Assembly: GCA_963920665.1 (NCBI GenBank)
Contig: OY987268.1
Location: 8,310,501-8,374,500, forward strand
DNA from: Straminergon stramineum
Taxonomy: Eukaryota; Streptophyta; Bryopsida; Hypnales; Calliergonaceae
DNA length: 64,000 bases
Direction of reading: 5' to 3'
Under the pieces are notes generated by a model. It saw only the letters and a list, made by a program, of their open reading frames with translations. It made no database searches and had not been told where the DNA came from. The position numbers were made by a program, and so were the translations under genes. Numbering within the stretch: position 1 is the stretch's first letter; the number at the start of each line of letters is the position of its first letter. Shown piece after piece: positions 1 through 64,000 of this stretch.

Positions 1-573
1 GATTTGAAGTCGAGGTGCATTTTTTTAGGCATGGCTAGAACAATGACTTCGGTCAAGTCCAAGGATAATATTTTCCGATCTTTATGGTGAAAATTCCTAA
101 CATTTAATTCCTAACATTTTAAACCCATATTCTCAAGTCTGCATACCGCCAAATCCTAGGGTTTAGGGTGTCCTTAAACCTTTTTCAAGAAAATTAGTAC
201 TTGCACTACAAAGTACAAATAGTAGTGTTTGGATATTTTTGGTGAAAATATAGTCAACGGATTATCTCGATCTAATTTGGGCATATCGACTGAATAAGGA
301 CTGGAGTTCTCCATAGCTGATTTATATCTTACTTATGAATCATATCAATCCCATTCATTTGATACTGAAGCTACAATGAACCATGCAAAGAATTCATATT
401 CAAACCCAAATGCATGCAAGTAGGTAATGTGTATGTACAATACTCAATATTTTGGGTCCAAACATGCACTTCACATTAAAAATAGTTTATACACTTGCAT
501 TGCTTTTCCAAAATAGGAGGCACAAAAGGGGGCCAATGTAACTATTCCTACTAGAAAACTATTACATCAAATC
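1..573. other. non-coding flank
   Basis: AT-rich sequence downstream of the kinase relic. I see no coding frame or structured repeat apart from one isolated TAGGGTTTAGGG-like telomeric fragment near 160-170. Confidence 0.5.
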
Positions 574-2163
574 CTATGAGAGGACAGAGTCCTGAAAGAC
601 AAATTCGGGTAGTTTCATGAACCATGGTTTATCCATGAGGACATCCACTACTTGCGCACATGATGGTCTCCTATTAACATCAGGATCACCTAGTTCACGT
701 AACTTCATTGCAAAGTACCTTGATGACTCATGATTTCTGAATAAGTCCTTGTTGTATTCAACCATGTGTTCTATATTCATGCCTTGGATCAATTTTCCAA
801 TCAAAGAAGAGTTGAATTTCACCGAATATTTGTAGGTCACTTTCATCACATCTAGATTTGTATCTGAATCCTCTGGCCCAAACAAATAGAACAACTATGG
901 AGTTGCCCACCAACGGCCCATCTTCTCAGCATCAAGTTTTTCTTGTTTTTCATATCCAAAATGCGAGGGAGCTTGTTCTTGAATACGACTTACAATTCCC
1001 CAATCACAAATCCCAATGTTGATCTCTTCATCCGAGAAGGGGGAAAAATGCAACAATATGTTCACAGGTGACAAGTCATTATGCAGCACCCCTGCATTGT
1101 GCACGAGACTTGTCACATAAACCAAGGCCCGTGCCAACTTCGCCTTGTGTCTTCGGAAGAGGCTAATTTCTTTTTGTTATTGGCGTGTAAGTTGCTTGAT
1201 CAACTTGATTTCCTGCCATTCCGCATGTGGCACCACCTTCTCATTCAAATGAAGCAACTCTTTGAAATTACCACCATTCCACCACAAAGTATATGCTTCC
1301 ATTGTTTAGTCATGGACAGCTAGGAATTTAATAATGGACGGATGATTCAATGGGCATACCAAAGCCTCCACTGACCACTCCACTCTCGCATCGCGTTTGT
1401 TCCTTTGCTTTGACAATTTCCCCGCAAAATGTACATGTGCTGGGATCGTGGACATCCCTTCAATGCGTACCTTGCACACCTTTGCATATCCTCCTTGATG
1501 GTCAAATCTAGTAAGTGGGACCACCTTGGCCTTTGAGTAGACCGACATGATACATGAACATCTATCTCTCGTAAATGCAACCTTCAATGCATCCATCTGC
1601 CACCCCATACTCCTAGCTTCAGACTTTGACAATCTTGTTCCTGCAATTTGCCACCAATTCATCTTCTCACAAAACTCCTGGGCCCTATCCGTTTCTCCAA
1701 ATCCTGGCACTAGAGGTTGCAACTCAAGCATCAACTTCTTAGTGTTGAATATACCAGTTTGTAGGCAATTGCCAATCCACATTTGCCATTGGTTGAAATA
1801 CACTTCATCCACATCTACATAATCCGAAGATTCCTTGCATTTCCTTGTAATAAAGTCCTCCAACTCATCCTTCAAGGATTGGATGCCTACCTCTTTATTT
1901 CTCAAGTATTTCCTCTCCAAATATTGTACATTTTTTTCCTCATACCATTGCAAACAAGCCTCATGCGCATAGGTCGTATATCGTGTTGGAGGATAGGTAG
2001 GGTCCTTATCGTGTGTTGTCTTAGACTTCTTTGTCTTGGATGGTCCTGCACCCCCAATTACCTCCTTTGTAGTTATATCTACAACAAACGTTGCAGGATT
2101 CTCAAGGTCCTTGTGCCAAACCGATATCCGACCTATACTACTTCCTTCCTTTGAAATAGACAT
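574..2163 (-). pseudogene. kinase-like gene relic with three in-frame stops
   Basis: One reading frame runs from an ATG at 2163 down to a TAG at 574-576, with stops only at 1306-1308 (TAA), 1177-1179 (TAA) and 895-897 (TAG) and no frameshift. The N-terminal part is unrecognised and has several Trp and Cys. The C-terminal half is kinase-like: a glycine-rich stretch (GGYAKV), an AGK that could hold the ATP-binding lysine, a catalytic loop HNDLSPVNIL in place of HRDLKxxN, and CDWG in place of DFG. The HND and DWG variants mean it is not a standard Ser/Thr kinase even before the stops. All three internal stops are one C-to-T change away from Gln codons. It could be a decayed retrocopy or duplicate. 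No intron or poly(A) tract is evident. An upstream extension of the frame to 2334 is open but reads like non-coding sequence. Confidence 0.6.
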
Positions 2164-3978
2164 GGTCCTCTTTTGAAAAACGAGGCGTTCTTGACTTGAA
2201 CTTGGCAAGGAAAATGGGCAAAAACTTCCCCTTCTGAAGTCACCTTGGCCCACAAGCACGCATTCAGCCACTTCAAGGTGGATGAAAGCCAATGCGCAAG
2301 ACCAAGAATGGAGAACGCGGGTCTCGGCGACCACTTAAGTACCCAAGGTTGCCCTGGGGGCGCGTGCGAAACAGGCGACCGCGGGTATGGAGGCGACTAC
2401 GGGAAGGGGCGACTGTGGGTTCCAGAGGTGCTCGCGGATCTAGGCGACCATGGGTTTTGGGAAGACTGTTGGTGTGGGGGCAACCGTGGGTCTAGAAAGG
2501 ATGGACCATCATAAATAATAGCAAAAAGAAACCTTGATATGGGGGAGAAACATTGGCATTACAACATCCCACTTCTATTTCACTTGCTTTCTAATAAAAT
2601 CATAAGACCACTATGATATGGTCTAGAATGTAGAATTTGATTTTGAGTTGTTTCATTATAGTTCCAAAAATATGTCTACATTGTTCACAAAGAAAAAAAA
2701 AAGAATGGGCCAAAAGGGAAAAAGGGAATCAAAAATACAAAAGTACGTGACATGATTGACTTCTATTGAAACAAAAAGGGAGAACTTGAAATGCTTACAT
2801 TCTACCATTGCATAATAACATTATAGAGGTTACTTTAGAAGCGCCCAAAGTCTTCTTCTAATTTCTTCGAGTTTGCTCTACATTGAACATGAAATCGACT
2901 TTTTTACACAACCCTAAACCTTTTTTGGGTGGAAAAGGTCATAAATGCAAACAAACATGTTGCAATGCACATTGAAATGAACAACAAATTAAGCATATGC
3001 ACATCAAGTCAAAAGATTGTTGTCTTTGATGAAGACATTGTTCAAACCATCAAGGGTATTTGAATCCTATCATTTCTTTTTTTCGCATGCCAATCCTTAA
3101 AAATTGGTCACCCACAAGATACAAGATATTTCTAAATGGACAAGTGGGACACCTTTGAAATCATCTTTTTTAGACGTTGTAAATTGTTAAGTTACAAATT
3201 ACTGATGCAGTCTTTGGAAGTAAACCTTCCAAGGAGGACCACCCCTTCTTACACTACAAAATTTACATGATGAAAAGATGCTCTTCTATCCTATATAGAG
3301 AGTTTTTATCATTTATGGACTCAAAATTAGCCACCTCATTGTTTAAAGATGAAGAAGCGTAATATGCAAATCCTTATACAATGTACAATTTCTTTGGCTA
3401 AGTATTCTATAGAGGACATTCAATATGTTCTTATAAAAGCTATCCAAGGATTACTTAAACTTTTGTATACAAAAAATAATCTCTCTCCAAAGAGACAAAA
3501 CGTCAAGTTTGGTCACTCTGATAGGTGAGCAGGAAACATCATTTGATTCCCAAGGTTTCGAAGATGTACTATGAGGGTTTAGACGGTTAGTATTGAATTT
3601 CGTACAGAAATGTATGAGGTGCAAGGTTGTACCACACACATTTCCGTACGAAATTCAATACTGATTTCTTATAACTCTCATAGACCATCCCCTAGTCCTT
3701 GAGAATAAAATCACCTTCCCTCCCACATACCACATAGAGTTAGCTTGACGCCTTTTTTTTTCTTTTGTAGGTTGGCTACAAGAACCAAACCAAATTGATC
3801 TCATTGGGGATCGAACTTGAGACCTCCACAAGAACAATGACTTCAAGGAAGCCAATATCCTCCATGCATCACCTGTAGATGCCTTGAAGACCCCAAGGTC
3901 CTAATGAAGTGACTTGTTCTTGGATGTTAAAAGTTGAATTCGTTATACTTATTAAAAGTTCTTTGGATTGGAAGGCAC
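2164..3978. other. non-coding stretch with GGCGAC-rich patch
   Basis: No gene seen. Positions 2320-2500 are GC-rich and hold about five copies of a GGCGAC(N3)GGGT-like motif. The same motif, in reverse orientation, makes up the 100-bp array at 3979-4240, so the two patches are probably related. The rest is AT-rich. Confidence 0.5.
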
Positions 3979-4240
3979 GCCCCCACCCGCGGTCGCCTAG
4001 GACTTAAACTTGATCCCCACCTGTGGTCGCCCCCCATTCTACCAAATTGGGCTCAACAACACCAAGCCAGAAGTCCAAGCCCCCACCCGCAGTCGCCCAG
4101 GACCTAAACTCGCCCCCCATCGGCAGTCGCCCCCCATTCCACCAAATTGGGCTCAACAACACCAAGCCAAAAGACCATGCCCCCACCCGCAGTCGCCCAG
4201 GACCTGAACTCATCCCCCACCAGCAGTCACCTCTATCTTA
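3979..4240. repeat. 100-bp tandem repeat, about 2.6 copies
   Basis: The phrase GCCCCCACCCGC recurs at 3979, 4079 and 4179, an exact 100-bp period. Each unit holds a CCACC(C)GCAGTCGCC block and an ACCAAATTGGGCTCAACAAC block. The frames open across it on both strands are by-products of the repeat. Confidence 0.85.
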
Positions 4241-4438
4241 AAGTCACGTCAGTCTAGGAACCAACATAGCAAAAGATGTGAGCCATCTCCAACTCTAATG
4301 AAGTCAGACTTAATTGCGTCTTCCATAGACTACAACTAACCTGTCCTTCAATGTTGGTAGTTAGTTAATACTACAGAATTAGTCTATAAATATAAAAAAT
4401 TTAGTAAGACTAATTAGACAAATTGAAGAGGGTTTTCC

Positions 4439-4466
4439 AAACCCTAAACCCTAAACCCTAAACCCT
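4439..4466 (-). repeat. interstitial telomeric repeat (CCCTAAA)n
   Basis: About four uninterrupted CCCTAAA units, the plant telomere sequence on the opposite strand. It is far too short to be a functional telomere and is probably a remnant of break repair or a transposed fragment. Confidence 0.85.
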
Positions 4467-6282
4467 CAGTCTTAGCACATTATATTTTTGGTATTACAAA
4501 GGAAATGGTGTTGACACCTCTTTTGAAATACATTTGATGTTTATAAGAGAGTTGGCCTTTTATAAATATTTGTTACTATTTAATGTCCAAGGTTTTTTTA
4601 TATGGGTATTTTATAGTTATCTTCTATAGTGGGTTGCGTTTTATACACTTATTAATGGATTTCTTGATAAGCCTCTCCCATCCCTCCCATAAGTCTTAGT
4701 TTCCTTAGGATTATTTCTTTTTCTTTTAAATAGCCATTGGGTTTTTTCTTACACTTTGACACCATTATATGCAATATGGACCTTTTTCTTTTGATGGGTC
4801 TATATTCTTAATTTTTTCTAGCCATGGACAATTGATTGGGATCACCTAGCTTCTTCTCAATCATACAACAATTTTTTTACACTTGGTTGTAGGTCAGGAA
4901 ATTATTAGAAGCTTCCATGCTTAAATGGAATTTGACATTTGTCAATTTGACTTGACTAGTGTCTTTTGCTTCATTGGTTGTCATTATAGGTTTGCCTGGC
5001 ACATCATAGGGGGTACTATGCTAGTGCTGTGATGGATGGCTAAAAGTGGTCCTTAAAAAATCCTTGGCTTATGGAGGGTTGATTTTTCCTAATTTGAGGG
5101 TTCCTTCTAGTACAAGTTTGTCTGACTTGGCTAATTTTTTATCCCTAGACACCAAGTCATTAATTCTTGGGGCCTATGGGTGGTTGGGATCCAAGGCATC
5201 TTTTCTTGGAGACTATGGCATGGACTGGACTTAATCTTAATTGAACACTGCTATGGCCAATATATAAGGGATTGAAACTACCCTTGAGCCTTCACAATTT
5301 CATATTGGTGGCTTCTACAAGGTGTTGGAAGTGACTATGGTTGGTGGGAGTGAGGACCAAGATGGCGTCTACACAGGTCATCTATGGTGCACAATATATT
5401 AGGCTTTGATTTGTATTTTGTCGTTCATTTTTTTATGTGTAGTTTTGAGTTTTGCTTGTTGATTTTTCTTTTGTGACTACTATAACACACAGTTGTGGGC
5501 TGAAGACACTTTGTCTATGACTTACTCACATTCCGATGTTTGGTTTGTCATGGGGACAGGTGAGGTCCACAACCTCTTTGGTTAAATCTTCACGGCAGCT
5601 CTATCCATAGACCTTGACAACAAATTCTTTTGGGGATACTAAATCACTTTGATATTACTTGATTTAGTTCCTAGCTTGAGGTGTCTCTAATGATTTGATA
5701 TTTTCTACCTATTGGTATTGTACCAATGAAAAGATCTTAGTCATGATCTTTATTTGGTTTTATGTACTTAAAAACTTTTTTTCATAAGTTTATTGAGAAG
5801 ATATTGGGTTGATTCGGTGGATATGATAGTTTGATGGCTAAATATGTATATTCTCTATTTGGCTGTGTACTATTTTTTTATCTTTGAAGTTCTTTTTTGG
5901 ATTATGATTGGTTTGTTATTTATAGGAAAGGCCCTATTTGGGATGTCCCTCCCATCCACCCGGATTGCCTATAGAAAAACTATGGACCTTCTCTATGTAT
6001 GCCACCCTAAAAGTAATGTACTTCTATTTTTTAGGGTGGATAAAATGACGAACACATGTGAGTTGCTTTTCATTATATGTCTTAAAAAAGTTTGAACTCC
6101 GAAACCTTACACTTGTAAGATATAAACCATTCAAAGTGTCATTTCCTATTTTTTTAATCTTCAATAAATTCAATATTCATTCACCCCTTCCAATGTGTTT
6201 AAATCCCCTTGATGTATCAAGGGGAGGACTATATTGAAATTCTTATGTTGGAGGATGGAAAATGAAATGATGAGGAGAAGGG
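4467..6282. other. non-coding AT-rich stretch
   Basis: Only short open frames without recognisable protein features (for example 5046-5234 and 5844-6095). Nothing supportable seen. Confidence 0.45.
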
Positions 6283-6620
6283 CTTCCCCAAGTCTCGATT
6301 TTGTAAACCACTTCTTATGTAGATAAATAGATTTCTTCCTCATGCATCCCATGGTGTTAGTATTTTTTTTGTACATCATTTCCTCCAAAAGGGAAGGTCT
6401 CCTCCAAATGTACTCCCTCAAAAAATTAAAATAGGAAATGGTCATGTTGAATTTTACATGAGCATGAGGAAAAAAAAATGTCAATTAGAAGAACTTCCCC
6501 AAGTCTCCATTTCTTAAAACCACCTCTTATGTAGATAAAAAGATTTCTTCTTCATGCATCCCACGGTGTTAGTATTTTTTTTGTACATCGTTTCCTCCAA
6601 AAGGAAAGGTCTCCTCCAAT
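6283..6620. repeat. diverged direct duplication, 211-bp offset
   Basis: A block of about 130 bp starting CTTCCCCAAGTCTC at 6283 recurs at 6494. It includes TTATGTAGATAAA, ATGCATCCCA, GGTGTTAGTATTTTTTTTGT and TTTCCTCCAAAAG. The copies differ by scattered substitutions. It is a local segmental duplication of unknown origin. Confidence 0.75.
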
Positions 6621-9600
6621 TACATGCCACCTTGGATTTTATCTTCTTCTCATCCATAATACAGGGACACATACATATTTCTCCAATTGGCTTCAACAAA
6701 TAGATTTAACACTCAACACCCCTCAACAATTATACTCAAGATTAACTTTAACATCAATTTATCCAATTTGTAATTAATCTCTAACACAATCAACATTACT
6801 CACATAATACACAATTAATACTTCCATTTTTTAACTACTTAGAACAATTACAATCATACACATTCCAACTCCACATACCAATTTGGCTAAAAAACATTTC
6901 TATGTATTAATTTCCGAATTGGTGATCAAATCACCATTACAAATGTTCACAAGATGTATACATCCAAATAACTAAATATTTCTGCACAACATCCCAACTA
7001 GAATCTACAATTGATTCCTATCAATCTACACTTAATCCATATCTTTAACTCTTATTAGATCTCCAATTTCACTACATTTCTTTCACTGAATTGCCAATTA
7101 GGATTCACAACTTCCCATTCCACAGAACACCAATATGAGAACCAAATTGCTCATAGGCATTTCATCTCATTAACTGCACAATTGGATCTCATCCTTATTT
7201 CAACTAATTTCCAATCAACACATCCTCCAATTTGGACACAGACCAACTCCACAACATATTAACGCACCCACAACACTCCACAAAACACAAGCTCCTTCCA
7301 CTCAGACACGCAAGCATACACAAAATCATACACAAACGCAAAAACAACAACTACCGACAACCAAAACTGGCTGGGACACGCATTGGCATTGCTCAACAGT
7401 GGGTAAGAAAAATGGCAGGACAAAACCACACAAATAGGAACTAGAGGGGATGAATACCAACCGTAACAACCGAATTGGCCAATTCAACTGACTCAACTGA
7501 CACTTCCAAATTGGCAACTAAAACACAAACTGGGATCCCAACCCAACAAAACCCACAGACCATGCCAACTTGGACTTCACCAACCTGGCTAGCTGCCTAG
7601 CCCACATGACTCACACACTCTAACTTGGAACTCATTCAAATTCACTGCCTAATTAGAAACTGACTCATCCTAATTGGAACACTTGTCAGATCACTCATTG
7701 ATGAACTCACCAAATTCGAAAATAATCACTTTGTTCTAAACAACTCCCTCAGCCGTAGTACCCAAATGACTCCAAATTGATTAAACACTACCTAAAATCA
7801 CCCATTTGGAATTCAAATGTACCATTAGACTGTCAAAAATTAAAATAAAGCCGCAAAAATATACACAAGAAGTTTAACATATCCTCGAGCTAGGCTATCT
7901 ACATAAAGACTAAAAAAATAATTTTTTTGCCCTAAAATTGCAAAAGAGGTAGAACAAAAAAAAAATTTAATTAAAAAAAAATCCGATGTGGTCGCCTTCC
8001 AACCACATCAGCACACTGAAGTGGTGCAGTTCACCGAGTTCCCTACTATGGGAAACTCACAGTCTTCTAAATGGCTAAATTTCATCTAATGGTAGGTGTT
8101 TGTATTATAGAAACCTTCCATGATTATAGTATAATTATATTATAAATACCTATATTATAGGTGTTTATATTATGAACACCTTCAATGATTGTAGGATATC
8201 TACTTATACATATGTTTAAGGCTCATATGCTTGCATTTTCATGCTTACACACTAGCATCATTGGAAGTAGATATGAAATAGAGGAAAAAAACAAATTATT
8301 AATAGCTCTAAGATGGTATTAGAACATACTCATTCCAATATTGAGATTCTTTTAACAATCAAAGTAAACCCGATAGAACATTTTGTTTTGAAAAACATGT
8401 AGAAATTGAGTTGAGAAATGAATCTTACATATAAATTTTTCAAGAATATGCTCTGATTGTATGTAAAACAAAATGCTTCACAACTTTCACATTACAAATC
8501 TAAATGGAATGAATCAAAGTTTTCCAAGTAGAAAAATAAAATTTAGAAAAAAAATTCTTTTTCTATTTCAAGTTTTTGTTGATTTCTTTTGTTTTCCATT
8601 GAATTGAAATTTGGGCTTATTGTGGTATACCTTTTATTTCTAGGCACCAATTGAAATAAAAATTATAATTCCAAAAATATAATATTTTTTTCTATTTTTG
8701 GAAATTTAAAAAAAAAATTGCAAAAAATTGTGCTTGTAGGAATTTACCTAAAATCTATTATGTCCTCTACAGAGACAATAGGACTTTAGGGGTTAACCAA
8801 AATATTGGTAGGTTTTGGAAAATGTTATTTTATCCAATAAATTTGGTACATTTTTGAGGAAACAAATATCCTTTAATGATTGTTGGAGGAAGGGTAAATT
8901 GACAAAATAAATAGTGTAAATGGTTCTTGTCTTGGTATCATATATCTTTTTCATTTGAGGATATTGTAGGATGATGAGAACTGTGAATATGTCAAATTTC
9001 AAGGATTTCAAAAAACTACCTAAGATATAGATTTGAATTTTTAACAATTCTACAAAGTTCATAGATTTGTCAAAAAATATAAAACCTACATTTTGGATAT
9101 ATTTTAGCATCTAAAATCTTCTCTCTAAATAGATTCTTAAACCCTAAACTCTACATCTTAAATAGCTTTCACAACTAAAATCTAAATAGTTGAAACAACA
9201 TTATAAAAATATCATTTCAACAACCATATTCGAACAACATCAAATTAACAAGATCCTAAATGGCATTCGCATGTTGTTTTAATTAGGACCTTTCACTAAT
9301 TGAGTATGCATCAAAAAATACTTTTGGAAACACAACATTTTTTCTAATTGGAAAAATTGCTTGAAATTGGATATTGACTATAAAATTGTAGATTCATCAT
9401 TTAGTGTTAAAACTTGGTTTTGACATTTAAATCAATTTCTTTTGTTTTTCAGCAACACTAATACAATGAGGCTTTTTGAAGTGCAATTTTTACTTTGCTT
9501 GAGAATTTTAAAAATTTCCTAAAATGAATATTTTATTAGAATTAGAATTTGAAGATTTGAAACCATGATTCTAAATATAAGATGATATGAAAATTATTTT

Positions 9601-10883
9601 CACACTATATTATTCTTCACTCTAATGTGTGTTTGTTTTGAATATTTTAGATATTTTAATCATGTTTTACATTTCATATGAATTATCTCCTCTACTTCTT
9701 CAAGAAAACAGAGTCACTTGCAATTTACACAAAAAATTATAGTTTTTGTATAAAATATATCAGATATGCATTTACATGTCTAAAAAATAAAACAATTAAA
9801 TTTCACTCATGAAAAGTGGAAAATAGAGGATACAAAATAGGGGATTTTGAGATTTGACTACATAAGCATGGGCCCTATCCTTCAAATTGTGACAAGTTTT
9901 GGACTCTCAATTTAAATTTGTATGCAAAATTTAAAAGACTATTGATTTTAATATCATCAAAGAGAAAAAGTTTAAGCAATAGATTTATCCTAAGAAGCCA
10001 TGAAAGTCCCCTTCTCGTTGGTCCCTAGATTTTGCATCCAATTCTAGATTACATTTGAACTTATATTCAACTTGTATTGCTTTTGAAATGACAAAGCATG
10101 ATTGCAAGCAATCTAATCATATTGGGATTGTCTTCTTCCTACATTGAATTTTAGGACACATCCTTGTAAAGAGAGGAGACAAAAAGTTGTGCTATTCTAA
10201 TAAGCAAGGACTTGTATGTCAATTTATGAAAAAGCTAATTCCAAATGAGATTAGATTGCAAGTAATCATGCCTTTCACTTATCATTTCAAGAGGAGTACA
10301 ATTTAAAAAAGGATCAAATGCAATCTAGAATAAATTGCAAATTTGGAACCAAAGTGAGGGTGACTTTTCACGACATTTTAGGATAATTGTAATCTATCTA
10401 CCCAAAAAGGGTGTTGTTTTCATCACATTTTTTGAAACATTTTATTTGACAACATTTTCATCAAGAAAGTGTCAAAAAATGAGATGTTATGAAATTCAAA
10501 ACATTTCAATACTATTTTTGATTCTAAAGTGTCAAAATTGATGTCAAATTTTTTTTCAACATTTCATTGTAGAAAAAAGTTGAAAATTTCTATTGTTGAA
10601 AAGAGTGTTGGGAAAAATGTCAAAGACAAAGCACTTCACTTTGATAATTCATAATTAAATCTACAAAGTCTAGGAAATATGAAACAACTTGGATTTGATG
10701 TAGATTCCTCTTGCCTTTCAATGAAATTTAAGTAAAAAAATTTGAGGGATTGTACACCTAGAAAAAAGGAGGTTAATAGTGCAAGAATTGCTAAATTCAC
10801 ACTTACTCTCATACAAGTCACAAAAAAATCTTCAATTGCACAATTGTTGTACTCCATAAGATATTAAAAATTCTCACTACTAA
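6621..10883. other. non-coding AT-rich stretch
   Basis: No gene seen. Positions 8095-8200 contain a short tract built from CCTATATTATAG and GGTGTTTATATTATGAACACCTT that resembles the 66-bp repeats inside element A at 24.6-24.9 kb. Around 8700-9100 is plain AT-rich DNA with chance open frames. Confidence 0.45.
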
Positions 10884-11077
10884 CTACATTGAATAGGGGT
10901 ATTAAGGGGACCCATACTAATTAATTGAGATTTCACACTATATAAATATCTACCTTTCTTGTACATCAGTAGTTATTGAAGTGTCCCACGGATGTACATC
11001 ATGTTTCAAACATCTACAGTTTTCCACAATCAGTCCCTTTAATTTTTTGGTCCTCTTAATACCCCTATTCAGTGTAG
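10884..11077. mobile_element. MITE-like fold-back element
   Basis: The ends form an imperfect inverted repeat of about 29 bp: CTACATTGAATAGGGGTATT at the left against the reverse complement of AATACCCCTATTCAGTGTAG at the right. The whole is 194 bp and AT-rich inside, with no coding capacity, which fits a miniature inverted-repeat element. I could not find a clear target duplication (left flank TAA, right flank AAG), so the boundaries may be slightly off and the superfamily is unassigned. Confidence 0.6.
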
Positions 11078-11339
11078 AAGGTGAGGGGTTCAAATATCAT
11101 TGCTTGCATGGGGCCAGCAATTTAAGCAACCTAATTTGTGTTGGTGGGTAGTCTGGCAACCCCCCAAAATCAAATTTTTTATGTTTATTTCTTTGGCCAT
11201 GAATTTCTGACACTCTCGCTGACACTCTTTCAAACATTTCTGTTCGAATTTTTTTTTTTACAGTAATTCCAATATTTTAGGTTCAACACTTTTTTCGACA
11301 CTTTAGCGTTCAAAAACTGTCCAAAGAAATGTTGAAAAC

Positions 11340-13985
11340 AACACCTGTTTTGGTTGTGAATGTGTCACATGAAAAAAGTCGAATTCCAATCCTGAAAATG
11401 CGGCTACCGACAGGTTGCACTTGGTTTAGGATGCGAGCGATGGAGATTCTTCTTCTCGAGCTTTGCGGTTGGCCTCGCTTGTGCACACCAATTGTCGTCG
11501 ATAAGTTATCGATGGGCAACAACTGGTTCCTCACCGCTCTGTTAATTTGTGTACTAAATTAAGACATAATCATGCTTGCCACTCGCAGCCATGATTTCGT
11601 CACCGACAGAGCGCTTGTAATTTGAGCACCACGCTTAATTTTGATCAGCCGTTCTTTTTTCAAGCTCCTGTGAGTGTCGTTTAGATAAAGATCGAGTGAA
11701 AATTCTTGCTGCAGAAGCTCAAGACGACTTCTCTTCTTCCAATTAGTTTACGGCGCGGCGCATCCAGGGGTGTCCAAAGAAACCACCTCGGGCTTCACTC
11801 TAGATCCCGACAAACAAGCTACTGAAGGGTCTTTGCACGGAATGCTTCGTCCGGATTCCATGGTGTGCTTGCGCCCCTCTCCGTCTCTTAATTTCTCCAT
11901 GGTGTTATGTACGTCTTTCTGTTGCGAAAGTCTGTTATGAGTCCCGTAGCTTCTTTTGAGCAATTGGTTGAACACCTAAGCCCGCCGGAGTCCGTATTCT
12001 GGATGACTTGTAATACAACCCTAGCTACCAGAAAGAGCAGAGAGAATTTTCTGCCACTAGATCGTGTCGTATATCGAACACCCTGATTCTGCAATTCCAC
12101 TGCACTGATTTGTCCTAATAGTGAGGAGGTGGTGGTGAAATTAGAGTCACCTTGAAATCTAGAGTCACCAATCTTTTTGGTACCAAATAGTAATATTTCA
12201 ACCTGCACTAGTTCAATATAGTGTGAGTTTGATAAATTAGTGTCACACGCACTATTAGGACAATCACAGTACAGATGAGGACGATTCGTCACTGCTTCAC
12301 GTGTGAGCGATGAACTGTGCTGACCCATAGGAGTTTTTAGTACACAAAGAAGCCAAATATTACTACGAAGGGTCCCGGGCTTCTTGCCCAGGACAGTGTT
12401 TTGAGAGAGAGCTCCTCAACGAACAGGGACACCGGCAGACTGTGTTGCCATTTCTGCACATCCCTCGCGCTGTGCCAGAATGAGAACCCTCGAATTTTGG
12501 AAGAAGTAGAGGTCAAGATCCACCCACATGAATGAATTTCAAAATCAAACCAGTCGATCCTTCCAGTTTGATTTTCTTTCTTGCCAGTCAAAATTTTAAG
12601 CATGTCTATGGAAATTAAACATTGGTGGTCATTCAAGCCCATTTCATGTAAGAAAGGTTGCTCATCCATATTGGCCAGTATAGCTAACAAGGAGAATTGG
12701 ATGATACTTAATGAATTTCCTGCCTCCGTGTGTAACTAATCAACACGTCGAAGGATGCACTGATGAGGTCTTTGGCGTTGATTACCGACACATGTAAGAT
12801 ACAATTCCGTTAACACGTGACAGCCATGTCAATATGAGTAACCTTGCCGGGTCAGTACTTCTTTCAAATTTGTGGTGAATTGAATGCTAATTTCTGACTA
12901 CATGGAGTCATCGAATGCGGATTTCGTTCGGCACTTCGAAGTGGGAAAGAGACAAATCTCTCTTTAGAGGCGAACGCATCTTGGGAACGTTTCATTCTTC
13001 TGAGTTCGCAGGGCTTCAAAGGCTCAATGTTAACCCCCTCTTGATCCACCAAAAACTAGAATGCCGACTTTGGAAGCTACTAACTAGTCAATAGTAGTAA
13101 CTTTCATATTATGCTTATGTCGTTTGAAAATGTATGGCATGATCTCTTCTCTCTATTGGGACATTTTGTTAGCTTCCTTGAAGGCTTCTTACTCAATTTG
13201 TTTCCATGTTACATTTTATTACCTTCCTTGAAGATTCGTAGATGACTTCTGCAAGCTGCACCGTAGATATGGAAGTAGACACCTTTGGCCATTTGGGCAC
13301 TCCGTGGTTAAGCTCCATGTGATGGATTACAGCAACAACCAAGCTATTCTCGTAGATCGGCAGATACGCAGATAGGATCTTGCCACAGAGGGGCAATCCC
13401 AATTGGAAGCTAGTGCGGAAGAGGATACTATTTGCGTCACAATAAAGCATACTAAGTGTGCTTCGGGGAGATTCACAGAGCCATGGACGGTTCAAATTCG
13501 GTTTAAAGACCTCACTAGATCTATTGAATTCAAGTTTTCGTGATCGTTTATGAATTTCTTTCACAATTTCAAAGTGGGAATTTGAAGACCAGTACAAGTG
13601 GCAGCAGCTAAGTCCAGAATTTCCATTCAGAGATGAGTGGTCATAGACATATGGCCAAGTCATGAGTTCAAGCTTCTGATGGATCAGTTGGCTGTCGGTG
13701 AGAGGGGTCAGTCTAGGAGATGGGATGAGGTCCCTCGTGGTTGTTGTCTTAAGCCTGCTTTGCTCTTAATCCTTCAGATATTTACTCAAGACTCACTCAC
13801 ATGCTCTCTAATTATGCAGTATGGTTTGCAGTGAAGACGTCATTTCGGGAGTCTAATGTTAGTGGACAGCATGGAGGCCACGAATGCAGGTTCAAATTGA
13901 CCGAGACAAAGCCGGGGATTTAGGGTGCGACTTCTGAATTTTTCTGTATGAATGCTCCCTTGAGTTGCTCATCATCTAGTGATCA
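11340..13985. other. GC-richer leader region, no confident gene
   Basis: Base composition is less AT-rich than upstream. Minus-strand open frames of 117-156 codons occur (12337-12690, 11888-12328, 13193-13663), but I recognise no domain and cannot join them by splice sites. The last 100-200 bp before 13986 should hold the 5' UTR of the tandem-kinase gene. I see no unambiguous TATA box. Old decayed coding sequence is possible here. Confidence 0.35.
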
Positions 13986-16900
13986 ATGACGACCATGAGC
14001 AGCAAGTTCTTCCAAGCACTTGGTGCAACTTCGTCGTCCATCGAACCTGATTACCTGAGTCTCTCGGTGGACAGTGTGCACTCCCTTGAAGAGCTTGTCA
14101 GCAAAGGGTTACAGCTGAATGAAAGGCAATGTCAGGATCTCTCCTCCAAGCTTGTCCAAACCCTGGAGAATATTCAGAAATTGGTCCCTCCTTCTGGACC
14201 CTTGAAGGTTTCCTTTGGTCCAGCCTTGAAGAACTTGTGCAGAGTATTGGAGAAAGCGAAGTTACTTGTCAATCAGTGCTGCCACATAGATTGGTGTCGA
14301 GCAGTCTTGTTTCAGATTCACAATGAGAGGGCCTTTCGAGTAGTGTTGCTAGAGGTCGGCTTATGTTACAATGTTATCTACGAGCTCGCCAAAGGTATTA
14401 TAAGAGGTTGGGACTGGCCACTAATTCCCGCAGAAGACCTTCGCCAGTCCTCCTTGTTCTTGCCTGTATCTGAGAGTGAAGTCAAGGAAGATCAAGAAAC
14501 TCTGAAGAGAAGGCTTGAGCAAGTAGAAGGCACATCCGATGATCGGAATTCGTATCTTGCTAGATACTTGTTGCGGAAGTTGGAGTGCGTATCTGCAGCT
14601 CGCGTGAATGAAGAGTTCAGCGTTCCGGATGCGTTGCTGTGGATGAATAAAACTGAACCGGAAGGGACTTGGAAATTGCAACACGTTATCGGAGGTGGTT
14701 CTGGTGCAATGTGTGTTTGTCGTTACGAATGGCTTGGCGTTCCCTGTGCCAGGAAGGAGTTTCACTGTCGAGTGGAAGATGGTATTTTCCGCAGGGAAGC
14801 AGCCATCTTGGCCCAGCTGAACCACCCGAATATTGTGAAGTTCTTTTGTTGTAGCAACGATCCCGAAATGGGTCAGTGCTTCATAGCCATGGAGCTTATG
14901 GAGATGAGCTTGGATAGTTTGATTGAGAGTCGAGGGAAGGCCAGACGTTCATTTCCACTTCTTCTTGTTCTCGACATCATGACCCAAATAGCGCGTGGGG
15001 TGTGCTACCTCCACGGCCTGAACATTGCTCATCGTGACTTGAAACCACAAAATGTGGTTGTGACGGAAACTCGTGCTGCACATCTTGAAGATTTTTTTTG
15101 TGTGAAGTTGGTTGATTTCGGGATGTCCAAGACCAAATTGCAGGTCTCCAAGTCTAATACCATTTCCATACCCGGCGTTGGCACCACGAAATATAGAGCT
15201 CCGGAGGTTTTTCCTCAGGCCCAGCGAGATGCACCGGGCCTGAAAAGGAAGGTGAGTTGGTTCCAGGCGGATGCCTATAGTTTTGGCATCACTTGCGCAG
15301 TGCTTTTGTCGTTGAAGAAGCCCTTTGAAGATGTGCCGGCTACTAAATTATATGAGAAATTACTGCAAGGAGTCCGACCCGAACTTCCTGGCGATTGTCC
15401 CGAGGCTTTGGTCGGTCTATTGAAGGACTGTTGGGTTACGAACCCGCATAGTCGACCCGGTTTTGGAGAGATTTGTTCCAGGCTTGAGCAATGCAAACTA
15501 CAGGAGTTTTTGAGGGTTTCCTGTGAAGGTTTGCAAGGGGTCGTGGGTTCTGAGTATATTGGGACTGTTTTGATGAACCAGTCTCACGAGCAATCTCTAT
15601 GTGCGACTGGAGTTCCATATGTACAGTCTCAATGTGCCAGCACAGTGTCCTTTAATTCAGATGGTGCCCAGGTAAATTTCCTTTTGTCTAGTTTCAAGTT
15701 TTTTTGACGTTTCGTGTTACGACTATGGCTGGATTATTGGGGTTGGATCCATGGTTTAACTACTACATCTATAAATTTGAAGGTACTGATGAACATGAGT
15801 GCCAATTCTTAGGCCTTGTGCATTTGTTAAAACCATGTTGAGCAGCAATAGTATATCCGCATATCTAGTTAGCTTCTCGAGTATTCCAGTGTGCTCATGT
15901 GATGCGAAATCAGTTTGGCCTCGTTTTACATGTTTAATTTGAGCGATACAAGTGATTGCATTTGAAAGGTGTTTGGATAATGGTACTTTGCTCTTTCCAT
16001 TTTTATTGCATCATTTTACAGGAACCCGTTGGTATTTCGCAGTTTGCTGAGAATTCCAGTCCACCAAGTGATGATTATTCTGAAGATCACCAGGGTATCT
16101 GGTCAGCATTGAAGCGTATGAAGGTTCCTAGATATTTCTTCCCCTTATTGCACAATTACTGAAACATCCAAAGTTAGTACTGGTGTGTTAGAATGATAGT
16201 GCACATGATCAATCTGTTAGTATTAACGCTCGTGACCAAACTCACAACTTTGAGCATTTTGACCTTGAGAACGCCAAATCAAACATGATGATGCCAAGAT
16301 TCGTGTTTGGACTACTATAGGAACTTCAACAGCTTATACACACATGATTAAGATGTTAACTTTGGTTAAGACTCAGGCAATTCTTATTGCTCTAGCATTG
16401 TAAATATGATTGAGAAAGCTCAAACATATGATATTGTGTTCTCATGCACTAATTACTACCAACATGCATGTGTGATTTGGATGTTTGTATTGGAAGGTTC
16501 GTCTTTGGAGTCGTGTAATGTCCAACATAGCTCGTGTGATGTCTCCGGATGCTTTACTTTCCAAAAAATCCAGAGAGATTCAACCCCTGCGGCTTAAATT
16601 TCAACAAAGTGAGTACCTTGACACGTCCCTCAATTCCATACCATTGTGCATATTTTAGATACCTACTCTATTCCTTTGCTTTATTGAACTTCCTCTTGAT
16701 TCAATTCCTCTACTATTTGCAGAATGTGAAGAGTTTGATGTGAAGCCTACTTTATTCCCTTTCAATGAGCTTCGGCTTGCTACACGAGATTTTCACGAAG
16801 ATATGAAAGTAGGGGAAGGAGGCTTTGGAGTGGTGTATAAGGTACTGAACACCAACATTCTATATCCATTACACAATGCAATTCTCATATCAATTTGCAT

Positions 16901-18519
16901 GCAGTTTGAGATGGACTTAGTTATTGCACATTCAATTGCTATACCGTGTGTGACCGCTGTTCCTCGGTAAATTAATTATAACTTGAATGTTTTTCTCGCA
17001 TGTCGGTTCCTCTGTGACCCAGGCCCATGAAGCATCCTACATTACAAGGCACCTATCAATTTTAATTATTTCCGTCATTAGAGTGTTCGAACTGGGGACC
17101 AACTCCGGTTACAGCAAGTTTCAATTAAATAGTAGATACTTAATACCATCTGGTAAGTGAGTTTATATTTCACAATATTACTAAGCGGACATTGGAATGC
17201 TGCAGGGTGTGTTGCCAAACGGAGATGTGGTGGCCGTGAAGTCCTCGCCTGGTGGCTTCGCCATAGATGAATCCTTGAATGAAGTTGTCCTCACGGGACT
17301 GAAGCACGAAAACATAGTGACTCTGAAAGGATGTTGCCTTCACGACCAGCAATGTCTTCTGGTTTACGAATACATGGAGAATTCGGATGTTCAACACATT
17401 CTACATAGTATGTATTTCTCCTCATTTTCTGTCTTCGGCAAGATGGTTTCATTCCAAGTCCACACCAAGTGTAATTGCGAACTAATTCCAAGTCCATATT
17501 TTTCCCTGCTGCCACAGACGAAGGACCGAGTAGGCAGATGCTGACTTGGGCTGTGCGGTTAAAGATTTGCTTTGGCGTGGCTCAAGGTTTGTATTACTTG
17601 CATGAGCTAGCACATCCGAGAATCATCCATCGGGACATCACGGCGTATAATGTTTTTCTCGACAGAAACTTTGACCCTAAAATTGGTGGTTTCGGCTTGG
17701 CTTTATTATTTCCAGATGAACAGAGTCATATTCTGGATGCTCTAGTGGCAGGAACAGTGTGAGTTACGCACTCTTTTCCCTTTCCTTACGTGTAGTTTGC
17801 TAGACCGGTCTTCATTGCACGATCAAACAGTCGAGTTCTTTTAATACTGCTTCATTCCTGGATTAGGAGTTGTCGAAACCCAAGTCTTGGGTTCCAAAAA
17901 GCCAGGGACACTCGGGAGGGGATTCTAAAAAAGCTCTCCCCGGAGGTGAAATTTTTGGGAAGAAATAGATATTCCTGGCACTTGGCACCCGTATTTTGGG
18001 GGTTTAGGGCTCAGGGCTCAGGATGCAAATTTGATTGACATGCTCTGCACATACACCATGTAAATGTTTCTGAGTACTTGCAGGGGGTACTTGGCACCGG
18101 ATTACTTGACGTCTGGGGAATTGAGCGACAAAGTCGATGTCTACAGCTTCGGCGTCTTGTGTTTGGAGATTATCAGTGGCCGACGCCGAATTGAGGAGAC
18201 CGTACCTTTGGACCAAAGGTATATCCACGAATGGGCGTGGCGTTTGCACGAGGGAGACAGGATTCTGGAACTCGTCGACCCCACACTCCACTTAACGGAT
18301 GTCGAAGTCCGAGACGTGCAACGAGTGATCAAACTGTGTCTCATGTGCATAAAGAACAAGGCGGAGAGTCGGCCGAGCATGGCTCGCATTGTGTCCATAT
18401 TGCAAGGGGATACGGAATGGGATGGGCAAGTGAAACGCCTGGGAGGCCCCGAAAACGGTCTTTCATCATTTGCATCTGGGTCGAGCCTTGGCAGCTTATC
18501 AGATGGAGCTTCACCCTGA
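13986..18519 (+). CDS. tandem kinase-pseudokinase with N-terminal MLKL/DUF1221-like helical region
   Basis: Exons: 13986-15671, 16022-16123, 16497-16608, 16723-16841, 17206-17407, 17518-17758, 18084-18519 (TGA). All introns are GT-AG and the phases agree, giving 965 codons. Residues about 20-150 are helical, with a LNERQC motif and a later IDW..A segment like the DUF1221/HeLo-type N-terminus of plant mixed-lineage-kinase-like proteins. Kinase 1 (about 230-510) has a Gly-rich loop from G236, Lys257, Glu271, HRDLKPQN from 349, DFG from 377 and an APE motif, so it looks active. Kinase 2 (about 645-930) is of RLCK/receptor-kinase type. It has an intact GEGGFG loop (664-669) and Lys685, but HRDIT (778-782, Lys changed to Thr) and GFG (798-800) in place of DFG, so it is probably a pseudokinase. 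Plant tandem-kinase immunity proteins share the kinase-pseudokinase layout. A role in defence is inference. The weakest splice calls are the exon 2 donor (GTTCCT) and the exon 3 acceptor. Confidence 0.85.
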
Positions 18520-18654
18520 AGCGCGTGGGAGGCCCCCCCCAAACGGTCTTTGGATGACATTTAGCCCCTGTGGAAGATGGAGGAAAGCAATTTTTCTTCC
18601 AGTTTTGGGGGATCTTCTTGCAAGAAGTTGGTGTTGCAAATTCTCTCTTTTTTT

Positions 18655-18795
18655 TGGTCAGGTGGGTGTGTTGTGTTGTCCTGTGCTGAGACTTTTACTG
18701 CCAGGCCACTTGTGGCTGGTAGGTCCTGTATTCTTACGTTTGCAATGAAATTCCATTTCATATGTGTCAGAAAAACAAAAAACAAAAAAACTCTC
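18655..18795 (+). mobile_element. SINE/LINE-3'-end-like copy with A-rich tail
   Basis: This segment just after the kinase gene ends in an A-rich tail (AAAAACAAAAAACAAAAAAA). It contains GCCAGGCCACTTGTGGCTGG, then TTTGCAATGAAATTCC. The same order of motifs is found reverse-complemented at 39289-39375, so the two are copies of one dispersed poly(A)-tailed element. It may supply part of the 3' UTR of the kinase gene. Confidence 0.55.
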
Positions 18796-21700
18796 TTTTT
18801 GGTATCGTTGACTTTTGTATGTAGTAAGATCTGTAATGCATTGATCACCATGCAGTGCATTTTGACAACTTCTTAGGAAATATATGATTTCAATTTTGAT
18901 AAATTAAAATTAAAAGTTTCAAGGATAATGAGTCTCTTGAAAGGATGGTCTATGACCACAAAAATGAACTTCTAAATCCTTTCCCTCATGACGTATGTTA
19001 TTTTTTAGGATAAATGTTGTGACTTGGATAGTTTTGCCACATAGCTCTATGAAATGAAAGTAAGATGGTTGTAAAGTAGAAGCATGGATTTTCAACACTT
19101 TAAGCAATTCCACATATTTTGAGAAGCAATCATCAATACATGAGATTATTTTTAACACACTGGCAATTGAAAAATCATGAATTTAGAAAAAAAATTGATA
19201 CTTTCCAAAAATTATACAAATGTGCTATCAATTTGTAAGTTCAAGTACATGGTGGGCTCCAAATCATGTTTTGCGTTCATGTATACAAGATGTACATTTT
19301 GGACTTCCTATAGCTACATGGTATAGTTTAGGAATGGGTGTTTCTACCTTATGTGATGGGCCTTGTAAATCAAGTTTTATTATTCTACAAACACTACATT
19401 CTATATTTGTTTGCATTGCAATTAATTAAATGTAAGGAGTGATATATCATAGGATAGTAGGCCTTAAGGAAGGTCATTCCATCCCTATTAGGGCCTTGAT
19501 CCTTTGTCCTATACAAACCCCTCTTTTGAACATCAATTCACTTCTTCTAACACTTGATTGGCCTTCAATTGGCAAGTAGTGTAAGCATGACTTGGTTATT
19601 TGTCTATGACCATTATTGTTTAGTGTGCTTATATAGTGGTTTACAACCTTACAATGAATGTGTATAAAAAATTCATGCATAGTGATAGAAATTTGATTTG
19701 AAAGAGTGTTTAGATTGAATATCCATCATGAATGCTTCTACAAATTCCAATAATCACAATCCACATTCATTTGGTCAAAATGTTGTAAGTGGAGAATAGA
19801 ATCCTTTTCCTAAATGTACAAAAGTGAAATAGAGTTCAATGTATTCTTTGTGAGGTATTGATCAAATGGTCATACCCCACTTTGACCTTGTGTAGACTCA
19901 AACTCATAACAAATATTAACCCAGTAAGGACGTTGCGGACCAGAGTGGTCTGATGGATGACAGAGAACTCTCGCATGTGAGACAAAAGTTCCATCGTTCA
20001 TCCTTGGAATCTTGTGCAAAAAAGGGGAGGTCTTGCATAGTAGTACTACTTCCAATGATTACTTTTGGGTTTTCTTAAGTAGATGATTCACACTGTTTCA
20101 AAAAAGAAGATTTCCACAATGACCAGTCTGTCCTTACAGGGTTAACATGTCAATTTGAAGAGTACATAATCATCTACCAATGAAAAACACTTGGTGGAGG
20201 AAGGTATCCAAAGGTACGCATTATCCATACACATCATGACCCCTTACCTACATTTATGCAAATGTAGATAGGGTATGCAATTGGGAAGGGAACATCAAGG
20301 GTGTAGATTATTTACTTGAACATTGATTCGTCAATTACTATTCATTCTTGTTGTAAAATATGATGATGTGATAATAAAAGTTCCACTCAATCCTGATCAT
20401 GTATTGAAATTTTGAATGACATGCTACACACTTTATAGCTACCGAAAGATAAGAATTTAAAGCTAGGATGTTGTTGGATAGGTCTTCATGCTACAATCAG
20501 GAAACTGAAATCACTCAACACTTCTTCACTCAACACTTCTTCTTGAGGAGGTGTCATAGTTCAATACTTGAAGGATTCACAAAGAGAGAAAAACTCTAGA
20601 CTTTTTGGATTCTAACTCTACCCAAAGGTAAGAGTCTTGAGGATTGGATCCCCAAATCCAAAACAGGAGTTTCAGGAGCTAGGGTGTCTGACTCCTGCTG
20701 GGCTCAAGTAGGAACGAAGCATAGAATTTGGGAGCTCAAATTGCAAATTAAATCTAACAACCCTATTTGAGATTCTACAGACTGAGATTCGAGATTCCAC
20801 GGTGCGAGATCGATCGACATGGTCCTCAAATTGAACATTACTCCCTTCGACCCAAAATTCGTGTCTGCAGTTACTTCATTAATTTTGTAGTAGGATCTGC
20901 AATATTAACCGAAGAGACTATAAAATCACTGTGAGTTGTTTTGGTTTTTGATTAATTTTATTTCGATTGTGCCCAATATGACATTTTGCTATGCGAAATA
21001 AACAAAAACAAAAACAGACAGTGAGTTGAAAGGCACATAGAAAAGCTCATACAATACAGGGTGCAAGTGGTTTTTCATCATTTATGGCGACACAAATGAA
21101 GACAGGAATCAGGACTTCCAGGACTACAGGTCAAACGGTCCCAGTAAATTGGCAAAGGAATATATATTTTACAAGCTGTGATTCATTGTACAAGTAGAAG
21201 CTGAACTGCGAAAGAATGGGTAAGAGACCAACTTAACCTATTTAATCAATCATCATATGACATATGCGGAGCAGCTTCACAACCAAGGTGGAAGGCGTCT
21301 GGAACTCCACAACAATGCCAATATTGCAAAATTTCACCACCACTAATTGTCTCCATTGTGCCACCCGTGTACGCACTCTCAAACTTCTCTTCATCTCTCC
21401 TGCCACCACAACCACCTCGAAAACAAGGACACCTTAACAAATTTCAAAAACAAAATTTCCCCTAAACTCAAAGTAAATATGAGAAGAATCAATTATCACC
21501 TAAACGACTGAGGTTTCATGGTCTTAAAGTGACCAATTCAATCACTCATATTGTAAAAAATATAATCCAAACAAGGATAGATTTTATACTACAAATCAAT
21601 GAAGAACATTGTTTCCATTGATCCAAAATTGAACAAAAGAGAGTCTCCATATGACCTACTTAACCCAGTAAGGACACCAAGGACTAAAAGTGTCAAATAA

Positions 21701-22689
21701 ATGACTTTTAAGGAAACTGTAGAAACAAAGAATGCACCCTTTCATTCAAGAATTTGATCATTTCTGGCTAACTACCTTGGTGATATGACCACAATCTTCT
21801 AAGGTTAAGAGTGCCAACAATCATGACCAATTTTGGGATTTAAGGTTTTAAGTGACAAGTGAAAAGGATTTGATTGATCATACGGTGACAATTAGTACTT
21901 CAGATAGGCTCGAACATCAGTGAAGAACAGTGCATGTATTGGTCAGAGAGGGAACAAAAATTGAGCAGAAGAGAATCCCCATACAGCCTACTCAAAACTC
22001 CTCAAAGAAATAAGCAATCCGTTAGGATTTCAGCACGATTCGCAACCCTGAACCCTATACCAAATACGAACCCAAACTGACCTCCGAAGTGTGCAGTATG
22101 AAATTGACAAGCGTGTGGATGATTCTCCCCCGGATTGTACATTTGCTTACAATTGTGGCATATGGGAAGCTGCACTCTCCCTTCCACAGCTTCTCCCCCT
22201 CCGCTTGCTGCTTATGCCCTAATAACAACCACTGCACCACAAACAGCAAAGGCAGCTCCCTATTACAATGCAGTAATCCCAGACATCCCCAGTCGTATGA
22301 ATTCCATCTCCTTCGTGGTTGGTTCCAATTCTGAGGGTGCGGAAATTTCACCTCGTTGTGAAGTCAGCTTGGGGATGAAATGTCTGTGCAGTTGCAACAC
22401 GGGATTTGAAATGGAAACGATTGCAAGTTGTGCATGATGCTGCAATGGAAGTGACGAAGTGCAAGCAGTGGTGGTCTACATGGTTTCGCAATCTTTGAAG
22501 ATCTAGCAAGAAGCAAATGTGGTTGAAGGAACCCAGAGAAACAATCTCCGAGAACGCAAACTTCACAGAAAGGGAGGATGGAATTTGAATAGGAGCAACT
22601 ATCAGAGGAATGTTGGATAATATATTCACACTTGTAGAATGAGGCTGTGCAAAAGAGATGGTGCATGACTGAAGTGAGGTAAAGCATCA
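18796..22689. other. non-coding stretch
   Basis: No gene supported. At 22000-22650 the composition is more balanced and both strands hold 60-107-codon frames, but none shows a recognisable domain or good splice context. Nothing else stands out. Confidence 0.4.
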
Positions 22690-23045
22690 GGTGACATCTT
22701 GCGAAATGGATGACTTGTCCAAGGCGGCTTGCAAAAATGCCCCACCTTCTTGTTCAAGGGATGAACTTGTTAAGAGGTTGGGTGAAAAGCCTTGGGTGTT
22801 TTGCAAGCCAAAGTGTGGCTTGCAAACCGGCTTGCAAATTGCATGAGACAAGAGCACTAGCACTTTCCTCCCAAGCACGAACCTTTAGTGCTATAGCCCA
22901 TTGGATGGACCTTGCAAAGTGGACCAAATTTTGGAACTTATAGTATGCTATGGATGGGGTGGTTTGGCTTGCAAATTGGATGGCCCGCATTTTGCAAGCC
23001 AAATCACCCCAAATTTTGCAAGATAGGTGGTGATGCTCTAAGTGC
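22690..23045. repeat. TTGCAA-rich candidate non-autonomous element
   Basis: GGCTTGCAAA and its complement TTTGCAAGCC recur many times here in both orientations. This resembles the subterminal motif clusters of small hAT-like elements. I cannot define exact ends or a target duplication. Confidence 0.3.
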
Positions 23046-24068
23046 CCAAGCCTTTCCAAGTGTGTTTTATCTATGAAAAAAGACCATGGGCTTCTAGTTA
23101 TCCCCAATGAAGAAAAAAAATCCTTTTCAAAATCTAACTATACAAATGTTTCAAGAGCTTGCTTATTAAAGTGTAGACCAATTTTGAATGTGAAATTGTA
23201 TATGAGTTGTGAGATTATAACAAGAAAAATGTATATGTCATATTTTTAAAATCTTGCCCCTACCCACATTGTTTGAGAAATTTGCATATGAAATTTTCTT
23301 GGGATTGGAGGTGATTGCCACAAACAACTAGAAATTGTGTGAGCACACTATAATGTACTTTCAAAGTTCAAATGTAGGGCTATCAAACTCATTACACAAT
23401 CCGCCTTGCAATTGTTGAAATGCAATTTTTCTTTGATAAGTCAAAATCACAAATAACTCCAAATCAACTCTTGTGTGTTCAAATTTTCAATGGTGAAAAT
23501 CATGAAAACACTTTATCTTTCCATTGGGACCATTTTCAAAGCAAATGGATAAGTACAAGTTTTTTAAATCTCAAATTAAGCGAAATTGTGAAGCTTTACT
23601 CTTCCACTAGTCATACACATATGCCACTGAGGACCTCTGAAAAATCAAATATATATTTTTTTTCAATGAAAATAAAAGTTTCCAATTGTTAACCTCTGGT
23701 GTGCTTGTAAAAAGTTTTAAAACATTCAAAGGAATTTTAGTTGCCCACACCAAAACGAGCTAGAAATTTTAAATCAACCATGTATGGTTGGTGAGGGTGT
23801 TAGGACTTAAGCTAGACCCTAGAGGTTCTTGAGATTCTATTAATAGCCTTTATTCATGAGAATCTAGGTTTTGTTTAGAGAAATACATGTTTTCAACACT
23901 CTAAAATTTCATAGTTTATACATTAGTATCCAATAAATGCATAAAAAATAATCTAGATTATTTTTTTGACTTTCATGAAGATCCAACAAAAAATTAGGCA
24001 ATTTAATAATGAAAACAATTGATAACAATTTGTTTATTCAAATGCATTTAGATGTAGTTACCTAAGAA
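23046..24068. other. non-coding host flank of element A
   Basis: AT-rich, no gene or clear repeat. The last three bases, GAA, are the left target-site duplication of element A. Confidence 0.45.
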
Positions 24069-24603
24069 CACTAGAAGAAAAGTGCATCTACTACAACTGA
24101 CTGAAATGCAACTATTGTCCTATGCAACTACCCTCTAACTACAATCCTTTGTATTTGCACCAACTTTGGCATATTTACACTATAGTTGCAAAATAGTCGC
24201 AAAGTAGTTGCAAAATGTAGTTATGGTTACAAGAATGTAATAGAAGAGTTGATGTGAGGTATTGTACATCCAATATTCATCAAAATTGTTGATGTGAACA
24301 ATTTTTCATTTTGTAGAGTCCAATGTGTCTATCCACAATTGCATATAATCTAAATTTGATAGCAAAACAATTCCACTACAATTCAAGTGCAATTAGAAAG
24401 CAACTACAATGCAACTAGATTACAACCAACGACGCCAGCTTATGAGCCTAGAAATGTGAGCCTATGAGCCTTGAGCCTAGGTGTAAGTAGATATTCTACA
24501 ACTATTGAAGGTATGTATAACATACATACTTACAATATGAGTACCCTATAGCCATGTAAGTTGCTTGTAACATAGGTACCTATAATATAAATATACTATA
24601 ACC

Positions 24604-24860
24604 ATGGAAGGTGCCTATAAAATAGGTACCTAAAACATAGACACCCATAATATAATTTGGCATTTATTATATAAACATCCTATAACCATGGAAGGTGCTT
24701 ATAACGTAGGTACTTACAACATAGACACCTATAATATAAACATCCTATAAATATGGAAGGTGCTTAGAACATAGGTACCTACAACATAGAAATCTATAAT
24801 TATAAACATCCTATAACTATGGAGGGTACCTATAATATAGGTACCAATAACATAGGAGTT
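24604..24860. repeat. 66-bp tandem repeat inside element A
   Basis: The phrase ATGGAAGG or ATGGAGGG recurs at 24604, 24688, 24754 and 24820, the last three at a 66-bp spacing. Units hold TAGGTACC and CATCCTATAA blocks. A small related tract lies at 8095-8200, outside the transposon. Confidence 0.75.
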
Positions 24861-25079
24861 CAGGCTCCTAAGCTCATGGGCTCAAGATCCTAAGCTCGCA
24901 CCCTAGCAACCGTGGACTACAACTAGACTACAACTAAACTACAACTACAATTCAACTAGAGTTTGACTAAAAAATGACTAGACTTTAACTATAATACAAC
25001 TAGCATGCAACTGAGAACCAACTAAATTGCAACTACTATTAACCCCTAAAGGATCAAATGGTGTTTTTTTGGCAACATA

Positions 25080-26689
25080 CACTAGAAGAAAACACGCAGT
25101 CGCCCAACTGCGAAATTTAGACACTCAGACGTCGGATCCGACATCAGGCCTGTCGACGTAGATGTCTAATCACATCGCGTCTACAAAAACAGGGTTTTGA
25201 CATCCAAGAATTAGCATGGACAGCGGCATGCTAAGCACCGGACATCCAAAAAAACACTGGTCAACGGTTGCCAAAACTCTACCACGTGGCTACAAATTTG
25301 GTGCCACGTGAGCACGGGTAGCCAGGTTGGCAATTTTCTCATCCATCCAATTTTGGTGATGTGGCATCTGATGTGGCATCTGATGTGTACATTGACCGGG
25401 GAGTCAACAGTAGGTGATGTGGCATCTTCGAATGCTGACGTGGACAATTTTGGTGCGTGGAGAAGCCTCTTCTGGAGCTTTCTACATACGTCTGGAAGAT
25501 GTCTTTCCAGACATCATAATGTCTAACACGATGTTGTCCTAGACATACCTATGTTAACGACAATGTTTATGCGGAACATGCACTGCTGGTAAGCATGTCG
25601 ATTCTAACGCCATTTGTGTCGTCTGAGGCTTTCACAGTGGGGAATTTGACATGGTTAAGGACATGTTCATGCTATTTTCTACTAGACGTGTGGCGCGTTG
25701 GATGTCAACATTCACATGTACAACATTTTTACAAGTAACAAATCATTGTAGACAATGTGTGCATGCTTCGTACCAACGTCCTTGAAGATTGGGTTTGAGC
25801 ATGGGATGTCTGAAATGACACTAACTAGTTAGGCAATTGACAAGCACAAGTCTGTGTAGACAATGTTCAGGACGTGTATAGGGCTAGGTTTAATGACATG
25901 CATGCATAGCTTTTGATGCTTCCACGCTTAGGGCAAGCTTAGATGTGATAGCAATGTGCACTGTGAGACGTGAATGAAGACATGTTGTAGACTTCACAGA
26001 CATTGACACTGAATTGAAGGGGTCTAGGATTATGTCCTACCTAACAACATGGTGCATTCCTATGTGCGCTTGTAGACACACGTTTAGACATCAAAACAAT
26101 GCGGTGCAACATTGCAATGATCTTGAGGACGTTGAACATTAGACATTGTGCCCACATTTGAAGAGACCTAAACAACGCTCTGGCATGGCACGTATTTACC
26201 AAAATTGGTTTTACACTATATCAATGAATGACATTGCATAGCAAGAGAGCTTAGCACAATCACAATACTTGAAATACATGCACCACTGAATGGTCCTTTA
26301 GGCAAACAAAAAATACATGCACCACCTTTAGGCAAATAAAAAATATCATATTCATATTCCGGTAAAGTGTTGCAAGGAAAAAAAATCTCCATGAGGAGAA
26401 CAAAGCTTTTGTAAAAGGGAATATAGCACAACATGCCCCACAAAAAATATGATAGACACTAAACCCGTTAAGATAATCATGAAATAGTGCCACCAAGAAG
26501 TTCTCACAATGTTGCGTGAAGTGTCCTCTATGTCTAAGCAAACATCTAAGTGTTGAAGGCGAGGTCTCCATGGACAGAAGGAGACCTGCAAACAAATGCT
26601 CGACGTTAGTGACAATGGACAAACAGACAACTGAAGGCCTACCAGCCACATATCCATGCTTTTGAGAGAATCAAAACACACCTCAATGG
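25080..26689. other. left subterminal region of element B
   Basis: Gene-free. It is dense in short GACATC/GATGTC/AGACGT motifs in both orientations and has a GATGTGGCATCT duplication near 25360-25380. The right subterminal region (59.8-61.0 kb) has the same character. Binding sites for the TNP1-like protein are a reasonable inference. Confidence 0.6.
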
Positions 26690-29340
26690 TCATTTCTTCC
26701 GTGATGCTTCTCCTTTTCTGGGCTGCCCCCCTCCTATAGGGGGATTCGGTTTGGGCACTTGCTGCATGGTTCCCTTCGTAGCCTTTACAGTGGTGACCAC
26801 TTCTGTTGGCTTTGGTGTTGGCTTCAAGGTCCTTGTCACTCGATTGATGCGAGATGAAGATCCCTTAGATGGAAGATTTTCAACCTGATTGCACATAATA
26901 CCACTGTACATACTATTAGAACTAAATGATAAAACACTATAATAAGAGAGAGATACAAAATGTCCAATACAATGTCTAAAACAACACACCAATGTCTACC
27001 TCCCATCTATGTTCTTGTCCCGTCCAACATGAAAAATACCTCTCGAGGGTTGGATTGCTCTGCCAAGGCAATAGGAGTACCCTCTTCCTTGTCGGATGCA
27101 GGCTGAGCCTCTATGGCATATGGATCCGCAAGGACGTCCACGGGAGCGCTCACCATGTTATCAACAAGCGTTGCAGGGGGGTTAAGGGCCACTCCGTCAA
27201 GGCCGGGAGTGGTATCCACAGTAGCATCAACCTCACTCTGTTCGGGATCAATGTCTCTTGCGTTGTCCGGGGGATGGTCCATCAAATAGTCAACCTCAGG
27301 CTCCGCGTCCTCATCTGCATCCACGCCAACGTCTGCACCAACTTCACCAGCTTGCACAGCATTGGTTCTATCTCCATCAACGTCACCTGCAGTAGTGTTG
27401 TGACTGTCAAAGACTTGGGGAATATCGGTGCAGACGTTGCCCTGCAAGAGTGCCAGGCCTGCGGGTGTTGATGCAAGCATCTGATGCTGTACACTGTCAC
27501 GGCCAAAGGATTGCACAAGCAAACGGATCAAGTTAGTCATCTTAGCAAGACGATCTCCAATCTCTGATGTTGCTGCACGCACTCCCTTGATGTCCTGGGG
27601 GGATGCATATCGGATGTTTGCATTGCGGAGCTCTTTTTCACGCCAGGCAAACTCTTCTTTGGTGGCACGATGAAGCTCATCATCCTGGGGTATGCGTTCC
27701 AGTTTCAGAGTCTGCCAATTATACATCACAAACTCATTGTTAGTCTAAAGAAACAATAAAGAAAACATAAGATGCACATGTAGACATCGGTGAGGAAATA
27801 AATAGGAGGCCACTTGTCAACACCCATGCTTATACATGCATCATAACAACATGAACTAATGTTGGTACGGACAACAAATTTAGCATAGAAACATTGAAAC
27901 AACACTTAGAGTGAAGTACATGTTACCAACTCCCCCATCAGACGCTTCTCTATGGACCTCATCTGGGTTTCCTTGTTGTTCTTAGACTTTGAAACTGCAC
28001 GCATGTGCATTGACTTCTCTTGAGCCTTTGCTGATCTACACTTCGCTCCGAGCATTTCCCAAACCGAGGGGTCCAAGCCCACGGGCATAGGCAAATCAAG
28101 GTCAATGAGCCTCATGAGGTTGTGGCATACATTGATCAAAGTCTTCGTCATAAACTGAGCATACCAGCCTAGGTTGATCTCAAGACCACCTTTTTAACAG
28201 TCCAGTCTGGTGGGGCAACAAAATCAAGTGAACTTAGAGTCCAAAGTACTGAGTCATCTGATAAATTGACATCTTCCTCAACACTGAAACGTCCGAGACA
28301 ACATGTGGACGTCTGTTGCACCAACACCAAAACGCAAACCATTACAACAACTCCAATGTCAATTAATACCTGCTGCCACGCGTTCAAAGAACCGCATCTT
28401 GTCCTTCATTGGCTGGTTGCCCCACCCATATGCCGGGTGGAGATCCTTTGCAAATGACTTCATGTCATTTGCAAGATATTCAGCGGCTTTTCCGTAAAGA
28501 TTGCCACGTCGGTCCACCTTCACTACTTGCTTATCCACCTTTGTAGTGTCCTCCTTCTTCATGGTCCGTTTCACACGATTTGAGGGTGGATTTGGAGGTG
28601 GAGTTCGCTCCTTTTCCAACATCAGTGTGTTGGGATCATCGTCTGAGGACGAAGATGAATCCCCTTCCTCGGACATTTGCCTGTGCCATGAAGACCACAA
28701 AGTCAAACCAAGAACATCTCTGTTGCATAAAGACATACGACGTCTTCATCGATGTCTAGAACAATGTCTACATCAACGTCTCATGACAAAGCCGGTGTTG
28801 GAATCAGTGTCTACTAGCAAAATTACGTTGAAGTGAGACTCACTTGACAACACCTCAATCAGCTGAATGGACTTCACATGGACTCACGGTGTCATGCTAC
28901 TACAGGCAAGCATTCTCTAAGAAAACCTGAAATTGGAAACAAAGGGACAAAATGAAAGCACAAACTTGGATTTTGAGGGATCATCCGAGTCATCGCTGGA
29001 ACCCTCATACTCCACTTCATCTTCCGGGTCAGACTCCTCCACCTCCTCTTGTGCCATGCGCGCTCGACGCTTCTTCAATGGTGGACTCCTCGCAGCAGCC
29101 TTCCCCTTCCCCTTCTCTTGTTGGCGGCTTGTCACTTGCCACTTGTCATTGCCATTCTTGGAGCGCTTCTTCGGGGATGAAAGATTCTGGACCACTTGAC
29201 GTAGCCTAGCATCTGATAAAATTCCACGGCCATGTTGTGACTCTAGTCCACGCTTCATTGGCAATTTCGAACGATTTGGTGCCATTCTTGGTTCTGATGA
29301 AGGCCACTTCACAAAATCTTCACCTGCTACCTGGAACAAA
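26690..29340 (-). CDS. TNP1/TNPA-like CACTA accessory protein
   Basis: Exons in transcription order: one within about 29340-28990, one within about 28680-28390, then 28283-28190, 28154-27927, 27711-27040 and 26884-26690 (TGA). The last four join in frame by GT-AG sites; the upstream joins are unresolved. The N-terminal part is basic and Ser/Pro-rich with PLKKRRAR (a likely nuclear signal), then acidic repeats. The middle has a W-G-N-Q-P-M-K-D-K segment and DDSVLWTL, resembling the DNA-binding region of plant Ptta/En/Spm (Transposase_24) proteins. Then come a charged, possibly coiled-coil stretch (WEMLGAKCRSAKAQEKS) and an acidic region with a basic tail. Family assignment rests on context plus these weak motifs. 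It is transcribed away from TNP2. A further 5' exon may lie at 30.83-31.12 kb. Confidence 0.5.
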
Positions 29341-29540
29341 CATGCCAGGAAAAACACCAAACGGGATCATTGTGACACTTCCTAAACATCACCTATGGCG
29401 CCCGAAGCTAAACATGCAGCACTTCACATGGCTGAGACGTCTATTACAACATCAGTCTCAATATCTAGACATCGTTCTAGGGTTCATTCACGTGACCTTC
29501 ATATACTTCAAGATATCGAAAAGGATTTTAGTTCAAAAAC

Positions 29541-30068
29541 TCGCGGAGACAAGGCAACAAGAAGACGAAAAGAAGTTCACAAATGAAAACCAAAATCTCA
29601 GCTCTAGCTACAGAAGGGGTCCAGAGGGTGTCGACAAGGCAGCAGGATCAATGCTCGGACCAATGTCCACAACAACGTTGAGACATCCGATAGGACGTCT
29701 AAGAGAACACTCTGTGCTCGTGACCAACCTCGAGGGTTGGATTTCCACCATCACCCAAGCGTCCCCAAAAATCACTGTAAAACTGGAGTTGATGAGGAAA
29801 ACACTCGCGGAGACAAGGCAACAAGAAGACGAAAAGAAGTTCACAAATGAAAACCAAAATCTCAGCTCCAGCTACAGAAGGGGTCCAGAGGGTGTCGACA
29901 GGGCAGCAGGATCAACACTCAGACCAATGTCCACAACAACGTTGAGACATCCGACAGGACGTCTAAGAGAACACTCTGCGCTCGTGACCAACCTCGAGGG
30001 TTGGATTTCCACCATCACCCAAGCATCCCCAAAAATCACTGTAAAACTGGAGTTGATGAGGAAAACAC
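29541..30068. repeat. 264-bp tandem duplication
   Basis: Two nearly identical copies, 29541-29804 and 29805-30068, with a third partial start at 30069. Since 264 is divisible by 3, a 382-codon plus-strand frame (29237-30385) stays open across both. That frame overlaps the opposite-strand TNP1-like exon and has no recognisable domain, so I do not call it a gene. Confidence 0.85.
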
Positions 30069-30489
30069 TCGCGAAAGACAAGGCAGCGACGAAAACTTAC
30101 ACACCTTCCGCCGTGACGCTCACACCCTTGTGCTTCTCCAGCGACCTTCACACCCTTGCCGCAACCCACGGTACGCAACCCGCAACCTCGATCACTCCAC
30201 CACAATCTGGAAACTACGTTGCCTCGCCCATCACCCAAGGCTCTTCCGAATTTCAAAGGCTCCTCCGAATTGCAAAGCTAGACAAAATTCGAGAACATAG
30301 AAGCAACAAGCAAGCACATTGCGAAAAAAGAGAAAACACTACGGTGTTGCTGAAGATATCTAAAATGAGTATTGTAAAACGCTAATGGATGGGGATGGAT
30401 GAACACCAAGCCGCCAAAGGAGATGAACATCATAATTATCAATTGCACCGACCGTGATTGATGCCCATCAAGTAAAAAATTCAAATTCT

Positions 30490-30665
30490 GCCGCCGCATG
30501 GGAGGGACCGACAGCGGCGGAGGTGTAGGCAGGCTGCGGGAGCGGAAGGGAGTCGGCTGCGGGAGCGACCGGCGCAGAGGCGTTGCGCCCACCGGCGGGA
30601 GGGCTACGGCAGGAGGGCTCAGCACCGGCGGCCAAGGCACAAGGCCCACCCGGCCTTACTCCCAG
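30490..30665. other. GC-rich island in element B
   Basis: About 175 bp of GC-rich sequence (GGCGGAGG, GGCTGCGGGAGCGG repeated as GGCTGCGGGAGCGACC) within an otherwise AT-rich element. It could be promoter-proximal or 5' UTR sequence of the divergent element genes. No gene seen. Confidence 0.4.
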
Positions 30666-30829
30666 AAGCATGGATGTCCAAGAACAAGGCCAAGGCGCCA
30701 AACCCTAGAACCTCACCTGTCCCTCTCATGATTCCTGTGCATTTTCTCCTCAGGCAATCACTCTCAACCTCTGTCTAAAACCCCAACACCATAGTGTCCA
30801 AACAGTGAAGGTGTGTGGTAAAGAGAGTT

Positions 30830-31117
30830 GGTTACCTTCTTCTTCTTCGGAATTCGTTGCAAGGGTGTTGCAATTTCATCGACTAACTCACTTGGATTGT
30901 GTAGGCGGCTACTTCTATGGAGTTTTTGGGTGGATGCAGTGGGCGCCTCAACTGCCTCCATTGTTGAGGTGAGTGATGCGGCCATAACCCCCTCCAAAAA
31001 GTTCTTGAAAATGCTGAGACCTGCATTATCCGTGTCAAGATTATGATCTCCTTCTGCTAAAGCTCCTTCTCCACTTGGAAACGGAAGACAACTATGCGCA
31101 CCTGAGTGAAGTGTCAT
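30830..31117 (-). CDS. possible 5' exon of the TNP1-like gene
   Basis: An open frame from an ATG at 31117 encodes a Ser/Thr-rich segment followed by HRSSRLHNPSELVDE and a basic KKKK stretch. It runs up to a GTAACC donor near 30830. It shares strand with the TNP1-like exons and could be their first coding exon, but I could not prove a phase-consistent join across 1.5 kb. Confidence 0.35.
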
Positions 31118-31417
31118 GTTGCACACAAAAAATTGCTCTCAATTCCAAAGCTAAAGTTCTGAACAGTCTGCAGAAGATGCATTAGGGTTCCACGCGGCAG
31201 GTAGAAGTAGGCGTCCACCTTTTTAGGGTTCCGTAGTCACGATTGTTGACTGTCGCTAGAATGAAGATCTGTGGCATCACGATGTTGTATACAACATCAT
31301 AACGTCCATTCCAATGTCTTCTAAGACATCTAAGAGCCCCAGGTGGCACGCCTTTTTAAACCATTTCTGTCAAAATAGATGACAACAACAGTAGTATAAT
31401 ATAATTTCAAAATCTTG

Positions 31418-31483
31418 GAGGCCTACACATGTTTGCATATTTTTTTTTATTTTATGAGGATGCTTGGAGGCCTACACATGTTT
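31418..31483. repeat. minisatellite flank interrupted by element C (left part)
   Basis: CTTGGAGGCCTACACATGTT occurs twice here, separated by a T-rich spacer and TTTATGAGGATG. The same unit continues at 53533-53590 on the other side of element C, and a diverged one lies near 53950. Element C therefore inserted into a pre-existing tandem repeat of element B. Confidence 0.8.
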
Positions 31484-32651
31484 ATGCCATATTTAACTAC
31501 TTTTGGGCTATTGAAAGTCCAAAATTAAGAAAACGCAGAAATCTCCCGATGCATGGTGTAAGGCATTACAACGGGAGATTTCCAGATACTCTGAAGTTAA
31601 TTTTTGTAAGTATGTTGCATGGCTCCCGATAGGTCAATTAAAGCACATGAATGTGCATCTCAGGATATACATTAACTGTAAATGATGAAGTAAATAGGGC
31701 TCGCATGGATTTATTCTAAGCAATACATCGGGAGATATCTAGATACACAGAAGTTTAGGTTTCCTTGAGGGTGGTGCCAGGCCCCATAAGTTCACGAACA
31801 TACATGTTAGGGAAGATTGAAACTCTGAATGATGAAGTAATTGCTACCACTTGGAATGGAGGTGGGGAGTAAGTTACCTGGAAATCTCCCGATGGAGTGC
31901 AAGCCTTGTAAGGCTAGCACGATCATTTTGTATACCAGAACATTCAGGTCTTATGCATCTTATGCCCTCCTAAAGTATTCCGGGCATGAACAATGAATGT
32001 AAAAACTTGGCCTTCATTGATATCAACAAAGTCGTTCGAAACATAAACATTTGAAAGCATAGAGGTAGAAGATTCCAAAGAATGACAAGACCAAGTCATT
32101 TGAAATGGAACAGAACGAATGAAAATGAATATTGGAAATAGTAACTTACAATGCAAGAAAGAAGGAAATTGTCTTGCAACATTTTAATTATCGCTTAAGA
32201 GATCAAGTACAAGAAAATATTGAAAAGCAAAGCCAATGGAGTGCCAGCACCTGCTATGACTAAGAAATGGGATTGGGAGGTTGCACTGCAGGAATAAAAA
32301 GAACACATTCCGGTCTTCATGAATAAAGTGAAGGCATTCACACCACAAAAGATTTCACAAGAACCGCTGGTCCCTAACTAAACCTTGAAAGACAAGAAAC
32401 CATATGTGGACACGCAGGCTCCCACTTTCGCGCCCGTCCGAAGGAAACATCGGGAGATCTCCCGATGGCCCTGCCAATACCACGTCGACCAAAACCAAGG
32501 ATCGGGAGATCAACTGATAGCTGTGCCACTATGCGGCCAATAAAAACAAAGCATCGGGAGATCTCCCGAAAGGCCTGCCACAATTACGAAAGATAAAGAA
32601 GCAAATTGGGAGATCTCCTAATAGCCATAAAGATCAGGACACAATAATCGA
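31484..32651. other. left terminal region of element C
   Basis: Contains the left inverted repeat, then scattered perfect and degenerate palindromes (near 31540, 31575, 31870, 32450, 32505, 32560). No gene. It would be the 3' UTR and terminator side of the DUF7869-like gene. Confidence 0.6.
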
Positions 32652-35600
32652 TCAAGGGTCCACCTCGTTTGCCCTATTCAAATTCGCAAGGGCAGCTTCT
32701 CTACTTTTCCTAGGAATAGTCCTTGATTTCGGGTTAACTTTCTTGGACCAAGTCGCGTATACTACAGAAGATGCATCCACCCAAGCGGGAGGTGTATTCT
32801 CAACAACCCACTTCCCGTACCAACAATTTTGGTATCTCAATTTCATTGAACTTTCAGAATTATCCGGTCTCCAATATTGGAGCAGGAACTTCTAGTTGTT
32901 GACATGGCCTTCCTCTCTGCAAACCTCGCACAGTGCTCTTCCTTGCCAAACAGCACAAATTAAGGGGTCTTCGGGTCGGAGTAGAACCCACGAACCTAGA
33001 CGAATATCAACCCAAGGATTGAAGCTTTCCCTTGGCGCCTCATTTGCGGGTCCGCAATAAGGTTCCAATTCCTCTACCTCTGGAAGGATGTCAACAGGAT
33101 TAACTGTCGGCTCCTGGGTAGATGGATTTTGCACCCTCCAATCGTACTTTGGCCAGAAGCCTTCAACCAATTCCGTAGGATAGTCCGGAAGTGGCTCCTT
33201 TACCTCACGCAACACACGCTTCCAATACTCGACGTATGGAGAGAAGGCAGTCGCAAATCCCTTGCATTTGGTCATTCCATCTTCCCAGAAGTCAATGTAC
33301 TTCTCCAGTCCTAACAGAATCAAACCCTTGTTCAAGGTTGCTTTCCGTGCCGCTTCCACCGCCTTCTCTTGATTTCCGGATGCTGAGGGAACTTCGCAAC
33401 CCCACATGGGCTTGAAAGGAACAGGTTTAGGGCAACCCGGAGGTAGCTTCAGCCGACCGCTTCGGTCTTTCTTCCACAAGCATCGCGAAGGTCCATCGGA
33501 TGGTAGCCAGTGTGAATCAACTGCTGACTTCTTATATTTCATGACAGGGACTCCATGACAGTCCACATAGAACCGAAAGAGGTGCATCTCCCCTAAACCA
33601 ATCAGTTTAGCAGTGCCGTTGCACAGGTATCCCTTGACAAAGGACTTGAAATCCGCCACCTCTTGGATGAATTCTGGCATAAATGTCAATTCTTGGGACT
33701 CCATGAAGGCTTTCATAAGGTCCGCGACGACAAATGTATTCTTGCTCTTCAAAGCCTTGGACAGGTGGCTAAAATATGCATCAATGTCCTCGTGAGTATA
33801 TCCTACTAGTAGAAAACCCACCTGAATTTCCTAGAATACTCCTCTTGCAGTAAGCAAGGACAAGAACGCCATGAGATACTAGTTCTTGTTATCTTTCGCG
33901 GAGTTGTCAAGCTGAAGATAGAGCTTTTTAGGAAGAGGGCGAGCTCCACGTCGAGCATCCTCGGGAATCAGTTTCAAGGCGTCCATACACCTAGATTTCC
34001 CTCTAAGTAATGCCTCGAACAATGTATTCGCAGGCGGATAGGGGAAAAGGTTGCCAGTCTCCCGAATCGGGGGACCTTCAAGTCGACGAAATAGCTTAGC
34101 CAACGATGAGACAGTGAAGTTCGAGTCGCCTGGCCAGCACGCTGGACCATAATGGGCATATGCACCGTCGGCATGACCATGAGCGACCATACCAGTTACA
34201 CTCATAGGAAGCTGACCCAAACCTTGTGTGGCCTTTGTAGTCACCCGCATTCTTGGAAGAGCCGTCTTCCGTGTATCCATTTTGTCGTGAATGATGCACA
34301 ATATCTCCTCAGGGTTCCTCTTAGATTCTTCACGCCATGTGGCATACAATCGACGGCAGGATGCTTGATGATTCAGATGTTCACCTCGCTGCTTCATGAA
34401 CTCCATGAAGTCCAAGCTTCCTTTTGGTGATTTCAAAATGAATTGCTGCAGTTCATCGCACTTCGTACACTTGGCAAAAGAGCTGCCTACAGGCTTAATG
34501 GAAACGTTATTGAAGTGCTCCTTTTTTATTCTACTAATCGTGGACTAGCTGACTGTATGAAGGCCACACTCCACATTCAACTGCAAGTAGAAAACCCAGA
34601 ATACACATCACATTCAGTTAGGGTATGGAATTCTAAAAGACCGTAAATAACAATCACACTAGCAATAGTGTCGACAAATTATTTCACAAAACGACAGTCA
34701 GGAGAATTTTCGATAGGATAGAAATAAAATCAAGTCCATTGGGAGACATGTATCGGGAGATCTCCCGATGAGGTAGCAATGGGAAAAAGTCCATTCTAAG
34801 ACATGTATCGGGAGATCTCCCGATGAGGTAGCAATGAAAAGAAGTCCATTGTAAGACATTTATCGGGAGATCTCCCGATGAGGTAAGAATGGACAGAAGT
34901 CCATTGTAAGACATGTATCGGGAGATCTCCCGATGAGGTAAGAATGACAAGAAGTCCATGGGGAAACATTTATCGGGAGATATCCCGATGAGGTAGCAAT
35001 GGCAAGAAGTCCATGGGGAAACATTTATCGGGAGATCTCCCGATGAGGTAGCAATGGAAAGAAGTCCATTGTAAGACATTTATCGGGAGATCTCCCGACG
35101 AGCTAGCAATGGAAAGAAGTCCATTGTCAGACATGTATCGGGAGATCTCCCGATGAGGTAAGAATGAAAAGAAGTCCACGGGGAAACATTTATCGGGAGA
35201 TCTCCCGATGAGGTAACAATGGAAAGACGTCCACTGTAATAAGACATGTATCGGGAGATCAACTGATAAGGGCGGACTAAACTGAAGTTTATACAGAGAA
35301 ATGTGTGGTGGAGATGTATCGATGCACTGAACTCCGAAAGAAACCCATCATAATTCTATCCAATCATATAAAAGGTTCAGCAGAATACCTCGTTCGCATC
35401 AGCATGAACGCGCTTCCAGTTGTTTCCCGCAGGCAGGAACTTCAATGTGTCCACTCTCCCATTCCCTATGGACCGCATTTGGTGCGGCATTTGGTCAGCA
35501 GTGTTGTCGATGATGGCTTTCATTGTACCAGTGACTTGCACTGTTCGAAGTCGAGGACGCTTGATCCCTTTGTTCCCGTGGGTCGAGGAAACCACTCCTT

Positions 35601-36729
35601 GCTTGTACAAATCCATGTAATTGTGATAGGTGGACTTCGGTACTCCGTGAATAGTGTACCATGCAGTGGCACAAACTTCATATCCTTCCAAAGTAATATA
35701 TTTCCGCTTCCGCGTCCAATCCACACTATGCAATTGCCCGCCAGCAGCGATTCCATAATCTCGACGCTCTTCAAAAGACTTCGAAAAATATCTCTGTCTG
35801 ACCATCAACGATTTTGCCTGGGGAAAAAACTGGCAGCAATGACTGTCGCAGCATTTCTCTGAACTGACCTTCCGAATTTCATCGTCGCTAGTTTTATGAG
35901 TGAACTGTGTCTCTGTATGACAAAGGGAGGGTTGACGAACTATGAATCGATACGGCGCCTTCTCTCTTCCACCCAGATACGCTAGCGGATCTTGTACATC
36001 AAGAAAGGCACGAAAGTGCTCCACCGTGTCCTTCAAACTTCGACCATTAGGGAACCAGCACTCTGAAATTGGCCAGCGAGCGTGGGTCATGATTACATCA
36101 TGATCACCCAGGAAAACGTCAAGGACGGTCACACCTACGTGCCCCTCACCAAGGGTAGTATTCTGGAAACAATCGTCCGGCCTCCAACAATTTATTTGTC
36201 CGAATGACAGTAACACACCCACTGCATCATTTCGATGAACCTCCAGCCCAGTCCATTTCTCCAGTCGAATAAATGGACTCGAATCGAAATGGGGATCTTC
36301 AGTACATTTAACAACGTCCGCGGCACTCCACAACACCGTCCGGTTCAGGACATCTGAGAGCGTTGTAAAACCCCTTTGGCAAGGTGTGACCCTAAAATAC
36401 TGAGCTTCAACGATAAACGATGACGGCCGTATGAGAACAAATATCCACGGCTCGAATGGAATAGGAACTCTGAGCCACTCGCCCTGAGGTCTTGCCTCCA
36501 CTACAGACCCTACTCTGACTTCACCAAATCCTCGATGATAAAGCTTAACCACGTCCCCTACATTCAATGGTGAAGTCCGTGCGCAAGACTCTTGTGACTC
36601 ACCCTCGTCAGCACCATCGCCAATAAATGGCGTAATTGCATAATCCATCGCCTCTGAGACCGAATCCATTGCCTCTGAGACCAAATCCATCGACTCTTCC
36701 CCACTGTTGATTGAAACCATATCTCCCAT
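32652..36729 (-). pseudogene. DUF7869-like transposase candidate, four in-frame TAGs
   Basis: Two exons, 36729-35389 and 34580-32652 (TGA), joined in phase 0 across an intron that holds the 55-bp palindrome array. Together they give 1,089 codons. Residues about 356-380 form a putative HTH (VPKSTYHNYMDLY), preceded by a Cys/His cluster (KCCDSHCCQF). The second exon has FAKCTKC (possible zinc site), HDKMD (546-549), LQLDNSAKDNKN (Asp672) and VGYTHEDIDAYFS (His710-Asp714). The order HDKMD, DN...KN, THEDID is what I know from DUF7869 proteins, thought to have an RNase-H fold and to be transposon-encoded. These Asp/Glu residues are the natural catalytic candidates. In-frame TAGs lie at 34545-34547, 33879-33881, 33831-33833 and 32892-32894; otherwise the frame is undamaged. 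The start at 36729 is tentative and an upstream exon is possible. Confidence 0.7.
34754..35262. repeat. 55-bp tandem array built on the palindrome
   Basis: Palindromes start at 34754, 34809, 34864, 34919 and 34974 and continue to 35250 at about 55-bp spacing, roughly ten units. The spacer contains AGAAGTCCATTGTAAGACAT. One unit has TATCCC in place of TCTCCC, and the last is half-degenerate (GGAGATCAACTGATA). The array lies entirely in the intron of the DUF7869-like gene. Confidence 0.9.
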
Positions 36730-36834
36730 AGGTTCTGGATCTATATATCTACAAAATAAAGGACCCAACGTTGAAGTTAGAAAAGTCAATTCCAAATGAC
36801 AGTGTCCACAATAAGTTAGGGTCAGTCACTACAA

Positions 36835-37700
36835 ATTCATCGGGAGATCTCCCGATGGAAGGACTCTCCAGTAGAAAATATTTGCAGTCGAAGAAACCAG
36901 TAATATTATGAATAGAAATATTCGATCCCACCACTCCAGTAAAGTCATCCGAACATCAAACAATCTCACAATATGAATGCCCAAGAGAACCCGAGAGTGG
37001 AAGATGTCTGGACAGAAGTCTCCCGTCTCCGAATAACACAAGACCATCGGGAGATCTCCCAATGGACCCGACAACCACGGACCGTAACATTTCATCGGGA
37101 GATCTCCCGATGGACCCAACAACCACGGACCGTAACATTTCATCGGGAGATCTCCCGATGGATTCGACAACCACGGACCGTAACATTTCATCGGGAGATC
37201 TCCCGATGGACCCGACAACCACGGACCAAAACATTTCATCGGGAGATCTCCCGATGGACCCGACAACCACGGACCAAAACATTTCATCGGGAGATCTCCC
37301 GATGGACCCGACAACCACGGACCGTAACATTTCATCGGGAGATCTCCCGATGGACCCGACAACCACGGACCGTAACATTTCATCGGGAGATCTCCCGATG
37401 GACCCGACAACCACGGACCGTAACATTTCATCGGGAGATCTCCCGATGGACCCGACAACCACGGACCAAAACATTTCATCGGGAGATCTCCCGATGGACC
37501 CGACAACCACGGACCAAAACATTTCATCGGGAGATCTCCCGATGGACTCGACAACCACGGACCAAAACATTTCATCGGGAGATCTCTTGATGGACCCGAC
37601 AACCACGGACCAAAACATTTCATCGGGAGATCTCCTGATGGACTTGACAACCATGGACCAAAACATTTCATCGGGAGATCTCCTGATGCACCCAGCCCGA
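36835..37700. repeat. 48-bp tandem array built on the palindrome
   Basis: From about 37047 to 37690, a 48-bp unit repeats about 13 times: the 20-bp palindrome followed by GACCCGACAACCACGGACC and then GTAACATTT or AAAACATTT. Because 48 is divisible by 3 there are long open frames on both strands, translated as repeats of about 16 residues. I regard these as non-coding. It lies upstream of the mapped DUF7869-like exons. Confidence 0.9.
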
Positions 37701-37779
37701 AAATATGAAGCAATTCAATGGCAGATCTCAACATTCAAAATAAAAATGAGGTTCCCATTCCCAAGCGGAATGATTCCTG

Positions 37780-38300
37780 AAAGAAGTCAGCGGGAGATCT
37801 CCCGATGATTGCCAATCGGACTGCTTCCACACTCAAATCATACAGCGATCTCCTCATGATCTTCTCGTACTTGGATGGACTGACGTCATCGGGATATGTC
37901 CCGATGATATTGGAAATTCCCGTACACTTCGTTCATCGGGAGATCTCCCGTTGAGAATGCTGAATTTACGTTTCCCAATATCATCTGGAGATCTGGCGAT
38001 GATAATGCAGAAATTTAGATTACTCAAATCAACGGGAGATCTCCCGTTGATCTTGCAAAATCTCCGTTTTCAAAAGTCATCGGGAGATCTCCCGATGTTC
38101 TCCTTGCGGATTGTCCAAGGATGTCGTCCGATTGACCTAGACGAACTCCACTGGTCATCCTCGAAATACAGTTCCAGAATTATGGCACTGTAGAGACATC
38201 GGGAGATCTCCCGATAATAAAGTAATTCACAAGAAGTCCGCCAAGGAATCAACGGGAGATCTCCCGATGGCGCGAATCCAAGAAATCCGTACAATACCAA
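37780..38300. repeat. dispersed palindrome cluster
   Basis: Eight or so perfect or near-perfect copies of the palindrome at irregular spacing (about 37793, 37888, 37938, 37985, 38033, 38082, 38200, 38252) in unrelated unique sequence. After 38.3 kb the palindrome is absent until 44.6 kb. Confidence 0.8.
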
Positions 38301-39288
38301 ATGCGATTCGTAGGGCCGTCTATACGCGTAATATACGACTATACGAACTGCCTGCTGGGTGAAGACTACAGTACTTCCTCCTTGCTCTCGACGTCTGGTT
38401 TGTACTCTGCTATAGACACTTGCATCAAAGTTTTACTTTAGGAAACAATCATTCCGCTTCAGTGATACGGAGTTCCAAATCTATGATCTCGCCATCCTGC
38501 ATAGGCCACAAACTAGCGACGTGAAATCGGTGTACTTCGTAATTGTTCACAAATGCGCGCATTCACTCGCATCTGTGAAGACGGACTTCGAGGTGAATCA
38601 ATCAGAAATCCATCGGCACCCCCTACAGATGCACAGGTTCCACATTCCGACGAAGACGACATTGACACTCATCACATCCTCCTACTCACTCAGTTTGCGA
38701 TTCCACTGCATTGTCACTCTGGGCATCATCAGTCCATCACTGCATTTTCGTCATTCTAGAATTCTACAACTCAACGAACCACTGCGAAAAAAAGAGAATG
38801 ATACCTACAGTGAAGGGCTGCGAAAAGCAATCGACTAAACCTCCTGCGCCAACGCACTTGAACTTACAATTTCCCACTCTGGTCACCTTCATTCCACTAC
38901 TTCGTTCACGTCTGCGAAAGAGAGAAAGACCGCGGTCGTTGGGGGTCATCACAAACCTCAAATCTGGAATTCGTATTTCCCGCCTAAATTTGACAAGGGC
39001 GCTATGTTCCTACATTTCGGATTCTCTGAGCACTCTTAATGGTCGTGCACGACTGTGTGCAGGCTAAATCTGAAGATGCGGTCTTCTCTAAGATTGTTGA
39101 CTACAGTCTTGGAGGGCGTGCCAGCCTGCCAGCTTCAATGCTGCGGATGTGTTCGTCAGAATTTGATAATGGCTCAAATATACCAAGGGGCACAATGTCC
39201 GTGTGGGTCTTCAAGTGGATTCTTCCTCTGATTCTTCAAAGGGCCTGCTTTCAATGTGCTGCTTCTGGTCCGTTAGGTCTCCCTCTGC

Positions 39289-39450
39289 GACTTTTTTTTT
39301 TTTTTTTTTCTGAAACAAATGAATGTGATTTCATTGCAAAAGTAAAAAATACAAACCCAACAGCCACAGGTGGCCTGAAGGGAGAACAAGCAGCAACAAC
39401 ATCCACACAACTAATGATCGGACAGAGGGACGGACTGCAACGACACAATC
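39289..39450 (-). mobile_element. SINE-like copy, poly(A) tail on minus strand
   Basis: Begins with an uninterrupted run of about 17 T, then TTTCATTGCAAAAGTAAAAA and CAGCCACAGGTGGCCTG. This is the reverse-complement order of the motifs at 18655-18795. The tail and shared body suggest a retroposed short element inserted in element C. Confidence 0.55.
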
Positions 39451-39725
39451 AAGCCGCAACGTCGGGAGAGGCCGGGGATCTCCCTCTATGACTAAATACT
39501 CTTGGGTTCGGCATCTTCTAACTGTACGTTATTAACTTTGCTCCACTATTACTGCATGCGATCTAGCACATGAATTCAAGCCATTTAAAACACATCCACA
39601 CACGTGTATTTTATTGTTATGAAAAAGTCATACTCATAATCATTAAGTTGCCCGAAGTACTGGTCCCTTCATGCACGTTTTCAATTATTTCACCCCACTT
39701 ACTTAAAGTTCCATGACTTACCTCA

Positions 39726-39830
39726 GGGTTTAGGGTTTAGGGTTTAGGGTTAGGTTCAGGGTTTCAGGGATTAGGATTCAAGGAAAAAGACAAAGAAGGG
39801 TTTAGGGTTTTAGGGTTTAGGATTTAGGCA
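39726..39830 (+). repeat. interstitial telomeric repeats (TTTAGGG)n, degenerate
   Basis: Four TTTAGGG-like units at 39726-39750, then degenerate ones (GGTTCAGGGTTTCAGGG). A second run at 39798-39827 has GGGTTTAGGGTTTTAGGGTT. It sits in the middle of element C. Confidence 0.8.
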
Positions 39831-41263
39831 TACATTCATTTTCGAATATCTTCCATAATTATGTGTTTCTAAATTTCGGGTTGTGATTTAATTGCTTGGG
39901 GATCATTTTCTTTAATCTATATTGTTGAAGATATCTCTTTGCTTGGGACCCTTCTGGTAGTTATATTCTTTTTTTACGAGTACAGTTGGAAGGTTCTAGT
40001 GCCGCTTCATAGATTGGAATGATGGATTTTAGTTTCTGAAATCTTTCTTAGACGATAGAGTAAGTTGAATGGTTTGAAATGCATTTCATATTATAATTTC
40101 ATGTTGTCATTTTTCACATTCTCTTGATTTTTATTGATTGCATTTTTATAGAGTAAATAATTGTGTGTCGAGACCGAATATACCATACCCTATCTATGGG
40201 TGTGCGATCCTTCTTTGGAATTGAGCGAGGGATGTTTGCTTGTTCTTTTTAATCTACAATGGGAGATTGAACTCTGGGAAACCTCAATCTAGGGCTTTCC
40301 TTCTCATGCTTTTCACAATGTTTTTTTTTTTAATTTGTAGACCCGAAAGTTGAATGTAAATAAATGACCAATCATATAATTAGTATTTCATATGATATAT
40401 GCATAGGTTTAGGGTAAAAAAATGATGACTTCTCCGATTCTGTTTAATTAGAAACATGGGCATCCAATGTCTAATACTTAATCATTGAAGCCTAATATAC
40501 TCGAGGAATTTGTCCATGTGATTTTTAAAATCAAGGCATATGAATTGTATATTCCAGCAAGAAATTCGGGTTTATGAATGGGATAAGTATTTAGGATGAA
40601 TTTGGCATATAACATACCTGAAAACTATATTGAAACTTCTCTAATGTAAACTACGTAATATACCAGGGCTAGTTGAAAACGTGCCCCCCTAAATATTATA
40701 AGTACCATAACAATGTTATTAATCACCACCAGTCTTCTTCTCTTGATTTTGAAGAATTATGTAAGTAACATGTTCTTCAATGAGTTCTACAAGTTCAACA
40801 ATCTCCTTCCAAATAGTTTATTCTTGCAAGTGTATGCAAAATACAAAAGTGAGTCACTCTTCAACAAAGTGTGTTTTGTGTTCTATTTTAACCCTACCAT
40901 GAACGATGCAAGCATGCAAGGTTAGAGCCGTGCACCTGTGAACTTTGAGTGTGGAACTTGTGAGCCTAAAACCCCCAAAACTTTTGGAGGGGATTTTTTG
41001 CACAGTCACCAATTTCCTTTGTTAACTTTTTTTTCTAATAGTAGAAAAGAAGTTTCTAATTATAGTGACTATTGTGAACTATGACCGTATCACCTATAAC
41101 CATGAATTGTTCTAGTCCTTTTAATTGTCTTGAGATTTTTTCATTGGTACAGGAAAAGAACTTCAAATTGTGTTGACAAGTTCAAGCACTTAGTTCAATA
41201 AGTAGAACAAGAAAAAAAGCCAAATGTTGTAAGTACACTAGACAAATGTCATTAAAATGGATG

Positions 41264-41480
41264 AAGGAAAAAAAAATGGGGAATCAACGGAAAAAAATGG
41301 GGTCCAAAAGAAGAAAAAGTGGGGAAAGAAAAAATATGGGGTCTAAAAGGACAAAAATGAGGAAGGAAAAAAAATGGGGAAAGAAAAAGAAAGTGGGGAA
41401 AGAAAAAAAAAAGGAAACGGAAGAATTGGCGAAAGAAAATAAAGTAGGAAAACTGTGAAAAAAAATGGGGACTAAAAAAA
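41264..41480 (+). repeat. purine tract, (A)nTGGGG-like low complexity
   Basis: Nearly pure purine on the plus strand with recurrent AAAAATGGGG and AAAGTGGGG. The 70-114-codon frames here are low-complexity artefacts. Confidence 0.75.
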
Positions 41481-43130
41481 AATGGGATAGATAAGAAATG
41501 ATTGGGGATTGAAACCCAAAAACGAGAAAGGAAAACCACAATGAAAGTACAATTAAAAGAAAACAATCCTAAGCACATACGAAAATGAAGGAGCACATAA
41601 TTGAATTATTTTAAAAGTTAGAGTAACTAATATGCAAAAGTTTAGAAAATGGTAATAAAAACATAGGGGGAGAAAATGAGTGGAAAAAGAATAACATATT
41701 CATAATTATATGTCTTACTCAAATAAAGATTAGGGTGGTAGATTTGAACAAGGTACAATTCATGTAAGTAACTAAGTTCTAATTTATTCCCACATTTCAT
41801 ATTTTTTTATTCCACCAAGCATCTACATTTTTTCCCAATGTTTATTTTTTTGGCCACCTACTACATAATTTTCCACATACTTCTTTATGTTGAATTGTCA
41901 ATCTATATTTGTTTCCCCCCCTATTGTTTATCCCTTGACCCATATTAGTTTTACCCCCTGTTCCACCATTTTTTCCAACTATAACTTTTTGTAGTTTTAG
42001 GGCTAACCTTCTTCATTACTTCTCTTCAAATTTATAATGATTTTGGGTAGTACTTCTAACTTCTGTTATTTTGTTTCTTTAGAGTTTAGGGTCATGTGAA
42101 GTTGGTACATCTTGTAAAAGTACATTTTTGTTGTTTATATGGCTTCCCTATAGAAGAAGTGTTTTGGAAATTGATGAAACAATCATATTAGTTATTTAGT
42201 GATGTTGTTTTTGAATAAGCGATTGTAAATGATGTGTCATTTACAATTAGAATGAATAGTATTAGCTAGGTATGACAATCCCTTATTCATGATCGCAACA
42301 ATTTTAATTTTCTTATGTTATCAAATTTTTAGTAATAAGTACAATATATTTGGTGATGATGAATTCCAAGGGTTTAGAGTTTAGGGTCATCATTTTGGGC
42401 CTTCATCATAGAATATGATGTCGAAATCGCATCACAAAATAATTAATTTCGAATATGTACTACGCATATCTTTTTGATTTAGGATAATTAATATTTGATT
42501 TACGGACCTCATGTACTTTGGTAATGATGTTCTGTATCATTCTTTGAGGTCCTAAAATGTAATAGCATTTCATGTAGAAGTTTAGGGTATATACATGGGT
42601 TTATTTTTATAGGTTATTATTTGTCCAAGAACTCAATCATCTTTAACAAAGTATATGTAGATCACTCTAGTGGTCTTATTTTGAAATTCATGAGAGTCAC
42701 TTGATTATTTAATGACTTGTATATAAAGTCTTTGTGAGGGTTACTTACTAGGAGATGAGTTTTGAAAATGGAAAAAAATGATGTACACAAAAATTATGGG
42801 AAAATGAGAGTAAGGCTTTTGAGTATAGAAATGTAATGCTTGTGTACATTTTTGAAGTTTAATGCAAACAATCATCCTAATTTGGGCCACAATGGGATAA
42901 CCTTGCTCCCACTTGTTTGCACAAGTGAGTACCTCATCTTATGATTACTTCATCTTATGAGTACTTCAATTTTTGTGATCATTTTACGTGGTAGTGTGTA
43001 GTAATTTGAAACCCTTAGCCATTATTCCTCCATAACTAAGGAAATGATGAAGGAGTTTGAAATTCTAAGCGAATTAATCCCCCCTCCAAGTTGTAAGCAA
43101 GGGATAAGTCACTAATGCCCCCCTTACTAA

Positions 43131-43660
43131 TTGCAAGGGAGTGGTAACAAATTAATCCCCCCCCCACTCATTCTTACCATGGGTGAAGTCATGATGACTC
43201 GTCCCGTGAAGGGTCTCTTCGCTTTGACAGACTGTCAGTTTGCCCTCCCCGTCGGCGGCGCCATGAGTGGAGGGGTCGACGTCGGGATTGCACTCCAGTG
43301 GGATCCGTTTTTCTCCCGCTGGAGTTGGCAGCCTGTGTTGGAGGCCATTTTTCTTGAGCCTTCGTCTTCCTCCCGTTCCTGCCTTCCCTGGTGCATTTCA
43401 GCGGTTTAGTGAGTGACTTCGTTGTGATCCGCTTTGAGTTCAGGGAATTGCGAAGCGTTGTTGAGGTACCTGCGCGAGGAGAGTTGTACCAGATTCTGCG
43501 CGAGGAGAGTTTGTGTCAGCGCGCGTTTGCATCTACGTGCCTTGGATCGCCTTGGATGCAGGATATGTGGAGGCGCCTTCATTGGCTGAAAGTTCCAGAG
43601 GAGATGCGCAGTTTCTGTAAGTTTGAGCGCTTCTCCTGTCTTCGTTTCTAGTTTACTTGC
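43131..43660 (+). promoter_or_regulatory. probable leader/upstream region of the ParB-motif gene
   Basis: GC content rises sharply from about 43180. Two overlapping open frames (43131-43409, 43391-43651) have no recognisable domain, and a GTAAGT donor follows at 43617. The first in-phase coding exon found is at 44403, so this may be a non-coding leader exon and promoter-proximal sequence. At 43735-43805 there is a short direct repeat of GCTTCGCATTCGTGGT. Confidence 0.35.
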
Positions 43661-44624
43661 AGCAGTGATCACATTTTTTTTGGCTTCATTTAGTTCGTTT
43701 GGATTTTCGTGGTGTTTGAATTGGAGGCGGTGACCGACCCTGTGCTTCGCATTCGTGGTTTGAGCTTCGCATTCGTGGTAGTTTGAGCTTCGCATTCGTG
43801 GTGTTTGAATTGGAGGTCGATTGAAGACGGATTGGAGATGCACCAGTCGTTGTAGTTTTTCCTTTGAAACATGACGAGTAGTGCGATACACGCTTAGTTT
43901 CACGACATTGTATAATGGTTATGGCTTCAACCGCATTGTGGTTTTGATTAAAAGCAGAACCAGTTAGCCTTCACAGTTTTAATGTAGCCTTGACAGTTCT
44001 TGTTTATTTGAGTGGGAAGTTTGTGAAGGTCTCGTTGCGCTCAGTGAATTGTCATGTTTTTTGTCGTGGGGGATGAGGCTAATTAGCTTGTTGATTCTAG
44101 AGCTGTCATGGTATTAGTGGTTTCAAATTTCGACCCAAAGTGCCAAGAATCTAAGCACCTCTGTTCAATATGTTTGTTTGGACAGGTCTATTGCACCTGC
44201 TTCATGTTTGTTAGGGAAACATGAATACCATTGTCTTCAATTGCAGTAGTCTTACTTCCACAGCAATAGTCGTCTAACAATGCGTTCTTGTTCATTGTAG
44301 GAGGCGAGGTTATTTCTGTCGCGTGCTTGTATTTCTGGGAGAAGAGATTGTTGTCTGCCATCCACACGAAATTTGGAGCGACAACGGGAAGAGTGCTCAG
44401 TAATGTCAACATCCTCACCAGCACCCGAAAACCCAGATGATTGGACCAACCCGTAAGTTCTTCCCTCCATTGCGGTATTTGCATGTGTATTATTGTATTG
44501 GCCAGGAAATGGCTCCAGGATAAGTGCACGGCCACATGCCATTTCCAATGCCCTGGAATACCAAACCATGAGTCCCCAAGTAATGTATTTTAATTTGAAA
44601 TAGTGAAATTTCCCCTATAACCGT

Positions 44625-45740
44625 TCATCGGGAGAACTCCCGATGAAAGTCGACTAAGAAAAATGCAGTACACTGTCACTCCGAGTTCACTTCGTGAAGA
44701 AATAACCTTGAACCGTCATTATGACATTGGTATTCTAACTGCTGCCGTCAATTTATTCACAAGTAGACCATCGGGAGATCTCCCGATAAAAACAGAAGCA
44801 AGAGTGAGAGATGAAACTCAGTCAAGATGAATATTATCGGGAGATCTCCCGATAGATTATAGACATATTTACCATACGCGATAAAAACTCTGCAAAGAAT
44901 CAGGTGAATAAACTTTTTAAGTCAGAAACTGAAGAAAACATCGGGAGATCTCCCGATGCTTTATACTCCAGGTAGAGTGACTCCTTCCTCTGCACATAGG
45001 CATCTTGAAACTGCTAAACGAAATTAGGGTCATTATTACTCACTTGGTGAAGACCGGTACATCGGGAGATCTCCGGATGCCAGGTTTGATAAATTTCGAA
45101 TCGCGCTTCATTGGGAGATCTCCCGATGCCAAAGTTGACTTATCAAGGATGTGAGTTCAACGGGAGATCTCCCGATGCCAAGCTATGAATTATGGCGGAT
45201 TTAGGGGGCAACGGGAGATCTCCCGATGCCAAGCTATGAATTATGGCGGATTTAGGGGGCAACGGGAGATCTCCCGATCCCAAGCTATGAATTATGGCGG
45301 ATTTAGGGGGCAACGGGAGATCTCCCGATGCCACCTATGAATGTTGAGGGATGCCAATGCGACGGGAGATCACCCGATGCCAGCTTTGAATTCTGACGGA
45401 TGATAATGCAACGGGAGATCTCCCAATGCCAGCTTCGAATTTTGACGAATGAGAATGGAACGGGAGATCTCCCGATGCGAGCTTTGATTTATGAAGGATC
45501 TGATTGCAACGGAAGATCTCCCGATGGCAGGTTTGATTTGTGAAGGGTTTAGAATGCAATGGGAGATCTCCCGATGCCAAATTCGACCTATCTCGGATTT
45601 GAATGCAAGGACATATCTTCCGGTATCTTCTTTAAATTCAATAGGTTGGTCCGGTTTTCTGTAGAATTTATCCCTGGATAGAATTACCACTAGTCTAGTA
45701 CGTCGAAAATATAGAGGATCATCGGGAGATCTCCCGGTAT
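44625..45740. repeat. palindrome cluster and 51-bp tandem array
   Basis: Isolated palindromes at about 44630, 44770, 44835, 44940 and 45062 lead into a tandem array with a 51-bp period (palindromes at 45161, 45212, 45263, continuing degenerately to about 45570). The spacer is CCAAGCTATGAATTATGGCG then GATTTAGGGGGCAA. All lie in the first intron of the large plus-strand gene. Confidence 0.9.
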
Positions 45741-47125
45741 AGAGAAGGTGTTCAGAGTACACTCGATTTGTCGTGATCCAGTCAATCTAATATATTTTTA
45801 TCTTCTTGCGCAGCTTGAATGTGAAAAAGGAACTCCCTGCGAGCCTTTCACCTATAAAATTGTTCAAGTTTTGCGATAGCTGGGTGCATTCGTATCAGTA
45901 TCATGGCGAGAACTTCCCAGGAGCAGTGTTCCGATGCGACCGGAAAGTCTCATCTTGGGGCCTTGAGTGGATTGAGGACGAAGATGGAACAGTCATCATA
46001 TGCCCGAAGCTCACCTTTAGCGACAAAGGTCACATGACAAAGGGGTTAGCTGTCTTAGAGCTACAGGGTCTGGATAACGCTACAGTCCTCGTCATTGTCA
46101 AAGAAATGGTTCCCAAGACTGAGGAGCGAAGGAAATATGGTTTGATCCTAGACTACGCCACCATGGATCTTGACATGTGTGAGAGTATTACACGGAAGGG
46201 GGTTTTAGAGAAACCAGACGGAACCCACTTCTGGACTCCTGAGGAGATGAAGAATGAGTGGGACATTCTGGACGAGACCAGACAACAACTGAAGTCTGCT
46301 GCACCCACACCTCCAAAGCCGTCTCCTAGTAAGAAGGGAAAGAAGCGGAAAGCCATTGCCGGAGGACCAGGAGATGAAGTGGTAGAGGAGCCAGTGGACA
46401 AGGGCAAGGGGAAAAAGAAGCCGAAGGCTGTCAAGCTCACATTGCATCCCGCCGTGAACATGACAGATGCTGAGGTGAGGAAGCTCGAGCCCGATGAGAT
46501 TAAAGAAATCAACAAGCTGTACAACTAGGTATTCAAGCCAATGTACAAATGGGAGAAGAAGCCACTCGCCAATGCAAAAGGTGAACTACTGCGAGTGCAC
46601 TACAAGAACCTTCACAAGGCTCCTCCTGGCGTACTGGTGTACAGAGGCATTGAGCCCCAACGCCTCAAGGGAATCAAGAATCGGATTCTCGTTGATGCCG
46701 ACTATTATTCTGAGAACCGATACATTACTGTATTACCTCTAAAGAGAAGACCATACGGGATCGACAATGTCGTGGAATTCTGGGATTCGTGTCCAAAGAA
46801 GGAAAGCCTGACCGCCAAATCCCACTACTACATTATTGGCGGTCAGCACACAGTCCAAGCGCACCGGGAGTTGGTTGAGTCAAGACATATCCCGGAAGCT
46901 GATAAGCAGTTGGCCTTGACGTTCAACATAATTCCGATTTGGGAACCGTACTCCACCAAGAAGAATGATATGATGCATCTCTCCAAGGCATTGAACTAGA
47001 ATATCGCCGAGGAATAGAAGGAGCAGAGTTTCTCTAAGCAACTTGCGCATGCTCGAATCAAGTGGAAGGATATGGGGAGCCCCATGCCAGCGTATGGAGG
47101 TCGAACGCACTCCGCCGAGTACAAT

Positions 47126-47515
47126 GTAAGCGTCCCTAGCAAAATGTCCCTTCTTTTTCTGTTGCCTATGCAAAGCCATCGGGATATCTCCCGATATCTT
47201 GGCATCAGGAGATCTCCTGATGTCTTTCTAGCTGACGATCTTAGGATGCCTCCTTATTTCTAGTGGCCTTTGGTGAAGTTGGGATTCCTCGGTTTCGTCG
47301 CACAGCAGGCTTGCATTGCACGATCAACGGGAGATCTCCCGATAGATATTGGACCATGGCTTTCCTGACGCTATCAAGAGATAGAGCGCTGGTTTCTCCT
47401 GCACCCAAGCAGTGAACCAACGGGAGATCTCCCGATGGCCGATAGTGTTGAGATTTACATACTGTGCTGGTTTTCGAAGACGATGATTTTTAATAGTTAC
47501 ATTTTCCATGTGCAG
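47126..47515. repeat. intron with palindrome variants
   Basis: The second intron of the ParB-motif gene carries four palindromes: two variants that keep dyad symmetry despite changes (CATCGGGATATCTCCCGATA near 47178 and CATCAGGAGATCTCCTGATG near 47203) and two near-consensus copies (about 47330 and 47422). Confidence 0.75.
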
Positions 47516-50500
47516 GAGTTCTATCCGGTGATGTCTACAATATTCACGGGATTCAAGAATCCTGACCCGGACTTGAGAATTCCTCTTCTCTTCATGGAGA
47601 ATGACGACGATGTGCAACGGTGGATCCAAATTGATAGGGATTTCCTGCTGGGAAAGCTTCCTGATGGGAATGGTCCAAAATCGAAAAGCAGAAGAAAACC
47701 ACTCAGCTATAGTGACTACAAGCCCTTGTATGGACTCCGCAACGAGGACATAAACTATTTGGCGGAGCAGGTTGAGAATGCAATGGTCTGTATGAAGAAG
47801 ACAGCGCTGAATGTGGACGATTTTGGGTAGCCATTGATGCCTCTCATTGTTGCAGCAAATCGAGAGAAGAAGGTCAGGGCCATGAAGAACGAGCTCATGT
47901 GCCATTATAGGCAGCATCCTCTTCCGAGCAAGAAGCCGGACTACATTCCATACAGTGCCAAAGAATGGGATCAATTTGCGGCGGAGAAGAAAATAACCAG
48001 GGAGCAGGTTGAGTGGTGGGTGGATAAGAGCATGGCAACGGAACTTGGGAAGGTATGGTTGGAAGAGCGAACGAGGGCACTCAACAAAACATGTGACCCC
48101 GACGAGTGCCCAGATTCAGTAAAAAGGATGTGGGAGTCCTTCATGAACGACCATGTAGAAGAAACAAACAAGGCTGCCGTGTCTCAGGATTTCGCAGATC
48201 AGTACTGCTGCAAAGTCATGGACGAGAAGAGCTGGGATATTACGAAGATTTTGACGGACGCCTCCGTGAAAGCATGGTGTGGTGAAGGGAAAACCCTCAT
48301 GTATTTCTGGTTTCTCTTTGAGGTCACATCTGCTGGAGCGCGTGCAAAATACCTCGAGCACCACAAGTTGAAGCGCTTGTTTGATGCTCTCGAGTACAGG
48401 GACGCCAGTCGACAAATTGTGAGAGCACGATCGCCTGCGGTTCTTATTACGGATGCCGCTGGATTTCACGACGTCCTCACACATTTGAAGAAGCGTCGGG
48501 ACGAGTGTAAAGCTCGTATCTGGGACTGGCATGTAATAAATTACATTCCGGACGTGGGGGATGGCTTTCCTCGTCCCATTGCAGGTGCAAATTACAATTT
48601 GTTCCTTGTGTTCCTCTTCGCGTACGACCAAATCCAGGGCTCAACAAGTAGCTTCAATAGCTTCTTCCCGGGCACTCAAGAAATTCCTGCTGTGTATTTG
48701 TCTCGGGATATGGAGGAAGTCAGTACCTTGTACAAGCGCCCTATTATGCCGTGGTTCTCTATCGCGGCGGCGCATGAAATTTTTTCTGGCCATATCTCTG
48801 AGAATATGGTTATTGTGAATGTGAACGGTGGTCCAGAGTTCACGTTTCTTGGACTGGTAAGTCGCCATTTGTATTCTTCTTGTCTGGGACTATATTCTTC
48901 TTGCGTGGGAGTCTTGGTGGCACACTAACTTGTGCTTGTTCAAATCTGACAGGCTACTTTGAATAAGGTACTCGAAGTTGTTGATGACTCCGAGACCCAG
49001 TCCAAAGCACAGTTGGTCGCAAGGCAAATTTGGGACGAGCTGCACATGGATGGTGATGAGGAAATGGAAGAGGCTAAAGAGGATCCCGTTGCGGAGCAGT
49101 CAATAGGTTATGGAGATGTAGCAGATGAAGGTCCTTAAGAGCCTCCACCACCTCAGAAAGACGACGAGATCGTGGATGTTTCTGATGATGACGACAAGAG
49201 CAGCTCTCACAGTTCAGAGGACACAGAGTCTGAATGTTCACCCGCGACCACACCTGTCGTCCGAAAGGTCAGTTGCCGGAGGGAACCATCGGGAGATCTC
49301 CCGATGCTAGTTCGTCTTTTCCATTTTCTAGCGCCCTTACTTATAAAGATCTAATGAATTTTCGTCCTTCTAGGAGAAGTCTGTAGAACCATCGCGACCG
49401 AGGCGAGACTTGCAACCGTCGTCTACGCCAAGTGCCTCACAAAAGAGGACGGGAAAGCGGGCTACTGAGGAGAAGTCGGGTAAGCTGAAGGCGAGAAAGA
49501 TGTCGGACACGAATCCGCGCGTGAGGAAGTCAAGTGACCAGGTGGAGTGCAGGACGAAGCGACGGCTGGATATCCTGCTAAGTGACTCCGAGAGTGACGA
49601 CTGTGTACCCTCTTCTCCAGTGCCGCGTCGAAAGAAGCCCAGCCCGGACGTGTCGTCCCCTCCGACGACTGGGGCAAAGGATGCCGATGTACTGACTCCC
49701 GAATCCAGAAAAGCGGCGGCTATTCTTCTTACCTATTCAGGGGAACATGCTGGTGTTGCAATTCAAGAGCCTACGAGTGAGAAAGTGGTGCAGGTGCGTA
49801 ACCCACCGGCAGGCACCGACGCGCACTGTGGACGTGATGAACTCTCGCAAGAGGAGACGCGCAACGATGCAATGGGAGATCTCCTGATGGATACTGACCA
49901 AGCCGATACTTCCGGTCGTGAAGAGGGAGAGAAAACTCTGATGCAGCGGGATGCAACGGGAGATCTCCCGATGGATACTGACCAAGCCGGTACTTCCGGT
50001 CGTGAAGAGGGAGAGAAAACTCTGATGCAGGGGGATGCATCGTGAGATCTCCCGATGGACCCTCATCGAGAGGTTACTCGTGATCCAGAAGACATTGGCG
50101 GTTTAGGGATGACAGAGAAGGCGCACGCGGTGGGGGTTGGAGCTCCACATTTCCATGAGGTTACTGGCGATCAGGAAGAAAGGATGGAGGCGCAGGTGGG
50201 AGTCGCTACATCGGGAGATCTCCGGATGGGTAATGAACCAGACGAAATTCGTGATATGGAGGGGATAGAGGAGGCGCAAGCGGGGGGAGTTGCAGCGGGA
50301 GATCTCCCGATGCGTGAGGACCCATATGACATTCACGATCTGGAGGGTACAGAGAAGGCGCAGGCGGGGGGGGTTGCAGCGAGAGATCTCCCGATGCGTG
50401 CACTTGAGGATTTGAGTCTTCGTTCCTCACTGAAGTCGACAATTCAGTTGGAGGGTGGTGCATCGGGAGATCTCCAGTTGTCTCAGGTCGAAGGTGGAAC

Positions 50501-50967
50501 TTCTGATGCCAATGTCGCTGCCAACATTTTGGAGGATACTCTAGTAGACTTGAGGCAAATGAGTCCGGAGGCTGGCACAGTGAAGGTGAATCCATTCATA
50601 GCTGTTCCGCAGGCTGGACTGACTTACGCAGAGAGACTCTCTATAAGGAATAGGTTTAAGGATCTTGTTGATTTGCCAAGTCACCATGCAAGTGTTACCC
50701 GCGATCCCACGAGTAAATCTTTTCGTGATATTCAGGCCGCGTGGGAGGCCACGAGTTTCATTTATCAAAGCATTGTTGATATCGCCTCTGACCATATACC
50801 GCAGGCAGTAGAGGAGGAGGTCTTTGAATCTGGGGCTACTTCGCCTTCCAAGGTTTATGAAGCAGAAGTTAATCGGACTGGAGAGGATGACACCAAAGGT
50901 GCTTGAGGTGACATCCTGTGTATCTTTACGGATTTGATTTCAATTGAATGTCGAGGTCGCTAGACTT

Positions 50968-51654
50968 ATGTCTAACTTCTCTCTGGTATTCTGTTTTGCA
51001 AATTGTCCTGGTCCTTCGACGGCGGTTCCGGGGACACCCAAAAAGGTACCTCGCCGAAACTATACAGTGATTCTGGACTTGAATGGAGTTATCCTTCACA
51101 GGTCGTATTTCCGTAATAAACTTCATGTTGAACGTCGGCTGGGGGTCACAACCTTCCTTAATTGGTTGCGTGGAAAAGCGCAAGTTGCATTCTGGAGCAG
51201 TGTAACTCTGCGAAACATGAACGACTTGTTAGACATTGTCCTTGCAGATTGTTCCTTCGGTCGTGGAGATGTAATTTGTCTAAATCAAGAGGCGTGCACA
51301 AAGACCAAGTATAGGGCCCCAACTGCACCACATAAGCCAATCTTTCTAAAGGATCTTACGATTTTTGCGCGGGCTGCTGGTTTATTGACACTAGAGAACA
51401 TTCTGCTAATTGACGACAGTCTAGTAAAGAAAGTCATGAATGATCCACACAATGCTGTTTTTCCTGAGTCCTTCTGCGGTGATTCCAATGACAAGTACCT
51501 TAGGATGCAGTTGATCCCTTGGCTTGATGGACTTTTTAAGTCAAATGAGAAGGTGCCAGTGTATGTGAAGGATAACCCGCTTTTTGGCGAACAACAGGGT
51601 GTCGACCCATTATCGAATGAGGGCTTCGCAATCATGACCAGGATAGTGCGTTGA
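50968..51654 (+). CDS. FCP1/NIF-like phosphatase-domain protein
   Basis: Single-exon frame of 228 codons from the ATG at 50968, ending in TGA. The HAD/FCP1 order is clear: VILDLNGVILHR (Asp37, Asn39), FWSSVTLRNM, CTKT, HKPIFLKDL, then NILLIDDS near residue 148 and a NAVFPESF segment. This matches the NLI-interacting-factor-like domain of plant FCP1/SCP-type proteins, which dephosphorylate protein substrates such as the RNA polymerase II tail. The second Asp of DxDx(T/V) is Asn here. I recall DxNG variants in plant members, so activity is uncertain. No internal stops, unlike its neighbours. It starts 62 bp after the large gene ends, inside element C, and may be captured host sequence. The first 25 residues look poorly conserved, so the true start may differ. 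Confidence 0.75.
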   Translation: MSNFSLVFCFANCPGPSTAVPGTPKKVPRRNYTVILDLNGVILHRSYFRNKLHVERRLGVTTFLNWLRGKAQVAFWSSVTLRNMNDLLDIVLADCSFGRGDVICLNQEACTKTKYRAPTAPHKPIFLKDLTIFARAAGLLTLENILLIDDSLVKKVMNDPHNAVFPESFCGDSNDKYLRMQLIPWLDGLFKSNEKVPVYVKDNPLFGEQQGVDPLSNEGFAIMTRIVR

Positions 51655-52352
51655 TCCCCGTTTTTCTCAGGCTTCATCGGGAGATCTCCCGTTACTGTAA
51701 ATTCAGATGTAAAACATTGACACTGTACATAGGCCTCAGTACATATTGATAATTAGATTGTAAAAAATTGCACTTTTACTGCCACTGTAACAAAGAGATG
51801 AGTGTTAATGACATTGTAAAAAAATGCATTTTCCGTCCACTGTGAATTGTATATTACTTGTTATGAAATGTAAAGTGATTGCACTTTTATGCTCATTGTG
51901 AATTGCTTTCTTTTTTTCCTACTCAATTTTATGTTTTATTTGTATTCCATCGAGAGATTTTTTTCCGTGCACATCACTCCTTAGCTGTTCTTTGCATATC
52001 TTCTTCAAAGATACTTAAATGACAGTTACTTTCCAGAATGTACTTGTAATTCGTAGTCTACCTTTACCACATTCCAACTGGAAAATAGTGAGTTTTCTCG
52101 ATTTTCAGCCAGTACTGGAAATGGTTCTCCGGAGTTGTCTATTCTTACTTCAACGGGAGATCTCCCGTTGTTAGATGGTGCTGTCCAACTCGATTGTCCA
52201 CTTTCATTTCATCGGGAGATCTCCCGGTGCTGATAGGTTCTTCGTGAACTGAGTATTCCTCATGAGCTTCATTGGGAGATCTCCCGTTGTTTGGAGGTTT
52301 TCCATATCTGATGAGTTTGGTCGACGCAGAAGGCGGTTCTCGTTGTTCTTAC
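51655..52352. other. intergenic region with four palindromes
   Basis: AT-rich, with palindromes near 51676, 52152, 52210 and 52270. Several keep GGGAGATCTCCCG but vary outside it. No gene. A recurring ATTGTAAA..GCACTTTTA(C/T)TG phrase at 51760-51900 may be part of a 3' UTR repeat. Confidence 0.55.
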
Positions 52353-52797
52353 AGGTGCTTTATGCGTGGAAGGCGGCATTACGGATCTTCCTCAGAGAAT
52401 TATCGTACCTGCTGGTTTTCGTGGCTTTCTTAAACAATTGGTTGAAGATACTCACTGTGGGTTGTATTCCTCCATGAATGTTCTTGCCGTGGGAGCGCTT
52501 TTGCAGCGTCTTCTGCCATGGAGTACTTTGAAGAGTTTCCTCTATATTGCTGGTGCGAACAATCCTAAGAAGAATGACCCCTATCCAAACCGTGCTGAAT
52601 TACTGAAGCTTATCTTAGGTAGCCCTAGAGAGCGCAGCATTCTCTGGAATCAAACTATAGTTCTACTTGAGTTAGATCCTCTTAAGTGGCCACATGCTCG
52701 CGTGGTAGGACCCTCCATACTTGCGAGGGATGATCTTCTTCCTTCAAGATGGGAGCGTCCGTGCTATGGTGTAAAGGAGCTAATTGCTGGGACTTAA
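52353..52797 (+). CDS. small unknown ORF near the right end of element C
   Basis: An open frame follows a good acceptor (TTCTTACAG at 52344-52352) and runs to a TAA at 52795-52797. It encodes about 147 residues of ordinary globular composition, with LPQRIIVPAGFRGF, LLPWSTLKSFLYIAG and LDPLKWPHARVVGPSILARDD. I recognise no family. No upstream exon with a start codon was identified, so it may be the 3' exon of an unseen gene or a captured fragment. If the TAA were read through, the frame would end 51 bases on at a TGA. Confidence 0.45.
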
Positions 52798-53528
52798 AAT
52801 AGAGTACAGGTAGAAAGTCCTTCAGTCATGGTGATTATGGAGTGAGTGTAGTTTATGTATTTAGGGAAGAAATAGGGCCACTTATCATTTCATTTTCAAT
52901 CATGCACCAACTGTCTTTTCATCTTGAATCATGGATTCTATAGGTCAGGCCTTCAGTTCTTTTTAAAGGCAACTTCTGTTATTTTCTATATCAATATGAA
53001 TAAATTGTGGTGAATCCACCTTACCTTTCAGTTACTTTCTAGTTTCATTCGTCCACACTAGAAGTTTGTATTTGCATTTGCCTTGTCATTTTCTATGTTC
53101 TCTTTTACTATAAGAGGTTTAGTGCAGGGATCATATCGGGAGATTTCTGGTTCCTAATTATGCGTGGAAATACTAACAGGGGAAATGAGACCTAATAGTT
53201 CCAGTTGAATAATAACCATTTTGATTGGTTTCATGCCACACTTATAGTCCTTGTATCTTGGATTTGCACTACATCGAGAAATCTCCCGATGATTCATCTT
53301 AATTACTATGTACAATTCAATGTTCTACGGTTGAATAATTGAATTGTCTTAATTATAGTGTTTTTTGTCCCCTTCTTGTGTGTGAACATGGTGTACTTCA
53401 CTCTTTTTTTCCCTCTTTCATAGGCATTGGGGTCTCCTAATCCATAACAACGGGAGATTTCCTGATGGCTTCTCCCATCACAAAGTCCAAAAGTCCTCCT
53501 AAAGTCCAAAAGTAGTTAAATATGGCAT
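52798..53528. other. right terminal region of element C
   Basis: Gene-free and AT-rich, with degenerate palindromes at about 53137, 53276 and 53450 and then the right inverted repeat. Just inside the end, AAGTCCAAAAGT is repeated in tandem. Confidence 0.6.
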
Positions 53529-54230
53529 GTTTGCACATTTTTTTTGATTTTATGAGGATGCTTGGAGGCCTACACATGTTTGCACATTTGAGTTTTTAAT
53601 AGGAGGCTTGGAGGCTTGCAAATTTTTTTGATGAGATTACTTGAAAACAGTAGAGACATTTCAGATGTTACGCATGTTTCCATATTTTTAGTTCAAATGA
53701 ACATTGTCAATTTGGACACTTTCAATCAATCTGAGATGTGTTAGTTCGGACATTTTTGGTCCATTCTTTGTCATTTTAGACATTTGTTTTTGAATGTGGA
53801 CATAATTAGTGTATGTGGACCTATGAATTTGGACCCTTTTATCTTCTTTTGTTATTTCCTAAGACGGATTTGGGATACTACAGATCTGCTCATGTTTGTT
53901 TTCTTTAGTGGGATGGATGTTCCTCCTTTTGGGGTTATTGAAGTTATGAGGCCTACACATGTTTTCATATTTTTTTGGATTTGGGTGCAGAAGATGTCTC
54001 CATTTCTTTTCTAAGTGGGCTTTAAAGGCCTACAAATTTTTTCCTAGAGGGGCACTAGGAAATTGAAAGCATTTACAACGCCGGAGATGCTTCCATATTT
54101 TCTATTGAAATGAACATGATCAATTTAGACACTCTCTGTCAATTAAGACATGTTACTTACAACCTCTTGGGTCAGTTTAGGGTCATTTTAGACATGTTCC
54201 TGTCGATGCAGACCTCATTACTAAATTGTG
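53529..54230. repeat. diverged tandem repeat of about 410 bp in element B
   Basis: A block at 53533-53812 is repeated with divergence at about 53950-54222. Both hold GAGGCCTACACATGTTT, a T-rich stretch, AATGAACATxxTCAATTTxGA and GTCATTTTAGACAT. The first copy is the continuation of the repeat split by element C at 31.4 kb. Confidence 0.65.
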
Positions 54231-55488
54231 TCTTAGCAATGTGGACATTGGTCATTGCTATTTTTTTTCCTTAGGGGAATTAAAGATGGTGGTTCTATTT
54301 TGTTTTTTCATTCTTGACTAGAATGAAGACTCTTAAGCTCACCCCTATTTCTTCCATGGCATCATCAATTTCCATCAAGAGAAGGGGGTCTATGTTAATT
54401 TGCTTGTGCTTTTAGAATTGAATGACCTTAAGTACATAAAAGTAGTGGACATCCAGAAGTGCTAGGGGATCTATATATCTTATACCCACAAATATGTTAA
54501 CAACTATGTTTTTCGTGCTGCACAGAAATGGAAAAGATTCCCGCAAACTCTGTCTATTCTATAATGCTTGATTGGTCTGCTAAACGACACACATCATGGG
54601 ACTTTTTAGTTGCCTCTAGTGAAGAAGAGATCCTTGTCTTCCCTAGACTAGCAATAGCAACAAAAGTTGGCAATCGATATCTGAAGGAATGGGAAGAGAA
54701 CCACATAGTCATCATGAATTGAAGCTCCAGGTTTGATAGGTGCAAGTCATCATTACATAGAGTAATGTCTAGTCTGACGTTGATGATAGTTTTCAATGTC
54801 AAAATTGACTTTTTCCAGATAATTCCTTGTCGATTTGGACACACTGTATCAATTTCAGGATGGTTAATAGAATTAGACTTGTCCATTCGGACACTATGTT
54901 TTTAAAGTGATATGATATGGCATTTATCCCGGATATTTGGTATTTCGTACTGTACAATTCATGACATGTATGTGTGAAATTTCAAATATGATGTACATCT
55001 AGTATAGTGTCAGAGGAGGTAGTCTTTGTATTTGGCTTACAATATAATGAGTGAAATGAATGTGCTTGTTTAGGGTCTTCATTTGGAAAGTAGTAGTATC
55101 ATGGATGCACATGCTGGCATGTTTAGAACAAGGATCATGTGTCGAAAAAAAAGTCTACTTTGACTTTCTAGAGTATAGAAAATTGCTTTGGTAGACCACA
55201 TCCCGTTTGTCCTTCATGTCTATGAAGATGTTTTTTCCTTGTTTCTGGACATAGTACGTCTTTTACAGTGTCCATGATAGCATTGTGAAGTCAACTATGG
55301 CAGGCTTCCGGCAGCTATGTGTACGGCAGTTTGCCACTTCCAATGTTCAGTTTTGTGATGGTTTTGTGCAAAACCAAAGTCTTAACGTGTTGCATGTTTG
55401 TCATTGCATCTTGTTGCAGTAGGAGGGCTTCTTCAACTTTCTTCCAAGGCTCTTAGCCCTATGTGAAGCTAAAGAAGCATATACAACC
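54231..55488. other. upstream region of TNP2
   Basis: No confident gene. A 64-codon frame at 54528-54722 has no recognisable features. The TNP2 promoter is expected here, but I see no distinctive element. Confidence 0.45.
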
Positions 55489-58400
55489 ATGGTGCGTGAA
55501 GCCCCACTATGAGGGGCCCGAATTAGAATCAACCACGATGGTCGAGTTCTCCGCCACATTCCCGTGTCAGACCTCATCCTTCAAACAGAGTTGAGGGTGG
55601 CAACGGAGATGGATTTGCAGAATTATCGTTGCCCTTGCCGGACCTGTCATGGAGGGCCACGTCGTGCCATAGACACTATTAAAAAACATCTTTGTGAGAG
55701 GGGTCGAGATGACTTCCTTATGAAGTCGATGGTCGGAGGGGACCCTCTAGATGGTTATCCTCATAATGGCATTTGGGTAGAAGACCAAGCTTATGGTGAC
55801 GATGTCATTGACAATGACGCAGATATTGAAGGCAACAACATTGGCATTGCAGACAACATCCAAGACAATGAAATGGAGGATCACAATGTTGGCTTCGTAC
55901 CACATGACGAAGACAATGCAATGGATGTTGGACATGATGTTGAACGGCAAGTCTTAGAGGCTTTTGATCGTGGCGACACATTGCATGCAGCTACCATGGC
56001 GTCTGAGCCCATCCTTGAGTCCATAGAGGCAGATGAAGAAGATGATAGAGTGGATAATATGGAACGTCTGTACGAGCATGCCACCACCCCAGTGTACTTG
56101 GATGCAACTTGTAGTATTCTCTCAGCCACCATCATCATCATGAATATGTGTGCAGTCTTTCATGTGAGTAACAAGTTTGCAGATGAATTGTTGCAGTATT
56201 TGTCATCGGACTTGCTACCACAAGGCAATAACATGCCAAGTAGCCATTATGAGGCTAAGAAGATGATGAAGAAGTTGGGCCTAGAGTACAACAACATCCA
56301 CGCTTGCCCAAGTGGATGTGTGCTATATGAGGCAGAGCATGCAGAGCTGAGCACTTGTCCTAAGTGCACAAAATCACAATGGTTGGAGGGCTCAAATTCC
56401 ATACCAGCGAGAGTAATTCGGCATTTTCCCTTGATTCCAAGGTTGAGACACATGTTTCGATCTTCAGAGTTGGCCCAGATGTTGACCGGTTGGACGAAGC
56501 ATGTCAGTGAAGATGGCATCATGCGTTCAATGGTGGATAGCCTCGCTTGGAAGCATGTCAATTCAGACACTGTCTTTGCCAACTTTGGTGCTGAAGACAG
56601 GAATTTATGTCTGGCATTGGCATTGGATGGCGTGAACCCTTTCAAATTGAGCAACACCACTTGGTCTACATGGCCCGTGCTCATATTGATTTATAACTTT
56701 GAGCCATGGTTTGTAACTAAGAAGTTCTTTATTTCATTAAGCATTCTCATTTCAGGGAAACATTCCCCATCTTCGAAGAACTTGGATGTGTTTTTGCGAC
56801 CACTACTTCGGGAGCTACATGCCCTTTGGCAAGGGGTTGCAGCGCAAGATTTCTCTAAACCTGCAGGTTCAAGGCAGTTCATCATGCAGGGGTTGTTGTT
56901 GTGGACTATATCTGATTTTCCAGCGTACGGCCTCATCTCTGGTCTTTGTTGCAAGGGTTATAGAGGATGTCCAGATTGTGGACCTCAGACAGATTCTAGA
57001 ATGGCGCGGACGGGTGATGTCCGCGCAGATCGAAGTGTAAGAGGGTCCAAGATTGTTTATGGTGGCATACGCAGGTATTTACGTCGTAATCATCCATACC
57101 GTCGGAATCTTCGGTTCAATGGTTGCACAGAGCATCGTGGTAGACCAGCTCGAATGACCGGTTCAGACGTCGTCTGATATGCTGCATTGTGGCAATCATA
57201 TCTAGATTTGGGTGGGAAAGAAGATGGACCAAACGACCCGGTTCGTTTTACTGGGGTCAAAAGGCTTTCTGCTTTATACGAACTTGAATACTTTCAGGTG
57301 AGCATTTTATAGCTTCTATAACTTATGTTGTACGCTGACGCACTTGTGATGTAAATTCCGATGTTGTAGACGCCGTAGGTGTGCACAGTTGTACTCTGTG
57401 TCTAACAATGAAGATGTCCACTTCTGCAGCATCTTCTGGAACGGCACATTTTGGACGTCATGCACTGTGAGAAGAATTTGTGCGAGAATATAGTGAAGAC
57501 GCTTCTTGCTATGAACGACAGCCCTGGAAGTCGAGTTGATGCACAAGAGTTGGGGATTCGCGAAGAAATTTGGCTACAAAATCCACGTCGTCGACAAGAT
57601 GATTTTTACATGCCCCATGTGCCTTACATCATGACCTTAGAAGAGCGAACGGAATTCATGGACATTATATGCAAAATTCGCACCCCAACAAACTACGTGG
57701 GGGCCATTCACAAACGATTCCAAGATGGAAGACTTCAGTACATGAAGACACATGACTACCACGTGCTTATGCAACAAGTGAGCCACACAATCCCATGGTA
57801 GTTGTTATAAGTGAATGCTGTCTACACAACCCACCAATGCAAACGTCTACAAAATCCACCAGTGGGCTCATGATGAGCAGGCTTTGTCCATGATAGTGTT
57901 GTAGTAGACACTGTGCTGGAAGCGTTGTTGTTTGTTACAACACTCAGCTGGATAGACTGTGTCTGACTGCGCTAGTTGAATAGACATAGAGCTTGTCCAT
58001 TTCAGTGAAAACTTTCCTGTTAGACGTCTATGGTTGAAGTGGAAGCCTTCAATTAGGTGATTTAGGTCACATAATAGGCCACATGTCTTTAATGAAGTAA
58101 TTTATGTTGCATGCAGATTTTACCGGTGGCAGTCCGAAACATCTTGAATGAGAACGTGAGACTGGCTATTATAAAAATTAGCAGAGTCTTCCAACAACTA
58201 TATGAAAAAGAAATCAGAGAGGTAGACAAAGATGACGTCATGGATGATGTGATCATGGCAATATGCTTGTTGGAAAAGGAGTTTCCAACAACTTTTTTGA
58301 ACATCATGACACTTCTTCCAGTACACCTTGTGCAACAATTATTTGTATGTGGACCAGTGCATTGCAGATGGATGTATCCTATAGAACGGTACATGAAGAC

Positions 58401-59816
58401 ACTCAAAGATTATGTCCGCACGTATGCCCAACCAGAAGGCAGCATAGCAGAAGGATATCACAATGAAGACACTTTTGGCTTTTGCACGGAGTACATGAAA
58501 GATTTTCGAGGAACGCAGCATCGGGTATGGGACGCAGAAGAAGACCCCATCATGAATGATGAGGTCATACGGAGCAAGGCACCAAAGAAGCGCCCCATGT
58601 TAGATGAATTACGTTTGTTGGTACATGTATTTGTCATTGACAACGCCGCGTGCTTGGAGTCTTGGCGCGAGTAAGTTGAACAATGTCAATCATGATGTTC
58701 TTGTGTCAATTGTGATGTTGTCTCTGTACTATCCATGTGTTTGACAAGATACTTAGCATTGTCGAGGAATGTCTAATGTCTGAATGCTTTTAGGGCATCC
58801 TAGATTCCTTTCATCATTGTCTTGCATATTAGTAATTGGAATTTATTACCAATGCTCTTGGATACGGCATGCAAAATAGCTTAGTTTCAATGTGGGTGTT
58901 TCTCACTAAACATATGCCAACTTTTTGCACTTCATATTGGAGATCTTTTTAAAATATGTAGAGGGTTGATTCCATGAATAGGGAGTACATTGAGGCAAGG
59001 AGTCAAAGATGGGAGCAGCGCGAAGAGTTTCGTCGGCGTTCAAGGCATTCACATCCTCGGAGAACTGTCCAGTATCCTCAAGAATTGAGTGACTTCCCCC
59101 CTTTCACGCAGTGGTTGACATCTACCGTGAAAGAAGCAGAGCATTCTGGACGTCATGTTCAGCAACATGTGTTGCAGTACTCGCAACCCCCTCAACGAAA
59201 TGCAACATCACATCGTCAAATGTATTGTCATGGTATGCATTTGCGCGTCTGTAGTGCGGAAGGTGGTCTTATTACACAAGATTCATGTGTTGTCGCATCT
59301 TTTCGCCGGTAATGTCGTTGGGGTCTTTTGAACGGGAGGCCTCGTGAAGTTTCACAGGAGTATGTAGGATACATTGAGGAAATATTGGTTTTAGATTACC
59401 GAAATCATTGTGTTACCATCCTGCTTTGCGATTGGGTGCGTGAGGCTCGAGACGCTCGTTTTCCAAGTATTGAACGGGACCGGTACGGCTTTAGTGTGGC
59501 AAACTTCAATAACATGGACGGGCAGGTCCATGCTGATTCATTTGCCTTTCCACTTCGTTGCCAACAAGTGTTTTTCTCAAATGACCGGCATCGACGAGGG
59601 TGGAAAGTAGTGTGCCGAACTGTTGTTAGAGGAAGACGTGGAGCAATCCACTTTGATGAAGACACTCCAAACATTCTGCAATTGCGAAACGATGGTGACT
59701 TTGCTGGCTTGCAGCCAGTGGCAGCTGAATCAGACCCTATTAGACATCCCATGGATGTCGAAGAAGACGTTAGAGACATCCTTGGAAACAATGTTGTGTC
59801 CGACGATGAAGCTTGA
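55489..59816 (+). pseudogene. TNP2 (Transposase_21) of element B, three stops
   Basis: Exons 55489-57297, 57430-57777, 58117-58670 and 58964-59816 (TGA) join in phase, 1,187 codons, a usual length for CACTA TNP2/TNPD. In order: a Cys/His N-terminal motif (CPCRTCHGG...HL) of the transposase-associated type; the tnp2 core with LALDGVNPF, FLRPLLREL, LLWTISDFPAYGLISG and a CKGYRGCPDC zinc motif; DVMHCEKNLCENI and THDYHVLMQQ; a DUF4218-like segment (CRWMYPIERYMKTLKDYVR, PEGSIAEGY); and a C-terminal DUF4216-like segment (YGFSVANFN). It acts in the nucleus on element ends in known families. In-frame stops are TGA at 55510-55512, TGA at 57175-57177 and TAA at 59310-59312. Both TGAs are one C-to-T change from CGA, so this copy looks recently inactivated. 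Confidence 0.9.
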
Positions 59817-61004
59817 TTGACATTGTCCTTGGTACACGTAGCATGGGGTCGTCTAACACATAGACGTCTGCGCGGACATCATGAGAATACCGTAGACGAT
59901 ATGTATGTCTTACTGCATATTTTAGTGCATGTTTCAGTGCTCCCAAAACATTCATATGACATTGCCAATTTGCATTGAAGGTGCCTCATGTGAACCCTCT
60001 ACGCAATGCACGTCTTTGTAGTTTCCCACATCATCATGCTCCTCCATGCCACTTGTTCTTATAACTTTTGTATTAGACTATTAAGAGCACTCATGAACCT
60101 TTCCCTATGGAAATTTATAGTTGGAAATCATCTTCCATGGTGAACACCCTAAACATCATAGTAAAGTTTCATACTTTAGACACTGCATAAGCTAAATTCT
60201 TGTAAATTCAATGCACGTCATCTCAGACAAACATACCTTATGTTGAAGTGCACATGTGCAAGACAATGAAGACTGCCATGCCCCATTGAATGTCTTAGGG
60301 AATGTTCGTATTGCCTTATCCTAATCTCATCATCAACATCCTCTTGTCTCAAGTGCCTCAATGTAAATACCCGAATATTAATAGGAAGATCACCCTCAAC
60401 GCCAATAGGTCCTCTGAGACATCATTTACAACATTAGACGTCTATGTGGATGTCTTTTGGGACGTCTTGAAGTTGCTCATGGCATTCCAGAGAAGGCCAT
60501 CAGAATGGTTGAACTAAGAATTTGCTAACGTGGCAGTGTCTGCCAAGTCAGCATATTTTTTGCCACGTCAGCTTTGGACCACGTCATCTACCATGTCATC
60601 TACCACATCATCACTTTTTAACATACCCTGCCCAAAAAATGCTGTCCAACTCTTTTTTTCAAGCGGGCAGCGTTGTTATTTAAAAATATAATAATATAAA
60701 TGAAAATGACCCACGGTCAAAGTGGGTCCCCACTGCTGACATGTCAAATATTGTTTTTTCAGACAACCATTTGAACATGATGATGTCAGGCACCATCTCA
60801 ACGTCAAAGTGGATGCAAATAGCAACACCACCATGTTTTTTCACGTGAATTTCCCTTTTTCATCTCCAACATCCACTTCAACTCCTAGTAGACGTAGAGA
60901 TGTACAAGAAGACATGTAGACACCAAGTTGGACATAAAGTGTCCAGGCCTTAGACAGGAGCATGTCAACGCCCGACACCAAAAAAAACATAATTTCTTCC
61001 TGTG
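59817..61004. other. right subterminal region of element B
   Basis: Gene-free. Rich in AGACGTC, GACATC and CCACGTCA motifs, including a CATCTACCA(C/T) tandem near 60590, matching the motif content of the left end. It ends in the right CACTA-type terminus. Confidence 0.65.
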
Positions 61005-61007
61005 ATA

Positions 61008-62547
61008 GCAATTTGGGGTAGCTCACTATGAATGGAATTTTTATTTTCTTTATTTAAAATTTTCACACAACATCTACCCAAGGAGTAGCTTTAAGGCCCA
61101 ATAATTTTCATAACATTTGAATACATGGTTGAAAAGTTATTGTATGATATGTAGTTTTCATTACTCAACGGGCAACCTAAGCAACAAAAAATCTTCCCTA
61201 AAAAACACTTCTTTTTTTAAAAAAAAATTGAAATTTATTTTCTAAATTTATATATACATGAAAGATTTGAATTATTCCATTTTGATTTATGAGATGAAAG
61301 TTATGAAGAGTTTTAGTTGTAGGTAGTTTGAAGATAGTCATGAAATCTCTACTCTAAAATAAACTTTGAAGACCTTTATTTAACTCAATTTTTAATATTT
61401 TTGGAAAAAAATAAAAAATTGAGGTCAAGATTCTTTATTCCAACATTATAACCATTGGGATTGTATTTTTTCAATTCTATAAATAAATTATTAACAATTT
61501 AGTATTTTGAATCATTGTCTACTTCTTTCTACTTACTATTTTTTTCGTATATGTTGTACAATTCCAAATGATCTTAAATTTCTCAAGCATGTAACCAAAA
61601 TGACTTGAAGAATGAATCTAAAGAGTTACAACCATTTTGGAATTTTTTTCATAATGATCTGATCTTGTGAAGTGCAGCTGCCCGGGTTTTTGCAGGGCCA
61701 AAATATAGCTTTTTGTCACTTCAAATGCTAATATTTTGCAATCCAAACGGTGGAATTTTCTGAATTTTTTTTCACATCTTTTCAAACCAGTGTACTACAA
61801 GATCCTATGGTTACATTTTTCTGAAAATGTATTTCTTCTAAAATTTGGTACTTATATTAGAAATGACAATTTTGGAGCATTTTTGGTGAAAACATAGTCA
61901 AATACATTTAGGGGTTTAGTCTTTTATTAATTGTCCCATATCAATTCTCAAGAACACCATTAGATTAGAAATATAAGAATTGTAAGTTATAGCATTCTTG
62001 TATAATGAATTTTGATAATAAAATTCTAATATTTCTATATTTTGTAGATTTTCATACTTTGTAGATTTCTATAATCTACAAAAATCTATAAATATTTAAA
62101 GTTTGAGAAATTTTTGGTTTAGCAATTTAAAATTTCAAAATCTAAAAATTATAGACAAGTTGTAAATAAGTCACAAACGAATTGCACATCAGTCGGAAAC
62201 CAGTTGCATGCTAGTCGGAAACTAGTTGTATGCTAATCGCAAACTAGTTGTATGCTAATCGCAAACTAGTTGTATCTTAATTGCAACACCAATTGCACAT
62301 CAATCACAAACCAGTCACATACAAATAATTCCACATAATCAACCACGTTAGAAGAGTTCATTGATGAACTTTCAAGTAAGTTGTCAAATGAGAAACAACC
62401 TTGAAAAATTTTGTAGCTAATTTGCAACTAGTGCAACTTGTCCATTGCAATTGCAGACTCTAAATTATCACCTAGTTGCAAATGTCTTGTACAACTACAA
62501 AACCAATTGCAAATTGTAATTGCAGAACCCTTCATTTTCTTCTAGTG
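61008..62547. other. right part of element A
   Basis: No gene. Positions 62160-62300 contain a short tandem of GCAAACTAGTTGTATGCTAA-type units, and the last 150 bp are dense in TTGCAA and CAACTA. These are the right subterminal repeats of element A. Confidence 0.65.
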
Positions 62548-62550
62548 GAA

Positions 62551-64000
62551 CAACCTAAGGTAGAGGCACCTAATTCCAATAGTATAAACAAGAGAGCTTA
62601 TCTCCCAATACAACAAGCCAAGATTGAATTATTTTGCAAATAGAAAAATATAATTATAGATGGTTTCAAAAGGAAAAGTAAATTTTTAAAATACCAAAAG
62701 AAAAATATGAATTATCAAAGTGAGATTGCAATGAGCATCCGAAACTACTTTCTTCACTTTCATGTGCATGATCTATAAAGATTGGTTTAATTTACCCAAT
62801 TATGAACGGTTGGCTTCCATCTTAAAAATCTCATTTATCCCTTAAGGTCACCAAGGTCAAAAAGTATTCAATGGATAATGACTTCATATATGGAAACTAT
62901 ACCAATAAAAAATGCACCAATTCATTCAAAAATATGATAATTTTTGGCTATTAAATTCATTGTAGAGCTTCATCATTTTCTATGGGTAAATTAATAGTTT
63001 TAGGTTGTCCTAACTTACTTCAATGATCCACCATCTCAATCTTTAGCACAAGCAGTTTCATCACGCAATGGGGCCCTATGAACATTCAACTAAATGCTAT
63101 CTCTATCACCAAGGTTGCATTCAACTAAGTCTTACTTCTATCACTAAGGTTGTCAGGTAGAATGACCTAGAATTTTCATTTCATTCTTGAAAGACATGCC
63201 CTCATCATTGAGATTTATAGTTCATTGACAAAAATTTATCAAAATTTTGAATGAATAGATGCATGCTTTATTTCTATAGCTCCCTAAAGGGTATTAATAA
63301 GACATTTTTAGTCTATAATATCCTTGCTACAATTTACAAATAGTGTTTAATTAGATTGATACAAGGGATTTGAGGGCATTAGAAGACAACAAGTTCCTAA
63401 GAAGTTCCTGTAAACCTATCTTTGTTGGAGATTGTTGTGGGAACAAATCCAATGTAGTTAGAACCTTGCCACATCGGACGAGGAAGTTATTGTACACAAA
63501 TGTCAATGTCAATGTCAATTAATTAAAAATGAAGGACAATTCAAAGAATCCACTAACAATCCATTGAGTTGGTTCCCTATCTATCATTTGATCATCTACC
63601 ATCAAGAAGTTTTTTTATGCCCAAATGAAGGAATGACTTCAATGAATTTTTGGGAGATTGATGGGTGGAGAGGTTGTTTTTATAGTGTAATGCATTGCTG
63701 ATCATGAATCATCAGAGAATATGGGATAATTTGAAGATGAGAGTGTGATTGCTCATTGTCAAAACATAGTAATTATGTTTGAAGTGGAATTTCAAACTTC
63801 ATTTAGACATAGTACAATAAATTTTTCAAAAAGCTTTCAACTAAGAAAAGTTGGTAAATCGATTTAAGTTTCATCTCCCAAAATACAATTGTGATTTTGA
63901 GCTTCCAAAAAATATTATGGAAAAAATTCAAAGAGGATGTTTCAAAATGTCCAAAAAAATTGTCCCCTCCAACCCTTCTCTAAATTTTGTCTATAGTTTT
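62551..64000. other. non-coding right flank
   Basis: AT-rich host sequence after the right GAA target duplication. Apart from a GTCAAT triplication near 63500 I see nothing, and no gene. Confidence 0.5.

Follow-up and report, generated by a model that had tools for sequence, protein, structure and literature searches.

A giant DNA transposon with a DUF7869 gene, a ParB-like gene and palindrome arrays in the moss Straminergon stramineum

Within a 64,000-nucleotide stretch of the genome of the moss Straminergon stramineum (the window, for short), an earlier note, made from the sequence alone, had pointed to a segment with inverted ends, two large genes and numerous palindromes as a possible undescribed giant transposon whose set of features fitted no plant superfamily known to its author. 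This locus raises three questions: whether the segment is indeed a transposon, which of its products would move it and to what known elements it is related, and which protein, if any, would recognize the palindromes.

Ends, copies and empty site of the element

The boundaries of the element are marked by the following features of the window:

31480..31483, left target site duplication GTTT, 4 bp
31484..31506, plus strand, left terminal inverted repeat, 23 bp, perfectly matched by the right end
53506..53528, minus strand, right 23-bp terminal inverted repeat, perfect match to the left end
53529..53532, right target site duplication GTTT, 4 bp

That the segment between these duplications (31,484-53,528) is a real giant DNA transposon is strongly supported because its ends recur in pairs with 4-bp duplications, the DUF7869 and ParB-like genes occur together between such ends in 17 of the 17 copies examined, as the note had asked to be checked, and an empty site exists: the flanks of the window copy, when rejoined, agree with a neighboring unit of 49 bp at 47 positions. 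At least 33 end pairs of the family, with element length mostly 21-23 kb, are present in the S. stramineum genome, a lower bound, since scoring covered 40 of the 180 left-end candidates and 40 of the 115 right-end candidates and left 7 ends of each side without a partner. The perfect 23-bp repeats reported for the window copy are there, and across the 33 pairs the left end is perfect in 30 and the right end in 27; the ATGCC termini were likewise seen at the scored pairs. An exact target duplication, which varies in sequence between copies, flanks 27 of the 33 pairs, so that the short duplication originally proposed stands, but its length is exactly 4 bp and not a range of 4-6 bp. Inverted ends, multiple copies and a duplication of fixed length mark the family as cut-and-paste TIR transposons, and it is recently mobile. 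Three old relics with decayed palindromes were also found, on C11, C7 and C5; no right end was detected in the 10-20 kb read at up to 3 mismatches, and the C7 relic retains a segment that lies close to the right end in the element.

A viral origin was rejected, with no relatives confirmed in viral contigs and a best E-value of 0.055 in a BFVD fold search (nothing at E<=0.001). An element based on a tyrosine recombinase or a Gypsy integrase was rejected as well, there being no such Pfam match in the scanned frames.

Two divergent large genes and their neighbors

The two large genes are divergent, in agreement with the note, and two additional frames of the element are considered here:

32655..34580, minus strand, DUF7869 gene exon 2 (Pfam; borders from splice signals and the frames of other copies)
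35389..36729, minus strand, DUF7869 gene exon 1 (open frame; putative borders)
45815..47125, plus strand, ParB-like gene exon A (3 in-frame stops in the window copy; putative borders)
46826..46873, plus strand, ParB-like motif YYIIGGQHTVQAHREL, in exon A of the ParB-like gene
47516..48856, plus strand, ParB-like gene exon B (no family match above cut-off)
48953..49267, plus strand, ParB-like gene exon C (acidic)
49374..50906, plus strand, ParB-like gene exon D (contains an 84-bp palindrome repeat)
50938..51654, plus strand, NIF/FCP1-like phosphatase-domain gene (Pfam E 1.6e-13)
52315..52797, plus strand, 160-aa open frame (no Pfam match)

The assignment of the minus-strand protein to DUF7869 was borne out by profile search: Pfam PF25273 matches two pieces of the window copy (E 1.2e-11 and 5.2e-17) and the uninterrupted exon 2 of another copy (E 1.3e-43). 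This is the sole Pfam match of the protein, exon 1 having none, and there was no NCBIfam match above the cut-off, no sequence match in the PDB and no paper naming the domain in a literature search. Among the 86 homologues found, 6 are named as Ceratodon or Riccia proteins. Exon 2 is predicted to encompass an RNase H-fold core and a C-terminal beta-barrel domain. The AlphaFold model of the homologue P0001 (72% identical) contains an RNase H-type core with the element order b1-b2-b3-a-b4-a-b5-a, and its best matches among solved structures are the DDE enzymes Mos1, SETMAR and retroviral integrase. Acidic catalytic candidates, which the note had anticipated, are placed on this predicted fold as D115, D241 and E280/D281/D283. 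The dN/dS ratio of DUF7869 is below 1, and the gene frames are broken in many copies of the family, exon 2 being open in one other copy (P0089). Judging from the predicted model, DUF7869 most likely is a DDE/D transposase and would be active as such.

The ParB-like gene was modeled with four exons that total 1,499 codons, besides a 5' part without assigned position, which comes near the 1,516 codons of the original description. Its membership in the ParB/Srx superfamily comes down to a motif with weak profile support. We take this motif to resemble ParB boxes. Exon A alone as a query retrieved 16 homologues, among which one matched the phrog_1033 ParB family (E 0.04) and one matched PF20188, DUF6551 (E 0.094), both weakly and at the motif YYIIGGQHT; other families score 0.15-0.28 in these scans. 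The value for hhalign of the protein against P1 ParB was 0.2%, and the predicted model was too poor for a fold search. Exons A and B joined as a protein query gave 0 matches, perhaps because the database entries are single-exon pieces. Pfam and NCBIfam scans of the frames that cover exons A, B and D gave no methylase match. In exon D, the 84-bp palindrome repeat (49870-50480) is translated in frame, yielding GDLPM-type peptides. With 6 in-frame stops in the ParB-like gene and 4 in DUF7869 exon 2, the window copy is decayed.

The FCP1-like gene named in the note does encode a NIF/FCP1-type phosphatase domain; its 238-aa frame, with the active-site motif D-L-N, is open in 6 of 7 copies. No ParA was found among the element frames scanned, and hits to VirE1 (E 0.086), TcdB_toxin_midC (0.029), SdpC (0.062) and Mer2 and RICTOR_V (0.025), all below the cut-offs, were taken as chance.

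Relationship to Sola and other superfamilies

EnSpm/CACTA transposons possess subterminal repeats, an accessory DNA-binding protein, a 3-bp duplication and CACTA ends; the moss element resembles them in its subterminal repeats and its putative accessory DNA-binding protein, but the 4-bp duplication and ATGCC ends set it apart. Ginger (Gypsy-integrase) transposons combine an integrase-like fold with a 4-bp duplication, a likeness shared by the element and the predicted fold of DUF7869, but there is no Pfam integrase-core match that would place the protein among them. The 4-bp length of the duplication rules out Mutator (7-12 bp), and its varied sequence rules out Tc1/Mariner (TA), going by PMC10741241.

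The claim that no known superfamily has this set of features is not supported. In PMC10741241, Sola elements are described as having DDD transposases, 4-bp duplications, variable ends with TIRs of 11-1124 bp and, in some cases, lengths above 15 kb; Physcomitrella, a moss, is named among their hosts. Compared by these described traits, the moss element has in common with Sola the duplication, a DDD-type transposase (predicted here), TIR length, size and occurrence in a moss; palindrome arrays, a feature of the moss element, are not mentioned in the passage on Sola there. A specific parallel comes from PMC12477816, namely, Sola1-1_Ec32, a 21.5-kb Sola-1 of Ectocarpus, in which a 1,104-aa ParB-domain protein is encoded opposite the transposase. 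The two elements are alike in size and in the pairing of a transposase, a probable one in the moss, with an opposite-strand protein, which in the moss element is ParB-like in position and motif and has weak homology to the family. The Ectocarpus partner also contains a DNA methyltransferase domain, not detected in exons A, B and D of the moss gene, whereas the moss element carries a palindrome array and a NIF phosphatase, neither of which is mentioned in the passages on Sola1-1_Ec32.

The moss element looks like an elaborate relative of Sola, as suggested by described traits, and not like a new superfamily; the family itself may be undescribed. We consider it probable that this is a giant cut-and-paste transposon, with DUF7869 as a Sola-like transposase. 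The alternative, under which DUF7869 represents a DDE lineage of its own and the duplication and the ParB partner are shared with the giant Sola-1 by chance, appears unlikely: the searches of Pfam, NCBIfam, PDB and the literature, none of which connected the protein by sequence with any named transposase, speak for it, but all the Sola traits examined are found here, and the Ectocarpus parallel is specific (PMC10741241 and PMC12477816). That DUF7869 is a passenger, with the element mobilized in trans by a transposase encoded elsewhere, in a different element, is highly improbable given its presence in all 17 copies, the transposase-type predicted fold and the dN/dS value, even if the broken frames recall those Ectocarpus giant families in which, according to PMC12477816, transposases are pseudogenised or missing.

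Palindrome arrays and their candidate partners

The palindromes and the region between the arms are arranged as follows:

31541..31894, left subterminal half/full palindrome sites, 58, 86, 243 and 401 bp from the end
34751..35268, array of palindromes within the putative DUF7869 intron, period 55 bp
36838..38269, array of palindromes upstream of the DUF7869 gene, period largely 48 bp
38270..44625, palindrome-free centre between the two divergent genes, AT-rich in the middle
44626..45739, array of palindromes upstream of ParB-like exon A, period mostly 49-51 bp
53134..53467, right subterminal half/full palindrome sites, 62, 71, 238, 247 and 385 bp from the end

The 20-bp palindrome is centred on GATC. 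At up to 5 mismatches, it occurs 74 times inside the window element and not once in the remaining 41,955 bp; 7 full copies of the element contain 55-74 each. Chance occurrence is ruled out by its absence (at up to 4 mismatches) from 116,199 bp of non-element DNA, a set that includes the window flanks and from which the starts of the three palindrome-bearing old relics had been cut off. The left subterminal sites sit at the same places in all 7 full copies, where they differ from the half-site by 0-2 mismatches; on the right, the site at 247 bp misses the threshold in a single copy of these 7. The palindrome-free centre noticed earlier also holds at up to 5 mismatches. Its GC content is 34-35%, versus 40-51% in the other 2-kb steps, and it is integral to the element: all 6 of the other full copies contain it, with alignments of about 95-98% identity, which rules out a nested insertion in the window copy alone.

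Under the mechanism that we propose, DUF7869 would cut at the 23-bp ends and insert the element with a 4-bp stagger, its predicted C-terminal barrel being chromatin-reader-like, and the oppositely transcribed ParB-like protein would bind DNA as an accessory factor of the element. Its most probable targets would be the palindromes in both arms, the introns and part of its own coding sequence, and, if it coats the arms or bridges them, it might help to join ends 22 kb apart or else shield the element. We infer that the palindromes are a binding array for a protein, and what looks new is such arrays in company with a ParB-like protein in which no methylase was detected; that it is the ParB-like protein that acts on them is a tentative proposal.

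CACTA subterminal repeats are bound by the transposase, and the moss palindromes could similarly be bound by DUF7869, which fits the half-sites at matching distances from both ends; we find this doubtful, in that most of the palindromes are separated from the ends by thousands of bases, being placed within introns, an exon and intergenic arrays, and their number far exceeds what end recognition needs. It is similarly doubtful that the palindromes have no protein partner and are a self-spreading or slippage-amplified repeat, or a source of hairpin-forming RNA, that colonized the element. The tandem periods of 48, 55, 49-51 and 84 bp indicate local amplification, palindromes occur even within the exon D reading frame, and, between young copies, they are no more conserved than their flanks, with no signal of selection; but the palindrome stays constant while the spacers vary between arrays, it is missing from the 116,199 bp of non-element DNA, and its count per full copy is steady, at 55-74.

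The proposed role of the ParB-like protein can be taken further, to a nuclear ParB-parS-like module in which a ParB-type protein loads onto the 55-74 palindromes, condenses or bridges the 22 kb and marks the element against the host DNA. Bacterial ParB-parS systems similarly feature a protein with such a motif beside many palindromic sites, but here there is no significant profile match, the setting is a eukaryotic transposon, and ParA is missing from the scanned frames; we regard this extended version as unlikely. If true, it would be a land-plant, methylase-free branch of the transposon ParB accessory proteins.

These findings suggest a function for DUF7869, a Pfam domain of unknown function, and would add a moss to the brown, green and red algae from which giant transposons with ParB genes have been reported. 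The palindrome gives the ParB-like partner a specific candidate site on DNA, one unmentioned for the algal cases in the accessible parts of the sources, and the moss element makes testable the question of how very long cut-and-paste elements join their ends.

A mobile unit with 4-bp duplications

The features of the window (positions within it) are as follows.
31,484–53,528: the element, 22,045 bp, bounded by perfect 23-bp inverted ends
31,414–31,483 and 53,529–53,609: local 49-bp tandem repeat (GGAGGCCTACACATGTTTGCA...), host of the insertion
~36,729–35,389 and 34,580–32,655, minus strand: DUF7869 gene, two-exon reading, borders inferred
45,815–50,906, plus strand: ParB-like gene, at least four exons
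downstream of the ParB-like gene, plus strand: NIF/FCP1-type domain

Across the genome (326 Mb, 59 contigs; the window lies at 8.31–8.37 Mb of contig OY987268.1), the first and the last 217 bp of the element each match at least 40 places, with the best 40 candidates scored for each end. Left and right ends form 33 pairs, with a span of 20.9–23.1 kb in 26 and 20.9–29.9 kb in 29. The remaining four, spanning 36–47 kb (contigs C4:26132444-26175068, C2:22807485-22849723, C11:17147322-17194386 and C9:18744862-18781360), are probably copies holding large nested insertions, given that all four have exact 4-bp duplications. Of the 33 pairs, 30 have a perfect 23-bp end on the left and 27 on the right. 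Exact 4-bp duplications, with words that differ between pairs, flank 27 of the 33; the duplication is absent in four (one of these matching at 3/4 bases), and two share 2 bp only, the right end being damaged in one of them.

Because the window copy interrupts a 49-bp tandem unit, it comes with a built-in empty-site control: the joined flanks, minus one GTTT, are identical to the neighbouring unit at 47/49 bases. The element is a transposon, as the earlier note had suggested; of the 4–6 bp duplication given there, the short duplication holds, and its length is exactly 4 bp. End-to-end alignment of six other full-length copies yields ~90–98% identity in the main blocks, including the centre. In one copy (C1:28382605-28382995), an additional, incomplete right end seems to lie in tandem with the first. 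A short way to the left of the element in the window is a 391-aa open frame (29210–30385) with an internal duplication, in which a TLAETRQQEDEKKFTNENQNLSSSYRRGPEGVD-type stretch occurs twice.

A fixed gene pair

The co-occurrence of the two large genes between these ends, which the earlier note had put forward as a check, was found in all 17 copies examined out of the 33 paired ones, so that DUF7869 and the ParB-like gene form a fixed pair. In the 10 copies beyond the seven full ones, DUF7869 was present in every case, and the ParB-like exon was detected in eight at first and in the other two upon reading a wider stretch. Mean pairwise dN/dS among the seven copies, with stop codons excluded, is 0.33–0.57 per exon; none of the seven has all exons open. 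The second DUF7869 exon contains four stops in the window copy and is open in the copy on contig C7.

Six homologues of the DUF7869 protein are named by organism, one from Ceratodon purpureus and five from Riccia sorocarpa. Structural modelling supports its assignment as a putative DDE enzyme. In the AlphaFold model of a 72% identical homologue (P0001), the C-terminal beta-barrel (residues 537–638) resembles BAH and chromo-barrel chromatin readers and MazF; judging by the model, this domain might steer insertion by chromatin state.

Among 16 homologues of the first long ParB-like exon, GGQHT lies inside a conserved stretch in 11 and LNQ[ND] further along in 15; we take these motifs to resemble the ParB boxes G-x-R-R and E-N-x-x-R. 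Profiles from two libraries agree in direction, both at one and the same motif, but their scores are sub-threshold (phrog_1033 ParB, E 0.04; DUF6551, E 0.094; each in 1/16 homologues) and only just exceed noise, since unrelated families reach E 0.15–0.28 in the same scans. Comparison with P1 ParB by hhalign gave 0.2%, and tblastn against phages gave no convincing match (best E 4). Scans of the frames covering exons A, B and D of the gene against Pfam and NCBIfam gave no methylase match. In 6/7 copies, those where the motif string was found, the active site of the NIF domain is D-L-N, and for this reason the protein may not be a normal phosphatase; the 160-aa frame that follows has no family match.

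Palindrome arrays and the centre

The 20-bp palindrome CATCGGGAGATCTCCCGATG occurs 74 times in the window copy at ≤5 mismatches (15 copies are perfect) and, at the same threshold, is absent from the window outside the element. Each of the seven full copies holds 55–74 palindromes. Their arrays, with periods of 48, 55, 49–51 and 84 bp and differing spacers, occupy the inferred DUF7869 intron, both upstream regions, the ParB-like introns and part of the last ParB-like exon. Within that exon, at 49870–50480, in-frame translation of the repeat yields 28-residue units that contain GDLPM-type peptides; here, repeat DNA became protein sequence. The middle of the conserved centre (39484–43483) is, unlike both arms, AT-rich (~34–35% GC) and low in CpG, with purine-rich repeats at 41256–41497.

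Measured from the left end, half-sites of the window copy begin at 58, 86, 243 and 401 bp; measured from the right end, they begin at 62, 71, 238, 247 and 385 bp. The other six copies share this layout, save for the 247-bp site, sub-threshold in one. The distances match despite divergence of the two ends beyond the first 23 bp, but this is a hint only, because by a rough estimate chance would produce such a match at a level of a few per cent. In young copies, palindromes and flanks change at an equal rate, CpG set apart, as expected from neutral decay after insertion, which neither proves nor excludes palindrome function. Three old relics (C11, C7 and C5; 78–88% identity) keep the left 1–3 kb of the element, and their palindromes have decayed, with many changes, often at CpG positions.

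A probable relative of giant Sola elements

The earlier note knew of no plant DNA transposon superfamily with this set of traits. Sola elements, according to a plant transposon guide, have a DDD transposase, 4-bp duplications and TIRs of 11–1124 bp, reach >15 kb and are present in Physcomitrella (PMC10741241). A 21.5-kb Ectocarpus Sola-1 element encodes, opposite the transposase, a 1,104-aa protein with ParB-like and DNA methyltransferase domains (PMC12477816). This plan fits our element in size, duplication, gene orientation and putative ParB-like partner, so that on these described traits we consider it a probable giant Sola relative. The NIF gene, the palindrome arrays and the undetected methylase set it apart from the Ectocarpus element as described.

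The authors of the Ectocarpus study suggest that such ParB-methyltransferase proteins may bind the very transposon that encodes them and modify it (PMC12477816). In the moss element, we infer, the ParB-like protein would read the palindromes and help the transposase handle a 22-kb substrate.
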